Shown piece after piece: positions 1-64,000 of a DNA stretch of 64,000 nucleotides; within the stretch, counting starts at the first letter, position 1, and every line of letters begins with the position of its first letter. The stretch is from a virus. A program made the position numbers and the translations under genes. Under the pieces are notes generated by a model that ran no database searches, was not told the DNA's origin, and worked only from the letters and a program-made list of their open reading frames with translations. The DNA lies in the IMG/VR virus record IMGVR_UViG_3300046010_015054, positions 106,106 through 170,105 of that record; one strand, written 5' to 3'.

Positions 1-2809
1 GGCCTTGTGGTCCAATGGGGCCAATATTACCAATTGGACCTTGGGGGCCAATAGGACCTGTAGGGCCAATAGGACCAATAGGACCTTGTGCACCAATAGG
101 TCCGATAGGGCCAATAGGACCAATATTACCAATTGGACCTTGAGGACCAATAGGGCCTGTAGGACCAATTGGGCCAATAGGGCCAATATTACCTTGGGGA
201 CCTTGAGGACCTATAGGACCGATATTACCAATTGGACCTTGCACACCAATAGGACCTGTAGGACCAATAGGACCGATAGGACCCTGTGGGCCGATAGGAC
301 CAATAGGGCCTTGGGGGCCTGGAGCTTGATTATCTCCTTTAGGTCCAATTGGGCCTTGAGCGCCAATAGGGCCTTGAGGGCCAATAGGACCAGTTGGACC
401 GATTGGACCAATAGGACCCTGTGGACCAATAGGACCAATAGGACCTATGGGACCAATATTACCAATAGGACCTTGAGGGCCAATAGGACCAGTTGGGCCA
501 ATTGGACCGATTGGACCTTGAGGACCAATTGGACCAATGTTACCAATTGGACCGATTGGACCAATAGGACCTTGAGGACCAATAGGGCCTGTAGGACCAA
601 TAGGGCCAATAGGACCTTGTGGACCAATGGGGCCAATATTACCAATTGGACCTTGAGGACCAATAGGACCAATAGGACCAATGGGGCCAGTAGGTCCTAT
701 AGGACCAATAGGACCTTGGTTACCTTGTGGACCTTGTGGACCAATTGGACCAATAGGACCAATAGGACCTTGAGGGCCAATAGGTCCAGTAGGACCAATG
801 GGGCCGATAGGACCTTGAGGACCAATAGGACCGATAGGACCAATGGGGCCAGGTGCTTGGTTGTCTCCTTTAGGACCAATAGGACCTTGTACTCCAATAG
901 GACCTTGAGGACCAATTGGACCCGTAGGACCAATAGGACCGATAGGGCCTTGAGGACCAATTGGGCCAATAGGGCCAATAGGACCAATATTACCAATTGG
1001 ACCTTGAGGACCAATAGGACCTGTAGGACCGATAGGGCCAATAGGGCCTTGGGGTCCGATAGGACCAATAGGACCTATAGGACCAATATTACCAATTGGA
1101 CCTTGGGGGCCAATAGGACCTGTAGGACCGATAGGACCGATAGGACCTTGTGGGCCGATTGGACCAATAGGACCAATTGGGCCTTGAGCTCCAATAGGAC
1201 CTTGTGGACCTATAGGACCTGTAGGACCAATAGGACCGATAGGGCCTTGGTTTCCTTGAGGACCCTGTGGGCCAATAGGACCGATAGGACCGATAGGACC
1301 TTGTGGGCCGATTGGACCAGTTGGTCCGATAGGACCAATTGGACCTTGAGGGCCGATAGGTCCAATAGGACCTTGAGGACCAGGTGCTTGGTTATCTCCT
1401 TTAGGTCCAATAGGACCTTGTACTCCAATAGGACCTTGTGGACCAATCGGGCCAGTAGGACCAATTGGGCCAATAGGACCCTGTGGGCCAATAGGACCAA
1501 TGGGACCAATAGGGCCTTGAGCTCCAATAGGACCTTGAGGACCAATTGGACCTGTAGGACCGATAGGACCTATAGGACCTTGAGGACCTTGAGGACCAAT
1601 AGGGCCAATAGGGCCTATAGGACCTATGGGACCTTGTGGACCGATCGGACCAGTTGGACCAATTGGACCAATAGGGCCTTGGGGGCCAATCGGACCAATA
1701 GGACCGATAGGGCCCGGAGCTTGGTTGTCTCCTTTAGGTCCAATAGGACCTTGTGCACCTATAGGACCTTGTGGGCCAATAGGACCAGTTGGGCCAATTG
1801 GACCGATTGGACCTTGAGGACCGATAGGACCTATAGGACCAATTGGGCCTTGAGCTCCAATAGGACCTTGTGGACCTATAGGGCCAGTTGGGCCAATTGG
1901 ACCTATGGGACCTTGAGGACCAATTGGACCAATAGGACCGATGGGGCCGATAGGACCTATGGGACCTTGAGGGCCAATTGGACCAGTTGGACCAATTGGA
2001 CCAATAGGACCTTGTGGGCCGATAGGACCAATCGGACCGATAGGACCAATTGGACCAATAGGACCTTGAGGACCGATAGGACCCGTAGGACCAATTGGGC
2101 CAATAGGGCCTTGGTTACCTATAGGACCTTGTGGACCAATTGGACCTTGAGGACCGATTGGACCTTGTGGGCCGATAGGACCTGTAGGACCGATAGGACC
2201 AATTGGGCCTTGAGCACCAATAGGACCCTGTGGACCAATGGGGCCAATTGGGCCTTGTGGGCCTTGAGGACCTGTAGGACCGATAGGACCAATTGGACCT
2301 TGAGGACCGATAGGGCCAATAGGGCCGATAGGACCCTGTGGGCCAATAGGACCAATAGGACCTGTAGGGCCGATAGGACCGATAGGGCCCTGAGGACCAA
2401 TAGGACCAATAGGGCCTATGGGACCTTGTGCTCCAATAGGGCCTTGTGGTCCAATAGGACCAATAGGACCTTGTGGGCCTTGTGGACCTTGAGGACCAAT
2501 TGGACCTTGAGGACCACCACCTGTTATGGTTCCAGCTGTACCTTCTACTTCTAAAGTATTTGTACCACTATTAAACCAAACTTGTCCTGGGATTGGTGAA
2601 GAAGGAGAGGATCCTACAACAGGTAATACAAAAGTAGCATTATTAGCAATGGCTAAACTGCCACTATCAATAGTAGCAATGTTAACAGAACCACTTTTGA
2701 TTGTTAATTGACCCGCTGATGCAAAATCAAATTTAATTTCTTTACCTACAGCAGTATCTTGGAAATTTAAGCTACCTGATTTTGGTATTATCTGTACGTT
2801 TTTTGCCAT
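1..2809 (-). CDS. Collagen-like (Gly-Pro-X) fibre protein, C-terminus beyond window
   Basis: The frame is open from an ATG at 2809 to the window edge (936 codons seen, no stop), so the protein is partial. The first ~95 residues are non-repetitive (start [20 protein letters not shown]) and probably form the virion-attachment or trimerisation part. Then come Gly-X-Y triplets, mostly GPI, GPQ and GPV, the classic collagen-like pattern, which in phage fibres is known to form trimeric triple helices. Punctuation occurs: GDNQAP blocks near 329, 860, 1391 and 1724, GNQG near 719, 1250 and 2114, and several GNIG. It follows the giant repeat fibre gene by 22 bases with an ATATTTAT motif between them. 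The opposite-strand frame is also open but is a codon-composition shadow. Inferred role: tail fibre or capsid/tail decoration contacting the host surface. Confidence 0.85.
329..1731 (-). repeat. 531-bp super-repeat in the collagen-like gene
   Basis: The Asn codons of the GDNQAP punctuation lie at 329, 860, 1391 and 1724, giving spacings of 531, 531 and 333 bases. GNQG lies exactly 390 bases further from three of them (719, 1250, 2114), and GNIG 129 bases from the first two (458, 989). So a 59-triplet (177-residue) unit occurs twice, is truncated by 22 triplets in the third copy, and begins again in the fourth. Confidence 0.8.
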
Positions 2810-2824
2810 CTTTTATATATACTA

Positions 2825-2832
2825 ATAAATAT
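2825..2832 (-). promoter_or_regulatory. ATATTTAT motif upstream of collagen-like gene
   Basis: Sense-strand ATATTTAT whose first A is the last base of the TAA stop of the giant fibre gene; 15 bases before the next ATG. One of 17 such sites in the window. Confidence 0.5.
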
Positions 2833-5800
2833 TAGCCTTTTACGGGATATTCAACTATTAATTTCGGATCTACTTTTCTTTCTGCAAATACTACGTAATA
2901 AGCGTTTACTTCTCCACATTCACATGCTACCACGACTTGTTCAACTGACGCTGATAATACGTAGTGAGTACATGATTTTCCAATAGGTGTTAATTGTACT
3001 GATAGGCTATCATGGTATACTAAATCTTTCCAGTAATCAGGTAATGTAATTACTCCATCTCCTTCTACTTTACCTCTAATATACACACCAGTTTCTGGTC
3101 CCTCAAGCACTGAGTAGCGAAGTCTCCATCCTTCTTTTGAAGGGTGTGGTATATCAAAGTTTTTAACGTTACCATTGATTTCATTAAAGTTATTAATATT
3201 AGAAGTTCCGGCACCATCAATATTACCAGTACCATCCATAGTAATGTTTCTAACATTACTAACATCAGTATTGTTCATATCAATGCCACCTTGAACACTA
3301 ATATCTCCGTTAACTCCTAATGTTGTGCCAGTAAATGTTAAGTTAGCTTCACCATTAATTAGACCAGCGGTACCAGTTGCGGTTAATACGTAGTTGTTAG
3401 TATTGTTGTTTATAGTAGCAGCGCCTGACGTACCTGATGAACCTGATGAGCCACTAGAACCGCTAGTACCACTAGAACCGGATGAACCTGATGAACCGCT
3501 TGTACCTGAAGAGCCTGATGTACCACTAATGCCTATACCTGATGAACCTGAAGAACCTGATGTTCCTGAAGTGCCATTTACACCTGATAAACCTGAAGAA
3601 CCAGATGTTCCAGAAGAGCCGCTTGAACCAGATGAGCCTGAGCTACCACTTGAGCCACTTGTACCTGATGAACCTGAAGTTCCTGATGAACCTGAAGTTC
3701 CTGATGAACCTGATGAGCCTGAACTGCCAGAAGATCCTGAACTGCCTGAAGTACCAGAGGAGCCTGAAGAACCACTAGTTCCTGATGAGCCTGAGCTACC
3801 TGAAGAGCCACTTGAACCTGATGTACCAGAAGAGCCTGAACTACCACTTGTGCCTGATGAGCCTGAGCTACCTGAAGATCCAGAAGAGCCACTAGTACCT
3901 GATGAACCTGAACTTCCTGACGTGCCTGATGAACCTGATGAGCCTGATGAGCCTGAAGTACCAGATGAGCCACTTGAGCCAGATGTTCCTGAAGAACCTG
4001 AACTACCTGATGAACCTGATGAACCTGAAGTACCACTAGTTCCGTTTATACCTGATAAACCTGAAGAACCAGATGTTCCGCTTGAACCAGATGAGCCTGA
4101 GCTGCCACTTGTACCTGAAGAGCCTGAAGTTCCTGATGAACCACTAGTTCCTGAAGAGCCTGAACTACCTGAAGAACCAGAACTTCCACTAGTACCTGAT
4201 GTTCCGCTTGAACCTGAAGTACCTGATGAGCCTGAACTTCCACTTGAACCTGATGAACCTGAACTACCTGAAGTACCTGAAGTTCCTGAAGTACCACTAG
4301 AACCAGATGTTCCTGATGAGCCTGAAGAACCAGAGCTGCCTGAAGATCCTGAAGTACCAGACGAACCTGAGCTTCCGCTAGTTCCTGATGAACCACTAGA
4401 ACCTGAGCTGCCTGATGAGCCTGATGTTCCTGAAGAACCACTTGTACCTGAAGTACCGGATGAACCACTTGAACCAGATGAACCTGAACTACCTGAAGTT
4501 CCTGATGTACCGTTAATACCACTTAAACCTGATGAGCCACTTGTACCAGATGAACCTGAGCTACCTGATGAGCCTGAAGAGCCACTAGTACCTGAAGTAC
4601 CTGAACTGCCTGAAGTACCTGAACTACCGCTTGAACCTGATGAACCAGAGCTTCCGCTAGTTCCTGAGGTACCACTTGAACCTGATGTTCCTGATGAACC
4701 ACTTGAACCAGATGAACCTGAAGAGCCACTTGTACCTGAAGTACCAGATGAACCACTTGTTCCTGATGAGCCTGAAGAACCTGATGAACCAGAAGAACCA
4801 CTTGTACCTGAAGTACCTGATGAACCACTAGTACCAGAAGTACCTGATGAACCTGAAGAGCCACTTGAGCCACTTGAACCAGAAGTTCCTGAAGAACCTG
4901 AAGTACCTGAAGAACCTGAGCTACCACTTGTACCTGATGAGCCACTTGAACCTGAAGTTCCAGATGAGCCACTTGTTCCAGAAGTACCATTAATACCACT
5001 TAAACCTGATGATCCAGATGTACCTGAGGTACCAGATGAACCTGATGATCCTGATGTGCCTGATGTTCCGCTTGAACCTGAAGTGCCTGATGTTCCTGAT
5101 GAACCAGATGAACCAGAACTTCCACTAGTACCTGATGTACCGCTTGAGCCAGAAGTTCCTGATGAACCTGAGCTACCTGAAGATCCTGATGAGCCGCTAG
5201 TTCCTGAAGTTCCTGATGAACCGCTTGAACCTGATGTACCTGAAGAGCCACTTGAACCACTTGAACCGGAAGTACCACTTGTACCTGAAGTACCATTTAT
5301 ACCTGAAAGGCCTGATGAACCAGATGTTCCTGAAGAACCTGAAGTTCCGCTAGTTCCTGATGAACCTGAGCTGCCTGATGTTCCTGATGAACCTGAAGTA
5401 CCAGATGAGCCATCTGTACCACTAGTTCCTGATGAGCCACTAGAACCTGAACTACCACTTGAACCAGATGTTCCGCTTGAACCTGAAGTTCCGCTTGAAC
5501 CTGAAGAGCCACTTGAACCACTAGTTCCTGAAGTACCAGATGAACCACTTGTTCCTGATGAACCTGAACTACCTGAACTGCCTGATGTACCGCTAGTACC
5601 TGAAGTTCCGTTTATACCGCTTAAACCTGAAGAACCTGATGTTCCTGAAGAGCCAGATGTACCTGAAGTACCTGAACTGCCTGATGAGCCCGAGCTACCA
5701 CTTGTACCAGATGAACCATCTGTACCAGATGTACCACTTGAACCTGAAGAACCTGAAGTACCACTTGTACCACTTGTTCCTGAAGAACCTGAAGATCCTG

Positions 5801-8800
5801 AAGTGCCGCTTGAACCTGAACTACCGCTTGAACCTGAAGAACCTGATGTTCCACTAGTACCTGAAGAGCCATCCGTACCTGAGGTACCTGATGAACCAGA
5901 TGAACCTGAAGTACCTGAAGTTCCGTTTATACCTGAAAGACCTGATGATCCTGAAGTACCTGAAGTACCTGAAGAACCACTAGTTCCACTTGAACCTGAT
6001 GAGCCTGAACTACCTGAGGTTCCACTTGTACCTGAAGATCCGTCTGTACCTGATGTACCTGATGAACCGCTTGTTCCTGATGAACCTGATGAACCTGATG
6101 TACCAGATGAACCTGAAGAACCACTTGTTCCTGATGAACCATCTGTACCTGAAGTACCTGAGCTACCTGAAGAACCTGAGCTACCTGAAGTGCCAGATGA
6201 ACCATCTGTACCACTTGTACCCGAAGTACCTGAAGTACCATTAATACCACTTAAACCTGAAGATCCAGATGTACCTGAAGTGCCTGAACTTCCTGAAGTA
6301 CCTGATGAGCCTGAGCTACCTGATGTTCCTGAAGATCCTGAAGTACCAGATGAGCCATCTGTACCAGATGTACCTGAGGAACCACTAGTTCCTGATGAAC
6401 CACTAGAACCTGAAGTTCCACTAGAGCCTGAACTACCTGAAGTACCACTTGAGCCATCTGTACCTGAAGTACCAGATGAACCAGATGATCCTGAGCTGCC
6501 TGAAGTACCAGATGAGCCATCTGTACCGCTTGTGCCTGAAGTACCTGAAGTACCATTAATACCACTTAAGCCAGAAGAACCACTTGTTCCTGAGCTACCT
6601 GAAGTACCACTTGTTCCTGAAGAACCTGAGCTACCACTTGTACCACTAGTTCCTGATGAACCATCTGTACCTGAGGTACCGCTTGAACCTGATGTTCCTG
6701 ATGAGCCACTTGAACCCGAAGTTCCAGATGAACCAGAACTACCTGAAGTGCCTGAAGAACCATCTGTACCAGATGTTCCTGAAGATCCTGAACTACCTGA
6801 GCTACCACTAGTGCCTGAAGTACCTGAGCTACCATCTGTACCACTTGAACCTGAAGTTCCAGAAGTACCACTTGTTCCGTTTATACCTGATAAACCAGAA
6901 GAACCACTTGTTCCGCTTGTACCTGAAGAACCATCTGTACCACTTGTACCAGATGAACCAGATGTACCACTTGAGCCACTAGTTCCTGAAGATCCGTCTG
7001 TACCTGAAGTTCCTGAAGAACCGCTAGTACCTGATGAGCCTGAACTACCACTTGTGCCTGATGAGCCTGAACTACCTGATGTACCTGATGAACCATCTGT
7101 GCCGCTTGTACCAGATGAACCTGAACTACCACTAGTACCTGAAGTACCTGAAGAACCATCTGTACCTGAAGTACCTGATGAACCACTTGTACCTGAAGTG
7201 CCATTTATACCTGAAAGACCTGAGCTACCTGATGTGCCACTAGTACCTGAAGTACCATCTGTACCACTTGTACCAGAAGTGCCACTTGTACCCGAAGAAC
7301 CATCTGTACCTGAGGTGCCAGATGAACCATCTGTCCCTGAAGTTCCTGATGAACCTGAAGATCCAGATGTTCCTGATGAACCACTTGAACCAGATGTACC
7401 TGAAGTACCTGAAGAGCCATCTGTACCTGAAGTACCGCTTGAACCATCAGTACCTGAAGTACCACTTGTGCCGGATTCACCTGAGGTTCCTGATGAACCA
7501 CTTGTACCTGAGGTGCCGTTTATACCGGATAAACCTGAAGATCCGCTGGTTCCGCTTGTGCCTGAAGAACCATCTGTACCAGAAGTACCAGATGAGCCAG
7601 ATGTTCCGGATTCACCACTTGTACCAGATGAACCATCTGTACCAGAAGTGCCTGAAGTACCTGATGTACCATTTATACCTGAAAGACCAGATGAACCAGA
7701 GGTACCAGAAGAACCATCTGTACCCGAAGTACCAGAAGTGCCACTAGAACCATCTGTACCCGAAGTACCTGAAGAACCATCGGTACCACTTGTACCTGAT
7801 GAACCACTAGTACCTGAAGTACCATTAATACCACTTAATCCCGAACTTCCACTTGTTCCGCTTGTACCTGAAGATCCGTCTGTACCTGAAGTACCCGAAG
7901 AACCGCTTGTACCTGATTCACCGCTTGTACCCGAAGAGCCATCAGTTCCTGAAGTACCAGAAGTACCGCTTGTTCCGTTTATACCTGAAAGGCCTGAAGA
8001 GCCTGAAGTGCCAGATGAACCATCTGTACCAGATGTGCCTGATGAACCACTTGTGCCAGAAGTACCTGAAGAACCGTCTGTACCTGAAGTACCGCTTGAG
8101 CCATCAGTACCTGAGGTACCACTTGTACCTGAGGTTCCATTAATACCGCTTAAACCTGATGAACCTGATGTACCACTTGAACCATCTGTACCAGATGTAC
8201 CAGAAGAACCACTAGTTCCTGATGAACCAGATGTACCTGAACTACCATCTGTACCTGAAGTGCCACTTGAGCCATCAGTACCTGAAGTGCCACTTGTTCC
8301 GTTTATACCTGAAAGGCCTGAAGAGCCTGAAGTGCCACTTGTACCAGATGAACCATCTGTACCAGATGTGCCTGATGTTCCGCTTATACCTGAACTACCA
8401 TCTGTACCTGAAGTACCAGATGAACCATCTGTTCCTGAAGTTCCTGATGTGCCGCTTGTTCCGTTTATACCAGACAAACCAGAACTACCTGAAGTGCCAC
8501 TTGAGCCATCAGTACCTGAAGTTCCTGATGAACCACTTGTACCACTTGTACCACTTGTGCCTGATGAGCCATCTGTACCTGATGTTCCTGAAGAACCATC
8601 TGTACCACTTGTACCAGAGGTTCCATTAATTCCTGAAAGGCCTGAACTACCACTAGTACCTGAAGTGCCATCTGTACCACTTGTACCAGAAGTACCACCT
8701 GTACCTGAAGTACCACTTGAACCATCTGTACCTGATGTACCTGAAGTACCATCTGTACCACTAGTTCCAGAAGTACCATTTATACCACTTAAACCTGAAG

Positions 8801-10760
8801 ATCCGCTTGTTCCACTTGTACCAGATGAACCATCTGTACCAGAGGTACCAGAGGTACCAGAAGTGCCTGAAGAACCATCTGTTCCTGATGTTCCTGATGA
8901 ACCATCTGTACCTGAGGTACCGCTTGTGCCCGAAGTACCATTTATACCACTTAAACCTGAAGAACCTGAGGTACCTGAAGTACCACCTGTACCACTTGTA
9001 CCAGAAGTACCACCGGTACCTGAAGTGCCACTTGTTCCTGAAGTTCCGGATTCACCACTTGAGCCTGATGTTCCAGATGTACCATTTACACCTGATAATC
9101 CTGATGTGCCTGAGGTTCCTGAAGTACCTATACCTGAAGTTCCACTTGAACCACTTGTTCCAGAAGTGCCATCTATACCTGATGTACCTGAAGTACCTGC
9201 TTCTCCTGAAGTGCCACTTGTACCCGAAGTACCATTAATCCCAGAAGTTCCTGATGAACCATCTGTACCTGAGGTACCACTAGTACCTGATTCTCCTGAT
9301 GTGCCTGATGTTCCTGAAATTCCACTTGTACCTGAAGTACCAGATTCACCACTTGTTCCACTTGTACCAGATTCTCCAGAGGTACCTGAAGTACCAGACT
9401 CACCTGAAGTACCGGATGTACCTGAAATTCCTGATGTACCTGATGTACCCGAAGTACCTATACCAGAAGTGCCAGAAGTTCCTGATGAACCATCAGTACC
9501 TGAAGTGCCACTAGTACCTGATTCTCCTGATGTACCTGAAGTACCAGTTTCACCTGAAGTACCACTTGTGCCTGAAGTACCAGAAGATCCTGAGTCTCCT
9601 GAAGTGCCTCCTGTAATAGTTACTAATACTGCTGTACCTGATCCTGTTGATTCAACTTGTACACCACTACCAGTAAAGTAGAACGCACCGATATTGGTAT
9701 CAACGAGTGAGCCCGTATAATAAATTGTAGTACCAATAGTAACGTTAACTTCTCCTGGATTACTGCCAGTTTCTGCAACTACACCTGATCCTGTAAAGTT
9801 AATTAGTGTAGCGTTTGTTGTTAAGACAAAATTTTCGTCTGAAATTGTAATAGCAGAACCTGCTCCTGAAGTACCTGAGGTACCGCTAGTACCAGTTTCA
9901 CCTGAAGTACCACTTGTACCAGATGATCCTGAAGAGCCTATGCCTGAAGTACCTGAGGTACCACTTGTTCCTGAAGTTCCTTCACCTGATGTACCAGAAG
10001 TGCCACTTGTACCATTAATACCAGAAGTACCTGAAGTACCATCAGCACCCGAAGTACCACTTGTACCTGATGTGCCTACGCCTGAAGTGCCAGATGAACC
10101 ATCTGTACCTGAAGTACCACTTGTTCCTGATGTACCTACACCTGAAGTACCAGATGAACCATCTGTACCTGAAGTACCTGATGTGCCTGAAGAACCGATA
10201 CCTGAAGTACCGGAAGAACCATCTGTACCAGATGTTCCTGAAGTACCTGAAGAGCCTGTACCTGATGTACCTGAAGTACCATCTGTTCCAGATGTGCCGC
10301 TGGTACCTGATGTGCCTACACCTGAAGTACCTGAAGTGCCATCTGTACCTGAAGTACCTGATGTGCCTGAAGAACCGATACCTGAAGTACCACTTGTACC
10401 AGATGAACCATCTGTACCTGAAGTACCTGAAGAACCTATACCTGATGTACCTGAAGTACCACTTGTGCCTGAAGTTCCTGAAGAACCTGAAGAACCTGAA
10501 GAACCAGAACCACCACCAGTACCAGTAATTGTAATAGTAGCACCATTTGAACCAGACGCTTCAACAAAAACCCCACTACCTGTAAAGTTTAATGTTGCAA
10601 CATTTGATACAACTAATGAACTTGTGTAGTAAATATTAACTGCTCCACCTATACCGGAAGTACCTGAAGTACCTGAAGTGCCATCTGTGCCACTTCCTCC
10701 ACCGGTTGACTGAAAACTCCCAATTGATATTTGGTCTAAAAATCTAGCGTTACTGGCCAT
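2832..10760 (-). CDS. Giant Gly-Thr/Ser-Ser repeat fibre protein (2642 aa)
   Basis: Nearly the whole protein is GTSG/GSSG tripeptide repeat. Non-repeat islands lie at about residues 39-80 and 297-385, each carrying an NFTGSGV core after a YYTxSLV-type strand. The last ~196 residues form a globular domain with the motifs [20 protein letters not shown] and VYIRGK, which resemble C-terminal domains of marine T4-like phage fibre proteins. GLSGING punctuation divides the repeat into blocks of 17-18 tripeptides in the N-terminal part, then ~35, then ~52 towards the C-terminus. The N-terminal part also has frequent GTDG; the C-terminal third is almost only SSG and TSG. The repeat has no Pro, so a collagen helix is possible but not certain. 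Ser/Thr density makes glycosylation conceivable. Role inferred: very long tail or whisker fibre. Confidence 0.85.
3576..9236 (-). repeat. Hierarchical tripeptide array with 1x/2x/3x punctuation
   Basis: The Asn codons of the G-I/V-N-G punctuation begin (low coordinate) at 3576, 4044, 4512, 4989, 5295, 5610, 5925, 6240, 6555, 6879, 7203, 7518, 7671, 7824, 7977, 8139, 8301, 8463, 8625, 8778, 8940, 9084 and 9234. Spacings are 468, 468, 477; then 306, 315, 315, 315, 315, 324, 324, 315; then 153, 153, 153, 162, 162, 162, 162, 153, 162, 144, 150. All but the last are multiples of the 9-bp tripeptide unit, in the ratio ~3:2:1. Confidence 0.85.
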
Positions 10761-10787
10761 TTTATACTTTCAATTATTATATATGTA

Positions 10788-10795
10788 ATAAATAT
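10788..10795 (-). promoter_or_regulatory. ATATTTAT motif upstream of giant fibre gene
   Basis: Sense ATATTTAT 27 bases before the giant fibre ATG, in the 47-base gap after the gp15-like gene. Confidence 0.45.
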
Positions 10796-10807
10796 TTTTT
10801 ATTTTTT

Positions 10808-11839
10808 CTAAATACCAAAATTTGTAGAATTATTTGTATTTGGTTCTATTCTTATTGTTGATAAATTAGGATCATCAGATGGTGCATTTGCAGATCTAAA
10901 TCTTGGATCTTGAGCATTATCTGCTGTTTCAGGAACATAAATTTCATTTGTATTTTTATCACTAATTTCCACATTAGGTAATAATTCAAATGGTGAAACA
11001 TCAGTTTCAAGAGAAAAAATTAACTTACACTTATTATTAAATTTCTTTAAAGAAGCTAAGTCTTTTTGTACTGTGTCTGGGATTAGATATCCATAAAGTT
11101 TAATATCAAAAGAAGCACGAATTACTCTTTCGTCATTTTCTTTAATTTCAGTAGTTGTATTGAATTGATCAATACGAGCTTGAAACTGATATCTTGAAGG
11201 ATTACCCCAGTATGAGTCTGAAGCGTATTCCATGGCTTCAACAATTTTATTTAATTGTTCCATGTAATAAGTATAAACTACACAAGAGTAGTTAACAGTT
11301 ACATAATCAGGAACTGTAACAGCATAAAATTGTTGTTCAGGAATTCTATTATTTAACACACCAAAATTTGAATAAAAATTTCGTGTATCATATTTTTTCT
11401 TCATTACAGCATATAAATTAGGATAATTTGCATCTAATTTATTAGCTATACTTCTATTTTTAATAATGTTATTTCTTTTAAACATTACCATAGGTGCCAT
11501 AATAGCACCATTTTTATCCTTTAAATACCCATCTTTTAACATTGATTTCCATTTTTCAGGAGAACCATATATTACAGGAACTTCAATTCTGTTACCATTT
11601 TGTATTACGTAAGGTTTAATTACATTTTGGAAATAATAAAGAATAGATTCATCTATATCTTGTAAACCTACAGTAAATGGTTTTACAGTATCACCTTCCC
11701 AACTTTGTTGAAGTGATCTGTTAGGCCCGTTAAAATTAGGATTTGCTAAATTAGGATCACCTAAAATAGCATTTTGCCCTGCATACTCATTGCTAAGTTG
11801 CTGTTGTGTTTTTGGAATAGGTTTTCTACTTTCGGGCAT
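10808..11839 (-). CDS. 15: gp15-like tail terminator / proximal sheath stabiliser
   Basis: In T4, gp15 caps the tail and joins it to the neck. The 343-residue protein shows the gp15 layout. A short strand (RIEVPVIYGSPEKWKSML, about residues 82-99) corresponds to the T4 stretch with VPITYASKEHF. A PMVMFKRNNI segment follows, then VNYSCVVYTYYMEQLNKIVE and, near 240-255, VIRASFDIKLYGYLIPD, resembling the T4 sheath-stabiliser end with its xxGWMYPP turn. It is longer than T4 gp15 (about 270 aa), with a Pro/Asn-rich N-terminus and an acidic C-terminal tail. The start overlaps the preceding stop by one base (TAATG), indicating coupling to the gp14-like gene. Identification is from motif order and synteny. 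Confidence 0.7.
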   Translation of the reverse strand: MPESRKPIPKTQQQLSNEYAGQNAILGDPNLANPNFNGPNRSLQQSWEGDTVKPFTVGLQDIDESILYYFQNVIKPYVIQNGNRIEVPVIYGSPEKWKSMLKDGYLKDKNGAIMAPMVMFKRNNIIKNRSIANKLDANYPNLYAVMKKKYDTRNFYSNFGVLNNRIPEQQFYAVTVPDYVTVNYSCVVYTYYMEQLNKIVEAMEYASDSYWGNPSRYQFQARIDQFNTTTEIKENDERVIRASFDIKLYGYLIPDTVQKDLASLKKFNNKCKLIFSLETDVSPFELLPNVEISDKNTNEIYVPETADNAQDPRFRSANAPSDDPNLSTIRIEPNTNNSTNFGI

Positions 11840-12402
11840 TACATTCTTTCTAAAGTTATACTTACTTTATCAGCCGGTACATAGTGAGTTTGACAAGCTA
11901 CAGCTACGTTATATCCAAAATTTCCTAAACCAGGATTAAATCCTGGGGGTTGGGTGTCATTTGGATAGTCTGGGTTTTTACCTAAGAAATATTGAGTTTC
12001 CCAAGCTCTATCTACTTCATAATATGAATTTTGATAATAAATTATGTCACCTGGTTGAGGTACATAATTAGCTCCATAGATGTTTCCAAAATCGTAATTT
12101 CTGTTAAAATCATAAAATTTTTCAAGTAAATCATCTCTTAAAAATTGGAAGATAGGTTTCCAAGAAAAGTCCACACCAAAATCACTAACAGGATTTTGTG
12201 ATTCAGGTATATCAATAATACAATATAATAATACAGGACCTATATAAAATTTTTCTTGAGAAGCTTCGCCATAAATGTTTGAATTAGTTTGGCTAGGTCT
12301 ATATTTGTAAAAAGCTGCTTGTTGAGATATAATATTACCCATCAACTCTCGGTTGATGTGTCTAAACATACTTATATCTCTTTTTTCTCCAAATAAAGCC
12401 AT
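11839..12402 (-). CDS. 14: gp14-like neck protein
   Basis: In T4, gp13 and gp14 form the neck that closes the filled head and receives the tail. The 187-residue protein has GDIIYYQNSYYEVDRAWETQ (about residues 119-138) followed by FLGKNPDY. This matches the neck-protein motif in T4-like phages in which a 'GD-hydrophobic-YEVD' strand leads to a 'FxGKNP' turn. It sits between the gp13-like and gp15-like genes, overlapping each by one base, which is the T4 order 13-14-15. No signal peptide or membrane segment is present. The call combines motif and position; sequence similarity to T4 itself is weak by eye. Confidence 0.65.
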   Translation of the reverse strand: MALFGEKRDISMFRHINRELMGNIISQQAAFYKYRPSQTNSNIYGEASQEKFYIGPVLLYCIIDIPESQNPVSDFGVDFSWKPIFQFLRDDLLEKFYDFNRNYDFGNIYGANYVPQPGDIIYYQNSYYEVDRAWETQYFLGKNPDYPNDTQPPGFNPGLGNFGYNVAVACQTHYVPADKVSITLERM

Positions 12403-13622
12403 TATCCTATATAAATTGTCATTGGAACATTATTTAATTCTGATTTAGCGAATTCTGCTTCATCTTTTCTTCTTTCAAGACGTGCTTTACGAGAAGTTTC
12501 ATCAAAATATTCTCTTAAACGAGCTATTAATTTATCTTTTTCGTCTTTAGCAGCAGCAATTAAATCACCACCATTAAGTGTTACAGCTGCTCCTGGGATA
12601 GGGATTTGGGAATATTTATTTCTTACATATCCCAACATTTCTTTAGCTTGAGCTAAAGTATATTCAAATATCCAAGAACGACCTATAGAATTTATTTGAG
12701 AATAAACTGGGTTATTGTAAGGCATGTTAGATACATTTGTAATATATCCTGAACCTGATGCTCCACTACCAGTTTGTATAGAGTCTAAATATCTTTCACT
12801 CTTAATAATATATTCAAACCAGAAATTTACTCCATCATCTGCTGGAGTAGGTACTGGGAATACTTTAAGTTTATTATTTATAAGTTCAAAGCTATAAGCT
12901 GAGAATAAAATATCGTTTCCAAGTTCTACTTCTTGGATTGCTGCTACGTTGTATGATAAAGGTGTTACAAAGAAATTTGTACCGGCTCCATAACCAGCCA
13001 CACCACCTAAACCACCAAAGAAAGAGCCCCAACCGGCACCTAAACCAATACCACCTCCGTAGTAATAGTCTGCAGATGCAGGTACACCTTGATAAAAAAC
13101 TCTTTTAATTTCAAGCTCACTACCAGAAATACCTCGATCTTCAGCCCATTGATTTAAATCATATTCTTGTACACTACCTGTTAAAATAACAGATCCGCTA
13201 TACCAAGTTACATTACCCCCGGTTCCGGCTTCAGCACCATATTGTTCTGAAACTCTAATAATATTACTATAGTTTGGGGTAATACTAGCATTTTGAAAAG
13301 TATCTGGTGCTTCTTCTAGGGTCATTCCCTCGAAGTTTACAAGATTCTCTCTAACTAAATAAGCATAAAGTTCATTACCATAAACTGTAACCGCCATTTC
13401 AAAAGCAGTCCAAAAGTTTAAATCTTGTAATTCTACGTTTTCAATAGGCCATCCTAATCTTCTAGCACAGAAGTTTGTGACACTATTTGCATCATTTTGG
13501 AATTGTACATCATTATCATAAAACCCAAAAGGGGTAGGAGAAGGATACACATTCGATTGTGAAGTGTATAAATTTAAAGATTCTGTGAAATTTGAGGAGC
13601 CACTATATATAGGGATATTCAT
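12402..13622 (-). CDS. 13: gp13-like neck / head-completion protein
   Basis: The 406-residue protein is first of the 13-14-15-like block. The N-terminal third contains aromatic-rich helices (NFWTAFEMAVTVYGNELYAY). The middle has a Gly-rich insertion (about residues 190-215, GGGIGLGAGWGSFFGGLGG). The C-terminus is an amphipathic helical region with IGRSWIFEYTLAQAKEMLGY, then RNKYSQIPIPGAAVTLNGGD, a motif I associate with neck proteins of marine T4-like phages. The last 60 residues are highly charged helix. The Gly-rich stretch is a probable flexible loop and is unusual for this family. Preceded by an ATATTTAT motif. Function is assigned mainly from position next to gp14- and gp15-like genes. 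Confidence 0.6.
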   Translation of the reverse strand: MNIPIYSGSSNFTESLNLYTSQSNVYPSPTPFGFYDNDVQFQNDANSVTNFCARRLGWPIENVELQDLNFWTAFEMAVTVYGNELYAYLVRENLVNFEGMTLEEAPDTFQNASITPNYSNIIRVSEQYGAEAGTGGNVTWYSGSVILTGSVQEYDLNQWAEDRGISGSELEIKRVFYQGVPASADYYYGGGIGLGAGWGSFFGGLGGVAGYGAGTNFFVTPLSYNVAAIQEVELGNDILFSAYSFELINNKLKVFPVPTPADDGVNFWFEYIIKSERYLDSIQTGSGASGSGYITNVSNMPYNNPVYSQINSIGRSWIFEYTLAQAKEMLGYVRNKYSQIPIPGAAVTLNGGDLIAAAKDEKDKLIARLREYFDETSRKARLERRKDEAEFAKSELNNVPMTIYIG

Positions 13623-13636
13623 TCTGCCTTTTTGTT

Positions 13637-13644
13637 ATAAATAT
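13637..13644 (-). promoter_or_regulatory. ATATTTAT motif upstream of neck operon
   Basis: Sense GATATTTATAA, 14 bases before the gp13-like ATG, after the PhoH stop. Would mark the start of the 13-14-15 transcription unit. Confidence 0.5.
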
Positions 13645-13664
13645 CAAAAAGACAATAAATCAAA

Positions 13665-14387
13665 CTATTTTCTTGAAGTTCCTGATGTACCTAATTGTAC
13701 ACCTATTTCTTTAGCCTCTTCATAGTAATTAATTAAATCCCCAACAATAGGATCTCTATGGTTTTGCTTTAAAGTAATAGCCTCTAAATTTTTAATTTTT
13801 CTAGCTCCTTTATATAAGAATCTAAACCCAGAATCTTTTTTGTTTTTAAGGTCTACTTGAATATCGTCACCACAGATAATCATTTTAGATCGTAAACCTA
13901 TACGGGTTACAATCATTTCCATTTGCTCGTGGGTAACGTTTTGAGCTTCGTCTACAATAACAACACTATCAAGAAAAGTCCTACCGCGCATAAAAGATAA
14001 GGGTACAATTTCAAGAGATCCATCTTCGATAAGTTTTTCGACTTTGGTTTTATCATATAAGGCATACATGTTTTGGTAAATTGGTTGAATCCAGGGATCC
14101 ATCTTTTCTCTTAGATCTCCTGGTAGAAAACCTATTTCTTCTTTTGAAACTGTTGGACGTGTAATGATAATTTTATCTACCTCTCTCATAAATAATTTTT
14201 CGAGGGCAATTTGACACGCTAACAATGTTTTACCTGAACCGGCTGCTCCAGCTAATAATGTAACTGTACTTTGAAGTATTTTTGCTTTAGCTTCTTTTTG
14301 TTCTTGGTTTAATTCTATTTTAAATTTTATTGGGTTTTTTGGTTTACGTTTTTCTTTGAAAATATCTTCGTTAGATGTTGTATCCAT
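13665..14387 (-). CDS. phoH: PhoH-like P-loop ATPase
   Basis: This is a compact single-domain PhoH ATPase (240 aa). Walker A is GAAGSGKT (about residues 47-54) and Walker B is VVIVDEAQN (about 142-150). Between them is the family segment IITRPTVSKEEIGFLPGD, and near the C-terminus is LKQNHRDPIVGDLI, the arginine-finger region. PhoH proteins bind and hydrolyse ATP and are linked to RNA metabolism and phosphate stress; they are very common in marine phages but their phage role is unsettled. The gene is last in a three-gene unit behind an amidinotransferase and a phosphatidylserine decarboxylase, overlapping the latter by 17 bases, so it is probably translationally coupled. Confidence 0.93.
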   Translation of the reverse strand: MDTTSNEDIFKEKRKPKNPIKFKIELNQEQKEAKAKILQSTVTLLAGAAGSGKTLLACQIALEKLFMREVDKIIITRPTVSKEEIGFLPGDLREKMDPWIQPIYQNMYALYDKTKVEKLIEDGSLEIVPLSFMRGRTFLDSVVIVDEAQNVTHEQMEMIVTRIGLRSKMIICGDDIQVDLKNKKDSGFRFLYKGARKIKNLEAITLKQNHRDPIVGDLINYYEEAKEIGVQLGTSGTSRK

Positions 14388-15105
14388 TTTTAAAATTTAT
14401 TTTTACTAGCTTATCTAAACCAGCATTTACGTGCATTGTATCTTCTAAAACTAATTCAAAGTCAAAACGTTCATCCAAAGGTAGAACTAAATCAACTTGA
14501 GACCCCCATCTAATTAATGAGAATCTTTCATTTTGGGCAAACACATCATATTGTTTGTTTGTAAAAGGAGCTATAACATTTACATCCTCATCTGCGATTT
14601 GTACTAAATGATATGAATAATCTAAAGATGGAACATAAATTTTGTTGTACATTCTTTCATTAAACTTTAAATAATCCATATTATTAGGATTAATTGCAGC
14701 ATTAAGAATGTCTTTTTCAACCGCTAACATGGGTTTATTTGTGCTTTCAATTGGGTCTAACGGCTTATACGTTAATACTCCCCCATATGGTATGCGATTA
14801 ATGTGAACGTCGTAGAACGACATAAAAATGCCTATAACTAAACTAGGTACGTTATAATCTTTATCACCTATAACATCCTGAAGTGTGTAGTTCATACCTT
14901 TAATTTCAACTACAGGCTCTGATGGGTCTGTAATAAATTTTTGGTAAAGAATTGTACCATCAGCAGGACTATAAAAATGTTCAAAATCTATATAGTTAGG
15001 ACGTAACGGGTCTCTAAAGAAGAATACATTTGATAATTCTCCGATAGGTAGTTTAGATAGTTCTTCTACTTCACCATCTAACCAATCTTCTAAATATTGG
15101 GCCAT
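14371..15105 (-). CDS. psd: Phosphatidylserine decarboxylase-like proenzyme
   Basis: Phosphatidylserine decarboxylase turns phosphatidylserine into phosphatidylethanolamine. It is made as a proenzyme that cleaves itself before a serine, which becomes the pyruvoyl cofactor. All three catalytic elements are visible: Asp49 in YSPADGTILY, His101 in SFYDVHINRIPYGG, and the self-cleavage Ser202 in RWGSQVDLVLP. Spacing matches short bacterial and archaeal forms (~200-250 aa) without a membrane anchor; this 244-residue protein has no obvious transmembrane segment. The GS-xVD form resembles the GSRVD variant rather than E. coli LGST. It overlaps the amidinotransferase stop by one base. The substrate in a phage is unknown: it could be host phospholipid or another serine-derived carboxylate. 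Confidence 0.88.
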   Translation of the reverse strand: MAQYLEDWLDGEVEELSKLPIGELSNVFFFRDPLRPNYIDFEHFYSPADGTILYQKFITDPSEPVVEIKGMNYTLQDVIGDKDYNVPSLVIGIFMSFYDVHINRIPYGGVLTYKPLDPIESTNKPMLAVEKDILNAAINPNNMDYLKFNERMYNKIYVPSLDYSYHLVQIADEDVNVIAPFTNKQYDVFAQNERFSLIRWGSQVDLVLPLDERFDFELVLEDTMHVNAGLDKLVKINFKNGYNI

Positions 15106-16019
15106 TAAACTAAACTTTTAGTGTAATCTACGTAGTTAAGGTGCATTACCATACATGAAAGAAGAGCACCTGATTTCATATATTCTGAGATATTGAATAT
15201 AATAGGCTCCATTCCCTCGTTAGCACAAATTTTTTCTAGTGATTCAATCTTATGTTTTTCACCATCATACAATTCGTCTGTACGCTTTAATTCAGAAATG
15301 TTAGATGCTGCGAGAACCATATTTCCTAATCTTACAGCGTTTGTAATACCACCATATGCGTCATCAATATCAATATCAATGACCTCAGTTACAGATTCCA
15401 TAGCTTTAATTTCTTTAGGAGTAAAGAGTTCAGTACAAACTAAAGTTTTATCTTTAGATAATGGGAAAATAGAACAATCTAAGTGATATAGATATTCATC
15501 TACCATTTTAACGGGGATAATGTTCATATTAAATTGTTCAGCCATCCACTCATATGTTTTGATATCTGAACGAATTCCGTAACCACCAATGTAGATATTA
15601 TCGTGTAAGTATTTTAAATCTGCCTCGCCTTCCCATTTATGAGGACACATGTGAGTATTGTAACCCATTAAATCAAAAAATGGTTTACCTACTTTCTCTT
15701 CACCTTGTCTTGGTTCTGAGGTAAAGTTAGATAAGACTATATTGTTTGAATCTTTAATGTGGGGTAAATAAATGCCTAAATTAGCTACATATACTTGATC
15801 CTGGAAGTTACCAGCGCTTGGTAAAAGATAGGTTAAAGAAGCACCGGACATAAAATTATACAAGTCTAAAAATTGCTTGTAAGCTTTACCTCTATTGATT
15901 TTTAAATCTTCAGCTTCTAGTTCTTGCATCCAAACATTGTTTGGATTCGAGGTATCGAGCGTAAACGGGAAATTCATTACATAACTTGGTACCTGCAATT
16001 GCGAGGGAGTTTCTTTCAT
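15105..16019 (-). CDS. Amidinotransferase / dimethylarginine-hydrolase fold enzyme
   Basis: This 304-residue protein belongs to the guanidine-modifying superfamily (arginine deiminase, DDAH, glycine amidinotransferase; five-bladed beta/alpha propeller, cysteine nucleophile). Visible elements are the early strand DQVYVANLGIYLP (about 74-86), acidic motif WEGEAD (129-134), GGYGIRS (145-151), the catalytic His in YHLDC (178-182) and the nucleophilic Cys in GALLSCMVMHLN (Cys289). These enzymes attack the guanidinium carbon of arginine-like substrates and either hydrolyse it or pass the amidino group to an amine. It leads the operon with the decarboxylase and PhoH. A terminator lies behind it and an ATATTTAT motif sits in its leader. 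Hydrolase versus transferase cannot be decided from sequence by eye. Confidence 0.82.
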   Translation of the reverse strand: MKETPSQLQVPSYVMNFPFTLDTSNPNNVWMQELEAEDLKINRGKAYKQFLDLYNFMSGASLTYLLPSAGNFQDQVYVANLGIYLPHIKDSNNIVLSNFTSEPRQGEEKVGKPFFDLMGYNTHMCPHKWEGEADLKYLHDNIYIGGYGIRSDIKTYEWMAEQFNMNIIPVKMVDEYLYHLDCSIFPLSKDKTLVCTELFTPKEIKAMESVTEVIDIDIDDAYGGITNAVRLGNMVLAASNISELKRTDELYDGEKHKIESLEKICANEGMEPIIFNISEYMKSGALLSCMVMHLNYVDYTKSLV

Positions 16020-16055
16020 TATAATACTTTTAAGTTATACTTACTTAGTTCCCCT

Positions 16056-16063
16056 ATAAATAT
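16056..16063 (-). promoter_or_regulatory. ATATTTAT motif upstream of amidinotransferase operon
   Basis: Sense CTATATTTATAG, 36 bases before the amidinotransferase ATG and just after the fibre terminator. CTAAGTA occurs as a direct repeat on both sides of it. Confidence 0.5.
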
Positions 16064-16083
16064 AGTAAGGGTACTTAGAGTAG

Positions 16084-16108
16084 AAAAAGGCCTAGAAAAT
16101 TCTAGGCC
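16084..16108 (-). terminator. Intrinsic terminator after short fibre gene
   Basis: Perfect 9-bp stem GGCCTAGAA/TTCTAGGCC with a 2-base loop, followed on the minus strand by TTTTT. It separates the short repeat fibre from the amidinotransferase operon. Confidence 0.85.
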
Positions 16109-16130
16109 CTTCTTTACAAATATTAAATTT

Positions 16131-16946
16131 TTATCCTATTCTACCAACAGTTAATATAACTGAAGGAACAGCAGGTCCTAAAGTAGGGGTTCCATTATAT
16201 AGAACAACAGCATTATTATCAGTGCCTGCCATTCTTAATTCATAATAATCTCCTGCTGAAGCTGAGAGATAAAAATTCCATGCAGCTACAGAGGAATCAT
16301 TAGATCCACCTCCTAAAGTAACTCCTGTATTACTATCATCAACATTATTTCCATTTTTTGCTAACCAAATATAAACTGTATTATTACTATTATTAGTTTT
16401 ACTTAATTGAGCTGAAAATTGAAGATCATAGATTCCAGTATTAGCTATTTTAATTTGGGTTTTATCTGAGCCACTAATACTAATACCACTAGCAAAGTCT
16501 GTGGTACTATAAGACATTGAATAAACTGTATTAGTTACTGATAAAGATATAGATGCTGTATGATACGCTGATAGATAATAATTAGTAACCCCACTACCAC
16601 CTGAAGTTCCACTAGAACCTGATGTTCCTGAAGAACCTGAAGAACCAGATGTTCCACTTCCTGAAGTTCCACTAGTACCACTTGAACCGGACGTCCCTGA
16701 AATACCCGATGTTCCTGAAGTACCATTTATACCTGATGTACCTGAAGTGCCTGCAACTCCTGAAGTACCCGAAGAACCAGAAGTACCACTACCTGATGTA
16801 CCTGAGGTTCCACTAGTACCTGATGTTCCGGAAAGAAATTGTGAATATTCTACTTGTTTTGTGACACTATCTTGAACTACAACAAATAATTCATCTCCTA
16901 CTAAAGGACCAGCTACAGGTAATTGAGATATAGGTAAATTAGGCAT
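16131..16946 (-). CDS. Short Gly-Thr/Ser-Ser repeat fibre with jelly-roll-like tip
   Basis: Three parts are visible in 271 residues. The N-terminal ~38 residues (MPNLPISQLPVAGPLVGDEL...) are a probable attachment segment. A GTSG/GSSG collar spans about 39-117. A non-repetitive C-terminal domain follows with alternating hydrophobic strands (IKIANTGIYDLQFSAQLSKT, VYIWLAKNGNNVDD, ELRMAGTDN), typical of a C1q/TNF-like jelly-roll trimer tip. Such domains in phage fibres and head decorations bind carbohydrate or protein receptors. The gene lies between the capsid gene and the lipid-enzyme operon, a position where T4-like phages can carry head fibres or decoration proteins. It has its own perfect terminator. 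Confidence 0.75.
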   Translation of the reverse strand: MPNLPISQLPVAGPLVGDELFVVVQDSVTKQVEYSQFLSGTSGTSGTSGTSGSGTSGSSGTSGVAGTSGTSGINGTSGTSGISGTSGSSGTSGTSGSGTSGSSGSSGTSGSSGTSGGSGVTNYYLSAYHTASISLSVTNTVYSMSYSTTDFASGISISGSDKTQIKIANTGIYDLQFSAQLSKTNNSNNTVYIWLAKNGNNVDDSNTGVTLGGGSNDSSVAAWNFYLSASAGDYYELRMAGTDNNAVVLYNGTPTLGPAVPSVILTVGRIG

Positions 16947-16948
16947 AA

Positions 16949-17194
16949 TTAAGTTATTATTATTTTGGAATTATCTTCTTGTAAAATATAAAATAAATTT
17001 TCTTGAAGCAAGAAATTTTCATCTTCGGTTAAATCAACATCTCCTTTATTTTGATACGTAATCCAATTTTGTCGAGCAATAGTTAATTCATATAAATATT
17101 GATTATAATATTTTACCTGTTCATTTAAAGGTAATTTTTTTATATGTTCAAATTGAACAAATTGTGGCCATAATATTTCTTCAAAAATATTCAT
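16949..17194 (-). CDS. Small hypothetical protein (81 aa)
   Basis: I choose the internal ATG at 17194 (MNIFEEILWPQFVQF...). A start at 17251 would run through the capsid-gene terminator hairpin, and an ATATTTAT motif lies just upstream of the internal ATG. The protein is aromatic-rich (Tyr, Trp, Phe) and ends in an acidic segment (DVDLTEDENFLLQ). It stops two bases before the fibre ATG and so is probably co-expressed with it. No family recognised; possibly a fibre chaperone, by position only. Confidence 0.6.
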   Translation of the reverse strand: MNIFEEILWPQFVQFEHIKKLPLNEQVKYYNQYLYELTIARQNWITYQNKGDVDLTEDENFLLQENLFYILQEDNSKIIIT

Positions 17195-17199
17195 ATAAT

Positions 17200-17207
17200 A
17201 TAAATAT
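17200..17207 (-). promoter_or_regulatory. ATATTTAT motif upstream of small ORF and fibre
   Basis: Sense CAATATTTATAT, 5 bases before the chosen ATG and directly downstream of the capsid terminator, so it would restart transcription for the small gene and the fibre. Confidence 0.5.
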
Positions 17208-17225
17208 TGTAAAATGAAATAAGAA

Positions 17226-17245
17226 AGCCCCGCTTTCGCGGGGCT
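17226..17245 (-). terminator. Intrinsic terminator after major capsid gene
   Basis: Perfect 8-bp GC-rich stem AGCCCCGC/GCGGGGCT with a 4-base loop, 23 bases after the capsid stop, followed on the minus strand by TTCTTATTTC. The tail is not a pure T-run, but the hairpin is the strongest in the window. Confidence 0.85.
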
Positions 17246-17268
17246 CTCCATTTCTATTCTAGGTTAGA

Positions 17269-19008
17269 TTAGAAGCTGGTTAAACCAGAAACGTAGATCT
17301 TACCATAGAATTCAGGACGTAACATCTTCTTAGCGTAGCGAGTCAAGAGACCTTTTCTTGGAGTGAAGGTTTCTGGATCGTAGATAAGAGGAGTCATGAT
17401 TAATGGAATGTAAGGAGCGAATACAGCACCAGCTTCCAAGAATTGAGTACCACGGAAGCCCATAAGAATTGTGTTTTCATTCATGTATGGGTTCTTGTAT
17501 ACAGTGTATCTGTTGTTGATAGCACCTGCTTTCTGTACACCAAAGGCGTAAGTCATTTTAGATACATCACCGTCAGAATTTGAAGCATATCCAGGGATAG
17601 ATTCAAGAACTGTAGCTACAGTTGGAGAACATACTAAGAAGTTTGCACCACCACGAAGAGTTAACTGGTGAATCTTGTTAGATAACTTCTGCATCTTAGT
17701 ACCAAGGGTTTGGAACCACTGGCCTTGAGTGTTGTAGTAACCACCGTTAGTAGCAGTTAACTGGCTAAAGTTATTAGTACCTGGATTGTAGAATTCGTTA
17801 GAAACTGCTGACCAGTACTCTGTACCTGCACCTGCGTCTTCAATTAACATGTCAAGGATTTCAAGGTCGATTTCAAGAGAAATGTACTCGCTCATGATGT
17901 TAGTTAATTCAGCTTCGGCGTCAAGAGCTTGGTAAGCATTAAGGTCTTGTGCGAATTCTGGAGTCCATACTGCTTTTAACTTCTTGGTCTTAGCAACAAT
18001 TGCTTGTGACTGCATCTGGATGTTGATCTGTGGGATCGCGATTTGAGTTGCGTCAAGAGAGTTAGGAATGGCGTATGTGTTATCAGCTTCAAAGTCACCG
18101 ATTTGGTATGGAGACATTGTAGTTGCCTTCTGGTAGAATACTTGGAAATTACCAGTAAGAGTACCAGCATTTAAAGCATTAACTGCAAGGTTTGCTAAAG
18201 CAGCTGAAGTTGTGAAGTAGAAACTAATAGTGTTAGCAGTGTAGTTGTAAGTAGTAAATGCTGGTAATAAGTTATCAGCAGTAAACGAACCTGAAACAGG
18301 AACGAAACCTCTTACGGCATCTGGATCAAAGTTAGGAAGCTCTGTAGTAGCAGTAGCAACAGTTACTTTTAAGATTTGATTAGCAGCTGCTGAAGCTGAT
18401 AATTCAGAATCAAAGTTTAACTGAGACCATAAAGAAGCAGAGGCCATAGATAATGAACCTGTACCTACTGATTCAGAGAACTGGTTGGTTGAGTAAGTAA
18501 ACTTACCAGCACCATAAAGACCACCAGTGTTGTTTTCAGCTAAGTTGCTAACACCAGTAGAGAATGGATATTGTGCAGATCCAGTGTTTCCGTAAAGTGA
18601 CTCACCAGCAGTAAATGGAGTTTTAGTATTACCATACTGGAAATCAAGGAAGAACACAAGGCCTGAAGGAAGGTTCATTGGCTGTACAGAAACGAATTCT
18701 TTAGCAGCGATTTGACCAAATACCTTACGTACCAATGGAAGAGCTACACCAGCCCATTCAGCACCTGTACCTACTGTGAAGGCACCAGCACCGTTACCTG
18801 AACCACCACCAGGGTTAGTTGAGGTTTCTACTACAAGCTGCTTAGCTTGGTTTTCAAGGATCATTGACATGTTGTTCTTGTCAGTCTCACTACCGAGACC
18901 TTCAAGTAAACCTGTCTTCTCCCACTTTGCAGCTAATTTAGCTGCGTCAGACTGAAGGTTTTTCCAACCAGCAGCTGATGACTCTAAAAGAGATTGAAGT
19001 TGTGACAT
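17269..19008 (-). CDS. 23: Major capsid protein (gp23-like)
   Basis: The 579-residue T4-type HK97-fold capsid protein builds the icosahedral shell. The N-terminal ~60 residues are helical and resemble the scaffold-binding region that T4 removes by gp21 cleavage; LVVE ends at residue 61, near the T4 cleavage point (Glu65). Next comes the conserved start of the mature domain, with WAGVALPLVRKVFGQ and VSVQPMNLPSGLVFFLDFQY (about residues 105-124). The C-terminus has PLIMTPLIYDPETFTPRKGL and LTRYAKKMLRPEFYGKIYVS, matching the gp23 C-terminal signature. GC content is visibly higher than the neighbours, consistent with codon selection for high expression. It follows the scaffold gene and ends at a strong terminator, as expected for the most abundant late protein. 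Confidence 0.95.
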   Translation of the reverse strand: MSQLQSLLESSAAGWKNLQSDAAKLAAKWEKTGLLEGLGSETDKNNMSMILENQAKQLVVETSTNPGGGSGNGAGAFTVGTGAEWAGVALPLVRKVFGQIAAKEFVSVQPMNLPSGLVFFLDFQYGNTKTPFTAGESLYGNTGSAQYPFSTGVSNLAENNTGGLYGAGKFTYSTNQFSESVGTGSLSMASASLWSQLNFDSELSASAAANQILKVTVATATTELPNFDPDAVRGFVPVSGSFTADNLLPAFTTYNYTANTISFYFTTSAALANLAVNALNAGTLTGNFQVFYQKATTMSPYQIGDFEADNTYAIPNSLDATQIAIPQINIQMQSQAIVAKTKKLKAVWTPEFAQDLNAYQALDAEAELTNIMSEYISLEIDLEILDMLIEDAGAGTEYWSAVSNEFYNPGTNNFSQLTATNGGYYNTQGQWFQTLGTKMQKLSNKIHQLTLRGGANFLVCSPTVATVLESIPGYASNSDGDVSKMTYAFGVQKAGAINNRYTVYKNPYMNENTILMGFRGTQFLEAGAVFAPYIPLIMTPLIYDPETFTPRKGLLTRYAKKMLRPEFYGKIYVSGLTSF

Positions 19009-19029
19009 TTTGTTTATTGTTTTTTAAAA

Positions 19030-20283
19030 TTAAGATTTAATGATACCGGCAAGTTTCTGCCATCTCATAACTTGTTCTGTTGATTCAAGTATTGGTTGCT
19101 TATTGGTTGTTGGGGCAACACCAGCTGCTTTTGAAGCTAAACCTCTGATTGATTCATTAACAGGAGCTTTCTTTTCTTTAAGCTCGGTAGATAATGTTTC
19201 AAATACAAGTTTAGTTTCTTTAACTGTTGCTGCTTTATCAAAAGCTTGCAATACTTTTATCTTTTGGTTTTCTGTAAGATTCTTTGCTCTGAAAATCTTG
19301 TTAGTGTAAAGAAGTTTAGCATTTAAGAGTTTAACTTCATTTAAAGTTGAAGTTAATTCTTTAATGTTAGATTCCATTTCTTCTAAATCTTTTTCTTCTT
19401 TTCTAACATTAGAAGTAAAATTAGCAGGGAATACATCAGTTTTGTCAATAAATTTAAACATTTCATCATCGATTAAAGGACGACCTGCCGCAGCATTATC
19501 CTTTACTCTTTTAATGAACATATTTACTTTATCCATTACATTCTCATCCATTGCTTCTTCCATCTTTTTCTTAGATTTTTCATAATCAGCGATACCTTCT
19601 TCTTCAGCGGTGTCTTTTTTAATTTTACCACGCTTTCTAGAAGGAATATCACCTTTACCTCCGCCGTACATCTCATTCATAGTTTCTTCTTCAGCATCCA
19701 CTTCAATGTCCATATCCATTTCCATGTCATCTTCAGCTTCAAAGTTTTCACCGGCTTCAATTTCACCAGCTTTAACCATATCTTCGATTACGTCTTCAAT
19801 AAGAGCTTTTAAATCTTCTTCGCTCATATCCTCTAGGTCGATTTCTTCTTCTTCGCCAGCTTCTTTACCTTTTTCGAATTCGTATTTTTCGTCGTCACCG
19901 ACATACTTTTCTTCTTGGTCTTCAGCTTCGTTAAGTTGAGATTCTTCCTCGAGTTCTGCAAGGAGTTCTTCAAGATCCATCTCTTCTTCCATATCTGCTT
20001 CTCTCATCTTTTCGGTTTCCTTTTCAGGTTTATCATCGCCTTTAAGATCTTTACGCATCACTGGATTAGACATTTTCTCTTTGAGCTCCTCTTCTTCGTT
20101 GTACATCTCTTGACCTTCATAAGCTTCATCTTCGTCAAGTTCGGCAATTTTTGCCTTTAACTTTTCCGCAAGATAGGGAGCAAATGTTTCCTCAAGAGCT
20201 GCCTTGGCATTTGCGATGGCGGCTTCTTTTACAGCTTTAGCATCGGCAATGGCCTCGTTAAGTAGTTCTCTACTATTACTCAT
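19030..20283 (-). CDS. 22: Prohead core scaffold (gp22-like)
   Basis: This is a highly acidic, coiled-coil-rich protein between the prohead protease and the capsid gene, the T4 21-22-23 order. I take the start at 20283 (MSNSRELLNEAIADAKAV) rather than 20292 because the first three residues (MWT) are atypical. The N-terminus is Ala/Lys helix, the middle (about residues 55-210) is dominated by Glu/Asp runs such as EEEIDLEDMSEEDLKALIED, and the C-terminal ~150 residues are mixed helix ending in MRWQKLAGIIKS. At ~417 residues it is longer than T4 gp22 (269). Scaffold proteins are degraded by the protease after assembly; LNE followed by Ala near the N-terminus fits a gp21-type site. Confidence 0.85.
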   Translation of the reverse strand: MSNSRELLNEAIADAKAVKEAAIANAKAALEETFAPYLAEKLKAKIAELDEDEAYEGQEMYNEEEELKEKMSNPVMRKDLKGDDKPEKETEKMREADMEEEMDLEELLAELEEESQLNEAEDQEEKYVGDDEKYEFEKGKEAGEEEEIDLEDMSEEDLKALIEDVIEDMVKAGEIEAGENFEAEDDMEMDMDIEVDAEEETMNEMYGGGKGDIPSRKRGKIKKDTAEEEGIADYEKSKKKMEEAMDENVMDKVNMFIKRVKDNAAAGRPLIDDEMFKFIDKTDVFPANFTSNVRKEEKDLEEMESNIKELTSTLNEVKLLNAKLLYTNKIFRAKNLTENQKIKVLQAFDKAATVKETKLVFETLSTELKEKKAPVNESIRGLASKAAGVAPTTNKQPILESTEQVMRWQKLAGIIKS

Positions 20284-20307
20284 TGTCCACAAAATTTGTT
20301 TGGGGGA

Positions 20308-20385
20308 TACGTTTATTAAGAAACGTAATAAGGGTTATAATCACGGATGTCATATAAATTCATGACATATTACGATGATACGTAT
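20308..20385 (-). promoter_or_regulatory. Inverted-repeat cluster in scaffold-capsid leader
   Basis: Three inverted repeats lie in the leader of the scaffold gene: TACGTTT/AAACGTA (20308-20327, 6-base loop), ATGTCAT/ATGACAT (20347-20368, 8-base loop) and the palindrome ATACGTAT (20378-20385). This is one of the longer non-coding gaps (about 180 bases) and precedes the most highly expressed genes, so a promoter or operator region is likely. No ATATTTAT motif is present here. Confidence 0.45.
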
Positions 20386-20414
20386 ATCAAGATCTCTAAA
20401 AATCGCATCATATG

Positions 20415-20442
20415 AAAAAAATGGCCTTCCCGAAGGAAGGCC
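20415..20442 (-). terminator. Intrinsic terminator after prohead protease
   Basis: On the minus strand, stem GGCCTTCC/GGAAGGCC closes a TTCG tetraloop (C-UUCG-G, an exceptionally stable RNA loop) and is followed by ATTTTTTT. It separates the protease transcript from the scaffold/capsid transcript. Confidence 0.92.
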
Positions 20443-20467
20443 GCCCAAGGTAGCGCCCGAGGGAGAT

Positions 20468-21076
20468 TTATAAAACGGGACAGGTCCCGTTCGCACAAAG
20501 GATTTCAGTAAGTAATGAATTAACTTTTTGATATTTGTTAAACTTTACTTCTTCAATTCCTTCTTTAACTAAGTGCATGTATGAGCCTGGGTTAGATGGT
20601 GTTGAAACAAAGTCCCAACAAATAAGATTAAAGTCATCTTGTACTTCCATCATACCACCTGACATAGGTTTTAGTGAACCCTCACCACGTGAAGAAACAC
20701 CTACTACTACACCATTTTCAATAAGAGCTTTAAGGATATTTCCTGTTGCTGTAGGTAGGATTTCAATTTTACCCATAACTTCATCCCCATCCCACCAAAC
20801 TTCTCTAATAATGTGTGATACATTTTTAAGGTTGATAATTGAAGAATCTGGGTGGTCTAATTCACCAGTTGCTCTATTTTCTTTGACTATATCTTGATAT
20901 TTGTCGATTTCTCTTTTCCAAATTTCAGGAGCATAGTATCTAGAGTTACCATTTTTAACACCAGCAGTAGCTAAAATACCCTCAACAAGAGGATTTCCAG
21001 CAGGTGTTTTAAGACCTTCAGTTAACTGAACTGGGTTAACTTTAAATAATTGGGTTTCAATTAAAACCTGTTTCAT
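20468..21076 (-). CDS. 21: Prohead core protease (gp21-like)
   Basis: This serine protease matures the prohead by cleaving scaffold, capsid and internal proteins, in T4 after [LI]xE. Catalytic landmarks of the herpesvirus-assemblin-like phage protease family are visible. His is in TGELDHPDSSIINL (about residues 70-83), and the nucleophilic Ser is in VVVGVSSRGEGSL (about 122-134). FNLICWDFVSTPSNPGSYMH (about 149-168) is the third conserved block. The length (202 aa) matches T4 gp21 (212). The stop is followed by a strong terminator; the start overlaps the preceding gene by 4 bases. Two Cys near the C-terminus (LCANGTCPVL) are unusual. Confidence 0.93.
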   Translation of the reverse strand: MKQVLIETQLFKVNPVQLTEGLKTPAGNPLVEGILATAGVKNGNSRYYAPEIWKREIDKYQDIVKENRATGELDHPDSSIINLKNVSHIIREVWWDGDEVMGKIEILPTATGNILKALIENGVVVGVSSRGEGSLKPMSGGMMEVQDDFNLICWDFVSTPSNPGSYMHLVKEGIEEVKFNKYQKVNSLLTEILCANGTCPVL

Positions 21077-21747
21077 TTTTCTTCATTAATTTCTTTAGCG
21101 ATTTCTAAGATAGATTCTTTTAAATCACCATATCCTGAAGATTTGTATTTTCCAGTTGCTTCTTTAGGAGTGCCTAAACCAGGAGCTTCGGTTTGATATC
21201 CAATACCTTTAACACCGAATGCAGCATTTTTCATATAATAAAGACTATCTTTTGCCATGTTTTTTGCTACTATTCCTTTTAACTCGTCAACTGTCTTATC
21301 TTTATTTTTAGGATCTTTCATTTCAGCATAGTATCCTTCTAAGAAGGCTTCGCCGTAAATGTTATCAATATTTTTATAATCAGTATAATCGTATCCTGTT
21401 TCTTTATCTAAATCTTCTACTTCTTTAGAAACTTTTTTATTCTCAGCTTTAGTAGTTTGTTCATCTTTAGGTTTAGGAGCATCTACAGGATTTTCAGCTA
21501 CAGAAAATTCTTCACTTAAGAAGTTGTTAAATGTATTAAATGGGTCGATTGCAGGTTTAGATACAAGACCACCAATCATAGTAGCTTCTGTAATAATGCC
21601 TCTTTGTTTTAGGATAAGAGTAGTCTCACCAAATCCATAATGATTAGGAATTAGATTTGGGAATAATTTTTTGGCGTTTTTTAAGAACACATCTTTGTGC
21701 CCTTTGCCTTCTTTGATCAAATTATATTGATTTTGTAAACTTTTCAT
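21073..21747 (-). CDS. Unknown capsid-region protein (224 aa)
   Basis: No family recognised. The N-terminus (MKSLQNQYNLIKEGKGHKDV) resembles a T4 capsid-targeting peptide ending in an [LI]xE-G protease site. The middle is charged and low-complexity (about residues 85-115, Lys/Glu/Asp-rich). The C-terminal third contains AKDSLYYMKNAAFGVKGIGY and ends in an amphipathic helix. It lies where T4 has the small core proteins gp67 and gp68, between portal and protease genes, and overlaps both neighbours by 4 bases. A prohead core or internal head protein is the best inference. Confidence 0.6.
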   Translation of the reverse strand: MKSLQNQYNLIKEGKGHKDVFLKNAKKLFPNLIPNHYGFGETTLILKQRGIITEATMIGGLVSKPAIDPFNTFNNFLSEEFSVAENPVDAPKPKDEQTTKAENKKVSKEVEDLDKETGYDYTDYKNIDNIYGEAFLEGYYAEMKDPKNKDKTVDELKGIVAKNMAKDSLYYMKNAAFGVKGIGYQTEAPGLGTPKEATGKYKSSGYGDLKESILEIAKEINEEK

Positions 21748-22004
21748 TCTTCTGGCTTTAATATGTCCTTAATATCTTTCAAATAGTCTAAGACTAAGTC
21801 TGTTGGGGTAATAATGCTATAATTGGGACTTTTTTTATAATAAGCTAAAGTCTTTTTTTGAGCATCGCGTAACATAGGTTTTAATTCACTCATTTGCTTT
21901 TCAATTTCTTGAAACGCTAAAATTCTTTTTTTAATAAAGTCTTTTTTACCTTGGTCGGCATTAAGACCATTTAAATACTTATCTAAAGAATTAACACCTT
22001 CCAT
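21744..22004 (-). CDS. Small hypothetical helical protein (86 aa)
   Basis: I choose the ATG at 22004 (MEGVNSLDKYLNGLNA...), which leaves a 2-base gap after the previous stop. A start at 22028 would add MGNQICII inside the upstream gene. The protein is all-helical and Lys/Glu-rich with a coiled-coil-like middle (KRILAFQEIEKQMSELKPML). It overlaps the next gene by 4 bases (ATGA). Position between portal and protease suggests a prohead core component; no domain recognised. Confidence 0.6.
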   Translation of the reverse strand: MEGVNSLDKYLNGLNADQGKKDFIKKRILAFQEIEKQMSELKPMLRDAQKKTLAYYKKSPNYSIITPTDLVLDYLKDIKDILKPEE

Positions 22005-22006
22005 AA

Positions 22007-22324
22007 TTATACATATTTGGTTCCCCAAAGATACTTAGTGTCTATGGCTTTTGATTGAGCTGCTAATTTTTTAGGATTTACTAATTTGTATTTCCAAGCT
22101 TTAACGTAATAATTGTCTGTAACTCCTTTGGGTCCTGCTTTAGGACCAGGTCCTAATGTTGCACCTGGATCAGCTTCTGGAAGGGGTTGTTTTTTAGTTT
22201 TCTTAAATGCAAATGGAGTAGCATATTGAGCACCTGTACCAGGTGTAAAAGAAGCAGACCCCATTGTTCCTGAGGTCTCGTCTACTTTCTTAGCTAATTT
22301 GTATTTATAGTGTTGATTTGCCAT
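22007..22324 (-). CDS. Small basic hypothetical protein (105 aa)
   Basis: Basic, Pro/Gly/Lys-rich protein with little predicted secondary structure: TGTMGSASFTPGTGAQYATP, then KKTKKQPLPEADPGATLGPG, ending in VKAWKYKLVNPKKLAAQSKA and a Trp/Tyr tail. It overlaps the preceding gene by 20 bases. It lies in the portal-protease interval. Composition is compatible with a DNA- or scaffold-binding internal head protein, but no family is recognised. Confidence 0.6.
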   Translation of the reverse strand: MANQHYKYKLAKKVDETSGTMGSASFTPGTGAQYATPFAFKKTKKQPLPEADPGATLGPGPKAGPKGVTDNYYVKAWKYKLVNPKKLAAQSKAIDTKYLWGTKYV

Positions 22325-23174
22325 TTATACTTCTAAATTCTTCTAAGAGTTCAGCATACATTAGAAGGTTAGTTATATCTTCATTAGTAATAGGAGTAGG
22401 TTTTTCAATCTCCTTAATTAAAGATAAAACTTCTTCAAGTTTAATAGCGACAACTTTATTATCAACTCCTTTTAAGATAGTATTGAGTTCTTCTTTAATT
22501 AAATTTACTCTTTCGTTATAGAAAGTTTTTAATTTAGACGTAGACTCAACTGAAGTGATAAATTCTTTTAGAATTTCTTTTTGGCTGGGATAGAGGTTGG
22601 CGTATTTACCATTGAATTTTTCAAGCATTAATTTGTATGCTAAAATTCTAACGTCTTGATCCTGATTTTTAAATTCCTCTAGGATATCATTTGTTACTTT
22701 TTCTTCTGAAATAGGTGAAGAACTAAGATATTCTAAAAGAGTTATTTTATTGTTTACAATTAACTCAGGATTTATGAATTCTGAGGAATTGGTAATTTCT
22801 AATAGATTATAGAAAGAGGCAAATGCTTTGTAATTAGGAATTTTATATTTAAAAAATTCTTCTAAGTTATAATGTTTTTTAATCTCATTAATAAGATTAT
22901 ATTTTTCTCTTCTAAGAATACTTCTATTTAATTTAACTGAACTTTCAAGTAAAGTGTTAACTAACATATTAGCTTGAGACTCATGTAATTGAGTGTTTTT
23001 ATTTAAAGCTTCGTATAATTTTAATTCTTTACCTAATTCACTTTTAGCAAAAAAAGTCTTAATGATATTAAGCGCTTGAGAATTTGCACCATTTAGGGTA
23101 TCTGCTGTTACTTGTCTTACAAGTAACTCAAATAGGATACCGGTATTCTTATATTTTGAATGTTTAATATTCAT
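22305..23174 (-). CDS. Conserved-looking helical protein next to portal (289 aa)
   Basis: Almost entirely alpha-helical, starting MNIKHSKYKNTGILFELLVR and continuing QVTADTLNG, a start I associate with an unnamed gene next to portal genes in T4-like phages of marine bacteria. Long Leu/Ile/Lys/Glu helices fill the rest, with no catalytic motifs, signal peptide or membrane span. It directly follows the portal gene, separated by 37 bases that include an ATATTTAT motif. It may be a head-assembly factor or core protein; function unknown. Confidence 0.65.
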   Translation of the reverse strand: MNIKHSKYKNTGILFELLVRQVTADTLNGANSQALNIIKTFFAKSELGKELKLYEALNKNTQLHESQANMLVNTLLESSVKLNRSILRREKYNLINEIKKHYNLEEFFKYKIPNYKAFASFYNLLEITNSSEFINPELIVNNKITLLEYLSSSPISEEKVTNDILEEFKNQDQDVRILAYKLMLEKFNGKYANLYPSQKEILKEFITSVESTSKLKTFYNERVNLIKEELNTILKGVDNKVVAIKLEEVLSLIKEIEKPTPITNEDITNLLMYAELLEEFRSINGKSTL

Positions 23175-23193
23175 TCCTAAATCAGGATTTCTT

Positions 23194-23201
23194 ATAAATA
23201 T
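23194..23201 (-). promoter_or_regulatory. ATATTTAT motif between portal and next gene
   Basis: Sense GATATATTTATAAG, 19 bases before the ATG of the 289-residue protein. Confidence 0.45.
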
Positions 23202-23211
23202 ATCAGGATTC

Positions 23212-25104
23212 TTACTCAGTTAAATTAGATTCATCTAATAATGACTCTTTATTTTTGTCACTTTCAAACACTAATTGTTTAGATAAACTTTCAATTAACG
23301 TTCTGTTTTTAGCGAATACTGATTTAGCATTTTCTAAGGCTAAAGGTGATCCACCTTTAAAATTAGTTCTACCAAATTCTTCTTGGTCGTCAACTTTCAT
23401 TGACTTAACACCTAATCTATCCTTACCAAAATTATCATCTTGAGTATTTCTATCTGATGATTTTTCTTCAGGGCGGCCTAATGGTACTTTTTCATCATAT
23501 CCATCAGGTACTGAGTTAGCTTCATATCTTCCTTTACCATATAAAGAAGCTAAATCGTGTGGGGTACCATAAGATTTACCTGTTTCTAATGGGTCATTAC
23601 CTTCATCAGCAATTTGTTGATTACGGAAAGCACGTTTTTGGTCTTCAATAATAAGATCTCTATATTCATCGAATTGATCTTCACTGAAGTGGAACACATT
23701 ATCGTAAATCCAATCTGTTGGAAGGATTTTACTATCTAAAATATCTTTAGCTAATGCTACTTTTTCTTTTAATAATGCAATTTTTTCCTGATCGTAAATA
23801 ATTGAAGGAGTAGTTAAACTTAACTCGAAATTAGTTAATTGTTCTCCATCATATCCTTGTGTGTATAAGTGTACTAAACCAATTTTATACAATTCAGATA
23901 ATACAATCTTTTGGATACGTTCAATTGTACGAGCAAATCGAATATCTTCAGCAGCTAATGTAGCTTTACCTGTCAAATCTTTCTCGTAACCCATAAACGC
24001 TTTAGGTACCTTAAGAGCAGCAAATAATTTGTCTCTTAAGTAAGCAACGTCTTCAATACCATTGTATTCTAGACCTTTTGTAGTATCGATTTTAGTTGCC
24101 GTGTCATTACCTCTTACTGGAATGAAGAAATCCTCAAGGATATTCTGCATGTTATATTTTAAGTTATATTCACCAGTATTGGGATCCATTAACGGAGTTT
24201 TCTTCATATTGTTGATTGTCTTCTGCATGAAAGCATCAACTTCTTGTGGTGGGATGTTACCTACGTTAATATAGAAAACACGTTTTTCTGGGGCGCGAGC
24301 AATTCTGTGAATAAGCATCGCATCTTCCATTAACACATATTGCTTAAATAAACGACGTGCTGGTTCTAAGTAAGAACGACCATAAGGAAGATAATTTACA
24401 TCCGTAATTAAACGAAAGTGAGCAATCTCATAATTGTCAAATTTAATTTGATTAGCCGTATCTATTTTTTCATTTGGAGTAGCATAGTAACCAGAACCTC
24501 CAGTAAAGTAACCATCTGGGTTGTAGAGGAATTCTACTTTAGATGGGTTTTTAGGGTCAAAATTTTCTTTTCTTTGAATGTGGTAAGCAGTATAAGGAAT
24601 AACATTGTATACTCCGAATTTTTCTGCAATTTCTAATTTGATAAAGAAATCACCATACTTACACATTTGACGAATCCAAGACCATAGGTTGAATTCGATA
24701 TTTAAAACATCATAGAATAAATTGTATAAAGTTTTTTGAATATCTTCATCACTACTTCTAATTTGAAGTACCTCACCCATATCATTTTTTAGGGTACATT
24801 CGTCCGCTACAATATCAAGAGCAGAAGCAATAATTGCATCTGTATCCATCTGATCGTAATCACCATATAGATAAGTTCTATAATATTGATAGTTAAGGTT
24901 AAATTGTTGTGCTAAAAGAGATGTAGCTGCGGGGTTGGTATAAATTTTACCAAATCTATCTACAACTGAGTTGGTTTGGAATTCACCTGTGGTTTGAATT
25001 CTATCTGGGTCAATAACTTTTAATTGACCATCTCCTTCACTACGAATAATAACGTCCGTAGAGAAGAGTCTTCTTAACCTTGAAAATATATCAGTTTGTG
25101 CCAT
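23212..25104 (-). CDS. 20: Portal vertex protein (gp20-like)
   Basis: The dodecameric portal is the head's DNA gate, terminase dock and neck attachment site. Strong T4 gp20 signatures are present: APEKRVFYINVGNIPPQEVD (about residues 268-287), MQNILEDFFIPVRGND, then DVAYLRDKLFAALKVPKAFM and TLAAEDIRFARTIERIQKIV. The 630-residue length exceeds T4 gp20 (524); the excess is a charged C-terminal tail (about 510-630) rich in Asp, Lys and Asn. The gene follows the terminase stop with only 12 bases between them, bearing an ATATTTAT motif. Sheath and tube genes (18 and 19), which T4 has between 17 and 20, are absent here. Confidence 0.95.
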   Translation of the reverse strand: MAQTDIFSRLRRLFSTDVIIRSEGDGQLKVIDPDRIQTTGEFQTNSVVDRFGKIYTNPAATSLLAQQFNLNYQYYRTYLYGDYDQMDTDAIIASALDIVADECTLKNDMGEVLQIRSSDEDIQKTLYNLFYDVLNIEFNLWSWIRQMCKYGDFFIKLEIAEKFGVYNVIPYTAYHIQRKENFDPKNPSKVEFLYNPDGYFTGGSGYYATPNEKIDTANQIKFDNYEIAHFRLITDVNYLPYGRSYLEPARRLFKQYVLMEDAMLIHRIARAPEKRVFYINVGNIPPQEVDAFMQKTINNMKKTPLMDPNTGEYNLKYNMQNILEDFFIPVRGNDTATKIDTTKGLEYNGIEDVAYLRDKLFAALKVPKAFMGYEKDLTGKATLAAEDIRFARTIERIQKIVLSELYKIGLVHLYTQGYDGEQLTNFELSLTTPSIIYDQEKIALLKEKVALAKDILDSKILPTDWIYDNVFHFSEDQFDEYRDLIIEDQKRAFRNQQIADEGNDPLETGKSYGTPHDLASLYGKGRYEANSVPDGYDEKVPLGRPEEKSSDRNTQDDNFGKDRLGVKSMKVDDQEEFGRTNFKGGSPLALENAKSVFAKNRTLIESLSKQLVFESDKNKESLLDESNLTE

Positions 25105-25109
25105 ATCTA

Positions 25110-25117
25110 ATAAATAT
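25110..25117 (-). promoter_or_regulatory. ATATTTAT motif before portal gene
   Basis: Overlaps the last A of the terminase TAA stop; 5 bases before the portal ATG. Confidence 0.5.
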
Positions 25118-26685
25118 TATAACAACCATCTTAAATCCTCATTTTGCCCATTTACTTTATGGTTATAAGGATTTTCAATTTGACGGCCGTATGCGAATTG
25201 TGGTTGATCTCTTCTTTGAATGTTATTTAAAGCACTTCGAGTTAGATCTAAGTTTTGTTGTTGGAATTTAAGTGAGGTATCTCTTAAGAACATACCAATG
25301 CCAAATGGCATTACTAAGTCATCATTATACCCTGTTTGAGCTTCGGGACGACCATTCTTCCAAACAAATACTTTCATTTCTTCAAGTAAACGCTTTGAAC
25401 GAATAGTTACACTTTTATCTCCCACGAACTCTCTAAATTTATTAACTACTAATGGTCGGGTTCTCATTGACATTGTAAAACCAGGAACCATATTTGAGTC
25501 ATTTTCATATGATTTAAGATACGACTCAGCTGTTAATTGATCACTCTTAGGTGAGTGATAGAGGTTTCTATATCCTCTTTCTATTACGGCTTCAATAGTT
25601 GCCCAACCAATTGAAGCGTTTTCAATAACAAGAAGTGCGTTATTGTATTCAGTAGCAATTGCTACTAAAAGAAAACCAAATTCTCTAGTAGGTAATTGAC
25701 CCTTATATTCTGCTACTTGTATATTAGTTTCAATATCAATTACGTGGAATGTAGAAAAGTCTTTACCATCACCACGAGCAACGTCTGCTAATACCATATA
25801 ATCTCTAGAATAATCAGCAGGTTCCCAAACCCATAAATTTTGGTCTACACCTCGTCTTTCAACTGGATCTTTAATAGTAGTTTCTTTAATAAATTCTAAC
25901 CACTCTGGGTAGAATACTACATCACCTGAAGTGCTAAAGTCACAGTCACATTCTTGTGCTGCTAATCTAGGGTCACCAAGTAATTCGTCTTGTCGTTTTC
26001 GCCAAGCTTCATCTCGTTCAGGGTGTACAAACCAAGGTAATTTGATAGGTAAGAAGTCGTTCTCTCCCGATTCCGCTCTCACCCATGTCTGGTGGAACCA
26101 GTTTCCAGTTCCATAAGGGGTAGAAAGTACTATTGCTCCACCACCCGTTGCTAGTGTTTGTTGTGCTGATGCCCATATTTCTCCAATTCCTTCAATAAAC
26201 GCAGCCTCGTCAATCAACAGAAGAGATACTGCTTCTGATCGACCTGCATCACTTGATGCTGAAGTTGCTTTAATTTGAGATCCGTTACTTAATCGAAGGG
26301 ATAATTTATTGTTTTCGTCTGCTGTTATTTTTAACCATGAAGGTAGATTATCAAACATGAATTTTACTTTCGTAACCATGTTACGAGCAGTTTCCTGTTT
26401 AGTTGCGATACAGAGTACGTTTTTATCTTTATGGAATAACATTAACCATAAAGAATAACCTGCGGCTAAGGTTGAAATGCCTAACTGACGAGATTTAAGT
26501 ACAACTGAGTATGGGTTATCTCTCCAAAGGTGTAATGCCTTTTCTTGGAAAGGATATAAATTAAAATACACCCTACCTCTTTGTGGGTGTTGAATATAAC
26601 AATATTTACGCATAAAGTGTGCTGGGTCAGTAGCACACTTAATATATTCTTGTTGGATTATTTGTCTTAAATTACTATCACTCAT
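25117..26685 (-). CDS. 17: Terminase large subunit (gp17-like)
   Basis: This packaging motor has an N-terminal ATPase and a C-terminal RNase-H-fold nuclease. The Walker A region is the T4-type variant VVLKSRQLGISTLAA (about residues 60-74), Walker B is SLLLIDEAAFIEG (about 154-166), and the coupling motif is IVLSTPYGTGNWFHQTW. Nuclease acidic residues lie in VLADVARGDGKDFSTFHVID, ALLVIENASIGWATI and YNDDLVMPFGIGMFLRD. The 522-residue length is slightly shorter than T4 gp17 (610). No small terminase (gp16) is recognisable upstream; spanin-like genes lie there instead. It starts 4 bases after the spanin-like stop. Confidence 0.96.
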   Translation of the reverse strand: MSDSNLRQIIQQEYIKCATDPAHFMRKYCYIQHPQRGRVYFNLYPFQEKALHLWRDNPYSVVLKSRQLGISTLAAGYSLWLMLFHKDKNVLCIATKQETARNMVTKVKFMFDNLPSWLKITADENNKLSLRLSNGSQIKATSASSDAGRSEAVSLLLIDEAAFIEGIGEIWASAQQTLATGGGAIVLSTPYGTGNWFHQTWVRAESGENDFLPIKLPWFVHPERDEAWRKRQDELLGDPRLAAQECDCDFSTSGDVVFYPEWLEFIKETTIKDPVERRGVDQNLWVWEPADYSRDYMVLADVARGDGKDFSTFHVIDIETNIQVAEYKGQLPTREFGFLLVAIATEYNNALLVIENASIGWATIEAVIERGYRNLYHSPKSDQLTAESYLKSYENDSNMVPGFTMSMRTRPLVVNKFREFVGDKSVTIRSKRLLEEMKVFVWKNGRPEAQTGYNDDLVMPFGIGMFLRDTSLKFQQQNLDLTRSALNNIQRRDQPQFAYGRQIENPYNHKVNGQNEDLRWLL

Positions 26686-26689
26686 AGTA

Positions 26690-27082
26690 TTATAGTTGAA
26701 GTATAGAGAACATTGTTACAACTCCACTTCCAAATCCTATCATAGTCCCATTCCAAAACTTTGCTTTTTTAGCTTGTTTTAAAGCTTTGATTTCGCTTTC
26801 TTTTAATTTTATAATCTCACCTAAAGTAGTTATTTCAACTTCTTTATTTTGAATAAGATTACTTAAATTTTCTATTTGTTCTATTTGTAACTTTACTTTA
26901 GTTTCAGTAGCAAATAATTTTTCTTGACTATATTGGAGTTCAAGTTTACAATCGTTATATTTTGTAATAGCATTAACAATTGTTGAGCGAGGAACTGAGA
27001 TTAGGTCAGTTGAAGAGTTCTGTGAAAGTGCTGGAAAGCTCAGTATCAGACATAGCATTAAGCTTAGCAGTGTTCTTAGCAT
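26690..27082 (-). CDS. Secreted/membrane coiled-coil protein, o-spanin-like candidate
   Basis: The 130-residue protein has an N-terminal signal-like segment (LRTLLSLMLCLILSFPALSQ), a central coiled coil (about residues 45-105) and a C-terminal hydrophobic or Gly-rich stretch (GTMIGFGSGVVTMFSILQL) that could enter a membrane. Its start lies inside the upstream TM/coiled-coil gene in another frame (77-base overlap), as in Rz/Rz1 spanin pairs that fuse inner and outer membranes at lysis. A standard lipobox is not clear: Cys11 is preceded by LML, so it may not be lipidated. It could be a unimolecular or unusual spanin. No endolysin or holin is evident nearby. Confidence 0.6.
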   Translation of the reverse strand: MLRTLLSLMLCLILSFPALSQNSSTDLISVPRSTIVNAITKYNDCKLELQYSQEKLFATETKVKLQIEQIENLSNLIQNKEVEITTLGEIIKLKESEIKALKQAKKAKFWNGTMIGFGSGVVTMFSILQL

Positions 27083-27356
27083 TTTGTTTCTTTAATTTAA
27101 TTAATTCGGCTTCTTTTTTTGTAATATCTTTATTTATTTGAGCTATTCTATCTTTTATACGATCATTTAATGCTAAAATAGAGTCGTTTGAACTATGTAA
27201 TTCGTCTATTTGTTGTTCGTATTTTTTTTCCTGCTCTTTAAGTAGTCTTTCGTATTCTTTTTTATACGAATTACTTAAAAATAAATGTTGAAAAATCATA
27301 GTTAATACTAAAATAATAATAACTACAAATTGTGGATTATTTTTTATCCAATTCAT
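27006..27356 (-). CDS. Inner-membrane coiled-coil protein, i-spanin (Rz)-like candidate
   Basis: One N-terminal transmembrane helix (FVVIIILVLTMIFQHLFL, about residues 10-27) is followed by a charged periplasmic-type coiled coil to about residue 95. This is the type II topology and layout of Rz i-spanins. The following gene starts within its 3' end in a different frame, which is the genetic arrangement seen for spanin pairs. Length (116 aa) is in the usual range. Preceded by an ATATTTAT motif. Spanins have little sequence conservation, so this call rests on architecture and overlap. Confidence 0.6.
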   Translation of the reverse strand: MNWIKNNPQFVVIIILVLTMIFQHLFLSNSYKKEYERLLKEQEKKYEQQIDELHSSNDSILALNDRIKDRIAQINKDITKKEAELIKLKKQNAKNTAKLNAMSDTELSSTFTELFN

Positions 27357-27371
27357 TAGTGTGTTTTCTTT

Positions 27372-27379
27372 ATAAATAT
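27372..27379 (-). promoter_or_regulatory. ATATTTAT motif before spanin-like pair
   Basis: Overlaps the last base of the kinase TAA stop; 15 bases before the ATG of the TM/coiled-coil gene. Confidence 0.5.
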
Positions 27380-27909
27380 TACAAAGAAAGCGCCTTCTTC
27401 ACCTGCTTTATTCGTTCTTCAGTATCACCTTTAATTTCACAATAATTTTTTATTCTGTGTTTATACTTAGATATAGTACTTTGAATAATAAAATTAATTA
27501 AGTTTCTATATTCAAGATCAGTTTCTCGAACACCATTATCCTCCATTTCTACTCCTTCGGGTGATACATAAAATATATAATCGTATTCTGGGAGTAAATT
27601 AGCAGCTAGATTAGCAAAATCTTCAGCATCATTATAATTTATTGATTTAGCTGCTCGTGCAAATGAGATAATATCAATAATAGTACGATCTGTAATAATG
27701 TTATCGTGCATTAATTCACTAGCACGTTCTGCTAGGAACACACATTGACCCTTTAATGTGGAATCTGTATTTAAAGGGATTCCCATCTCCATTAAGTATT
27801 TAGAACGTTCAGTTCTAAACATATAATCCTTAAATTCCGGTAACTCTTTTAATGCATTTACAAGTGTAGTTTTACCTACACTCATAGTACCACAAAAACC
27901 TATTTTCAT
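27379..27909 (-). CDS. P-loop nucleotide/nucleoside kinase (NadR-kinase-like)
   Basis: The 176-residue single-domain P-loop protein has Walker A GTMSVGKTT (residues 7-15), then FRTERSKYLMEMGIPLN, the LID/base-binding helix AERASELMHDNIITDRTIID (the DR-T/S-D motif typical of AAA_28 and NadR ribosylnicotinamide-kinase-like proteins) and YDYIFYVSPEGVEMEDNGVR with the substrate-phosphate loop. Such kinases phosphorylate nucleosides or ribosylnicotinamide; the substrate cannot be read from sequence. It is the last gene of a coupled operon with a cupin and an FAD oxidoreductase (ATGA overlap). Confidence 0.8.
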   Translation of the reverse strand: MKIGFCGTMSVGKTTLVNALKELPEFKDYMFRTERSKYLMEMGIPLNTDSTLKGQCVFLAERASELMHDNIITDRTIIDIISFARAAKSINYNDAEDFANLAANLLPEYDYIFYVSPEGVEMEDNGVRETDLEYRNLINFIIQSTISKYKHRIKNYCEIKGDTEERIKQVKKALSL

Positions 27910-28286
27910 TGACTATCTCCTTTAAATACTCTATAACTATCTTCTTCGTAATGTTTAGTGGATACCTCAAAAATTGTCGCACCTTGAGTAAGTGCTTTTA
28001 ATTGGTGAGGTTGTCCAATCTCTAAATCTACAACATCTCCTTGAGAGATAATAGTTGATTGTACTGAGGCTTTTTCAGTGTCAATCCAGCTATATTCAAA
28101 TTCTCCTTCAGCTACGTACCATGATTCTTCTTTAATCAAATGGTAGTGCATTGAAAATTTTTTACCTTTTTCAAATACAAGTAGCTTACCACAATATGCT
28201 TCGTGATTAACAATCCAAAGCTCGTGTCCCCAAGCTTTCTTGTGAATATCTCCTTTACGTGGAATTGGTTGATATTTGTGACCCAT
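27906..28286 (-). CDS. Cupin-domain protein (sugar-phosphate isomerase-like)
   Basis: Single cupin barrel (126 aa). The opening KKAWGHELWIVNHEAYCGKL resembles cupins related to mannose-6-phosphate isomerase type II and dTDP-sugar enzymes. Metal ligands are likely in SMHYHLIKEESWYV (HxH...E, about residues 45-58) and in GQPHQLKAL (about 91-99), giving the canonical 3-His/1-Glu set. It binds a divalent metal by family knowledge; catalytic role uncertain. It overlaps the kinase by 4 bases and shares one base with the upstream gene. Possible involvement in sugar or nucleotide modification is an inference. Confidence 0.8.
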   Translation of the reverse strand: MGHKYQPIPRKGDIHKKAWGHELWIVNHEAYCGKLLVFEKGKKFSMHYHLIKEESWYVAEGEFEYSWIDTEKASVQSTIISQGDVVDLEIGQPHQLKALTQGATIFEVSTKHYEEDSYRVFKGDSQ

Positions 28287-28558
28287 TAAAATCTTGTAGT
28301 TCCTTTCATTGAAGCATTTTTATACCAAGGTAAGCCTTCTCTATCTTTGCGTGCTTGGCTCCATTCTTCAAGGGTTAATTGTTTCCCGTATAAATAATAT
28401 TCTTTCTTAAGCTCACTTTCTTCTCCTTCAATAGGTTGAACTGCAGGCCCTTCCCAGTTATGATATTTCCAAGCTTCGCTTCCGCTTTCTCTAAAGAAGT
28501 AGTGATGTGCTCCTTTAGATTTCATTCTTTTTTCTTCGTAAATTGTTTCTTTTTTCAT
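28286..28558 (-). CDS. Small hypothetical protein (90 aa), WEGPAV motif
   Basis: No named family. The motif KYHNWEGPAVQP (about residues 31-42) followed by KKEYYLYGKQLTLEEW resembles short MORN-like or toxin-repeat-like beta hairpins ('xGPA...EYYLNGxxLTxExW') seen in small phage proteins. The remainder is Lys/Glu-rich. It is coupled to both neighbours by 1-4-base overlaps and so belongs to the FAD-cupin-kinase operon. Confidence 0.6.
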   Translation of the reverse strand: MKKETIYEEKRMKSKGAHHYFFRESGSEAWKYHNWEGPAVQPIEGEESELKKEYYLYGKQLTLEEWSQARKDREGLPWYKNASMKGTTRF

Positions 28559-29919
28559 ACGTAATGGCTAATAAATTCTGGGTATTCTTTGTCTCTAAGA
28601 TAATAAGAGAGAATGTCTTCGGCAACATAAATTGCTTGAGCTCCTGATACTGTAATACCACGAGCACTTAATGCATCACCTACAAAGTGTACATTTGAGA
28701 ACTTGGTAAGAGACAAGTTGCGGTAGTTTACAAGTGGTTCAGGAGATAGATATTTTACTTCAGGAATGTAAATACCCCAATCATCTTCTAATGTTGGGAA
28801 TACTTTTTTCATATCCTCGATAAAGTCCATAATGTAAGTCCAATACTCACCCATTACATGTTCTACTCCACTTAAAAATTCAATTTGATAAGCAGATACT
28901 CCATTACCTTCTGAGGTAGTTGAAGGAACTCGAGTAGGTGAATAATACAAACCAGTACCATTAAACTGGAGCTTGTTTACAACATCACGCGACCAAGCAA
29001 ATGGATCTTCAATACCATTAATTTCCATCAAGATACCAAAATTGGTCATATCGTTTCGGTAACGCATGTCTTTTTTAGCGTGACCATTGTAGCTGTGATC
29101 ACCATATGTTTCTTCTACAGCAACATAAGCTGCGTTATTGTTTGTACAGAATGAGCGAAGCGAAACACCTTTATCTTCAAATTTGCGATACAACTTAAAG
29201 TCGTATGAAATGTCGATTAGTTTTTGGAAGTGTTTTTGTGGTGCTTCAAATCGAACTCCAATCTGGACTGATTTGGGTTCGTCTGGTAATTCGTATTGGT
29301 GGGCTAGCTCTTGAGCAAAGTCAATACCTGATTTACCTACTGCAAAAATAAGTTCATCGTAAAAAATGGAATCATTATCCATAGTTGCAAATTCAGGTTT
29401 AACCGAATGCATTACAACCTCGTTGTGTCTAAAATTGATACTGGTTACTTTAGTTTCCCATTTAAACTCTACTCCTTTAGACACTAAATAATCGTACCAG
29501 TTTTTAGCGATTTCAGATAGATAATCTGTACCTACGTGCCAAACGGGAAACAATCGTAAACCGAAATATGGTTTAATAAATTCTGGTTCTGATTCTGGGT
29601 TTGAACACTGTACTTCCTCTGGTTTAGGATGGAAACGCTTAAAATTGGTGATGACTTGATCCATCAATTCCATTGCTTTTTCCTCACCACAATACTTAGA
29701 CAATTGACCTCCAATTGCTGTGTGATAAGTTAGTTTACCATCAGACCAACCACCTGCACCCAAGAAACCAGTCATTACTTCTTCTGGTTTGCGATTGTAT
29801 GGGTCTTTACCCATATCAATGATTGTGATTAGTTCACCAGGATAACCTTTGTCTACAAGCTTAGTAGCAGCATTCACTCCTGCTACACCTGCACCTACGA
29901 TTACAATTTGTTTTTCCAT
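28555..29919 (-). CDS. FAD-dependent dehydrogenase (COG2509-like)
   Basis: The 454-residue flavoprotein has an N-terminal Rossmann dinucleotide fold, GAGVAGVNAA (GxGxxG at residues 9-14), the diagnostic GAGGWSDGKL (54-63), and a C-terminal FAD-binding motif NVHFVGDALSARGITVSGAQ (about 413-432). This combination, G-x-G-G-x-SDGKL plus GDxxxxRGI, fits the uncharacterised FAD-utilising dehydrogenase group COG2509. No signal peptide; cytosolic. It is the first gene of the coupled four-gene operon, right after a terminator. Its substrate is unknown. Large FAD dehydrogenases are uncommon phage cargo, so it is a candidate auxiliary metabolic gene. Confidence 0.82.
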   Translation of the reverse strand: MEKQIVIVGAGVAGVNAATKLVDKGYPGELITIIDMGKDPYNRKPEEVMTGFLGAGGWSDGKLTYHTAIGGQLSKYCGEEKAMELMDQVITNFKRFHPKPEEVQCSNPESEPEFIKPYFGLRLFPVWHVGTDYLSEIAKNWYDYLVSKGVEFKWETKVTSINFRHNEVVMHSVKPEFATMDNDSIFYDELIFAVGKSGIDFAQELAHQYELPDEPKSVQIGVRFEAPQKHFQKLIDISYDFKLYRKFEDKGVSLRSFCTNNNAAYVAVEETYGDHSYNGHAKKDMRYRNDMTNFGILMEINGIEDPFAWSRDVVNKLQFNGTGLYYSPTRVPSTTSEGNGVSAYQIEFLSGVEHVMGEYWTYIMDFIEDMKKVFPTLEDDWGIYIPEVKYLSPEPLVNYRNLSLTKFSNVHFVGDALSARGITVSGAQAIYVAEDILSYYLRDKEYPEFISHYV

Positions 29920-29946
29920 ATTTTTACTTATTACACATTAAGATAA

Positions 29947-29983
29947 TAAAAAAAGCCGTAGCCTCAAAATTGAGGCCACAGCT
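29947..29983 (-). terminator. Intrinsic terminator before FAD operon
   Basis: On the minus strand, GCCTCAA/TTGAGGC (7 bp, 2-base loop), extended outward by AGC/GCT with mismatches, is followed by seven Ts (29948-29954). It ends the transcript of the small-gene cluster at 30.0-30.4 kb. A second weaker hairpin (GACGG/CCGTC, 30010-30028) lies just before it. Confidence 0.85.
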
Positions 29984-30035
29984 CTCTAAAAAAATTTTAA
30001 AAAATTTTCGACGGGCTATGAATCCGTCTGTAAGT

Positions 30036-30155
30036 TTATTTACTTAATTTACTTAAGATTGCCTGATTTTCGGCTATTCTTTTTGCAAATTTAAGTTGTG
30101 TTTTTTTATTAACCGGCTTTTTGCCTTTTATTCTTTTTGCTTCTGATTTTGCCAT
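30036..30155 (-). CDS. Very small basic protein (39 aa)
   Basis: Reads MAKSEAKRIKGKKPVNKKTQ and continues for 19 residues, ending in SKLSK; about a third of residues are Lys or Arg. It starts inside the 3' end of the small TM gene in another frame and stops just before the terminator. Its basic character suggests nucleic-acid binding. Reality is supported by tight packing in an otherwise gene-free gap and by a downstream terminator, but not by any family match. Confidence 0.5.
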   Translation of the reverse strand: MAKSEAKRIKGKKPVNKKTQLKFAKRIAENQAILSKLSK

Positions 30156-30243
30156 TTTTCCTGATTGTATAATACACACCTGCTCCGAAGTGAAAAGTAA
30201 GATAAATTATAAAAAAAGATATTATAATTACCTGCTCATTCAT
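30109..30243 (-). CDS. Very small single-TM protein (44 aa)
   Basis: ATG immediately follows the TAA of the upstream 47-residue gene (TAAATG). One hydrophobic helix (VIIISFFIIYLTFHFGAGVYY, residues 5-25) is followed by a very basic tail (KNGKIRSKKNKRQKAG). The topology, a short N-terminus out or in with a positive C-terminal tail in the cytoplasm, is seen in small phage membrane effectors and holin-like or superinfection-exclusion peptides; none can be assigned. Confidence 0.5.
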   Translation of the reverse strand: MNEQVIIISFFIIYLTFHFGAGVYYTIRKNGKIRSKKNKRQKAG

Positions 30244-30387
30244 TTATTTTCCTTGTCCTCTGTAAGCTTTTTTGTAAAGTTTACTTGATTTAAGATTTGA
30301 TGTCTTAGTTTTAGCATGAACACCTGGTCTGTTGACTTCGGGTTTTTCTTGGAACGTGTTGGCGGTTTGTGCCTTAATTTTAGCCAT
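30244..30387 (-). CDS. Small conserved-looking basic protein (47 aa)
   Basis: Reads MAKIKAQTANTFQEKPEVNR, then PGVHAKTKTSNLKSSKLYKK and a YRGQGK end. The RPGVHAKTKTS...YKKxYRGQG pattern is one I associate with tiny basic proteins in phages of marine Bacteroidota; the association is from memory and unverified. It overlaps the stop of the upstream cupin gene by 8 bases and is followed at once by the small TM gene, forming a chain of three tiny genes. Confidence 0.6.
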   Translation of the reverse strand: MAKIKAQTANTFQEKPEVNRPGVHAKTKTSNLKSSKLYKKAYRGQGK

Positions 30388-30655
30388 CTATTTTTTCAAT
30401 TGATATTAGTAACTTACCTTCACCTTTTATAGCTCTGTGCCATTGGTGTCTTGGGATAAATATTCGCATCCCTAGTTCTAGTTCAGTAGGTAAGTTATCA
30501 TCTAATTGAAAAGCCCAACCTTTACCTACTTCTAAAATTGTAATAAGACGTCCTTCATCATCACGATGCCAAAGGAGTTCGATGGGATCTATATTCTCAT
30601 CGAACTCTCTTATAATGTTTTGGTCTGTTACCTCTAAATCTTTGTAAGGCCTCAA
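30380..30655 (-). CDS. Small cupin-like protein (91 aa)
   Basis: A short beta-rich protein with LLWHRDDEGRLITILEVGKG (about residues 28-47), WAFQLDDNLP and a terminal FIPRHQWHRAIKGEGKLLIS. His/Asp/Glu residues at cupin-like positions (WHRDD ... PRHQWHR) suggest a metal-binding mini-barrel of the 2OG-oxygenase or cupin type, without a clear full ligand set. It overlaps the upstream Dps-like gene by 4 bases and the downstream tiny gene by 8. Function unknown. Confidence 0.65.
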   Translation of the reverse strand: MRPYKDLEVTDQNIIREFDENIDPIELLWHRDDEGRLITILEVGKGWAFQLDDNLPTELELGMRIFIPRHQWHRAIKGEGKLLISIEKIDG

Positions 30656-31008
30656 TTCAAATATTTTAATTTATAAAGAGTAGACTCAATCAAAGTCATG
30701 ATTTCATCGATCTGATTTTGTAAGTATGAATCTTCTACAGGTTGTCTTAAAATACCAACTGTTTTAGCTAAAGCTTCAAAATAAGTAATTATTTGTTGTT
30801 TATTAGTATAACCTAACATTTGAAAAGTAGTATACCCGTTTATAATACCATATTTACCTTGATAAGTTTCTACTAAACCATCAACTAAATCGTCAATACC
30901 CTCATAATAACCTTGTAATGCTTTATGTTCAGCAAATGAAGTAGTTTGCAAGTGAAAAATATGCACTTGAGTTTGAGAGTGAAATAAGTAAGAGATTAAT
31001 TTTTCCAT
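30652..31008 (-). CDS. Dps/ferritin-like protein
   Basis: A 118-residue four-helix-type protein whose first helix has VHIFHLQTTSFAEHKALQGY (about residues 16-35), then YEGIDDLVDGLVETYQGKYG. The HxxHLxTxSxxxHKALxxYYE...D..VE pattern resembles the ferroxidase-type ligands of Dps and ferritin-like proteins. It is close to a phage family I recall as DUF5856 (name unverified). Dps proteins protect DNA and store iron; a phage copy could limit oxidative damage. It is shorter than typical Dps (~160 aa), so helix 4 may be partial. One base separates it from the upstream stop, and its 3' end overlaps the small cupin gene. Confidence 0.7.
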   Translation of the reverse strand: MEKLISYLFHSQTQVHIFHLQTTSFAEHKALQGYYEGIDDLVDGLVETYQGKYGIINGYTTFQMLGYTNKQQIITYFEALAKTVGILRQPVEDSYLQNQIDEIMTLIESTLYKLKYLN

Positions 31009-31009
31009 A

Positions 31010-31657
31010 TTACCAGAATCCTGAGAAGTTTGATTTGAGTCCTAAAAGTTTAGCATAACGTGGTAAACGGCAGCTCCAATATGAGGCTTTTGTTCTATCT
31101 TTTTTATTGGGGCAATCGTGTCGAGCAGAAAACGCTTTACGTGCTTGTGGGTTATTTATCTTAGCTGATAAACCTGTTGTATCACCAAATGATACTTTTT
31201 TAATTCCGCCACCTGGTTTTCTTACATAAACGTAGAATTTTTTAGAGCCACCACGTTTTGGTTTACCAATTGGAGGGTTTTTCTTTTTCTTATCAGCCTC
31301 GTTTATTTCTTCTATTTCTTCAAAGATAAAATCTAAAGGAACTCTTTGACCATTATATTCTCCAAAATGTCCTAAGTCTGTTTCTATAAGAATATCTAAA
31401 TCATCACCTTTTACTTCTAAAAGATCACGAGAGTAAAGCATTCTTGCTTCTTCCCACAATTTAAAATATTTCTCGGACCCGGCACGAAATAGATGTTCTG
31501 TAAGCGGTTTTTTATTGTCTATATGGTAAAGTATACCTTCAGACAGCCCAGTGCGTGCTACGAGTTGTTCATTTAACATAGGAGCTTTAGAGCAACCCCC
31601 ACAACCACAACTGCAGCTTTTCTGTTCTGAGATTTTTTGTTTATCCATGGCACTCAT
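31010..31657 (-). CDS. Cys-rich hypothetical protein with conserved C-terminal domain (215 aa)
   Basis: The N-terminus has a Cys cluster, SCSCGCGGCSKAP (about residues 14-26), a probable metal site. The middle is acidic (EVKGDDLDILIETD) and then switches to a Lys-rich linker (ADKKKKNPPIGKPKRGGSKK). The C-terminal ~70 residues contain VRKPGGGIKKVSFGDTTGLS, then FSARHDCPNKKDRTKASYWS with CRLPRY. This 'KKVSFGD ... ARHxCxxKxDxxKAxYWSCRxPR' pattern recurs in T4-like phages of marine bacteria. Function unknown; possibly nucleic-acid binding through a Cys/His site. Preceded by an ATATTTAT motif. Confidence 0.7.
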   Translation of the reverse strand: MSAMDKQKISEQKSCSCGCGGCSKAPMLNEQLVARTGLSEGILYHIDNKKPLTEHLFRAGSEKYFKLWEEARMLYSRDLLEVKGDDLDILIETDLGHFGEYNGQRVPLDFIFEEIEEINEADKKKKNPPIGKPKRGGSKKFYVYVRKPGGGIKKVSFGDTTGLSAKINNPQARKAFSARHDCPNKKDRTKASYWSCRLPRYAKLLGLKSNFSGFW

Positions 31658-31662
31658 ATGCC

Positions 31663-31670
31663 ATAAATAT
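31663..31670 (-). promoter_or_regulatory. ATATTTAT motif before Cys-rich gene
   Basis: Overlaps the last base of the phosphoesterase stop; 5 bases before the next ATG. A short inverted repeat ATGGCA/TGCCAT flanks that ATG. Confidence 0.5.
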
Positions 31671-32776
31671 TATAAAGTGAAGTAAATTTGCTGATCTAGA
31701 CCCTTTTTACCATCCCAAACAAGACATTCAGCTGAGCGCTTTGAACCAACGTAGCCATGGCTGTAATGCCAAGCGTCGTTTCCTGAAAGTGAGCTCATAT
31801 AACGAATTATAACACCACTATATTCGTGGGCTGATTTGTATTTGATTTCCTGTTTATGGTGGATATGTCCTAAATGAAATTCTCTATATTTTGTAGCTCC
31901 CCATTCTAATGGGTTTTCTTGAGCCATAATAAGAGGAAGGTCATTTACTTTTTCTTTATCTCCGTGAGTAAAACCTAATAAAATATCTTCGTATTTGTAG
32001 TATTTTCTAGGAGCTGCAAGGTTATTCACGTTTACATTCTCGTTGTTGTGAAACCAACCCTGTAATGAGTCACCTAAATAGAAAATTTTCTCGTAATCGT
32101 GGTTACCCGGGATCATAATAATATCAACTGGAGCGATTTGAGTAAGCTTGTTGATATTCTCAATTAATAATTGACGGCCTTTTCTAAAAATGTGTTGCCA
32201 ACGAGTATCGTTTTCCTGTGGTGTACCTTTTGTAGTACGGTTGTAAGGGTAAGAATAATCCGAGTTAAAAAAATCGTTGCCAATTGGAACTACAAATCTA
32301 TCAACGTTTACATTTTTAACAGACTCAACAAAATGATCAATGCAATCGTTAAAAATACCCATTGCAATTTTTAAATCGTAATCCTGATTAGTTTCTTCTC
32401 TCCAAGCAAATTTACCCAAGTGAAGGTCAAAAATGTTAATTTCAACCATTTTTTTAGGTTTACTACTTACATTTTTATATTCAATTTTTTTAACAACCGG
32501 AGATAGAGCTTGTAAATCTTCAATAAACTCGGCTTTAATTTCATCTAATCTTTTAGATTCAATTTTGCTTCTAAGCCAAATTTTTACTTGGAAGAGAGGG
32601 GTTGTAGCAATTACACCATCTGGTGTTTTAGCTCCAACTTCCCAAGAGTTAACAATTTGTTTTTCTATTTCCCAATACTCTAATGAGATATCGTGTGCGT
32701 TCAGTAACTGATCTACAGTAACTATTCTGTCAGTAATCTGACTTGATAATTCTTTATTAGCCATAGTATTATTCAT
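31670..32776 (-). CDS. Calcineurin-like metallophosphoesterase
   Basis: The 368-residue protein contains the five-block metallophosphoesterase signature: NIFDLHLGKFAW (D-x-H, about residues 113-124), VVPIGNDFFNSD (GD-like block), IMIPGNHDYEK (GNH[DE]), LGFTHGDKEK and HLGHIHHKQE (GHxH). The N-terminal ~100 residues form a separate helical region (RIVTVDQLLNAHDISLEYWE) that looks like a helix-turn-helix. Family members hydrolyse phosphomono- or diesters with two metal ions; DNA-processing phage relatives exist, but no Rad50/SbcC partner is present here. It ends one base into an ATATTTAT motif. Confidence 0.88.
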   Translation of the reverse strand: MNNTMANKELSSQITDRIVTVDQLLNAHDISLEYWEIEKQIVNSWEVGAKTPDGVIATTPLFQVKIWLRSKIESKRLDEIKAEFIEDLQALSPVVKKIEYKNVSSKPKKMVEINIFDLHLGKFAWREETNQDYDLKIAMGIFNDCIDHFVESVKNVNVDRFVVPIGNDFFNSDYSYPYNRTTKGTPQENDTRWQHIFRKGRQLLIENINKLTQIAPVDIIMIPGNHDYEKIFYLGDSLQGWFHNNENVNVNNLAAPRKYYKYEDILLGFTHGDKEKVNDLPLIMAQENPLEWGATKYREFHLGHIHHKQEIKYKSAHEYSGVIIRYMSSLSGNDAWHYSHGYVGSKRSAECLVWDGKKGLDQQIYFTL

Positions 32777-32793
32777 CTACTTGAAAATAAGAA

Positions 32794-32810
32794 GGCATCT
32801 TTAAGATGCC
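32794..32810 (-). terminator. Hairpin with stop codon in its loop
   Basis: GGCATCT/AGATGCC (7 bp) closes a 3-base loop that is exactly the TAA stop of the 64-residue gene. It is followed on the minus strand by TTCTTATTTTC. A weak terminator or 3'-end stabiliser before the phosphoesterase gene. Confidence 0.6.
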
Positions 32811-32995
32811 AACCTATTGTTGTAGAATTTTTCTAGTATAAAGTAATCTGATTCTAGAAGCCCTAAATGCTTGATAAGATTTTTATCGGCTTCCTTATTA
32901 AAATCAATATAACCCAAACTAAGTTCTAACCAGTAATCTAAAATTCTAGCGTAAACTTCGTTTTCAAATTTATTAAACCTTTGCTTTAAGTGCAT
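32801..32995 (-). CDS. Small hypothetical protein (64 aa)
   Basis: Reads MHLKQRFNKFENEVYARILD and continues as an aromatic-rich amphipathic helical protein. It starts 23 bases inside the preceding gene in another frame, as often seen in this genome, and its stop codon lies in the loop of a terminator-like hairpin. No family recognised. Confidence 0.6.
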   Translation of the reverse strand: MHLKQRFNKFENEVYARILDYWLELSLGYIDFNKEADKNLIKHLGLLESDYFILEKFYNNRLAS

Positions 32996-33497
32996 CTATA
33001 TCTCTACTTAGTTTATTATTGGCCGCGCTCAATCTTTGAGTAATTTTAGACCAATATCCTTTTAGAGTATTAACGATTCTGTCTAAAACACTTTGTTCTT
33101 CAATTTTCTGAACACCGATTGTAGAAGCAATACGAGATGTTTTTGCTGTCGCTTCAATTGAATCGTCAACAATTTTTCTCATGGCTGGGTTAATTCTTTC
33201 TTTAACCCAATCTAAAGCTTCTTTATAAGCGAATGAAGTTCTTTCATAGCCTTTTCTCTTGATAGTAACAAGAATATTTTCAACTTCAAGAGCTTTGTCT
33301 TTAGTCTCGTCGAGTTCGTCTAAAACAGGACGAATAACTTCTTCTAGACCCTTATATCTTTTCTCTAATAATTTAAGTTTAGCAGTTATCTGATCGATCT
33401 CGTCAGATAATTCTGCAAATTCTTTAATTTGAGCTGTTAATTCAGGGTCGTCAACTTTAACCTCTTGAATATTTTTGTAAATATCTGTTAAATTCAT
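32973..33497 (-). CDS. Coiled-coil hypothetical protein (174 aa)
   Basis: Predicted nearly all helix: a first coiled coil at about residues 20-75 (ELSDEIDQITAKLKLLEKRY), a second helical region with ERINPAMRKIVDDSIEATAK, and a C-terminal helix ending LSRDIDALKAKV. No signal peptide or membrane segment. An ATATTTAT motif precedes the ATG by 4 bases. The neighbours are unknown or structural-like proteins. Possibly an internal virion or assembly protein; no family recognised. Confidence 0.65.
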   Translation of the reverse strand: MNLTDIYKNIQEVKVDDPELTAQIKEFAELSDEIDQITAKLKLLEKRYKGLEEVIRPVLDELDETKDKALEVENILVTIKRKGYERTSFAYKEALDWVKERINPAMRKIVDDSIEATAKTSRIASTIGVQKIEEQSVLDRIVNTLKGYWSKITQRLSAANNKLSRDIDALKAKV

Positions 33498-33501
33498 GAT
33501 A

Positions 33502-33509
33502 ATAAATAT
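33502..33509 (-). promoter_or_regulatory. ATATTTAT motif before coiled-coil gene
   Basis: Overlaps the last base of the upstream TAA stop; 4 bases before the ATG, which would give a near-leaderless transcript if it is a -10-type element. Confidence 0.5.
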
Positions 33510-33973
33510 TATGCAGCTGCTGTTTCTTCACCGGCTGCCGGAGTTTCTATAGATTTTTCAGTAGCAGTTGTAGTAGTTTCGGTTTTAGTTTCAGTTGCTT
33601 CTTCTTTAGTTCCGTATCTTAAAATACGAGAAATAGCATTTGTTCCATTTTGTAACTCGTTAATGTTTAACAAGTAATATTTTTTACCTTCAATTTGAGC
33701 AATCCAACTCTTAGTAGTGTATATAAGATAGAATGTTTGCCCGTTTTTAAGGTTTATACGAAACGTAGTAGGCTTAGGAGCAACCCAATCGATGCTATCG
33801 ACAAAAACTTTAAAGTCTGCTGTCATAAGCTTTACTAAAATGTCCTTTAATTCAGGAAATTTAGTCAGCTCGTCAGAAGCTGTTTCGCCATAGTCTGAGA
33901 TAGCTCCTTTGGGCTTTCCGTAGACTTGGCGAGCAACTACTTTAATTTTTTCTTTAAGTTCTTCAGCTGTCAT
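33509..33973 (-). CDS. Hypothetical protein (154 aa) with Thr/Ala-rich tail
   Basis: The folded N-terminal ~120 residues contain KTFRINLKNGQTFYL-type strands (PTTFRINLKNGQTFYLIYTT, about residues 67-86) and YYLLNINELQNGTNAISRIL. The last ~30 residues are a low-complexity Thr/Glu/Ala tail (KTETTTTATEKSIETPAAGE). The start overlaps the previous stop by one base. No domain recognised; the tail suggests a flexible linker or interaction region. Confidence 0.65.
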   Translation of the reverse strand: MTAEELKEKIKVVARQVYGKPKGAISDYGETASDELTKFPELKDILVKLMTADFKVFVDSIDWVAPKPTTFRINLKNGQTFYLIYTTKSWIAQIEGKKYYLLNINELQNGTNAISRILRYGTKEEATETKTETTTTATEKSIETPAAGEETAAA

Positions 33974-35712
33974 TATTTTTTCTGTTTAGCAGTTGGGCCT
34001 TTACCTCCACCTTTTGCTTTGTATGCTGCTACAGCACCGGCAATTGCTTTGGCTGCTTTTTCAGATTTACCTTGACCTTTGATTTTTTTAACTAATTTCT
34101 CGTATGATTCTTCCAAAGACATTCTATTATAAGTTTCTTGATCTTCGTATCTAAAACGATCTCCATCTTTCATAGGACCTATAATATCATTAAATTTAGG
34201 TAAACCATATGTCCAAGTGTGGTCAATGATTGGGTGGTCTTTATAAAGATTATCTTCAGGACCTAATATTTTAGCTAACTTATAACCAGCAGCTTCCATT
34301 TTTGAGATAAATGAATCTAAATTTTCATCTTTAATAGCACCTTTTGTACTTACAGCTAAAAAACTTTCATTTACGTTAGATTCTTCCATTTTACCTCCAG
34401 GAATCTTTTTAGACCAGTAGCCTTTAGGTAAACCTTCTTCTAAGTATGGTTTTAAGATTTTTTTAGCAGCTTCCATATTACCATCATTCATAGCTTTTCT
34501 AGCTTGTTTGATGTTGTTTTGGTCGTCGGCTGATTTGTTTTTGTTTAATGCTTTTTGAATAGCAGCTGCTAGTTTTTCTTCGCCACTAATTTTTTCTTCA
34601 TCAATAACGTCTTCGGCAGAAGCAACACCTACCATAGCATCGATTTCTGGTTCTTTTAGTTCGAAATCAAGATAGTGTTTAGCTTTACTCATTTTAGAAG
34701 CAGCATCTGTGATCATAGCTTGCCACCATGCTGGGAAGTCTACTTCACCCATACCTTCAAATTGATCTACCATCTGGTAAAGCTCCATAGCATATTTTCC
34801 AATACGATATAGTTCGCCCTTGATCATGTGTGGTTCGTCGTCTTCGTGGCCTAAGTCAAGATCTTCAGAAACTACGGATTGATAAGGAATAGAACCTCCT
34901 GATTTTAATTTAAGATATATACCATCAATTCCGGCTATTTCATCTTCAACTTCACCTTTGGGAGAACTCCATTTGATTTTATCTCCTACTTTATATTTAG
35001 ACATATTTTTTTCTTCTAAAGGTCTTCCTTCGTCATCATATGACATAAAAATTTCATCTTCGTCATCTAATTGAGCTTGGTCTGGGTCGTATTTTCCTTC
35101 CATAGGTGTTACTTTAGCTCCTACTCTTTTTAATTCTTCTTCTTCTTGTGGGGTTAAAGCTTGCACTTCAGAATCACCAGTAGGACCAGTGATTTTTCTA
35201 AGTCCTTTAGTTTCTTTAACGCCTTTTTTAGCTATTGCTTTTTCAATAGCTTCACCACGTTTTTCTTCATAAGAAGAAAGTTCGCCGTCTTTATTTAAGT
35301 CGGCTTTTTTAGGGTTTTTTAGCTCTTCGTCTAAATCAGCTACTAACTTTTTAACGTCAGGACCATACCCTAACGCCTTAGCTTTTTTATACAAGTCTTC
35401 GATAGCGTCCATCATAGCAGAAGCGTCCTGGAGATCTCTCATTGCTTCGTAATCTTCAGGTTCAAAGTATTCCATTCTTTCTTCTTTGACTCCTTCTTTT
35501 TTCATTAAAGCTGCTTTAACAGCTTCTTTAATTCTATTTTCGTTCATTTCTTTGACTTGTTTTTTAGCACGTTTTACAGCTGTTCCGTACATAACGCTTT
35601 CAGCATCCTTACCATAACGCTTGACAAATTCGCGTTTATTGGATTTAAGATCTTTTACGATCTCTTCCTTACGCTTTTCTTCAGCTTTGGTAAGACTGCG
35701 TTCGTTGAGCAT
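33973..35712 (-). CDS. Large charged hypothetical protein (579 aa), likely virion-associated
   Basis: Mosaic of short conserved phage-type modules in charged linker. The N-terminus is Lys/Glu helix. Around residues 435-450 is LPKGYWSKKIPGGKMEES. The C-terminus is YEKLVKKIKGQGKSEKAAKA followed by a Lys/Gly-rich KAKGGGKGPTAKQKK tail. A K-I-x-GQGKSxKAAKxIAGAxAAxKxKGxGxGPTxKQ-type tail recurs in hypothetical proteins of T4-like marine phages. An EF-hand-like DLNKDGELSSYEE lies near residue 140, a possible Ca2+ loop. It starts three bases after the stop of the H1-like gene. Function unknown; internal or accessory virion protein is inferred from its neighbourhood. Confidence 0.6.
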   Translation of the reverse strand: MLNERSLTKAEEKRKEEIVKDLKSNKREFVKRYGKDAESVMYGTAVKRAKKQVKEMNENRIKEAVKAALMKKEGVKEERMEYFEPEDYEAMRDLQDASAMMDAIEDLYKKAKALGYGPDVKKLVADLDEELKNPKKADLNKDGELSSYEEKRGEAIEKAIAKKGVKETKGLRKITGPTGDSEVQALTPQEEEELKRVGAKVTPMEGKYDPDQAQLDDEDEIFMSYDDEGRPLEEKNMSKYKVGDKIKWSSPKGEVEDEIAGIDGIYLKLKSGGSIPYQSVVSEDLDLGHEDDEPHMIKGELYRIGKYAMELYQMVDQFEGMGEVDFPAWWQAMITDAASKMSKAKHYLDFELKEPEIDAMVGVASAEDVIDEEKISGEEKLAAAIQKALNKNKSADDQNNIKQARKAMNDGNMEAAKKILKPYLEEGLPKGYWSKKIPGGKMEESNVNESFLAVSTKGAIKDENLDSFISKMEAAGYKLAKILGPEDNLYKDHPIIDHTWTYGLPKFNDIIGPMKDGDRFRYEDQETYNRMSLEESYEKLVKKIKGQGKSEKAAKAIAGAVAAYKAKGGGKGPTAKQKK

Positions 35713-35715
35713 AGT

Positions 35716-35889
35716 TTATTTTGCTTTATCTTCAGCTACAGAAGCTTGACGATATTCAGTTACAAGTTTTTTAATTTCACCTAAAACTTTACGTGCACGT
35801 CCGTGTGCTGCTTTAGATTTACCTGCGTGTTCTGCTTTAAAAGTTTCGTATAAAGCTTCAATTTTTTCGAAAATTTCAGTTGTGTTCAT
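35716..35889 (-). CDS. Histone H1-like (Hc1-type) small DNA-binding protein
   Basis: The 57-residue protein reads MNTTEIFEKIEALYETFKAE, then HAGKSKAAHGRARKVLGEIK and a KLVTEYRQASVAEDKAK end. The pattern of one acidic-amphipathic helix, a short 'GxSKAAxGRARKxLxEIKKLxxEYR' core and a short tail resembles the ~55-60-residue histone H1-like proteins common in Bacteroidota (core 'GNKAAGxRARKxxxEIxKLxKEFR'). Such proteins bind DNA and condense it. A phage copy could compact DNA in the head or act on the host nucleoid. A T4-type TATAAATA lies 9 bases upstream. Recognition is by eye from family memory. Confidence 0.7.
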   Translation of the reverse strand: MNTTEIFEKIEALYETFKAEHAGKSKAAHGRARKVLGEIKKLVTEYRQASVAEDKAK

Positions 35890-35898
35890 AATTTTGAT

Positions 35899-35906
35899 TA
35901 TTTATA
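35899..35906 (-). promoter_or_regulatory. T4-type late promoter core TATAAATA
   Basis: On the sense strand, TATAAATA lies 9 bases before the ATG of the H1-like gene, right after the preceding TAA. This is the exact T4 late-promoter core, and the only intergenic one seen in this orientation. Other genes carry ATATTTAT instead. Confidence 0.5.
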
Positions 35907-35908
35907 GA

Positions 35909-37309
35909 TTATTTAATTATTTTTTTGAATAATGGAAACATTGATTCATTCATTGAAGATTTTTTATCATCTTTCATGTCTTTTTCTAAAGCGTCAATAT
36001 GTTCAGCATCATCAGCTTCAGCATCTTTGTAGTATTCTTTTTTACCTTCACCTAATCCAGTCATAGCTACTGATAAGATATCATCATAGTTATTTTTAAA
36101 GAAAGTGTAGTCTAATTGTCTAGGGAATGATCTGGGCATATCTAAGTATGATTGTGCTAATTCCTCAACATCATAAGATCCTTCATCCATTAGGTGTTGA
36201 GCATAATCACGAATCATTTCTTCGGTTGCTTCATATTCTAACCCCTTACCAATATTTTTTACTAAATCACCTTCAGCTTCTTTAACTACGAAATCACGAG
36301 TAAAGAAGGTAATTGTGTTACCAATCTGCTGGATGAGTTTTTCGTTGCCTATTTCTTGAGCAGCTTGTAGAGCTTGGTCAAGGTGACCTTGAATTTCTTT
36401 TTCTGTATCTGTAAGAGTAGGTTCTTCAGCTGCAGGTGCTGCTGGTTCGTCAACATTAACGTCAACTTTTTCTACGTCTGTTACTTCTTCTTCTGCTTCT
36501 TCTAAACCCTCATAGAAATCAGAGTATAATTTAGATAAACCTACATCAGGATCGCCAAATTCCATATCTGAATCTTCAGTAATTTCTTCTGCTAATTCGT
36601 TTAAGATATTTTGACGAATCATTTCTTTTAATTCTTCTTTTGTCATTTTATTTGATTTCATTTCTTTAATCATCTTGCCATCTACTTTAGTTACTTTACT
36701 TAAAGGCTTTTTAAATGTTGTTGAGCCGTCGATAGTAACAAAAACAGATTCTCTGTCAGGTGCTATGTTTTTAACGTAATAAGTTTTATTATCACCTACA
36801 AACACTAATCTAGTGTCTTTACCAATATTATAGGTTTTGATCATTTTTTCTACATCCATACCTGAAATAGCTTCTTCTAGATTATCTTCTTGTGTTGAGA
36901 ATATTACTTCACCTTCAGGAGTTACTGAACCCACTTTAGCACTTTTATTAGCTAAATTGCGAATTACAAAAAAGTCTTCATCAAGACCTTCTTCTGACTT
37001 GATAATAAAAGAGCCACCAGCGTAATCACCTAAGTAATTTTCAATACCAAATCCGTTAATATCTTTCCAATCTTCACCTGGAGTATTAGGTCCTGCTTTT
37101 GTATCAAGATCAAAGTAAGCTCCTCTAGAGTCCATTTGTAATGATCCAGGTTGAACCGAATATATAAGACCTAAATCGTCTGTTTCAGTAAAATGATCAG
37201 CTACTTTTTGAGCAACTTTATCCGGGTTTTTAGGGTATAATGAGATAAGCTCAATTGCTTCAGTAAGTCTATTTTTAGACAAATAATTTGTTAGATTAAA
37301 GTTGTTCAT
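35909..37309 (-). CDS. Hypothetical protein with capsid-targeting-like N-terminus (466 aa)
   Basis: Starts MNNFNLTNYLSKNRLTEAIE, an amphipathic ~17-residue peptide ending LTE-A, matching the [LI]xE site used by T4 prohead protease. The body is acidic with several modules: DEDFFVIRNLANKSAKVGSV with EGEVIF (about 130-155), VEKVDVNVDEPAAPAAEEPT (about 295-315) as a linker, and a helical C-terminal part with EGSYDVEELAQSYLDMPRSF. An internal NKMTKEELKEMIRQNILNEL again resembles the targeting peptides. Likely an internal head or virion protein by inference; no enzyme motif seen. Confidence 0.6.
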   Translation of the reverse strand: MNNFNLTNYLSKNRLTEAIELISLYPKNPDKVAQKVADHFTETDDLGLIYSVQPGSLQMDSRGAYFDLDTKAGPNTPGEDWKDINGFGIENYLGDYAGGSFIIKSEEGLDEDFFVIRNLANKSAKVGSVTPEGEVIFSTQEDNLEEAISGMDVEKMIKTYNIGKDTRLVFVGDNKTYYVKNIAPDRESVFVTIDGSTTFKKPLSKVTKVDGKMIKEMKSNKMTKEELKEMIRQNILNELAEEITEDSDMEFGDPDVGLSKLYSDFYEGLEEAEEEVTDVEKVDVNVDEPAAPAAEEPTLTDTEKEIQGHLDQALQAAQEIGNEKLIQQIGNTITFFTRDFVVKEAEGDLVKNIGKGLEYEATEEMIRDYAQHLMDEGSYDVEELAQSYLDMPRSFPRQLDYTFFKNNYDDILSVAMTGLGEGKKEYYKDAEADDAEHIDALEKDMKDDKKSSMNESMFPLFKKIIK

Positions 37310-37698
37310 TGCTTTAATTTTTTAATAAGTTCAGCAGCTGTTTTTTTCTTATCAGCAACTTCGTTTTTAGCAGTACGGAAAGCTTCCATAGCATCCTTCA
37401 TTTCTTTAATAGAATCTTGATAAGCTTTTAACGCCTCAGTTCCCGCTCTACGTGCATCAGACTTTTGCTTATAAACACCTAAGATGTTTTTAATTTCTAA
37501 GCCACCTTTAATTTGAAGAGCAAATTCTGGAAGAGTTAATTCGTATACTACGTCTTCCATTTCTGAGTTTTGGTCTGGTTTTTCAACGATAAAGAATTTA
37601 CCAATCTCGTCTACAGGAATACTTTGCACTTCGGCAATTTGCCCTGCTTCCTCTTCGATGGCTTCTTTGATGAGTTGTTTAAAGTCTGATAGTTTCAT
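37306..37698 (-). CDS. Hypothetical protein with MKxxDFKxxIKEA N-terminus (130 aa)
   Basis: The N-terminus MKLSDFKQLIKEAIEEEAGQ closely parallels the start of an unrelated protein at 59.1-59.5 kb (MKSTDFKKIIKEAVKEAIQE), and both end in IKE-A. The middle has VYELTLPEFALQIKGGLEIK beta strands, and the C-terminus is a Lys/Ala coiled coil. Overlaps the next gene by 4 bases. No family recognised; the N-terminal signature suggests delivery into the prohead. Confidence 0.6.
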   Translation of the reverse strand: MKLSDFKQLIKEAIEEEAGQIAEVQSIPVDEIGKFFIVEKPDQNSEMEDVVYELTLPEFALQIKGGLEIKNILGVYKQKSDARRAGTEALKAYQDSIKEMKDAMEAFRTAKNEVADKKKTAAELIKKLKQ

Positions 37699-37703
37699 AT
37701 GTG

Positions 37704-37711
37704 ATAAATAT
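37704..37711 (-). promoter_or_regulatory. ATATTTAT motif before IKEA-start gene
   Basis: Sense CATATTTATCAC, 5 bases before the ATG and two bases past the preceding stop. Confidence 0.45.
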
Positions 37712-37712
37712 G

Positions 37713-38006
37713 TTATTTTTTGGACTGATATGTTCCTTTTTTGTATTTTGCTTTTTCTGTGTTAGAAACAAATTGTTTACCTTTACGTGATGCTGCTGCT
37801 TTTTTACGAGATGTTTTAGCACGTTCGGCTTTAGATAACGATTGAGCTTTTTTACGAGGTAAGCAACGTGTAGTTGCATCACCTTTTTTCATAGTACCAC
37901 AAGGGCCTGTAATATTACCTTGAGTATCAATACGCACCCAGTCCTCTTTTTTGAACCAGTCGCGTAGTGACTCTGAAATTAGCTCTTGTAGACGTTCGTG
38001 GGTCAT
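37713..38006 (-). CDS. Basic Cys-containing hypothetical protein (97 aa)
   Basis: MTHERLQELISESLRDWFKK is followed by DWVRIDTQGNITGPCGTMKK and DATTRCLPRKKAQSLSKAER; the last 40 residues are Lys/Arg/Ala-rich. The 'WVRIDTxGxIxGPCG...TRCLPRxKAxSLSKAERA' pattern recurs as a small unnamed protein in marine T4-like phages (from memory). The basic tail suggests DNA binding. Overlaps the upstream stop by one base. The N-terminus (LISE-S) also fits the protease-site pattern weakly. Confidence 0.7.
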   Translation of the reverse strand: MTHERLQELISESLRDWFKKEDWVRIDTQGNITGPCGTMKKGDATTRCLPRKKAQSLSKAERAKTSRKKAAASRKGKQFVSNTEKAKYKKGTYQSKK

Positions 38007-38446
38007 TATTTTTCTCCTTTACGTTCTTGCCATTCGTAAGAGATAGTATCTTTTACAATAGGACCACCTTTAGCCCATGTTCTACAAGTACGAGCTGAAT
38101 GGCATTTAAAACTATGCATCCAGCAATATCCTAATCTTCCATCATCATCTGATAGAGGACCAGGCATACAATCTTCCATTCTAGGAGAAATATCAAAAGC
38201 AGCACAATTACCACAAAGTGATTGTTTAGCTGCTTCAACTGTTGTATCCCAATGTTCAGCTAACTCGTCCCAGAAATCTCCAGGTTCGTCAACATTTAAA
38301 GGACCATATTTGATATAATCTGCTTTAATAGCTGAGTCCCTGTTTTGAGTATTTAACTCAAGGTCTTGAGTTGGGAGAGGACAAGCCATTAAAGCTTCAT
38401 AAAGCTTACCTTCTTGTAAGTATCTTTTTATATCAAAATTATCCAT
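38006..38446 (-). CDS. Cys-rich protein with capsid-targeting-like start (146 aa)
   Basis: The N-terminus MDNFDIKRYLQEGKLYEALM ends in LYE-A. After an acidic linker, a compact Cys/His region follows: SLCGNCAAFDISPRMEDCMP (about residues 76-95), GYCWMHSFKCHSARTCRTWA (about 106-125). CxxC plus four more Cys resembles HiPIP-like or zinc-knuckle folds and could hold an iron-sulfur cluster or zinc. Function unknown. It is tightly packed with neighbours (1-base overlaps). Confidence 0.7.
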   Translation of the reverse strand: MDNFDIKRYLQEGKLYEALMACPLPTQDLELNTQNRDSAIKADYIKYGPLNVDEPGDFWDELAEHWDTTVEAAKQSLCGNCAAFDISPRMEDCMPGPLSDDDGRLGYCWMHSFKCHSARTCRTWAKGGPIVKDTISYEWQERKGEK

Positions 38447-40485
38447 TATTTTTTCTTTTTAGATCTACCAGACATTTGCCCTTTACATACTTTAACAGCG
38501 CGACCTGAGAGATAAGCGGATGATTTTTCACCAGCTGCTTTTCTTCTTTTAATATATGCTTTACCAGCAGGGCAAAGTTCCTCATATATCATTCCTTCAC
38601 CTAATTTAATAGTTTCTTGAAGTTTTTTCTTTAATTCTGGGATAAGTCCTTTCTGGATGAATTGATTGAGATTTATAGTTCTAGTTTCTCCATCTTCATC
38701 TTGAATGGTTATGGTATATTCGTCAGAATCTAATACTTTATATCTGTTACCATAATAATTTACCATTTTACCTTTTAATTTAGAGAAAGTTTCAGCCGAA
38801 ATTCTATCTCCAAATCCTTTAGTTACCTCATCCATTCTACGTCTCATATAGTCAGATTGTTCAAATTCATCCTCACTATAATCACCAGAACGTCTTTTCA
38901 TGTAGTCGGTTTCTTCGTAATCTTCTTCTTCAAAATCGTCTTCATCAAAATCACTACTGTCGAGGACTTCAATATCTTGAGACATTAAATCGTAGTAAAA
39001 ATCGTAAATACCATTTAAGTTGTTAGAGGCGTAAACATTTGAACCATATAGTTCAATAGGAAAATCACTATATTGATCTCTAAATATATCTAATGCTTTA
39101 CGAGCATCACGAACTGATACTTCAATAAAGTATCTTTCGTCTAATTGACCACCCATTGCTTCACCTACTTTTTTATATCCTACTTCTGAATATTCGTTGT
39201 AGGTGCTGTTTTTATCCTCTTCAAGATTATATGAATCTAATTCGTCTAAAAGTTCTCTTAAAGTATTAACATTAATCATTTGGATTTTATCCAAAAGTGA
39301 TTCGTCACCTAATTTTGCTCTTAAATCTGCAAATTGTTTAGGAGCGGGACCAAATTTAGGATTACTTATTCTTGGATCGTTGGTAGCTTCGTCTAAATTT
39401 TCTTCTTGATTTTCTTCGTATACACTCTTAAACTGAGCAAATGTGCGAACTGGTTCATCGTATAATTCTACAGTTTCGTATTCTGTATTAATACGAATTT
39501 CTGAACCTTGGAAGGTCATATCTAAAATAAGAGTGTCGTAGTTTTTACCAATTGCGGTTCCACCGACAATTCTTTTACCTACTTTTTCAGCCCAACCCGC
39601 TACAGTTTTAACTAAAGATGAAACACCTTTTCTTTTAGCAAATTCAGCAATATTTGAAGGAACATAAGCTTCATTTAATTCACCTTCTTTCATTGATGTT
39701 TTTACAACACTTTTAAGATTAGCTTTTTCGATGAAATCTTCAAATTTAGCATTCAATTCCTCTGATTGATTTTCAGGTTTATAAATTGCTGTAAATGGTT
39801 GAGATAGACTTTTAGGATCCATATCATATTCCACACCCATATTATCTAATTGGCTTTGGAGGAATTTGATCATATTTTTTGCTGCTTCTTGATAACCCCA
39901 TTTTCCACCTTCTTTTACTGAGTTATCTGTAGATAAAAGACGCATATTATCTATATCGGTAATAGATTCTTTACCGGTTATAGTATTTTTAACTTTCATC
40001 TTATCATCTTGAATAGCTAATACTTTGAAATCGAAGCCTTGAACTGTATTACCTACAATATCACCTACTTTAATAGGTCTTTTATTTTTTCTTGAGTATT
40101 CAGCACTAACTTCTTCTAAACCTGTTTCTCTACGATATTGAGCTGCGTCTTTTTCCATTTCGTCTTTCGTCATTTGATTTAAAAATGCTGCTTTAGGGTC
40201 TTCAGGTAGAGAACTAATTTCACCTTTTTTAAATTTTTCAAGATAATATGCTTTAGCTTGATCATCTAAAGACATCATTTCTTCTAAAGGTTTAGAAAAA
40301 AATTCTTGTATTTTATTTAAATTTTCCATTGTATAATCTTCTTCTACTCTTGCAGTCTTTAAAAATGATTTAACTAAGCTTAAGTCATCGTAATCCCATT
40401 CTCTTTCAGGTTTTCTGAAGAGATAGTTGTCTGTTTGTTTTAAACGGGATAAAGCTTTTTTTATTTTAAGTCCTAAAGGTTCCAT
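38446..40485 (-). CDS. Large mosaic hypothetical protein (679 aa)
   Basis: Charged multi-module protein. A KOW/SH3-like segment, KRPIKVGDIVGNTVQGFDFK (about residues 115-135), leads to VLAIQDDKMKVKNTITGKES. A second similar one, SKLKGKMVNYYGNRYKVLDS, lies at about 575-595 and continues into a YTITIQDEDGETRTINL strand. Both read as small beta barrels. Between them is an acidic, Tyr-rich block with repeats of ESDYMxRR type (DYMKRRSGDYSEDEFEQSDY). The C-terminus CPAGKAYIKRRKAAGEKSSA, then YLSGRAVKVCKGQ, is a recurring tail in phage hypotheticals. Probable virion-internal protein; no enzyme motif seen. Confidence 0.6.
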   Translation of the reverse strand: MEPLGLKIKKALSRLKQTDNYLFRKPEREWDYDDLSLVKSFLKTARVEEDYTMENLNKIQEFFSKPLEEMMSLDDQAKAYYLEKFKKGEISSLPEDPKAAFLNQMTKDEMEKDAAQYRRETGLEEVSAEYSRKNKRPIKVGDIVGNTVQGFDFKVLAIQDDKMKVKNTITGKESITDIDNMRLLSTDNSVKEGGKWGYQEAAKNMIKFLQSQLDNMGVEYDMDPKSLSQPFTAIYKPENQSEELNAKFEDFIEKANLKSVVKTSMKEGELNEAYVPSNIAEFAKRKGVSSLVKTVAGWAEKVGKRIVGGTAIGKNYDTLILDMTFQGSEIRINTEYETVELYDEPVRTFAQFKSVYEENQEENLDEATNDPRISNPKFGPAPKQFADLRAKLGDESLLDKIQMINVNTLRELLDELDSYNLEEDKNSTYNEYSEVGYKKVGEAMGGQLDERYFIEVSVRDARKALDIFRDQYSDFPIELYGSNVYASNNLNGIYDFYYDLMSQDIEVLDSSDFDEDDFEEEDYEETDYMKRRSGDYSEDEFEQSDYMRRRMDEVTKGFGDRISAETFSKLKGKMVNYYGNRYKVLDSDEYTITIQDEDGETRTINLNQFIQKGLIPELKKKLQETIKLGEGMIYEELCPAGKAYIKRRKAAGEKSSAYLSGRAVKVCKGQMSGRSKKKK

Positions 40486-40494
40486 ATAATATTT

Positions 40495-41070
40495 TTAATC
40501 AAGTGAGCCTGCTCCTCTTGGGTCTGGTCCTGATATGCTTGTTGGTTCTTTATCTTTCCAAATTGGTTCCCAAGTAGCATTATTACCTTGTTGAAAAACT
40601 TTAATTCCAGCTAAATCATCTCTATACACAGATACAAATCCTCTAATTTCATCAGCTGCTAAACTTGTTGCTAATCCTTGAAGTGTTTTAGTTTTTCTTA
40701 AACCTCTAATATTAGGACTTATATAATTTTCTAAATCATATATGAGATCTGAGAGTTCACCTATAGCTCTACCTTCTTGGTTAGGTAATTCTCTATCATT
40801 TTTCCAAGTATATTCAGCTTCATTTAAAGTCTCATTCATACCTAACTCAGCATTTAAAACATTCATAAATGCTCCAAAATTTTGAGAGCCGTATTCTTCT
40901 TTTAAAATTTTAGCTACGGCTAAAGCAAAATCCATGTAAGATAGATTTTTATCTACTACATCGATTGCTTTATTGATTTCTGTGGCTACTTGATCAGCTG
41001 TGCTTTCTAGTAGATTTGCCTCTGCTAGGTATCTTTGTTTGTTCCACTTCGCTACGTCGAAATTGTTCAT
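40495..41070 (-). CDS. Hypothetical protein with capsid-targeting-like start (191 aa)
   Basis: Starts MNNFDVAKWNKQRYLAEANL, ending LAE-A, very like the starts of the proteins at 35.9-37.3 and 38.0-38.4 kb (MxNFDxxxYLxxxxLxEA). Contains YMDFALAVAKILKEEYGSQN (about residues 44-63) and an Arg/Leu-rich helix (SPNIRGLRKTKTLQGLATSL), with a Gly/Pro tail (ISGPDPRGAGSLD). Overlaps the upstream small gene by 77 bases in another frame. No family recognised; inferred internal head protein. Confidence 0.6.
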   Translation of the reverse strand: MNNFDVAKWNKQRYLAEANLLESTADQVATEINKAIDVVDKNLSYMDFALAVAKILKEEYGSQNFGAFMNVLNAELGMNETLNEAEYTWKNDRELPNQEGRAIGELSDLIYDLENYISPNIRGLRKTKTLQGLATSLAADEIRGFVSVYRDDLAGIKVFQQGNNATWEPIWKDKEPTSISGPDPRGAGSLD

Positions 41071-41227
41071 TTTCTTCTTGTTTAGTTTCTTCTATAATTT
41101 CTTCTTTTACCTCTTCTTGGGGTGGAGGAGGTGGAACATGTTGCTTTACGTAAGTGTCTTTAGAAAATCGACCTACTCCAACGTTTCGGTTAATGTTTCT
41201 AAAGATGTCTCCCGGATTAGACTTCAT
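40994..41227 (-). CDS. Pro/Glu-rich small protein (77 aa)
   Basis: Reads MKSNPGDIFRNINRNVGVGR, then a Pro run (HVPPPPPQEE) and a Glu/Lys-rich tail. The long overlap with the next gene weakens the call. Its start is supported by an ATATTTAT motif 11 bases upstream that overlaps the preceding stop, the same arrangement seen for well-supported genes. Its frame lacks a recognisable domain and appears largely disordered. Confidence 0.5.
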   Translation of the reverse strand: MKSNPGDIFRNINRNVGVGRFSKDTYVKQHVPPPPPQEEVKEEIIEETKQEENEQFRRSEVEQTKIPSRGKSTRKHS

Positions 41228-41238
41228 GTAGTTTTCTT

Positions 41239-41246
41239 ATAAATAT
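41239..41246 (-). promoter_or_regulatory. ATATTTAT motif before Pro/Glu-rich gene
   Basis: Overlaps the last base of the upstream stop; 11 bases before the ATG. Confidence 0.45.
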
Positions 41247-41824
41247 TAGTCTTTCTTTAAACTTTGCAGGAATTTAATAGTGTCTTCCTTCTGTTTTAAG
41301 AGTAAATTTTTACTTGAACCAACCCATTTTTCAACGTCACCCGCTTCTGTAATAAAGGATTGATTATCTTGGTTTTGGATTTCTTCGTTTATCCATTCTT
41401 CAAATTCCTTCATAACACCATCTAAGCCCTGGTTGTTAACTTTCTTTTGATAAGCTTCCCATTGCCCTGAAGTTCTGAGGTGGGTTTCAAAGTCTATTTG
41501 GCAATCAAAGCAGTGTTGGTATAGTTGAAACCATTTTTTGTCTAAATGGGGTTTCATTTTCTTTTTACATGAAGGGCAAAAAAGAGGAAAGTTGACAGCT
41601 TCACGTGCTTTATCCAGTTTTGTAACATTTTGTTTAATACCATCTTTAATAGTCCAGGTTTTCCCGTCTAATTCCCAAATATCACCCTCTTTGTGTACCT
41701 CAGAATTTTCTTTAGTAAAACCAACAGATGTACTTACTTTATCACCATATTTTTTAGTAACAAGATTTCGGAGACGTTGTACATCTTTTTCTTTAAATTC
41801 TTTTTTTAAAACATTATCTTTCAT
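41246..41824 (-). CDS. Zinc-ribbon hypothetical protein (192 aa)
   Basis: Central CPSCKKKMKPHLDKKWFQLY with a following HCFDC (about residues 83-107) gives a CxxC...CxxC-like zinc ribbon. It is preceded by a small beta domain (EGDIWELDGKTWTIKDGIKQ) and followed by helical segments. A 'FCPxCxxxMKxxLDxKxxxxxxxCFDCxxxFE' arrangement is seen in unnamed proteins of T4-like phages. Likely nucleic-acid or protein binding. Four bases separate it from the upstream peptidase gene. Confidence 0.7.
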   Translation of the reverse strand: MKDNVLKKEFKEKDVQRLRNLVTKKYGDKVSTSVGFTKENSEVHKEGDIWELDGKTWTIKDGIKQNVTKLDKAREAVNFPLFCPSCKKKMKPHLDKKWFQLYQHCFDCQIDFETHLRTSGQWEAYQKKVNNQGLDGVMKEFEEWINEEIQNQDNQSFITEAGDVEKWVGSSKNLLLKQKEDTIKFLQSLKKD

Positions 41825-41828
41825 ATAA

Positions 41829-43073
41829 CTATTTTTTTATGCTATCTGTCCATTTACGAAGCATGATGTTTCCTTTTTCGTAAGCATCTCTTTCGATTTG
41901 CTCTAAATAATCATCTTCGTGAGTATTTGTAGTTTTTATTTTACCAGTTCCAACTTCACCATTTAAATTTTGTTCGTGATGCACCATCTCGTGGGCGAAT
42001 GAACGTAATATATCTTTTGGGTGTCTCCCCATTGTATATAAAACAATTGTAGCATTTGCAGGATCATAGAAGGCAGTCATGCCTAAAGGATCTTTTGCAT
42101 TTACTTCATCATCTTCTATAAATTTTACACTAGGGAAAGGTTTAATATTCATCCCATTCTCGTACATGTATTGTGAGAGTTCTGGGATAAATTTTTTATA
42201 TCCTGATCCATAAGGTACTGCTGATCCTTCAGCTTCTTTAAGTTTTTGAAGGCGCTGTGTTTTTTCCTTAGATGCTTCTTTACGTGTTTCTATATAATCT
42301 AAACCACGCTTTAAACGGGCTTTAGTCTCAGGGTCTTTAGCGTTTTGGTAAGCCGCTCTAACACGCTGGTGAATCAAGTTAATAACCTGAGACTGGCGAG
42401 CGTGTGATTTGGCTTTAAAAGAAGCTGAGTTAAGTGTATCTACAATATCTTCTTTTGTTTTAAATTTTATAGAGACAGTGTCTGATGGGTCTTCATCTGT
42501 ATAGAGTCTACGACCTGATCCTTTTGGTTTTTTGCCTGTACCAGTTTTAGGATCTGCTTCTTCTAAACCCATAGCTAACTCACGAGCAAATTGACTTAAA
42601 CCAAATGGATCTTTTACTTTACCACTTGGGTTATTTTGCTTTTTGTAATCATCCATATTTTTATCGGATGTTTTTTGGCCATCTTCTTCTAATTCTTTAG
42701 TCTCAATCTTCTTTAATTTAGAATAGTAGTTAGGATCTTCATAAATGTGATCCATAGCAATTTCGCGAGCTATACTTTTGTCTGTAGTATGCTCCATTTC
42801 TGTTTTGATACCCTGATCTAATTTTTTCTTTATAGATTGAAGGGGCATTTTATGATATTTTGCTAAATCTTGTAAAGTTAAACCTTTAGCTTTTCCACCG
42901 GGTATTTTTTCTTCTTTCATTTGACTTTTTTTCCAAGCTTCTAATTTTGCGGGTTCATATTTCATGGTTTGATTGTCTAAACCACAATTATGACATAAAT
43001 AAGGATCAGGATCTGTTAAAGTATCTGTTTGCCAAGGATGACCACAATTAAAACAAGTAACATTTACTATCAT
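41829..43073 (-). CDS. Multidomain zinc metallopeptidase-like protein (414 aa)
   Basis: Three parts. (1) N-terminal zinc ribbon: CFNCGHPW...YLCHNCG (about residues 7-31). (2) A helical module EEKIPGGKAKGLTLQDLAKY with EHTTDKSIAREIAMDHIYED, resembling phage DUF5661-type domains (name from memory). (3) A C-terminal gluzincin-like peptidase: HEMVHHEQ with HExxH at 361-365, and a downstream EQIERDAYEKGN offering the third glutamate ligand. Between (2) and (3) is a basic helical linker. HExxH phage proteins can be virion peptidases or act on host proteins. It overlaps the kinase gene by 4 bases. Role unknown, but the catalytic motif is complete. Confidence 0.75.
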   Translation of the reverse strand: MIVNVTCFNCGHPWQTDTLTDPDPYLCHNCGLDNQTMKYEPAKLEAWKKSQMKEEKIPGGKAKGLTLQDLAKYHKMPLQSIKKKLDQGIKTEMEHTTDKSIAREIAMDHIYEDPNYYSKLKKIETKELEEDGQKTSDKNMDDYKKQNNPSGKVKDPFGLSQFARELAMGLEEADPKTGTGKKPKGSGRRLYTDEDPSDTVSIKFKTKEDIVDTLNSASFKAKSHARQSQVINLIHQRVRAAYQNAKDPETKARLKRGLDYIETRKEASKEKTQRLQKLKEAEGSAVPYGSGYKKFIPELSQYMYENGMNIKPFPSVKFIEDDEVNAKDPLGMTAFYDPANATIVLYTMGRHPKDILRSFAHEMVHHEQNLNGEVGTGKIKTTNTHEDDYLEQIERDAYEKGNIMLRKWTDSIKK

Positions 43074-43873
43074 GATTGAAGGAAATCTTTTATTTTAGTC
43101 TTTACTTCTTCTTTAGATACAGAATTATCTAAAATATCTTGACTTTTCATGTTTGCGTTCCAATCCTCTATAAATGCCTTATTTTCAGCATCTATTTTAT
43201 CTTCATACGCTTGATCCTTTGCTGATTTGGGTGTTGAGTCTTTAGGTGCAAACTGGTCTACGTATAATTTTTTTATGTCTTCGTAAGATGATAATGTAAA
43301 AGGTTTATCATCGTTTACAACCGAGATAAAATTGTCGCCAAAAATATCTCTATACTTGGCGTAATTTTTTGTGACATTTGCCCAAGTTTTAAGGACAATG
43401 TCTGGTGGAAGGCTTCTTTCAAGGCCTTTAGATTTGTCAAAACGTTTTTCATTTCTTTTAAGTGCTTTTTTAAGTGAAGCGTGAACGTACACCATTAAAA
43501 CATCGTAACCAGCTAACATGAGTCTATTTCTAAGTTCAGCTACATTTTTAAGTGAACCAGAAGCATTGTCTAATACAATGTTTTCTTTATTATCTATAGC
43601 TTGATTTAAAGCTTCATTGTAGGTTTTGATAGCCTGTTGCATACCTGTTGCGGCTTTGCTTCTAGACTCTTTACCTGCATTCTTTAAATCGAAAGAAACT
43701 CCTGCATTTTTTAGATTTTCTTTATAGTAATCGTCTATGTTTAATACTTTTAAGTTGAAATCTTTTATATAATCGTCAACTAAAGAACTCTTCCCTGCAC
43801 CCGGAGCACCAGCAAGTATGATGGCTTTGGGTCTAGAGGAGAGTTCTTCCAGTAATTGAACAAGACTGATCAT
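43070..43873 (-). CDS. Zeta-toxin-like P-loop kinase
   Basis: Walker A AGAPGAGKSS (residues 21-30), then VLNIDDYYKENL with the zeta/AAA_33-type acidic substrate motif, KENIVLDNASGSLKNVAELR (about 94-113; D at the Walker-B-like strand), and YDVLMVYVHASLKKALKRNE with LID arginines. Such kinases phosphorylate nucleotide sugars (zeta toxin, UDP-GlcNAc), polynucleotide ends, or other small molecules; the substrate is not readable here. The C-terminal ~70 residues are charged helix. Starts MISLVQLLEELSS, also a helix with LLE. No antitoxin-like neighbour was recognised. Confidence 0.75.
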   Translation of the reverse strand: MISLVQLLEELSSRPKAIILAGAPGAGKSSLVDDYIKDFNLKVLNIDDYYKENLKNAGVSFDLKNAGKESRSKAATGMQQAIKTYNEALNQAIDNKENIVLDNASGSLKNVAELRNRLMLAGYDVLMVYVHASLKKALKRNEKRFDKSKGLERSLPPDIVLKTWANVTKNYAKYRDIFGDNFISVVNDDKPFTLSSYEDIKKLYVDQFAPKDSTPKSAKDQAYEDKIDAENKAFIEDWNANMKSQDILDNSVSKEEVKTKIKDFLQS

Positions 43874-43889
43874 TCAAACGCGTTTGCGT

Positions 43890-43897
43890 ATAAATAT
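43890..43897 (-). promoter_or_regulatory. ATATTTAT motif before P-loop kinase
   Basis: Sense GATATTTATACG; overlaps the end of the nuclease gene's stop codon, 16 bases before the kinase ATG. Confidence 0.45.
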
Positions 43898-44685
43898 CAA
43901 GCTTCTAATTTAACTGATAAAGGAAAACTTTCAAATGCTGGTTTAGCGTCTGGATTTTCAAGGTGGTATAGGTCTAGAATTTTTTGGAAGAAACCCCAAT
44001 TCTCTTCTATTGAACGAGATGATTCGTAAACTTCCCAACCTTTACCTTGAATTTTCTTTCCTGATTTGTCTGGTCCTCTTTTGGCTGATTTAAGCCATAA
44101 GATACCAGTACGTGTAACTTTTTCCTCAAATGTTTCGTTCCACATTTTAGCGTAAGCTGCAATTTGAAGGTCTTGGCTAGTGTGGAGGCTGTTTGAGGTT
44201 TTGATATCCAAAATCCAAATCTCGTCATTTATCTCTAGAACCAAATCACACGTTCCTGCAATTTCAGCTTCATCTGAGAATAAGTGAATTTCACTTTCGA
44301 TAAGGGTAGGTTTAACTTGCTTCCAAAACTCATCAAATTTAAGGATATTTTTCCAAACATCCATTGAGTATTTTGCTTCGCCGTACTCGTTTAACCAGGT
44401 AAGTTCTTTACCAAGTAGGTAATCTTCAATCGCTTCGTGTACTTGAGTACCTTCATTTGCTGCTTTTCTAACAATAATATCGGAGTTGTGCCCAACATCT
44501 TTCAACCAATTTTCAAAAAACTTGTTTTTAGGAAAATATTGTAAGACTGAGGTGATTGAAGGGTAGTATTTTTCTCCCTTTTTGTAAAAACGTGTGTCTA
44601 AAAAGTTTACCTGCTTTGCGTCTTGGTCAATTTCTAATACTCTTGTAACGCTTTTTTTATAGATTTTAGCTCCTTGTTCTATCAT
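43897..44685 (-). CDS. PD-(D/E)XK nuclease (RecB/Cas4-like)
   Basis: 262-residue exonuclease-type fold. Landmarks are SITSVLQYFPKNKFFENW, the helix GTQVHEAIEDYLLG (His, Glu), the catalytic core IAGTCDLVLEINDEIWILDI with a following KTS (D...(x)n...D-x-K, about residues 141-165), and QDLQIAAYAKMWNE (the QxxxY motif of RecB-family nucleases, about 170-183). Domain order matches phage RecB-like nucleases involved in DNA replication and recombination. It lies directly after the primase, with a 4-base overlap. Metal-dependent DNA cleavage is expected from the family. Confidence 0.85.
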   Translation of the reverse strand: MIEQGAKIYKKSVTRVLEIDQDAKQVNFLDTRFYKKGEKYYPSITSVLQYFPKNKFFENWLKDVGHNSDIIVRKAANEGTQVHEAIEDYLLGKELTWLNEYGEAKYSMDVWKNILKFDEFWKQVKPTLIESEIHLFSDEAEIAGTCDLVLEINDEIWILDIKTSNSLHTSQDLQIAAYAKMWNETFEEKVTRTGILWLKSAKRGPDKSGKKIQGKGWEVYESSRSIEENWGFFQKILDLYHLENPDAKPAFESFPLSVKLEA

Positions 44686-45614
44686 AATAGTTCTATCTTC
44701 CTTGACATTAGGTCAAAGGTATTAATTGGATATGTTTCTTGAATAAGTTTTGTAAAGTGTTCAAACCCCATTTCATTCGGATCTTTTTCATCCAGGTCAA
44801 CGATATAAACTTCTTTTCCCTCCGCCAAGAGTAGTTCAGCAAATTTTAAAGCATCTTTTTGAGCGTCTTTATCTAACGCAATATACACTTTTTCTACTTG
44901 AGAAGTTACAATACGCTTCATCAAGTTTGCTTGTATATGTTTTCCTAACAGCGGGATCGCATTGCGTTTGATAGAGATTGCGTCAAATGGTCCTTCGCAC
45001 AATATAAGCGGTGAAGACCAATTTATAAACAGTTCAAATGGCACAATATTCTTGCCAATAGGCGGATTCTTGTATTTTACTGGGGAGTTTGGGTTAAAGT
45101 TTCGAGCAACAAAATAGTTTAGTTTCCCGAATTCGTTGTATGAGGGTACGATAATCATTTTATCGTATTTTCCTCCTTCACAATAACCTATATTGTATCG
45201 AAGAATATCTGCTTTGGTAATACCTCGTTTTTTAAGATAAGTAAGGGCGTGCCTTCCTATAATATCGTTTTCGGTAATTTCAGATAAGGGTTTAAACTCT
45301 TCAGGAAGTTTAACTTCCTCTAGGGTTTGAATTTGTTCGTCTTTGTATGAGGATTTTACTAAACTACGTAATTCGTTTAGTTTATCTTCAGACGCACCGA
45401 TTTGTTTAAAAAGAGTTATAAGTTTTACTCCTTTCTTTCCGCACACCCAACAATGCCACGGGTTTTTATCCCCATTCCCTTCACTAAAGTTTACCTCTAG
45501 TTTAGGTTTGTGGTGATGGCAGAATGGACAGGTGTGGGCTTGGTTTCCTCTAGCAGTTGGTTTTCCAGGTCCTAAGACAGAATTGACCAGCGCTACAAGG
45601 AGTTGATTTACCAT
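44682..45614 (-). CDS. 61: DNA primase (gp61-like, zinc + Toprim)
   Basis: N-terminal zinc-binding domain: CPFCHHHKPKLEVNF...WHCWVCGKKG (Cys29, Cys32, Cys55, Cys58). Toprim core: LILCEGPFDAISIKR (the conserved Glu motif, about residues 205-219) and VYIALDKDAQKDALKFA (the DxD motif, about 245-261). Primase makes RNA primers with the replicative helicase (gp41 in T4). Length (310 aa) is close to T4 gp61 (342). No helicase gene is present in this window. Start ATG at 45614 follows the GIY-YIG-like stop by 23 bases. Confidence 0.88.
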   Translation of the reverse strand: MVNQLLVALVNSVLGPGKPTARGNQAHTCPFCHHHKPKLEVNFSEGNGDKNPWHCWVCGKKGVKLITLFKQIGASEDKLNELRSLVKSSYKDEQIQTLEEVKLPEEFKPLSEITENDIIGRHALTYLKKRGITKADILRYNIGYCEGGKYDKMIIVPSYNEFGKLNYFVARNFNPNSPVKYKNPPIGKNIVPFELFINWSSPLILCEGPFDAISIKRNAIPLLGKHIQANLMKRIVTSQVEKVYIALDKDAQKDALKFAELLLAEGKEVYIVDLDEKDPNEMGFEHFTKLIQETYPINTFDLMSRKIELL

Positions 45615-45637
45615 ACATTTAATGTACGAAAAACCCT

Positions 45638-46078
45638 TTACCCTGCAAAATCTTTAGTATAAAATTTTCCTAAAATATTGTCGTTGTAGAATTCTTCTGG
45701 TTTTTCAAGTACAGAATAAACAAACAAATATTTTGTTTCAAAATACGTAAGTTGTTTTTTGTCTTTTGCCAGTTGAATAATAGAACGTTCAAAGTCGTCT
45801 GAGTTGGTTTTTAATTCTTCAATGAGAATTTTATTTGAACCCCAATAGGTTTTCCAATCTGATTCTTTTACTGTAAGACGATATGAAGGACGGCGTCCTT
45901 GTCCCTCTATTTCTGCTAGTTCTTTTTTGGTAAGTTTTTTCTTTACGCTGTGGTACAGCACTTTTTTACCAATATAAGCTTTGCCAGTTTTTTTATTGAG
46001 GACCCTATAAACAAAACCAAAGGTGCCGTATGGGAACTGATCAATGTCAGTGATTTCTTCACCATTATATTTCCACAT
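45638..46078 (-). CDS. GIY-YIG-like endonuclease
   Basis: The 146-residue protein has GFVYRVLNKKTGKAYIGKKV (the 'GxVY...YIGKK' blocks of GIY-YIG nucleases, residues 21-40), a following Tyr/Trp patch with ESDWKTYWGSNKILIEEL and a C-terminal Glu in YFETKYLFVYSV that would be the metal-ligand position. This layout matches small GIY-YIG proteins in T4-like phages, possibly related to the Seg mobile endonucleases. It lies between a fibre gene and the replication genes. Could cut DNA at specific sites or be a structural relic; no associated intron is visible. Confidence 0.75.
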   Translation of the reverse strand: MWKYNGEEITDIDQFPYGTFGFVYRVLNKKTGKAYIGKKVLYHSVKKKLTKKELAEIEGQGRRPSYRLTVKESDWKTYWGSNKILIEELKTNSDDFERSIIQLAKDKKQLTYFETKYLFVYSVLEKPEEFYNDNILGKFYTKDFAG

Positions 46079-46093
46079 AATTTATTTTTTATA

Positions 46094-47443
46094 TTATAAC
46101 GTCCATGCAGGAACATAGTAAGGATTTCCACCAATAGTAACTCTAATCCAGCCTGCTGCTGTGTATCCTGTATTATCTGGTACTTGTGCTGATTCAAATC
46201 CAAAAGAGGCAGGAGCATTACTTACAAGAGTAATAGTACCAAAACCAGTTCCGTTTGAACCTGATGTACCTGATGTACCTGAAGTACCATTTACACCTGA
46301 AAGACCTGAAGTGCCTGATGTACCAACACCTGAAGTACCTGATGTGCCTGAAGTACCTAAACCAGAAGTACCACTACTTCCTGAAGTGCCACTAGTACCT
46401 GAAACCCCAGACGTTCCTGAAGTACCATTATTTCCTGAAAGGCCTGAAGAACCTGAGGTACCCGAAGTGCCGCTAGTACCTACACCTGAAGTTCCTGATG
46501 AACCAGAAGTACCACTAGTACCTAATCCAGATGTTCCTGAAGTACCACTTACACCACTTGTTCCTGAAGTCCCATTCACGCCACTTAAACCAGATGTGCC
46601 AGATGTACCTGAAGTACCTACACCTGAAGTTCCTGATGAGCCAGAGGAGCCAGAACTACCAGAGGTACCTGATGTGCCTAAGCCAGATGAACCTGATGAG
46701 CCAGAAGTTCCAGAAGTACCATTTATACCAGATAAGCCTGAAGAACCAGAAGTACCTGAAGTTCCGGTACCAGAAGTTCCTGAAGAACCTGATGAACCTG
46801 AACTACCTGAGGTACCAATGCCTGAAGTACCTGAAGTACCATTTGAACCACTTGTTCCAGAAGTACCATTTATTCCAGATAGACCAGATGAGCCTGAACT
46901 GCCAGAAGATCCTGAACTGCCTGAAGTACCAGAGGAGCCTGAAGAACCAGAACTACCTGAAGTACCTGAGCTACCTAGACCAGATGAGCCTGAAGAACCA
47001 GATGTGCCTGAAGTTCCGTTTATACCTGAAAGACCTGAAGAACCCGAACTTCCACTTGAGCCGGATGAACCGGATGAACCTGATGAACCATCTGTACCTG
47101 ACGTACCTGAAGTACCTGAACTACCTAAGCCAGAAGTACCTGAGGTACCATTAATTCCACTTGATCCTGAACTACCAGATGTACCTGAAGTACCTGATGT
47201 ACCATTTCCTGAGGTTGTGTAGTGAAGTTGTCCAGTTGAGTTACTTATGACAACTGTACTATAACCTGCTCCAGCAACTTCTGTAGTTCCAACAAGACTA
47301 AGAGATCCAGTAACATCTAAACTACCACTAACTGTAATGTCATAATCACTAGTACCCGTAAAGGCCTGAACCATTTGATTTACTTGTGAGGCAAAAATAA
47401 TTTGTCCATCAACAATACCAGAAGTACTTAGTGTATTAGCCAT
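46094..47443 (-). CDS. Second Gly-Thr/Ser-Ser repeat fibre (449 aa)
   Basis: The N-terminal ~85 residues are non-repetitive (VNQMVQAFTGTSDYDITVSG, then DVTGSLSLVGTTEVAGAGYS), a phage fibre base with alternating beta strands. Then come GTSG/GSSG repeats punctuated by GLSGING/GLSGVNG. A short C-terminal domain has FGFESAQVPDNTGYTAAGWI, ending GGNPYYVPAWTL. GLG and GIG/GVG dipeptide slips interrupt the triplet phase. It shares a 63-base perfectly identical stretch with the giant fibre gene. Probably a tail or head fibre positioned near the baseplate genes. Confidence 0.8.
   Translation of the reverse strand: MANTLSTSGIVDGQIIFASQVNQMVQAFTGTSDYDITVSGSLDVTGSLSLVGTTEVAGAGYSTVVISNSTGQLHYTTSGNGTSGTSGTSGSSGSSGINGTSGTSGLGSSGTSGTSGTDGSSGSSGSSGSSGSSGSSGLSGINGTSGTSGSSGSSGLGSSGTSGSSGSSGSSGTSGSSGSSGSSGSSGLSGINGTSGTSGSNGTSGTSGIGTSGSSGSSGSSGTSGTGTSGTSGSSGLSGINGTSGTSGSSGSSGLGTSGTSGSSGSSGSSGTSGVGTSGTSGTSGLSGVNGTSGTSGVSGTSGTSGLGTSGTSGSSGTSGVGTSGTSGTSGSSGLSGNNGTSGTSGVSGTSGTSGSSGTSGLGTSGTSGTSGVGTSGTSGLSGVNGTSGTSGTSGSNGTGFGTITLVSNAPASFGFESAQVPDNTGYTAAGWIRVTIGGNPYYVPAWTL
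46289..47152 (-). repeat. ~147-bp punctuated tripeptide array
   Basis: The Asn codons of the punctuation tripeptides begin at 46289, 46427, 46574, 46721, 46868, 47018 and 47150, with spacings of 138, 147, 147, 147, 150 and 132 bases (44-50 residues). This is close to the basic 1x block (48-54 residues) of the giant fibre. Confidence 0.8.
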
Positions 47444-47468
47444 CGATCTAAAAGTGTGTTATGCCGTA

Positions 47469-47476
47469 ATAAATAT
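47469..47476 (-). promoter_or_regulatory. ATATTTAT motif before second repeat fibre
   Basis: Sense CGATATTTATTAC, 25 bases before the fibre ATG and three bases past the preceding stop. Confidence 0.45.
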
Positions 47477-47478
47477 CG

Positions 47479-48534
47479 TTATAAATCTAAATTTACTAAA
47501 ATTGTTGTATCTGTTGTTTGCGATGTTGGAACAGGTTGAGATAATTTTCCTACCGCTATTAGATTTTGAGCTTCATCGTATAAACCAACAGTTGTAACGT
47601 AAGGTGCGAAATAAGAACCAGTTAAAGCATCTAAGAGTTGACCATTTCCAGGTTCATAGAAATAACTTCCAGTCCATTCAAACACACTACCACTAGCTTG
47701 AGCTGATGGGTTTAATGTAGCATTAAATTCTGCAGGTTGTATAGTGCATTTGTATTGAGTTTCATATATCGTCATAGAAGACGAGAATGAACACGTAATT
47801 GAACCTGTAATCAGCGCACTAATGCCTGGTAAGAATATAGCACCATAAGATGCAGTAGCATAGATTCCCGAGGCATATAAGAAACCTCCAGAACCACCTG
47901 CACCTGCAGAGAATGAAGACGAGTTTGTTAAAATTATAAGCCCGTGAGTATAGATAACATTACCATAGTTAACATTACTACCAGAAACCAAAAGGTTTCC
48001 TTCACCATCATCTTGTAGAATAAAACTACCAGATTGAATAACTAAACTATTAGGAGCTATATAATCTCCAAATATTTTTGAAGGAATAGAGATAACACCA
48101 ATTGTATCTCCAGAACCTGTTGGTAAAAATCTAGTAGGAGTTAAAGTACTTTGTAAAAAATTATCGTATAAAGGACCTGAACCTGATACTCCTGAACTAG
48201 TAAAAGTATCTCCTGAACCTGAAGGTCCAGCTCCAGGTATTAAAACTCTTAAATTTGCTGGGTCTCCTGTAGTTGAAAATTGATAGTTTGAATAATATAA
48301 TTGCTTTACAGAATCATATATTAAAGCTTGATATTCAACTTGATTAACACCTGTAGTGATATTTGAGCCATAGTTAACATTCCAAGGTATATTTTTACCA
48401 AAGAATCTTTCTATACCAACATATTCACCATTGGATTGAGTGTAAAAACTTGATGTAGTAAAAGTAAACCCTTTGTTGACCAGAAATGGTGCAACAATTA
48501 AATCAGAAGCTAAAAATTGTTTCCAAGCACTCAT
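47479..48534 (-). CDS. Virion structural protein, paralogue A (351 aa)
   Basis: Ser/Gly/Tyr-rich beta protein. The C-terminal ~45 residues (APYVTTVGLYDEAQNLIAVG, then KLSQPV and a hydrophobic end ILVNLDL) are clearly related to the next gene's end (TYITTVGLYNDSNELLAVAK, KLSRPL, IRVKLNF). The shared end suggests a module that plugs into the baseplate or tail. The N-termini also match loosely (short leader, then a description of a tripod-like beta domain). Follows the paralogue by 3 bases. Conserved in T4-like marine phages by memory; no T4 counterpart named. Confidence 0.65.
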   Translation of the reverse strand: MSAWKQFLASDLIVAPFLVNKGFTFTTSSFYTQSNGEYVGIERFFGKNIPWNVNYGSNITTGVNQVEYQALIYDSVKQLYYSNYQFSTTGDPANLRVLIPGAGPSGSGDTFTSSGVSGSGPLYDNFLQSTLTPTRFLPTGSGDTIGVISIPSKIFGDYIAPNSLVIQSGSFILQDDGEGNLLVSGSNVNYGNVIYTHGLIILTNSSSFSAGAGGSGGFLYASGIYATASYGAIFLPGISALITGSITCSFSSSMTIYETQYKCTIQPAEFNATLNPSAQASGSVFEWTGSYFYEPGNGQLLDALTGSYFAPYVTTVGLYDEAQNLIAVGKLSQPVPTSQTTDTTILVNLDL

Positions 48535-48537
48535 TCA

Positions 48538-49581
48538 TTAGAAGTTCAGCTTAACGCGGATTAATGCTTCTTTTGTAAAATCTTTAACTAGAGGTCTAGA
48601 TAATTTAGCTACAGCTAACAACTCGTTTGAATCATTGTATAAACCTACAGTTGTAATATATGTTTGTGGGTTGTTGATGAATGTAGAGTAAATAACTTCA
48701 CCTGTACTTGCACTAATAAACGAAGGGTTAGTTGTGTAGTTAAATTCAAAGTTTTGTGGTCTTATGTAAACATAATCTGATGTTACATTTTCTTGGGAGT
48801 TAAGACCAAAACTATCACCTGTGCTAATAGCTCTATACATGATCATATTGTTAAGACCATTTGCAATATTTGAGCTACCAGTTTGAGGAGCTAAAGCAAT
48901 ACCACCTGCAGCTACAGGTAATTGAAGAGCTTTTGCGTTTAATAAAATTGTACCCATATCAGGAACAAACCAACCATAAGAACCAGAGACTGTATAACCA
49001 GCTGCAGAAGCACCTGCTAAAGCAGTAGTAGTTGTAGCAGTACCATTTGAGCCTGAAACGATCTGATAAACTCTAGTACCATTGATGTAAGGTACTACTG
49101 AAAGATCATTACTATTATCTGTTAAGTATAAAGTAGTGTTTGCTGCTGATCCTGAAAGTACTAAGTTTAAGGATCCTGGGAGTAAAGATTGTTTATAATT
49201 TGCTCTTTCTACTGAAACTGCAAAGAATTGTGAACTAGTTACTGATCCAAATAAAAAGCTTGAGTTTTCATCTTCAAGAATAAGGTTTCTATATTGACCA
49301 TATAATGTTCTTGAAGGGCTTAGATTTGGAATAGCAGAGTTATAGGCAGTTGAACCTGAACCATTTGCATCACAATATCCAATAAAAAATTGGATAGAGG
49401 CGCTATCATAGGTTGCTACAGTATTGTAAACTGCTAAAACATATTCTCCCTGTGAGCTAGCTTCTTGAGTAGAAGAAGTAAAGAAAGCTGTTAATGTGTT
49501 AATATCATTAGACCAGCAAGGAGCAGTTACAGAATCTGCTGATACTAAAAAATCTGTTGGATTTAATCTTTTAAATGACAT
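48538..49581 (-). CDS. Virion structural protein, paralogue B (347 aa)
   Basis: Same architecture as the gene downstream of it: N-terminal leader (FKRLNPTDFLVSADSVTAPC), a large Ser/Thr-rich beta region with internal Ala-rich loop (TTTTALAGASAAGYTVSGSY), and a C-terminal shared module (VKDFTKEALIRVKLNF). Tandem paralogues probably arose by duplication and then diverged strongly (only the C-terminal 45 residues are obviously alike). It is 7 bases after the preceding gene. Likely baseplate or tail component. Confidence 0.65.
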   Translation of the reverse strand: MSFKRLNPTDFLVSADSVTAPCWSNDINTLTAFFTSSTQEASSQGEYVLAVYNTVATYDSASIQFFIGYCDANGSGSTAYNSAIPNLSPSRTLYGQYRNLILEDENSSFLFGSVTSSQFFAVSVERANYKQSLLPGSLNLVLSGSAANTTLYLTDNSNDLSVVPYINGTRVYQIVSGSNGTATTTTALAGASAAGYTVSGSYGWFVPDMGTILLNAKALQLPVAAGGIALAPQTGSSNIANGLNNMIMYRAISTGDSFGLNSQENVTSDYVYIRPQNFEFNYTTNPSFISASTGEVIYSTFINNPQTYITTVGLYNDSNELLAVAKLSRPLVKDFTKEALIRVKLNF

Positions 49582-49588
49582 ATCTTAA

Positions 49589-50248
49589 TTATGCTGAAGT
49601 TTTAGTAATTGTTACAGGGATTGTAATGCGAGCTCCTGAATCTCTACCTACTACAGTTAAGGTAGCTTGTAAAATATTGTTGGAACCAAATAAAGTATTC
49701 ACAGTAGTGGCTGTCATGTTGATTGTAGTACCAACCACTGTTTTAGAGACGTTAGTTCCAATTGTTGTAGTGCTGTTTAGTGCGATAGCATCTGGTGTAT
49801 TAATACCTACCCCGTTAAATGTACTTAATACACGTACATCACTTATAGTAGCGGTATAACCATTGGTTTCGGTTGTGGTTAAGCCACCTAAATAGTTTAG
49901 AGTTTGAGGTGTAATAGCAAGTGAAGCACCTTGTTTTAATGTGATAGCGGAATATCCTAGGTCAAGTACCGGCATCTTAGCACTTCCACGAGGTAGTGTA
50001 GTTAACACATACTTCATTTCTTGAGTTACAAGAGGAAATGCTTCTAAAAGAGGCATGTTTTCGATTGCTTGACCATAGAAAGCTGAACCTGAAGGGTTGC
50101 TAGGGTTGTAAAGAGTATAATCGATTTCGTCATCAGATAAAGCAAATTGAGTGATACGGAATGTACCATCATTTTTTGCTAGTAACTCTCTACCCTTGTC
50201 CGTTAGGATAGCATCAACAGTTACGACTGAGTTATTTAAATATCCCAT
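49589..50248 (-). CDS. Baseplate/tail structural protein (219 aa)
   Basis: The N-terminus VDAILTDKGRELLAKNDGTF followed by FALSDDEIDYTLYNPSNPSG (about residues 37-56) and AIENMPLLEAFP is a motif set I recall from structural proteins of T4-like phages of marine bacteria (memory, not searched). The C-terminal ~90 residues are beta-strand, Thr-rich and low in charge, like an immunoglobulin-type domain (ATLTVVGRDSGARITIPVTI). It sits between the 1679-residue tail protein and the tandem paralogues. Preceded by an ATATTTAT motif. Confidence 0.65.
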   Translation of the reverse strand: MGYLNNSVVTVDAILTDKGRELLAKNDGTFRITQFALSDDEIDYTLYNPSNPSGSAFYGQAIENMPLLEAFPLVTQEMKYVLTTLPRGSAKMPVLDLGYSAITLKQGASLAITPQTLNYLGGLTTTETNGYTATISDVRVLSTFNGVGINTPDAIALNSTTTIGTNVSKTVVGTTINMTATTVNTLFGSNNILQATLTVVGRDSGARITIPVTITKTSA

Positions 50249-50268
50249 CTTATATTTTAGATTTTGTT

Positions 50269-50276
50269 ATAAATAT
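50269..50276 (-). promoter_or_regulatory. ATATTTAT motif before 219-residue structural gene
   Basis: Sense AATATATTTATAAC, 20 bases before the ATG. Confidence 0.45.
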
Positions 50277-50291
50277 ATTAATTTTAGTTTT

Positions 50292-53200
50292 TTATATACC
50301 AGAAGTTGTTACTATAGAATTTAAATCACTCTTAATGGTAGGGCTAGCATTTGGCGTAATCAAGTTCCCTTTACCTACTCCTGAAAGAGTTGTTCCATTG
50401 AATGTTACAAAAGTTCCATCTGTAATAGCTTTCCAAATCAGACAGCCCGCAGCTGCATAGCTTGTTGCTAAACTAGAAGCATTAGCTCCCATTTCAAGAT
50501 TTACATTTACAGCTTTAGTAAGTATAAGTACATTTGAATGAGTTGCTGAAACTCTATCAATTTCATAAACACCATTATACTCTAAAGGATAAGCATAACT
50601 ACCATCTCCATTTATAGCATCATAAGTGTCATTAACAGATGTTAAACTTCCTGAAGCAGTAGTACCTAAATTATAGTAGATAGAAACAAACCATCTTTCT
50701 CCTGCTGATAGGCTAGCTGAAATTGTGCTTGTTATAGTAGCAGGGGTAGATCCTGTAACTGCAGCAATTGCTGATTCATAACCATTATTGTCTATACCAG
50801 GTATAGCTATAAGATTAGTTAAGAATCCACCAAATAATGATAAAGTACTAAATGAACCTGTTGTAGCTGCTCCTCCAAATAAAGATGAACCACTAGGAAT
50901 ATAATAAGATGAAACCGAAGGCACACCAAATTCAGAACTTAAAACGCGAGCTGTATTTGGTATGTTAGCTGTTGTAGTGCGTTGAGTAATTTGTGGCTGT
51001 GAGTTTGGTGGTAAATTACTCTGTACTGAGAATGAAAAGAATATATCTTGAGGAGATATAGTAGCTACTGAACTTGTTGTGTCAACATTAAGAATTTGGC
51101 TAAGTTTTAAAGCACCACCAGTTGCAATTTGTGGGTAAGTTCCACCACCCCAAGCAAATTCATAAATGTTTGTGTTAAATAGATCAATTGAAGGTTGACC
51201 TAAAGTTGTAGCTCCAATGTTATCATTTTGGTAGTTTTGAACTACAAATGACTGAGTAAGTGAAGTACTATTAAGATTGTCAGTTGTATTTTTACTACCT
51301 AAATATCTTGGTTCATTCCACCATAAAGAAGTATAGTTTGAATCAGGTACAGAAACAGGAGCTGCTGAACCTGAAAGAATAGCTAAAATATTAACTGGAA
51401 TGTTTTGGCTAGTAGCGTAATCAACTTCTTGAAGTTTTGTATTTGGTCTATTTTCAATAGCATTATTGAAAGTAGCATTATAATCGTTGTTTTGGAAAGG
51501 ACCAGTAGCATCTGTTACTTTAGGACTTAATACAAGTAACTGGTTTAAGAAAGTTTGGGGATCTGAAAGTAGGTATTGTGCTGAGTTTCCAGGGGCAAAT
51601 TCAAAGAAATAGTAGTTACCACCATCTCTAGGAGAAATTGTAATTGGATAGAATGTAAATCCTCTCCAAATAATAGATTCTACATTTGCTAAAGTTAAAT
51701 TATTACTTTCACTTGCTAAATCAATACTATTAATTTTAGCATATTGAATATAAGGAGGAAATTTTTCTGGTAATCCACTTGGGGTTGGATTTTGACTCCA
51801 AAAAGCAGCTTCCCCTGCTATAGGTACTACTGAGCTAATAAATGTAGCTGAAGAGGTAGGAGTACCACCTGCTCCATCTCCACCATATAGGCTTACATTA
51901 TAAGTAGTAGGAGTTGTATCTACTTGTTTAAAAGTATTTGGTAAATTAAGTTCACCACCATTATCAGTATTAATCCAAGAACCACTAAATTCTCCATTAT
52001 AAAATTCATCTTGTGAGGAATGAATTTGGATATCTAGCCCATAAGGGTTAATTATACTTTCAGACCAGCTTTGAGTTACACCATAAACATTGGATAAACC
52101 ATTAGCTATATAGTATGGATTTGTACTTAAACCATTTAAATTATTAGTTGAACCTCCGGCACCACCAGTAACAAATACCATTTCAATAGAACCGGTATAG
52201 TCAAATAAAGATGAAGTAACTAATGGTTGTGGGTATTTACTTCTTTCAAGTAAGTTTTGTTTTACAACAACACCTGATGCAAGACTTGTTCTAGCAGGAA
52301 CAAAATCTTTAACCATGTTGAATAAAGAGTTATCAAAGAATTTAATAAGTCTTATGTAGTCTGTAAAGTTGTAATTGCCTATATATTTTTCAAAATAGCT
52401 ATTTGCTAATTTATCTAAGTCTGGGTAAGTATCTGATCTGCTAAAGCGTTGTCTTGGGTCACCAATAAATTCTCCAATGTTGAAGAATCCTAGTTGATCC
52501 ATAATATCCTCATTTATTTCATTTTGAGGAGAAAATGCTACTTCAACATAATTTACATTGTTTGTATAATTATTTTCTTCTTGACTATTTTGTTGAATTT
52601 GAATGTAGCGAGATAAAGTATCCCCTGCAGGTAAAATTTCAGTTATGTTGTGTATCTTGTTAGAAACTATATTTTTGATACCAGCAACTGGTTGATCTAT
52701 ATAAATAGTTTCTGTATTTGCTACAAAATTTGAAGTAGTTCCAATATAAAAGTTACTATTATTATTATCAAATGAGGATGTAGCAACCCAAGATCCTGTA
52801 ACTTTAGGGTGAATTGAAACTGAGCTAGTGTATAATTCTCCACCTAAAGAAGCTCTAAATGCTAGTTCTAAAGGAGCACCATCCCAAGATGCTGCTTCAA
52901 TAGAATCAGGATTCATTGTTATATTTTCAAAGCTTACAGGAGCAATTTTTTTAGTATAGTATTTTACTTCTTGTAAAGATCCTGAGAAAATACTAAGTGT
53001 TGAGAATGGAGAGCCAAAATTGTTACCTAAAGATGCTGAGATAGAAGTATCCCAAGAAGCTAAAGTTCCTACTACAGAATGAGATTGTAAAAATCCTATT
53101 TGACTGCCATCATCTCCATTATAGATGTTGTTAGCAGCATATAAAGTAAATCTACCAGAGTTATCATCTACAGTAACAGCTGTAGTCCACCAACCTCCAT

Positions 53201-55331
53201 CAAAGAAAGGTAAGTATACTCTTGCAAATGTTGTAGGGTCTCCATTAAAATCTGGGTAGAATTTTAAGAAAGCATATTCGTTGTATGGGTTAATTATAGA
53301 TCCACTATAAGAACCTGAAGCATTTACTGAACCTGAATATTCTAGGGATAAAAGTGATCCTTGATCTGTTACAAAGATAGATTGGCTTGGATAAAGTCTA
53401 GCAGATTGAACACCTGCTGTTTTAAATCTTAAAGCAACAGTTTCAGGTCTTTTGTTTGTGTTAGGAGTTGTCCAAGCATTGTTTAATTGGAATTCTGTTC
53501 CTACCCAACCACCATCTTGATAAAAATCATAGGCATAATTAAATTTTTGCTGCCATAGATCCCAATCATTTGTATTAATTTTATCTTTACCTCCAAATTC
53601 AGATACTCTTAAAATTGTATCAGGAATACCATAAATTGTAATAAGAGCTTTCAAACCATCAACTGTACCTTTTCTTTTTAAAAGAAGTGGTAAAGCGTTG
53701 TATAATCTTTTGTAAGTTCTATAGTTTACATCTTCTAGAGGAATAGGTTCTGCAGAAGAAGTAACATAGTTTGTGATAAGCTCTGAGCCGGTAGGAGGTA
53801 AATATCCTCCTTCAGGATTATATCCTAAAAGAGCAATATAAAGATCGTTAGAACTAAAGTTATTTTGGTAAAGTTTAATACCAAATGACCTTAAAGCATC
53901 TGCTACAAGATCTTTTGAAATACCAAAGTTAATTCTATTATCGTTATCGTATCTATTTTCTAAATCTTTAACATAAAGCCAGGTATTGTCAAAACTTTGA
54001 CCAACCATGTTTGTAAATAAAACATAAGGCTCGTTCAAGCTATCATCTCTAACAAACTCAGGAATAACATAAAATAAGTTATTAACGTTATTTTTATCGT
54101 ATTCTTGAGCAACTATTGATTGAGAATTAAACCAATTTATACCAACAGACGAAGTTGTAGAGTATAAAATGTATGGAGGATTTCCATTTTGTTTAGGCCA
54201 TGTTGTAGAAGAAGATTCGTAGTATAGATAATATTCGTAACCATCAAAATTGCGAATAATATCATTAATTTGATAAGCTAAAATAGCTATAGAAGATGAA
54301 ACAGGTGCTGAACCTGCTACTGATCCTGTTATATTTGTAAATAAAGATTGGGAAGTTTGGTATTCTTCTAATAATCCTAATTTATACTGAAAATTAGATA
54401 GTCTTTGGTAAGCAGAAGAAAGATAGATAAAATTATTATAGCTTGAATAATCTACATTTATTTCAATTCCTTTTTCTTCAAGTAAACTATCTAATTGATT
54501 AAATGCTCCTGATACTGAGGTTTGAGTTAAAGATGAAAAATTAATATAATCTGTTGAATTATTAATTTCAGTTTTAACATTTAAGTTAGTATTGGGGCCT
54601 GAGATTTTAATAAAATCATCAGGTAAGTCAAATACTTGACTAATAGAAATTTGGTAAGCAACAGATTCTGCTGCTTGTTCTACAACCCAACATGTAGACT
54701 TTACTTGAAATTGAGTAGGTAGAGCCTCATAAAGTTTAATGAGGATGGTTGGATTTGTAGGATCAGATAAATCTGTTGTAATATTGTTTGCAATTACTAA
54801 CTGATTTGAACCAAAGTCTAAGTAAAAATCTTTGTAAAATTCTACACTTGCTTTAATTTCTGCTTCTAATTCTCTTGCTAAAGGAATAAAAACAACATCA
54901 GGAATAGTATTTGAATCTAATCTAATTTCTGTTCTATCTGAACTGATTTCAGAAATAAAAAAATTGTTATCTATTGAAGAGCTTAAACGAGTCTTTAAAA
55001 AATTGTAAACTGTTATAAATTCACCAACACCAAACCCATATTCAGCTGCATCTACAACCGGGTCAATATTAATAGTAGAATAATACCCTTTGTTTTGAAG
55101 ATTAGGATCATCAGTTACAGTAAAATCTGTAAAAGAAATAGCGGGAGTGTCTACTGGGTAGAGTAAATCTTTTTGTAGGGAAAATACAAAGTATTCTACA
55201 TAATCATTAGATTCTCCAAATCTACCATCAATAAGAGAACTATTGATTAGGGATTCATCCTGTAGAGTATATGTTTGTAACTCTAAGGTTCTAGGATCTA
55301 CGGGTAATACTTGTATTATTTGATCAGCCAT
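50292..55331 (-). CDS. Very large tail/baseplate protein (1679 aa)
   Basis: Largest non-repeat gene. Around residues 545-580 is KRKGTVDGLKALITIYGIPD with a following TILRVSEFGG, a helix-turn motif resembling tail-protein-I-type baseplate proteins. A beta-sandwich resembling LamG/concanavalin folds is suggested at about 640-790 (strands such as NNFGSPFSTLSIFSGSLQEV). The C-terminal ~700 residues are Ser/Thr/Asn-rich beta structure. No enzymatic motif was found. Its position just after gp6/gp25-type genes and its size suggest a baseplate periphery protein (T4 gp7/gp10 role), with host-binding domains. It overlaps the upstream small gene by 8 bases. Confidence 0.65.
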   Translation of the reverse strand: MADQIIQVLPVDPRTLELQTYTLQDESLINSSLIDGRFGESNDYVEYFVFSLQKDLLYPVDTPAISFTDFTVTDDPNLQNKGYYSTINIDPVVDAAEYGFGVGEFITVYNFLKTRLSSSIDNNFFISEISSDRTEIRLDSNTIPDVVFIPLARELEAEIKASVEFYKDFYLDFGSNQLVIANNITTDLSDPTNPTILIKLYEALPTQFQVKSTCWVVEQAAESVAYQISISQVFDLPDDFIKISGPNTNLNVKTEINNSTDYINFSSLTQTSVSGAFNQLDSLLEEKGIEINVDYSSYNNFIYLSSAYQRLSNFQYKLGLLEEYQTSQSLFTNITGSVAGSAPVSSSIAILAYQINDIIRNFDGYEYYLYYESSSTTWPKQNGNPPYILYSTTSSVGINWFNSQSIVAQEYDKNNVNNLFYVIPEFVRDDSLNEPYVLFTNMVGQSFDNTWLYVKDLENRYDNDNRINFGISKDLVADALRSFGIKLYQNNFSSNDLYIALLGYNPEGGYLPPTGSELITNYVTSSAEPIPLEDVNYRTYKRLYNALPLLLKRKGTVDGLKALITIYGIPDTILRVSEFGGKDKINTNDWDLWQQKFNYAYDFYQDGGWVGTEFQLNNAWTTPNTNKRPETVALRFKTAGVQSARLYPSQSIFVTDQGSLLSLEYSGSVNASGSYSGSIINPYNEYAFLKFYPDFNGDPTTFARVYLPFFDGGWWTTAVTVDDNSGRFTLYAANNIYNGDDGSQIGFLQSHSVVGTLASWDTSISASLGNNFGSPFSTLSIFSGSLQEVKYYTKKIAPVSFENITMNPDSIEAASWDGAPLELAFRASLGGELYTSSVSIHPKVTGSWVATSSFDNNNSNFYIGTTSNFVANTETIYIDQPVAGIKNIVSNKIHNITEILPAGDTLSRYIQIQQNSQEENNYTNNVNYVEVAFSPQNEINEDIMDQLGFFNIGEFIGDPRQRFSRSDTYPDLDKLANSYFEKYIGNYNFTDYIRLIKFFDNSLFNMVKDFVPARTSLASGVVVKQNLLERSKYPQPLVTSSLFDYTGSIEMVFVTGGAGGSTNNLNGLSTNPYYIANGLSNVYGVTQSWSESIINPYGLDIQIHSSQDEFYNGEFSGSWINTDNGGELNLPNTFKQVDTTPTTYNVSLYGGDGAGGTPTSSATFISSVVPIAGEAAFWSQNPTPSGLPEKFPPYIQYAKINSIDLASESNNLTLANVESIIWRGFTFYPITISPRDGGNYYFFEFAPGNSAQYLLSDPQTFLNQLLVLSPKVTDATGPFQNNDYNATFNNAIENRPNTKLQEVDYATSQNIPVNILAILSGSAAPVSVPDSNYTSLWWNEPRYLGSKNTTDNLNSTSLTQSFVVQNYQNDNIGATTLGQPSIDLFNTNIYEFAWGGGTYPQIATGGALKLSQILNVDTTSSVATISPQDIFFSFSVQSNLPPNSQPQITQRTTTANIPNTARVLSSEFGVPSVSSYYIPSGSSLFGGAATTGSFSTLSLFGGFLTNLIAIPGIDNNGYESAIAAVTGSTPATITSTISASLSAGERWFVSIYYNLGTTASGSLTSVNDTYDAINGDGSYAYPLEYNGVYEIDRVSATHSNVLILTKAVNVNLEMGANASSLATSYAAAGCLIWKAITDGTFVTFNGTTLSGVGKGNLITPNASPTIKSDLNSIVTTSGI

Positions 55332-55683
55332 TTTGAGATGTAGTGGTTTGAAGATCAGTTAATTGTTGTAGTATATCTAAGTTTTCTTGTCTAAGATCTG
55401 TAATCTCGTCAATTAAAGCTTGGATTTGATCGTCTACAATATTTGATGCTCCAATATATTCTTGACTAGTTTTTATTAAATATTCGTGTGAGTTTGTAAC
55501 TCCAAATTTAGGAATATCGAAGAATAAAGCTTGATAATAAGTGAAAAATTCATCAACAGAAGGAAGAACACTACCAGTTTCAGCAGTAGTTGTAACTAAC
55601 TGCGTAAAACTAGTGTTAATGGTTCTTTCATATTGAGTTTTAGAAAAAACCTGCTTATTAAGATTTACTCTTTCTTGGCTCAT
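55324..55683 (-). CDS. Small baseplate-region protein (119 aa)
   Basis: Helical protein with a C-terminal coiled coil (DQIQALIDEITDLRQENLDI). The N-terminal half contains FFTYYQALFFDIPKFGVTNS, aromatic-rich. It overlaps the upstream gene by 4 bases and the downstream giant gene by 8, so all three are coupled. It could be an assembly chaperone or a small structural subunit for the 1679-residue protein; no family recognised. Confidence 0.6.
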   Translation of the reverse strand: MSQERVNLNKQVFSKTQYERTINTSFTQLVTTTAETGSVLPSVDEFFTYYQALFFDIPKFGVTNSHEYLIKTSQEYIGASNIVDDQIQALIDEITDLRQENLDILQQLTDLQTTTSQNG

Positions 55684-56816
55684 CCGTTAACAACTTTAAA
55701 ATTATATTCCATATCTTGTACTATAGTTGAACCACTAATAGTATATTGAAGTAATATAGTGTAATATCTTTCAGGTTGCAAGCCGTTCATATAAAGGAAG
55801 AAATAGCTTGATTCTTGGTCTGCGCTTAATTTTGTGTAATCTGGATCAAACGGAATTACGTATTCATTTGTATCTAAATCTTTGATAGCATATAAAGATG
55901 ATCCTGATGGTAAATAGAAATTTTGTGTGTAAAGTGAAGCTGTTTGGAATACAATTTCAGGATACTTAGGTCTACAATCCACTCTAAAACGTTGTATACT
56001 GCTAGAATAGAAGGTACCAGCATTGTTGGCGATTGATGCATAGACGTTGTCTGTAGGAACTATAATCTTATTAGAACCGGATATATTCCATGTGCTATCA
56101 TCCCACTTAAATTCTAATACTGGTGGGTAGATAGTATGTGTATCTACTGAGTAGTATTGAAGTACAGGTTGTACTGCTTTTGCAGAATTAAATTCAATAG
56201 AATCTTCCCATTTTACAAGGAAACCTTGGTTAACAAAATTTGAACTACTATACCATACACTTACTATATCTTTAACACCAACATTTAAGTCTTTATCACT
56301 ATGGTAAGTAAATGTTTGAGTTACAGGTAATTGAATTCCATTTGCAGATCCAGTATACCAAACTGCACCACCAGGGTTGCTAGTTTGCCAAGAGCCTGTT
56401 GTATAAGGTTGAAGACCACCTATGCTTGTAGGCCATAAAAGACCATTTGCGTAGTTTTGCCATCTCCAAGAAACACCATCTGTAGAAATAGGCTGATCTA
56501 AATATTTTCCTGTACCCATACCCCAGGATCCTGAAGCTGGGTATATTTCTAGAGTATAATCTAGATTGATGCTTTGAGCAGTAGCTATAAATAATTGAAA
56601 ATTCGCAGTCCAATCTGCGTTACCTACTAAATCATCTAAAACTGAGGTAATTTGGTCTTGGTTGAATTTTACTAAAAGTCTAGCTACTTGAGCACTACTA
56701 CTAAGAGCAAAATTAAGGTTTGTAGCATCTAAAATCTCATCTAATCCCGTATTCATGTTAGGGAATAGGGAATAAATCGTAGCGTCTTTTTCGGGGAAAA
56801 TTTTATATACTGCCAT
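55680..56816 (-). CDS. Baseplate structural protein (378 aa)
   Basis: Beta-rich, Trp/Tyr-rich protein. The C-terminal section RFRVDCRPKYPEIVFQTASL, then YAIKDLDTNEYVIPFDPDYT and LYMNGLQPERYYTILLQYTI, is the best-conserved-looking part and resembles proteins found next to gp6 in marine T4-like phages. Position (6 / this gene) and length suggest a wedge component comparable with T4 gp8 or gp7, but similarity to T4 is not visible by eye. One base separates it from the gp6-like stop. Confidence 0.6.
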   Translation of the reverse strand: MAVYKIFPEKDATIYSLFPNMNTGLDEILDATNLNFALSSSAQVARLLVKFNQDQITSVLDDLVGNADWTANFQLFIATAQSINLDYTLEIYPASGSWGMGTGKYLDQPISTDGVSWRWQNYANGLLWPTSIGGLQPYTTGSWQTSNPGGAVWYTGSANGIQLPVTQTFTYHSDKDLNVGVKDIVSVWYSSSNFVNQGFLVKWEDSIEFNSAKAVQPVLQYYSVDTHTIYPPVLEFKWDDSTWNISGSNKIIVPTDNVYASIANNAGTFYSSSIQRFRVDCRPKYPEIVFQTASLYTQNFYLPSGSSLYAIKDLDTNEYVIPFDPDYTKLSADQESSYFFLYMNGLQPERYYTILLQYTISGSTIVQDMEYNFKVVNG

Positions 56817-56817
56817 T

Positions 56818-58677
56818 TTATAATGTTACAATTCTTCCTTTAATATCAGTTGTTGGGTATTTTACTTCAAAAATCATTGGATCTAATGAAGGATATATAA
56901 CACCATTTACAGTAGCTCCATTTATGTCGTATGCGTATTGAGAATATCCGTTAGAAGTACCTACTTTATTAGATATAATTATATCTTTAATAGATTGAAC
57001 TCCAGGAACATTACTAATTAATACATAAAGATCACTTAAAATAATAGGTTGATTTATCTGCCAGTTTCTAATAGCAAATCTCTCAATTAAAGCATTTATA
57101 CATGCTAAAATAACATCATTTGAGTTGTAATTAGGTAACACAAGTATTTCAAAATCAACTCCTATGTTGATAATAAATGCGTCTTTAATGTTTACAGAAT
57201 CTCCAATAATTCTGTATTGTGCTAAATAAGTAGATAAATTTTGTTTTAAAGCATCACTAGCTACAGTTAAAGTACCATCGTTATTACTTGTTAAAACATA
57301 CAAGTCTAAAGTAGATGGTATTTCTCCTGGGAGAATGTTTTGTAGTTTAGTTTTTTCAATAAATGCTTTAGAAATACTACCATAAATGCTAGGTAAAGAT
57401 AAAGCTCTAACTAAATAATCTTCAGGAGTTACCGCTCTTAATTGAGTAGAGAAGTTTGCAAGTGTATTTTGTCTAATTTCTTCAATACTATCTCCATCTT
57501 GACCACCTGAAGCTGCTCTTGGATTATTTACAGCAACACTATTAAAGATAATATTTGCTTGAGATGCTGCTGAGCTAGGTAGATTGTTTAAGAATTGAAC
57601 ATTTGAAGTATTTAAAACAGTTAATACTCCTGAAGGGACATTGGCTATAACTCCACCTCCTGTTAAGTATCTAACAGTTAAAGTTGTATTAGAAGGAGCC
57701 AAACCATATGTGTTATTAAACATAAAGTTTGTAGGAGAGTATGCTGTTGTTAATTTACTTTGTTCAAATGGTAAACCTAAACCTACGTTATCAGGGTTAG
57801 GAACTATAACTTCAGTAATTTCGTTTGCAGTGCCAGCACCAAATTGTAATTCAAGAGATCCAGTATTAATAAAACGAGTACTAAATCTTCTAGGAACCTT
57901 TTTTAATCTTAGTAGATAAGGTACTTGAGCATTATTAGCACTAAAGTTAGGGTCATTTTGTGGAGTGTTTTGAATAGTATCAAAAATAGCATCTTCTGCT
58001 AAAGCAGGTACTTCATACCACTCGTTACCATCACTATCAAATATATCTAAAATTCCAATAAGTTGTTCGTCATTAATAACAACTGTTGCAAATTCTTGTG
58101 GAGTGCCAAAAGAGAATGTAGTTGTATTAATTGTAGCTGAAATTCCTCTTGCTGTTTTCTTTAAAAGATAGTATGAAGGTTGAGTACCTGTGTATGTAAA
58201 TACACTAATTTCTGTTGGATTATTTGAACTTGATACTGAAAAATCTACTTTGTCTTGAACTAAAAAGCTAATATTACTATCATTATTAGCTGAGACAACT
58301 GAATTTTGCTCAACAACTAAAGTGTAAGACCAATCTGGGTTTCCTGTAACAGAATTGGCTGGGAGTTGTTGATAAAAATCTATATCACAAGTAGCTACAC
58401 CCGTAACATTAGGTTTATATCCTAACATATAAGCTAAATTAAATAAATTAGCTGGTTCTCTTGTATATTGAAGATAAGTTTCTTGGATTTGATTATCTAA
58501 ATAGAAAGAAATTACATCACCTACATAAGCTGCCATTTCCATAAACATCATTCCTGGTGATGCTTCTGTAAAGTCGTTGTAGGTGGTTGGGAAATAAGTT
58601 TTGCTGTAATTAATTAAAGCTTGTCTTATCTGCCCAAAATCTTTGTTTATATATTGTATGTTTCTATTAGTTGCCAT
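56818..58677 (-). CDS. 6: Baseplate wedge protein (gp6-like)
   Basis: In T4, gp6 forms the inner iris of the baseplate that opens during sheath contraction. Strong N-terminal signature: INKDFGQIRQALINYSKTYF, then NDFTEASPGMMFMEMAAYVG and DVISFYLDNQIQETYLQYTR (about residues 36-80). The body has a baseplate-J-like core with RAASGGQDGDSIEEIRQNTL and NFSTQLRAVTPEDYLVRALS (about 385-430). Length 619 residues matches T4 gp6 (660). It shares one base with the gp25-like stop, giving gp25-gp6 coupling as in T4-like phages. Confidence 0.93.
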   Translation of the reverse strand: MATNRNIQYINKDFGQIRQALINYSKTYFPTTYNDFTEASPGMMFMEMAAYVGDVISFYLDNQIQETYLQYTREPANLFNLAYMLGYKPNVTGVATCDIDFYQQLPANSVTGNPDWSYTLVVEQNSVVSANNDSNISFLVQDKVDFSVSSSNNPTEISVFTYTGTQPSYYLLKKTARGISATINTTTFSFGTPQEFATVVINDEQLIGILDIFDSDGNEWYEVPALAEDAIFDTIQNTPQNDPNFSANNAQVPYLLRLKKVPRRFSTRFINTGSLELQFGAGTANEITEVIVPNPDNVGLGLPFEQSKLTTAYSPTNFMFNNTYGLAPSNTTLTVRYLTGGGVIANVPSGVLTVLNTSNVQFLNNLPSSAASQANIIFNSVAVNNPRAASGGQDGDSIEEIRQNTLANFSTQLRAVTPEDYLVRALSLPSIYGSISKAFIEKTKLQNILPGEIPSTLDLYVLTSNNDGTLTVASDALKQNLSTYLAQYRIIGDSVNIKDAFIINIGVDFEILVLPNYNSNDVILACINALIERFAIRNWQINQPIILSDLYVLISNVPGVQSIKDIIISNKVGTSNGYSQYAYDINGATVNGVIYPSLDPMIFEVKYPTTDIKGRIVTL

Positions 58678-59084
58678 TATGCAAATTCAAGATTAATAGT
58701 ATCTCTTATATCAGTATTTGAGACATTGTATGTTATAGTTACTAAAATTGTATTGTAATCCGTATTTTGACTTACTATTAGATCGTCAATTACAACATTA
58801 GGAAAATTTCTTCTAATTTCTTCAGATACCATTTCCTCAACTCCATCTAAAGTTCTACTAGTAATTTGCTCAAAAATTATTGATCTTAAATTTGAGCCAA
58901 AGTTAGGATTTAATGGTCTTTCTCCTTTATTAGTTAAGAAAAAATTAATTAAATTATATTTTGTTGCCTCTCTTGTAGTATAGTTAGAGGTAAATACAGC
59001 ATTTCCAGAAAGAGGAAGATTAACCCCTACCGCATATCTCGGTTTTAAATCAATAGGGGCTATATTTCTTGCTCCGAATGCCAT
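58677..59084 (-). CDS. 25: Baseplate wedge protein (gp25-like)
   Basis: GPW/gp25 family, a small lysozyme-fold subunit that nucleates the sheath at the baseplate. Conserved blocks: GVNLPLSGNAVFTSNYTTRE (about residues 19-38), then ATKYNLINFFLTNKGERPLN and NPNFGSNLRSIIFEQI, the family signature 'LLxTxxGERxxxPxFG'. The 135-residue length matches T4 gp25 (132). Overlaps both neighbours by one base. Confidence 0.93.
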   Translation of the reverse strand: MAFGARNIAPIDLKPRYAVGVNLPLSGNAVFTSNYTTREATKYNLINFFLTNKGERPLNPNFGSNLRSIIFEQITSRTLDGVEEMVSEEIRRNFPNVVIDDLIVSQNTDYNTILVTITYNVSNTDIRDTINLEFA

Positions 59085-59461
59085 TATTTATTCATTAAGG
59101 CCATAATTTGGTCTAATCCTACAGTACCCTGAGGTAAAGATGAACCTTCAGCAGTTGTGTTTATACCTTGAGGTACTTGAAAAGAATTTAGGTTAGCAGT
59201 AGTCATAGAAATTGTATCTTGTCCTCTTCGCATATCTCCAATAATACTTTCCATCATAGCTCTTTTTTCAAGTGCTGATGTAGCTGAAGGTTGTGTGATA
59301 ACGGGAGAATTTGTTACCCCCATTCCGCCTACTCCAACAGGAGTACCTTCTAGAGTTAGTTTAGGTGCACGAACTGCTTCCAAAAGGATATCTTTTAGTT
59401 CCTCTTGAATAGCTTCTTTTACTGCTTCTTTGATTATTTTTTTAAAATCGGTCGACTTCAT
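59084..59461 (-). CDS. Hypothetical protein with MKxxDFKxxIKEA start (125 aa)
   Basis: The N-terminus (MKSTDFKKIIKEAVKEAIQE) nearly matches that of the protein at 37.3-37.7 kb and ends in IKE-A, resembling a T4 capsid-targeting or prohead-cleavage peptide. The rest is unstructured-looking, Gly/Thr/Pro-rich, with GTPVGVGGMGVTNSPVITQP. It lies among baseplate genes, which makes a head role less certain. Overlaps gp25-like by one base. No family recognised. Confidence 0.6.
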   Translation of the reverse strand: MKSTDFKKIIKEAVKEAIQEELKDILLEAVRAPKLTLEGTPVGVGGMGVTNSPVITQPSATSALEKRAMMESIIGDMRRGQDTISMTTANLNSFQVPQGINTTAEGSSLPQGTVGLDQIMALMNK

Positions 59462-59465
59462 AATA

Positions 59466-59473
59466 ATAAATAT
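59466..59473 (-). promoter_or_regulatory. ATATTTAT motif before IKEA-start gene in baseplate block
   Basis: Sense TAATATTTATTATTATG; 4 bases before the ATG. Confidence 0.45.
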
Positions 59474-59478
59474 TAAAT

Positions 59479-60426
59479 TTAATAAGCTTTTAAATTATCT
59501 CTGTCAATTATGAATTTTAATTCATTTATTAAAGTTTGTGGATTTGTTGTAAATGAAAGTTCTGATTCAAGTACAGGGATACCAAATTGATTTAGTGCTA
59601 AAGCTCTTAACTGATTAATAGTTGGACTAAATGCTACAGTTTCAATTTGAAAAGTAAAACCTTGATATGTGTTGTCTGGGGTGGTTGTTTCAACTGGTAA
59701 ATTGGGTAATTCTGAAAGAGTTACATTAGGGTTACATAATAAAATAAGTTTATCAAATTGTTGAAGTAAATTGATAATTTGAGTAAATACATTAACAGTG
59801 ATTGTTAATGGAATATTTACAGCACTTAATGTACTTTGTGCCTTTTCAACTTTAGGTTGAAAAACTCTAATTTGCTTTTGAACTAAATCTAAAGTAGAAA
59901 CTGCAGGTCCTAAAACAGGTGCAGGTAAAAGTCCAGTTGCAGTTGAAACAATAGTTGCAGTTTCAACACCAGAAGCAACTCTAAGAGCTGTATTTAATCC
60001 GTTTGTAATTTGAGATAAAGTAGTAATTGAATTATTAAGAGTACCAAATTGTGTATTTAATCTCGTTAATACTCCAACAATATTATCTCTAGTTGCTACT
60101 AATTGAGCTAATCTAGCAGGGGTAGGACAAAATCTTTCTTTTAAAACATTAGGATCTAAACCTTCACCTTCAGCTGTATTAAATTCTGGAAGGTTAAGTT
60201 CTTGGGATAAAGATTGTAATTTAGGAAGAACTAAAGTAATAGCTTTTTGTCCTAAATCTAAAACACGTTTTCCTAAAGCTGCTTGACCTTTAAGTTTTAA
60301 ATTATTAGGTACAGCATTTTCTATTAAATTAGCGGGCAGACTTTGCGATTTAGCTAATTCATTATTAGAATTAGTTAAAGAAGCACGTCGCTGTCTTTCA
60401 TTTTCTATTTGAGAAGGAGTTGCCAT
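59479..60426 (-). CDS. Structural protein, baseplate region (315 aa)
   Basis: Mostly helical with long Leu/Ala/Val helices in the middle (NNSITTLSQITNGLNTALRV, about residues 131-150) and a beta-type C-terminal part (TYQGFTFQIETVAFSPTINQ). The N-terminus is charged and Asn/Gln-rich. It lies between the spike-like and gp25-like genes and shares one base with the former. T4-like phages of marine bacteria have a similar-sized unnamed protein here (memory). Possible hub or tail-tube-associated component (gp48/gp54 role cannot be assigned). Confidence 0.6.
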   Translation of the reverse strand: MATPSQIENERQRRASLTNSNNELAKSQSLPANLIENAVPNNLKLKGQAALGKRVLDLGQKAITLVLPKLQSLSQELNLPEFNTAEGEGLDPNVLKERFCPTPARLAQLVATRDNIVGVLTRLNTQFGTLNNSITTLSQITNGLNTALRVASGVETATIVSTATGLLPAPVLGPAVSTLDLVQKQIRVFQPKVEKAQSTLSAVNIPLTITVNVFTQIINLLQQFDKLILLCNPNVTLSELPNLPVETTTPDNTYQGFTFQIETVAFSPTINQLRALALNQFGIPVLESELSFTTNPQTLINELKFIIDRDNLKAY

Positions 60427-61643
60427 TATATAGTTCGTACAGAATTAGATAATAATGTTTGTAAACGTCCTTGTATGCTTCTAAATGCTATATTACTTAC
60501 TTGAGCTGCACTTCTTGTAGGTTCTAAAGGAACACCTGGGGTTAAGGTAGTCTGAAGTGATAAGTTTTGGGTTAAAGTGATTAATTCGTTAAGAATATCA
60601 CTAAGTACATTTACAGTATCATTACCATATAAAACTTGTTGAGTAGCATTTTTAGATCCTAAATAAACATCATTTCCTTGTAGAGTTATAGGACCCGTTG
60701 TATCAAAATTTATAGATTCAACTGCTGTAAATCCTATAGATTTTTGAGAAGAAAATAATAAATGATCTTGTGTTGTGTTGAATACTAATCGACCAGAATT
60801 TAAAATAATTTGCTTTCCAGCATATTGATCTGGGGCTGTAGGTTTAGCATTATCTGGATAGCTATAGTATTGGTTAATTTCAACTGCTTTAGATTGTAAT
60901 GGAATTTTTTGTGTACTTGCTAAATAAATTGAAGCATCATCACCATTTATTATATCAGTTTGAGGAACCCATGCAGGATCATTGGTATTAACCTGACCAT
61001 TTCTAATAATTGTAATAGGACTACCTACGGGTCCAACTGAGGACCAAGGATTTGCTTGAGGATTTTCAGCAGTACTTCCAAATCTAATACCTTGACCCCA
61101 CCTACCCTCATAAATTATATCTCCAGGATAGGCTCTAGATGGGTGAATATTATTTTGTTCTTCAAAACCAGGTCCTAAATCTAAAGCAGGTTCTTGATCT
61201 TCAATAACATTGCCTACACCTTGAAATGAAGTAAGATAATTTTTCTTTGTTTGAAGATTAGGATCTAAAGGATTTGGAGTTGCGTTTTGATGTGGTGTAT
61301 TCCAAAGATTAAAAACAGAAATATAATAAGATTTAAAATCCGAAACGTTTGTTTGACCTGTGATTTTATCTAAGCCTTGAACAAGTAAAACAACCTCATT
61401 TTTTAAAGGATATTGTTTAATATTTGGATAAAACGGACTAGCAATGTTGTATGTACCAAAAGAAACCCCTAAAGGATCTCTTACAAGTTCAAATTCTATT
61501 GTACCAATTGAAGTCCAACCTCCATATTGTTTAAATTTTGGATGAGTATCATCTAAGATAATATCTATAACTCTAACTGGGGTGAGTAGAGTTTCAATGT
61601 AAAAATTGGATTTTTGATTATCTTTTATAAAGGGGCTACCCAT
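60426..61643 (-). CDS. 5: gp5-like baseplate hub/central spike protein
   Basis: The N-terminal ~130 residues suggest an OB-fold with TPVRVIDIILDDTHPKFKQY and FELVRDPLGVSFGTYNIA. Around residue 173 is GDIIYEGRWGQGIRFGST, a signature of the T4 gp5-related spike C-terminal region. A beta-helix-like stretch then follows (QIILNSGRLVFNTTQDHLLF, about 275-294). Length is 405 aa versus 575 in T4 gp5. The lysozyme domain of T4 gp5 is missing: no glutamate-centred lysozyme motif is present between the OB-like part and the needle. If correct, cell-wall puncture would rely on the needle alone or on another enzyme. Confidence 0.7.
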   Translation of the reverse strand: MGSPFIKDNQKSNFYIETLLTPVRVIDIILDDTHPKFKQYGGWTSIGTIEFELVRDPLGVSFGTYNIASPFYPNIKQYPLKNEVVLLVQGLDKITGQTNVSDFKSYYISVFNLWNTPHQNATPNPLDPNLQTKKNYLTSFQGVGNVIEDQEPALDLGPGFEEQNNIHPSRAYPGDIIYEGRWGQGIRFGSTAENPQANPWSSVGPVGSPITIIRNGQVNTNDPAWVPQTDIINGDDASIYLASTQKIPLQSKAVEINQYYSYPDNAKPTAPDQYAGKQIILNSGRLVFNTTQDHLLFSSQKSIGFTAVESINFDTTGPITLQGNDVYLGSKNATQQVLYGNDTVNVLSDILNELITLTQNLSLQTTLTPGVPLEPTRSAAQVSNIAFRSIQGRLQTLLSNSVRTI

Positions 61644-61972
61644 TATTTATTGAATTTTTCTATTTCAGCTAATAGTTGTTGTTTTTCTTCTTCAGAAATA
61701 GTTAAAGATTCACCTACACTTTCGGCTGCTAATGCTCTTTGAGCTAGGGCTGCCATTTTTATAAGAAGGTCGTCATTTTTAACCCCGATTTCAAGATATT
61801 CTTTAATTAGAGGTACTAAAAGTGTAGCATCTCCAATATCTTCAATCATTTCTTTCAACTCGTTAACAAGAGTCGAAACTTGTTTTTCTTTTTTCTTTTG
61901 GTTATTGTAGATTTCTTCCAAAACATTGGAAAAAGTCTTGGTCCCAAAAACAATTTTATCGAGTTGACTCAT
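61643..61972 (-). CDS. Small conserved-looking helical protein (109 aa)
   Basis: I choose the ATG at 61972 (MSQLDKIVFGTKTFSNVLEE), not 61999, because an ATATTTAT motif lies just before it and the longer start would overlap the sigma gene's end. The protein is all-helical with an N-terminal 'MSQLDKIVFGxKTFSxxLEEIYxNQ' block that I recall from small proteins of T4-like phages. The C-terminus is a Leu/Ala/Glu helix. The function of this family is unknown to me; it lies between the spike-like and gp55-like genes and shares one base with the former. Confidence 0.65.
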   Translation of the reverse strand: MSQLDKIVFGTKTFSNVLEEIYNNQKKKEKQVSTLVNELKEMIEDIGDATLLVPLIKEYLEIGVKNDDLLIKMAALAQRALAAESVGESLTISEEEKQQLLAEIEKFNK

Positions 61973-61983
61973 ACTTTTTGTGT

Positions 61984-61991
61984 ATAAATAT
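61984..61991 (-). promoter_or_regulatory. ATATTTAT motif before spike-operon gene
   Basis: Sense CAATATTTATACAC, 11 bases before the chosen ATG. This argues for the internal start over the upstream one. Confidence 0.5.
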
Positions 61992-61995
61992 TGAG

Positions 61996-62703
61996 TCAAG
62001 CAAACCTTACAACACCCGTGTCTAAATAAATAAGGTAAGCTTTCTGAAAAATTGCATAGAGGCGATTTGCTATTTTGGTAATTTGAGGAGTTTTAACATC
62101 AATCACCATTTCTCTAATGTAGATGTATAATGCTTTTTTGTTAAATACATCTAAATTTTCTCTTTTTCTAAAGAGTTCTAAAATAGCATCCGCAATTTGG
62201 GCGTCTGTTTCTTTAGGGAAGTGTTCAAATAGATTTTCTGTAGCATAGTTACAGAATTCATCTATAAAGAAAGATAATTTTTCTATATTGGGGCGTTCCT
62301 CATCAATAGTATACGAATGATTTTCATTTGTATATAATTCCTCAACAGGAGTTTTTTCTATTTTACGTTTGTAGTTTTTGGTATTTGAGATAATTAAATA
62401 TCTCTTTACAATTGTACCAAAATATGAATATGCCTTTGCTCCTCTTTCAGGATTAAATAAATGCATTTTAGTTAATAGAAATGCAATAATTTCATGTTGA
62501 AGATCCTCAATATTATCTACTTCAGTATGGTAGAATTTAAATGTGTGGATTATATTTTCGGTTAACTTGAAAAAAGCGTAGTGAATTTTTTCGTGGTATA
62601 TTTTTTCTTTTGTAGAAAAATCCAATGCTAAATTATAAGCTACTATTGCATCCTCGGTCTCCTGTGTAAAGTATTGAACACCTTTTTTTGGTTTAACATC
62701 CAT
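61996..62703 (-). CDS. 55: Late-transcription sigma factor (gp55-like)
   Basis: T4 gp55 replaces host sigma on RNA polymerase for late promoters. The 235-residue protein has FTQETEDAIVAYNLA near the start, a sigma-region-2-like core with FKFYHTEVDNIEDLQHEIIA and HLFNPERGAKAYSYFGTIVK (about residues 82-101), then RYLIISNTKNYKRK, the phage-late-sigma signature 'F.P..G.A.SYFG.I.K.Y.I..N'. Longer than T4 gp55 (185), with a C-terminal helical extension. It probably recognises the phage's late -10-type element; the window's recurrent ATATTTAT sites are candidates. Confidence 0.85.
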   Translation of the reverse strand: MDVKPKKGVQYFTQETEDAIVAYNLALDFSTKEKIYHEKIHYAFFKLTENIIHTFKFYHTEVDNIEDLQHEIIAFLLTKMHLFNPERGAKAYSYFGTIVKRYLIISNTKNYKRKIEKTPVEELYTNENHSYTIDEERPNIEKLSFFIDEFCNYATENLFEHFPKETDAQIADAILELFRKRENLDVFNKKALYIYIREMVIDVKTPQITKIANRLYAIFQKAYLIYLDTGVVRFA

Positions 62704-62704
62704 A

Positions 62705-62977
62705 TTATCTTTTAAGTCTGTACTCTTTTAGTAGTTCGTTTAATAGTTTTAATCTTTCAAAAAAGAAACCTACCTCATCGTCAGAACTAAAAGTACCCTT
62801 TGTATCTATTTCCTGTACTCTTTTATTTATGAATTGTATAACCTCATCTATTTCATTGATGTGCTTCTCATAAGACACAACAACATCTTCTGCCTTCTCA
62901 TTTTTCTTAAGAAGGTTAAAGGTCGTGAATCCTAAGACCACGACCAGAACCGAAAGTATTATAATAGTTAATATCAT
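62705..62977 (-). CDS. Small membrane-anchored coiled-coil protein (90 aa)
   Basis: N-terminal transmembrane helix ILTIIILSVLVVVLGFTTFN (residues 2-21), then a cytoplasmic or periplasmic charged coiled coil (DVVVSYEKHINEIDEVIQFI). It overlaps the HD gene by 4 bases and precedes the sigma gene by one base. Common in T4-like marine phages as an unnamed protein. Possible membrane tether or lysis accessory; unassigned. Confidence 0.65.
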   Translation of the reverse strand: MILTIIILSVLVVVLGFTTFNLLKKNEKAEDVVVSYEKHINEIDEVIQFINKRVQEIDTKGTFSSDDEVGFFFERLKLLNELLKEYRLKR

Positions 62978-63759
62978 AAATTGTCTAACATACTTCTTAA
63001 TCCTTCACTTTTTACTGAACTCAATGCTTTTTGTTTAGCCTGAGTGGGTTTAGGTGTAGGTTTCTGATTGTTTGAATTGAATGTACTACTACCTTTACTC
63101 TGAGGCACGGGATTTTTAAACTTAGGTAACCACTCCTGTTCAAACTCTATACGAGCTGCCATAAGATCTGCCTGGTGGATAATAAATGGTAAAGCTGTAC
63201 GTGGTTTTTGTTCTGGGAGATAACCCATAAGGTATTTCTTGTTAGCTTCATCATATAAACCATCATGTGTTTGGATGGCTACCATTTCATTAAAGCTATA
63301 AGAAACCCCATGAGACTGGAGGAGAAATAGTGAACGATCAGGAACTGAAGCAAATGATAGTTCTTTATTGAACATCCATTCTTCTCCTAATTTTTCTCTT
63401 CTCCATTGGTCAGTATTAGGAAGATAGGCTTCGTGTTGATCGTCACCCATTTTACCTAAATCGTGGTTTAAAGCGGAGAATACCAACTCTTCTTTAGTAT
63501 ATGTGGTAATGTCTGCTCCCATATCGGCCCACGTTTTATGAAGGGCTAGTGCGCATCTAATCACACGATTGACGTGATCTACATACCCACCTATAAAAGC
63601 ATTATGATATTCTTTTTTATGTGAAGCAGGCATCATTGAGATACGTTCTGCGTATTTCTCATAAAAAGCAAATAATTTTTCTTTTCTGGGTGATTGGATA
63701 TGATCTTGAATGTAACCTAAGAATTCAAGCCAATTTTTTTGGATTTGTTCTGCTTGCAT
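62974..63759 (-). CDS. HD-domain phosphohydrolase
   Basis: 261-residue HD-superfamily hydrolase. Metal ligands: His in GGYVDHVNRVIRCALALHKT (about residues 53-72), the HD pair in ALNHDLGKMGDDQHEAYLP (about 92-110), then QSHGVSYSFNEMVAIQTHDG and FIIHQADLMAARIEFEQEW with the final Asp. HD enzymes hydrolyse nucleotides or phosphodiesters with Mn/Mg; this type recurs in T4-like marine phages. The C-terminal ~50 residues are a Lys/Pro/Gln-rich tail, probably disordered. The first recognisable enzyme in the strand's reading direction here. Confidence 0.82.
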   Translation of the reverse strand: MQAEQIQKNWLEFLGYIQDHIQSPRKEKLFAFYEKYAERISMMPASHKKEYHNAFIGGYVDHVNRVIRCALALHKTWADMGADITTYTKEELVFSALNHDLGKMGDDQHEAYLPNTDQWRREKLGEEWMFNKELSFASVPDRSLFLLQSHGVSYSFNEMVAIQTHDGLYDEANKKYLMGYLPEQKPRTALPFIIHQADLMAARIEFEQEWLPKFKNPVPQSKGSSTFNSNNQKPTPKPTQAKQKALSSVKSEGLRSMLDNL

Positions 63760-63765
63760 AAAAAC

Positions 63766-63939
63766 TTATTGGATATCTCTTTGGATCATATCTTTTATAT
63801 CTTGAAGTAAATCTTCAGCAGATGTGATTTGTTCTTGAAATTGTTGAGCAGTTGATTGGCGGGTAAGTAAAACACTCATAGTTTTTAATTTACCTTCGAT
63901 TTTTTCAATTTTTGAAATTGCTACTTCAGGAGTTCTCAT
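63766..63939 (-). CDS. Small coiled-coil protein (57 aa)
   Basis: Reads MRTPEVAISKIEKIEGKLKT, then SVLLTRQSTAQQFQEQITSA and an acidic helix, ending MIQRDIQ. Entirely helical, amphipathic, no membrane segment. Its stop lies 6 bases before the HD gene ATG, so it is co-transcribed. No family recognised. The last 61 bases of the window (63940-64000) hold its leader and nothing else I can identify. Confidence 0.6.
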   Translation of the reverse strand: MRTPEVAISKIEKIEGKLKTMSVLLTRQSTAQQFQEQITSAEDLLQDIKDMIQRDIQ

Positions 63940-64000
63940 AATAATATATTTTAGGTTGAATGTACATAACCCCCCTTATCTCTCCTACCTTTCCTTCCCT

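What the first reader, a model, noticed from the sequence alone, without database searches (positions are those of the whole stretch)
35909..41070. Candidate capsid-targeting peptides on a cluster of unknown proteins
Starts share a short amphipathic leader ending [LI]xE before A/G/S: MNNFNLTNYLSKNRLTE-A, MKLSDFKQLIKE-A, MDNFDIKRYLQEGKLYE-A, MNNFDVAKWNKQRYLAE-A, plus MTHERLQELISE-S, MKSLQNQYNLIKE-G (21.7 kb) and MKSTDFKKIIKE-A (59.4 kb). T4 internal proteins begin MKTYQEFIAE-A and are cut by gp21 after [LI]xE. So this phage may load a large set of unrelated cargo proteins (Cys-rich, SH3-like, coiled-coil) into the prohead for ejection.
Basis: partly seen in the sequence, partly recalled or inferred. 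Interest (0 to 1): 0.75.

Follow-up and report, generated by a model that had tools for sequence, protein, structure and literature searches.

The report
Prohead-targeting leaders on phage cargo proteins
A group of uncultured phages, probably infecting Bacteroidetes, puts interchangeable short "address labels" ending in a head-protease cutting site on many unrelated proteins, and similar sites sit between modules of longer proteins, so these phages probably pack and trim a large kit of proteins inside their heads to deliver into the host.

Summary
The starts are real and non-random. In the 170-kb phage record, five of six consecutive genes (w35909-41070) begin with a 12-17-residue leader ending [LI]xE before A/S (permutation p about 0.001). 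A looser motif is enriched at residues 8-20 of the cargo region in this phage and three relatives, but not at residues 48-60. Relatives give the strongest evidence. The Cys-rich cargo (38006-38446) keeps its mature part while the leader is replaced wholesale, yet E17 is the only invariant leader residue and L15 is at least 90% conserved. One leader type sits on about 23 unrelated families. The site also marks starts of homologous modules inside multidomain proteins (60% versus 17% background). The phage encodes a T4 gp21-type S77 protease; three phages with a leaderless version of this cargo lack S77. Best reading: T4-type capsid-targeting leaders plus prohead-protease sites loading a modular, polyvalent-protein-like cargo set. 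The 59.4-kb member is not supported; 21.7 kb is more likely a prohead core protein. Two missed cargo genes (31010, 43070) and an internal start in 38446-40485 were added. Virion location, cleavage and ejection are untested.

The parts
38006..38446 (-). Cys-rich, HiPIP-like cargo protein (146 aa); leader MDNFDIKRYLQEGKLYE | ALMACP, leader codons 38396-38446
   Evidence: 30-sequence alignment: E17 invariant, L15 at least 90%, rest of the leader interchangeable; homologues annotated high potential iron-sulfur protein
35909..37309 (-). 466-aa modular cargo; leader MNNFNLTNYLSKNRLTE | A (37259-37309); internal site at E216 (36662-36664) with a homologue junction, and a candidate at E421 (36047-36049)
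37306..37698 (-). 130-aa cargo; leader MKLSDFKQLIKE | A (37663-37698); relatives begin MKLxDLLNE |
   Evidence: model shows the leader as a helix separated by a disordered linker (residues 19-29) from the folded part
37713..38006 (-). 97-aa basic cargo (pI 10.3); leader MTHERLQELISE | S (37971-38006)
   Evidence: leader swapped to MIKLLDILNE|SLRDWF in L220, internal ...E|SLRDWF copies in other loci
40495..41070 (-). 191-aa cargo; leader MNNFDVAKWNKQRYLAE | A (41020-41070); candidate internal site ETLNE|AEYTW at E84 (40819-40821)
   Evidence: an 85-aa relative covers only the first module
38446..40329 (-). multidomain protein, probably starting at an internal ATG (residue 53 of the 679-aa ORF) with leader MENLNKIQEFFSKPLEE (40279-40329); site GMIYE|ELCPAGKAY at E635 (38581-38583); candidates at E272 (39670-39672) and E366 (39388-39390)
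   Evidence: relatives begin MEDLKKIQEFFSKPLKE; purine-rich stretch upstream of the internal ATG; E635 has a homologue junction
41829..43073 (-). 414-aa multidomain protein: Zn-ribbon-like N-terminus, DUF5661, basic module, zincin-like peptidase (HEMVHH); internal sites GLEE|ADPKT (E172, 42558-42560) and KLKE|AEGSA (E280, 42234-42236)
   Evidence: Pfam DUF5661 1.7e-12, Peptidase_M91 weak; standalone relatives carry the same module after a leader, e.g. ...ILSE|NDPKVGTGKKPKGSGRRL
43070..43873 (-). P-loop kinase (zeta-toxin-like); start MISLVQLLE|E, relatives MISLVQLLKE|A/V/I/M
   Evidence: Pfam Zeta_toxin 9.7e-16; shikimate kinase 1.1e-5; relatives
31010..31657 (-). 215-aa protein with a Cys-rich N-terminus; start MSAMDKQKISE|Q, then MLNE|Q and LSE|G; relatives carry several different leaders
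35716..35889 (-). 57-aa histone H1-like (Hc1) protein inside the cargo block; no clear leader
   Evidence: Pfam Hc1 6e-9
33973..35712 (-). 579-aa modular protein of the same block, no N-terminal leader; modules shared with relatives
20468..21076 (-). prohead protease, Peptidase_S77 (T4 gp21 family); candidate sites LIE|T and QLTE|G
   Evidence: Pfam PF03420 7e-29; PHROG head maturation protease 2e-55
19030..20283 (-). probable scaffold/core protein, starts MSNSRELLNE|A; many internal [LI]xE
   Evidence: position between protease and capsid gene; family conserved M[AS]NRDLLKE|A
17269..19008 (-). gp23-like major capsid protein, MSQLQSLLE|S ... KTGLLE|G
   Evidence: Pfam Gp23 3e-74; sites conserved in relatives
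21073..21747 (-). probable prohead core protein (MKSLQNQYNLIKE|G), between portal and protease
   Evidence: conserved through the junction in 71 relatives: not evidence for a separable leader
23212..26685 (-). portal (23212-25104) and large terminase (25117-26685)
   Evidence: PHROG matches

Best explanation
The cluster is the cargo block of a T4-like phage of aquatic bacteria (probably Bacteroidetes). Each leader-bearing cargo protein has a short amphipathic N-terminal leader that docks it on the scaffold core of the prohead. During maturation the phage's S77 protease cuts after [LI]xE, freeing the mature protein inside the head; similar sites between modules probably cut multidomain cargo into smaller units. 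The mature proteins (Cys-rich HiPIP-like protein, P-loop kinase, zincin-like peptidase with a DUF5661 module, basic proteins and others) are then available for ejection with the DNA. Shown by sequence: shared, exchangeable leaders, the conserved junction, the module-boundary sites, the protease gene and the location near the head genes. Inferred: targeting, cleavage, presence in virions and ejection.
For: Leader swap with conserved junction in the Cys-rich family: MDNFDLKKYLAEGKLYE|A, MGIELKKKKQLIERLNKRLLSE|AEM, MINLLDILSE|AEI...FFKFIKE|QDM; E17 invariant in 30 sequences while nothing else in residues 1-16 is. Swap in a second family (MIKLLQLLTE|AKESFE versus MDNFDLRKYLAE|AKKEIE) and a third (37713 family). 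One leader class on 23 unrelated families in the fetched loci. Internal module starts match the standalone leader junction in 121 of 201 cases versus 17.5% background, and site density is about twofold raised at boundaries when the site lies outside the aligned part. A protein in L142 repeats NKLLKE/EGKLLKE between segments. T4 head proteins, including the internal proteins cut by gp21, show the same start pattern, ipI with a 19-residue leader. S77 protease in this genome and in 14 of 15 related records; absent in the 3 phages with leaderless versions of the Cys-rich cargo. Clustering beside the head block in four genomes.
Against: No proteomic or biochemical data. [LI]xE is a short motif and these proteins are rich in E and L. 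Region borders and leader patterns were chosen after looking. The S77 correlation rests on three negatives, and one related record (a 124-kb fragment) lacks a hit. Some cargo-block genes have no leader (33973, 41246, 33509). No sequence match to T4 IPs was found in PHROGs or Pfam.
Confidence: 0.77

Rival explanations
1. The leaders are uncut docking helices: they assemble the proteins into the head or onto another virion part, and the E is a helix-capping or binding residue.
For: The leaders look like amphipathic helices; in the 37306-37698 model the leader helix spans the site. T4 targeting and processing residues are separable, and Asp at position 10 of the IPIII CTS blocks cutting but not targeting (PMC9026906).
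Against: The invariant residue is exactly P1 and the near-invariant one exactly P3 of the gp21 motif, while the rest of the helix varies. The same motif recurs at internal module boundaries, where a docking helix is not needed.
Confidence: 0.12
2. Polyvalent-type cytoplasmic or injected proteins whose modules are released by their own zincin peptidase or a host protease; the N-terminal likeness reflects shuffling of a common start cassette.
For: The domain repertoire (zincin peptidase, ART-like, kinase, GNAT, ParB-like) matches polyvalent proteins, for which zincin processing was proposed (PMC5512222). The cargo block contains a HEMVHH protein.
Against: The sites follow the gp21 motif and occur on the scaffold and capsid genes too; a shared start cassette alone does not explain an invariant E at swapped junctions.
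Confidence: 0.08
3. Chance or composition: short helical starts rich in K, L and E.
For: The motif is short; the 5 own-genome hits outside the window (of 15) do not look like leaders.
Against: Permutation and shuffle tests, replication in three other genomes with no signal at residues 48-60, leader swaps with a fixed junction.
Confidence: 0.03

Closest known systems
T4 internal proteins IPI, IPII, IPIII and Alt with capsid targeting sequences cut by gp21 (PMC9026906)
   Same: Short N-terminal leader (10-19 residues for the IPs) ending [LI]xE, shared by proteins with unrelated mature parts; S77 protease; scaffold and core proteins with the same type of start.
   Different: Many more families per clade, at least four leader types, multidomain cargo with sites between modules, different cargo domains; no sequence homology to T4 IPs found; genes sit in one block beside the head genes.
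Polyvalent proteins (Iyer et al. 2017, PMC5512222)
   Same: Modular cargo predicted to be packaged and injected; zincin peptidase, ART-like, kinase-like, GNAT and ParB-like modules in portal-terminase phages.
   Different: Processing there is assigned mainly to zincin peptidase domains in the protein; here the separate prohead protease and an N-terminal targeting leader are indicated.
Internal head proteins of giant phage SPN3US (PMC10052503)
   Same: Large internal protein load, N-terminal propeptides removed by a prohead protease, sometimes by several cuts.
   Different: Mostly long propeptides (111-254 residues) and a different protease logo; no shared short leader set reported in the passages read.
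Flavobacterium phage immuto (MW353175)
   Same: Closest isolate (capsid protein 54% identical); class A-type leaders on genes 179, 194, 195 and 202, block immediately upstream of terminase.
   Different: Not among the records in which the Cys-rich cargo was found; annotated as hypothetical or by unrelated enzyme names.

Membership tests
T4-type capsid-targeted internal proteins | Short (10-19 aa) N-terminal propeptide ending in the gp21 motif [LI]xE | tested here: met
   12-17 aa leaders with [LI]xE|A/S at 35909, 37306, 37713, 38006, 40495; T4 calibration. The motif is met; actual cleavage is not tested.
T4-type capsid-targeted internal proteins | Same leader on proteins with unrelated mature parts | tested here: met
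   Class A leader on 23 families; cargo families with swapped leaders
T4-type capsid-targeted internal proteins | Genome encodes an S77 (gp21-type) prohead protease | tested here: met
   PF03420 at 20468-21076; co-occurrence
T4-type capsid-targeted internal proteins | Sequence homology of mature parts to T4 IPs | tested here: not met
   No PHROG or Pfam match to T4 internal proteins. T4 IPs themselves differ in their mature parts, so this does not define the mechanism, but the proteins are not filed as IP homologues.
T4-type capsid-targeted internal proteins | Leader sufficient for packaging; cleaved in the mature head; protein ejected | not testable with these tools
   Needs virion proteomics and fusions
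Polyvalent proteins | Several disparate domains in one polypeptide of a portal-terminase phage, often with a zincin peptidase | tested here: met
   41829-43073 (DUF5661 + basic module + HEMVHH); relatives up to 1252 aa with GNAT and cytidylyltransferase-like domains
Polyvalent proteins | Self-processing by zincin peptidase | not testable with these tools
   Site motif points instead to the prohead protease
High potential iron-sulfur protein (HiPIP) for 38006-38446 | HiPIP profile match / fold | tested here: inconclusive
   Homologues are annotated HiPIP but Pfam HIPIP gives only 14.1 bits in one homologue and none in the window protein; model too poor, pLDDT 44; no significant PDB match

The most novel reading that the evidence does not exclude
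A clade of T4-like phages uses the prohead protease as a polyprotein-processing enzyme: exchangeable leaders address dozens of unrelated modules, singly or as chains, into the head, where cuts at [LI]xE release a kit of independent effectors (HiPIP-like, ADP-ribosyltransferase-like, kinase, peptidase, histone-like) for injection. Leaders act as a portable tag, so new cargo is recruited by gaining a leader.
Probability: 0.45. Interest if true: 0.8.

Novelty: new variant of a known kind. Interest (0 to 1): 0.64.

Why it matters
If true, a simple sequence rule (leader + [LI]xE|A in the block beside the terminase) predicts which of the many unknown genes of an abundant aquatic phage group are delivered into the host at the start of infection, and marks module borders inside long unknown proteins. 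It joins two known ideas, T4 capsid targeting and polyvalent proteins, with a testable processing mechanism. It also supplies natural leaders for loading foreign proteins into phage heads.

Tried and rejected
(1) AlphaFold model of the Cys-rich protein: pLDDT 44, not used. (2) PDB profile search for its fold: nothing significant. (3) Fold searches with the 37306-37698 model: no match at E <= 0.001 in PDB or viral models, so 'SH3-like' stays unconfirmed. (4) Within-genome homogenisation of leaders at DNA level: not seen (77.4% within versus 75.7% between contigs, p = 0.2). (5) 59084-59461 as targeted cargo: rejected, since the helix MKxxDFKKIIKEAVREAIQEELKDILLEAVR is conserved straight through the site in 80 relatives and the gene lies among tail/baseplate genes. 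(6) Papers on virion proteomics of the closest isolates: none found in the held library. (7) ART assignment in relatives: only a weak DarT1 match (E = 0.1), kept as 'ART-like'.

Full report
Setting. The window is bases 106106-170105 of a 170,105-bp IMG/VR virus record. The minus strand carries a T4-like head block: large terminase 25117-26685, portal 23212-25104, S77 prohead protease 20468-21076, probable scaffold 19030-20283 and gp23-like major capsid protein 17269-19008. The nearest isolates are Flavobacterium phages 'immuto' (capsid protein 54% identical), so the host is probably a Bacteroidetes bacterium (inference).

Observation. All seven starts are as quoted. Over 219 mechanically called genes of the whole record, [LI]xE[AGS] with E at residues 8-20 occurs in 15 genes (6.2 +/- 2.4 expected from shuffled starts), and five of the six consecutive genes at 35909-41070 have it (permutation p = 0.00095). 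A looser motif is enriched at residues 8-20 of the cargo block in this genome and three others (p = 2e-4, 3e-5, 7e-4, 1.5e-3) and not at residues 48-60. Block borders were drawn after seeing the clustering, so these p-values are optimistic.

Leader swapping. Relatives of the Cys-rich protein 38006-38446 (137 stretches in IMG/VR) keep the mature part, up to 94% identical in other phages, but start in different ways: MDNFDLKKYLAEGKLYE|A, MGIELKKKKQLIERLNKRLLSE|AEM, MINLLDILSE|AEI...FFKFIKE|QDM, MSFNYKKYIQDNPLLKE|Q. In a 30-sequence alignment E17 is invariant and L15 is at least 90% conserved, while no other leader residue is invariant. These are P1 and P3 of the gp21 motif L/I-X-E (PMC9026906). 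A 106-aa family shows MIKLLQLLTE|AKESFE against MDNFDLRKYLAE|AKKEIE; the 37713-38006 family shows MTHERLQELISE|SLRDWF against MIKLLDILNE|SLRDWF. One leader type (M..FDLKKYLAEGKLxE) is on 23 unrelated families in the fetched loci.

Internal sites. Where a module that follows a leader in one phage lies inside a longer protein in another, a [LIVMF]xE lies within three residues of the mapped junction in 121 of 201 cases, against 17.5% at random places of the same proteins. When only junctions outside the aligned part are used, so that homology cannot carry the site along, site density is still about twofold raised around the module start. In the window, 41829-43073 has GLEE|ADPKT and KLKE|AEGSA where standalone relatives have a leader ending ...ILSE|NDPK and similar, and 38446-40485 has MIYE|ELCPAGKAY. 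A protein in L142 repeats NKLLKE/EGKLLKE between segments.

Calibration. T4 ipI, ipII, ipIII, gp21, gp22, gp24 and gp67 begin with the same kind of short stretch ending [LI]xE before A, S or T; ipI has a 19-residue leader. In the present clade the scaffold (M[AS]NRDLLKE|A), capsid protein (MSQVQQLLE|S) and protease (LIE|T) do too. S77 was found in 14 of 15 related IMG/VR records tested, in immuto and in T4, and in none of three phages whose version of the Cys-rich protein has no leader (starts). The one related record without it is a 124-kb fragment.

Location. In immuto, G002 and G001 leader-bearing genes concentrate in one block near terminase, portal and protease (8 of 22, 7 of 28 and 9 of 27 genes against 5/190, 2/167 and 6/203 elsewhere; counted). 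The order primase, cargo, terminase, portal, protease, capsid is the same in immuto and the window (the window primase at 44682-45614 is inferred from its likeness to immuto gene 180).

Corrections to the list. 59084-59461 is conserved straight through the site in 80 relatives and sits among tail/baseplate genes: not supported. 21073-21747 is conserved through the site and lies between portal and protease: probably a core protein. 31010-31657 and 43070-43873 should be added. 38446-40485 probably starts at an internal ATG (40329), giving MENLNKIQEFFSKPLEE, like MEDLKKIQEFFSKPLKE in relatives.

Cargo. In the window: a HiPIP-like Cys-rich protein (annotated HiPIP in homologues, but only a weak Pfam match in one homologue), a zeta-toxin-like P-loop kinase, a protein with DUF5661 and a HEMVHH zincin-like domain, a basic 97-aa protein (pI 10.3) and a histone H1-like protein. 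Relatives add ART-like (weak DarT1 match), kinase-like (by motif only), 5'-nucleotidase, ParB-like and GNAT modules. This resembles the repertoire of polyvalent proteins (PMC5512222).

Mechanism and status. Most likely the leaders dock cargo on the prohead core and the S77 protease cuts leaders and inter-module sites during maturation, leaving free cargo in the head. Targeting, cleavage, presence in virions and ejection are inferred; no experiment on this clade was found. The principle is known from T4, for which it was suggested that the CTS lets T4-like phages incorporate various proteins. What appears new is the scale, the set of leader types, and prohead-protease sites between modules of polyvalent-like cargo.

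Noticed in passing
window 2832-10760: Very long (2642 aa) GTSGTSG-rich, collagen-like repeat protein, with long antisense ORFs (e.g. 3394-9681 +) that are probably spurious; a similar GTSG stretch starts in 16131-16946.
   Followed up: no
window 62974-63939 and record bases 231-1196: The last and first kilobase of the record encode the same two ORF starts: a terminal direct repeat, suggesting a complete, circularly closed or permuted genome.
   Followed up: partly
window 41829-43073; phages OP056089, KF301602: DUF5661-like stretch also found in other phages; in Vibrio phage VPs20 the match lies in a protein annotated DUF2213, which may hint at a head-related role.
   Followed up: partly
L169 (OQ999401) 5659-6393: HiPIP-annotated homologue directly upstream of genes annotated as capsid maturation proteases and major capsid protein in an actinobacterial phage without S77: the Cys-rich protein is head-linked even without the leader.
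   Followed up: partly
record bases 54148-56094 (outside window): ORFs whose starts look like GroEL and GroES, recognised by eye only.
   Followed up: no
L142 1609-2919: 436-aa protein with five NKLLKE/EGKLLKE-type copies spaced along the chain: the clearest candidate polyprotein.
   Followed up: partly
L168 (immuto) genes 183, 189, 194: GenBank names (NadR, TiaS, PduO) may be over-annotation of modular cargo proteins; gene 194 begins with a class A leader, gene 189 with MRLLELLRE|A.
   Followed up: partly
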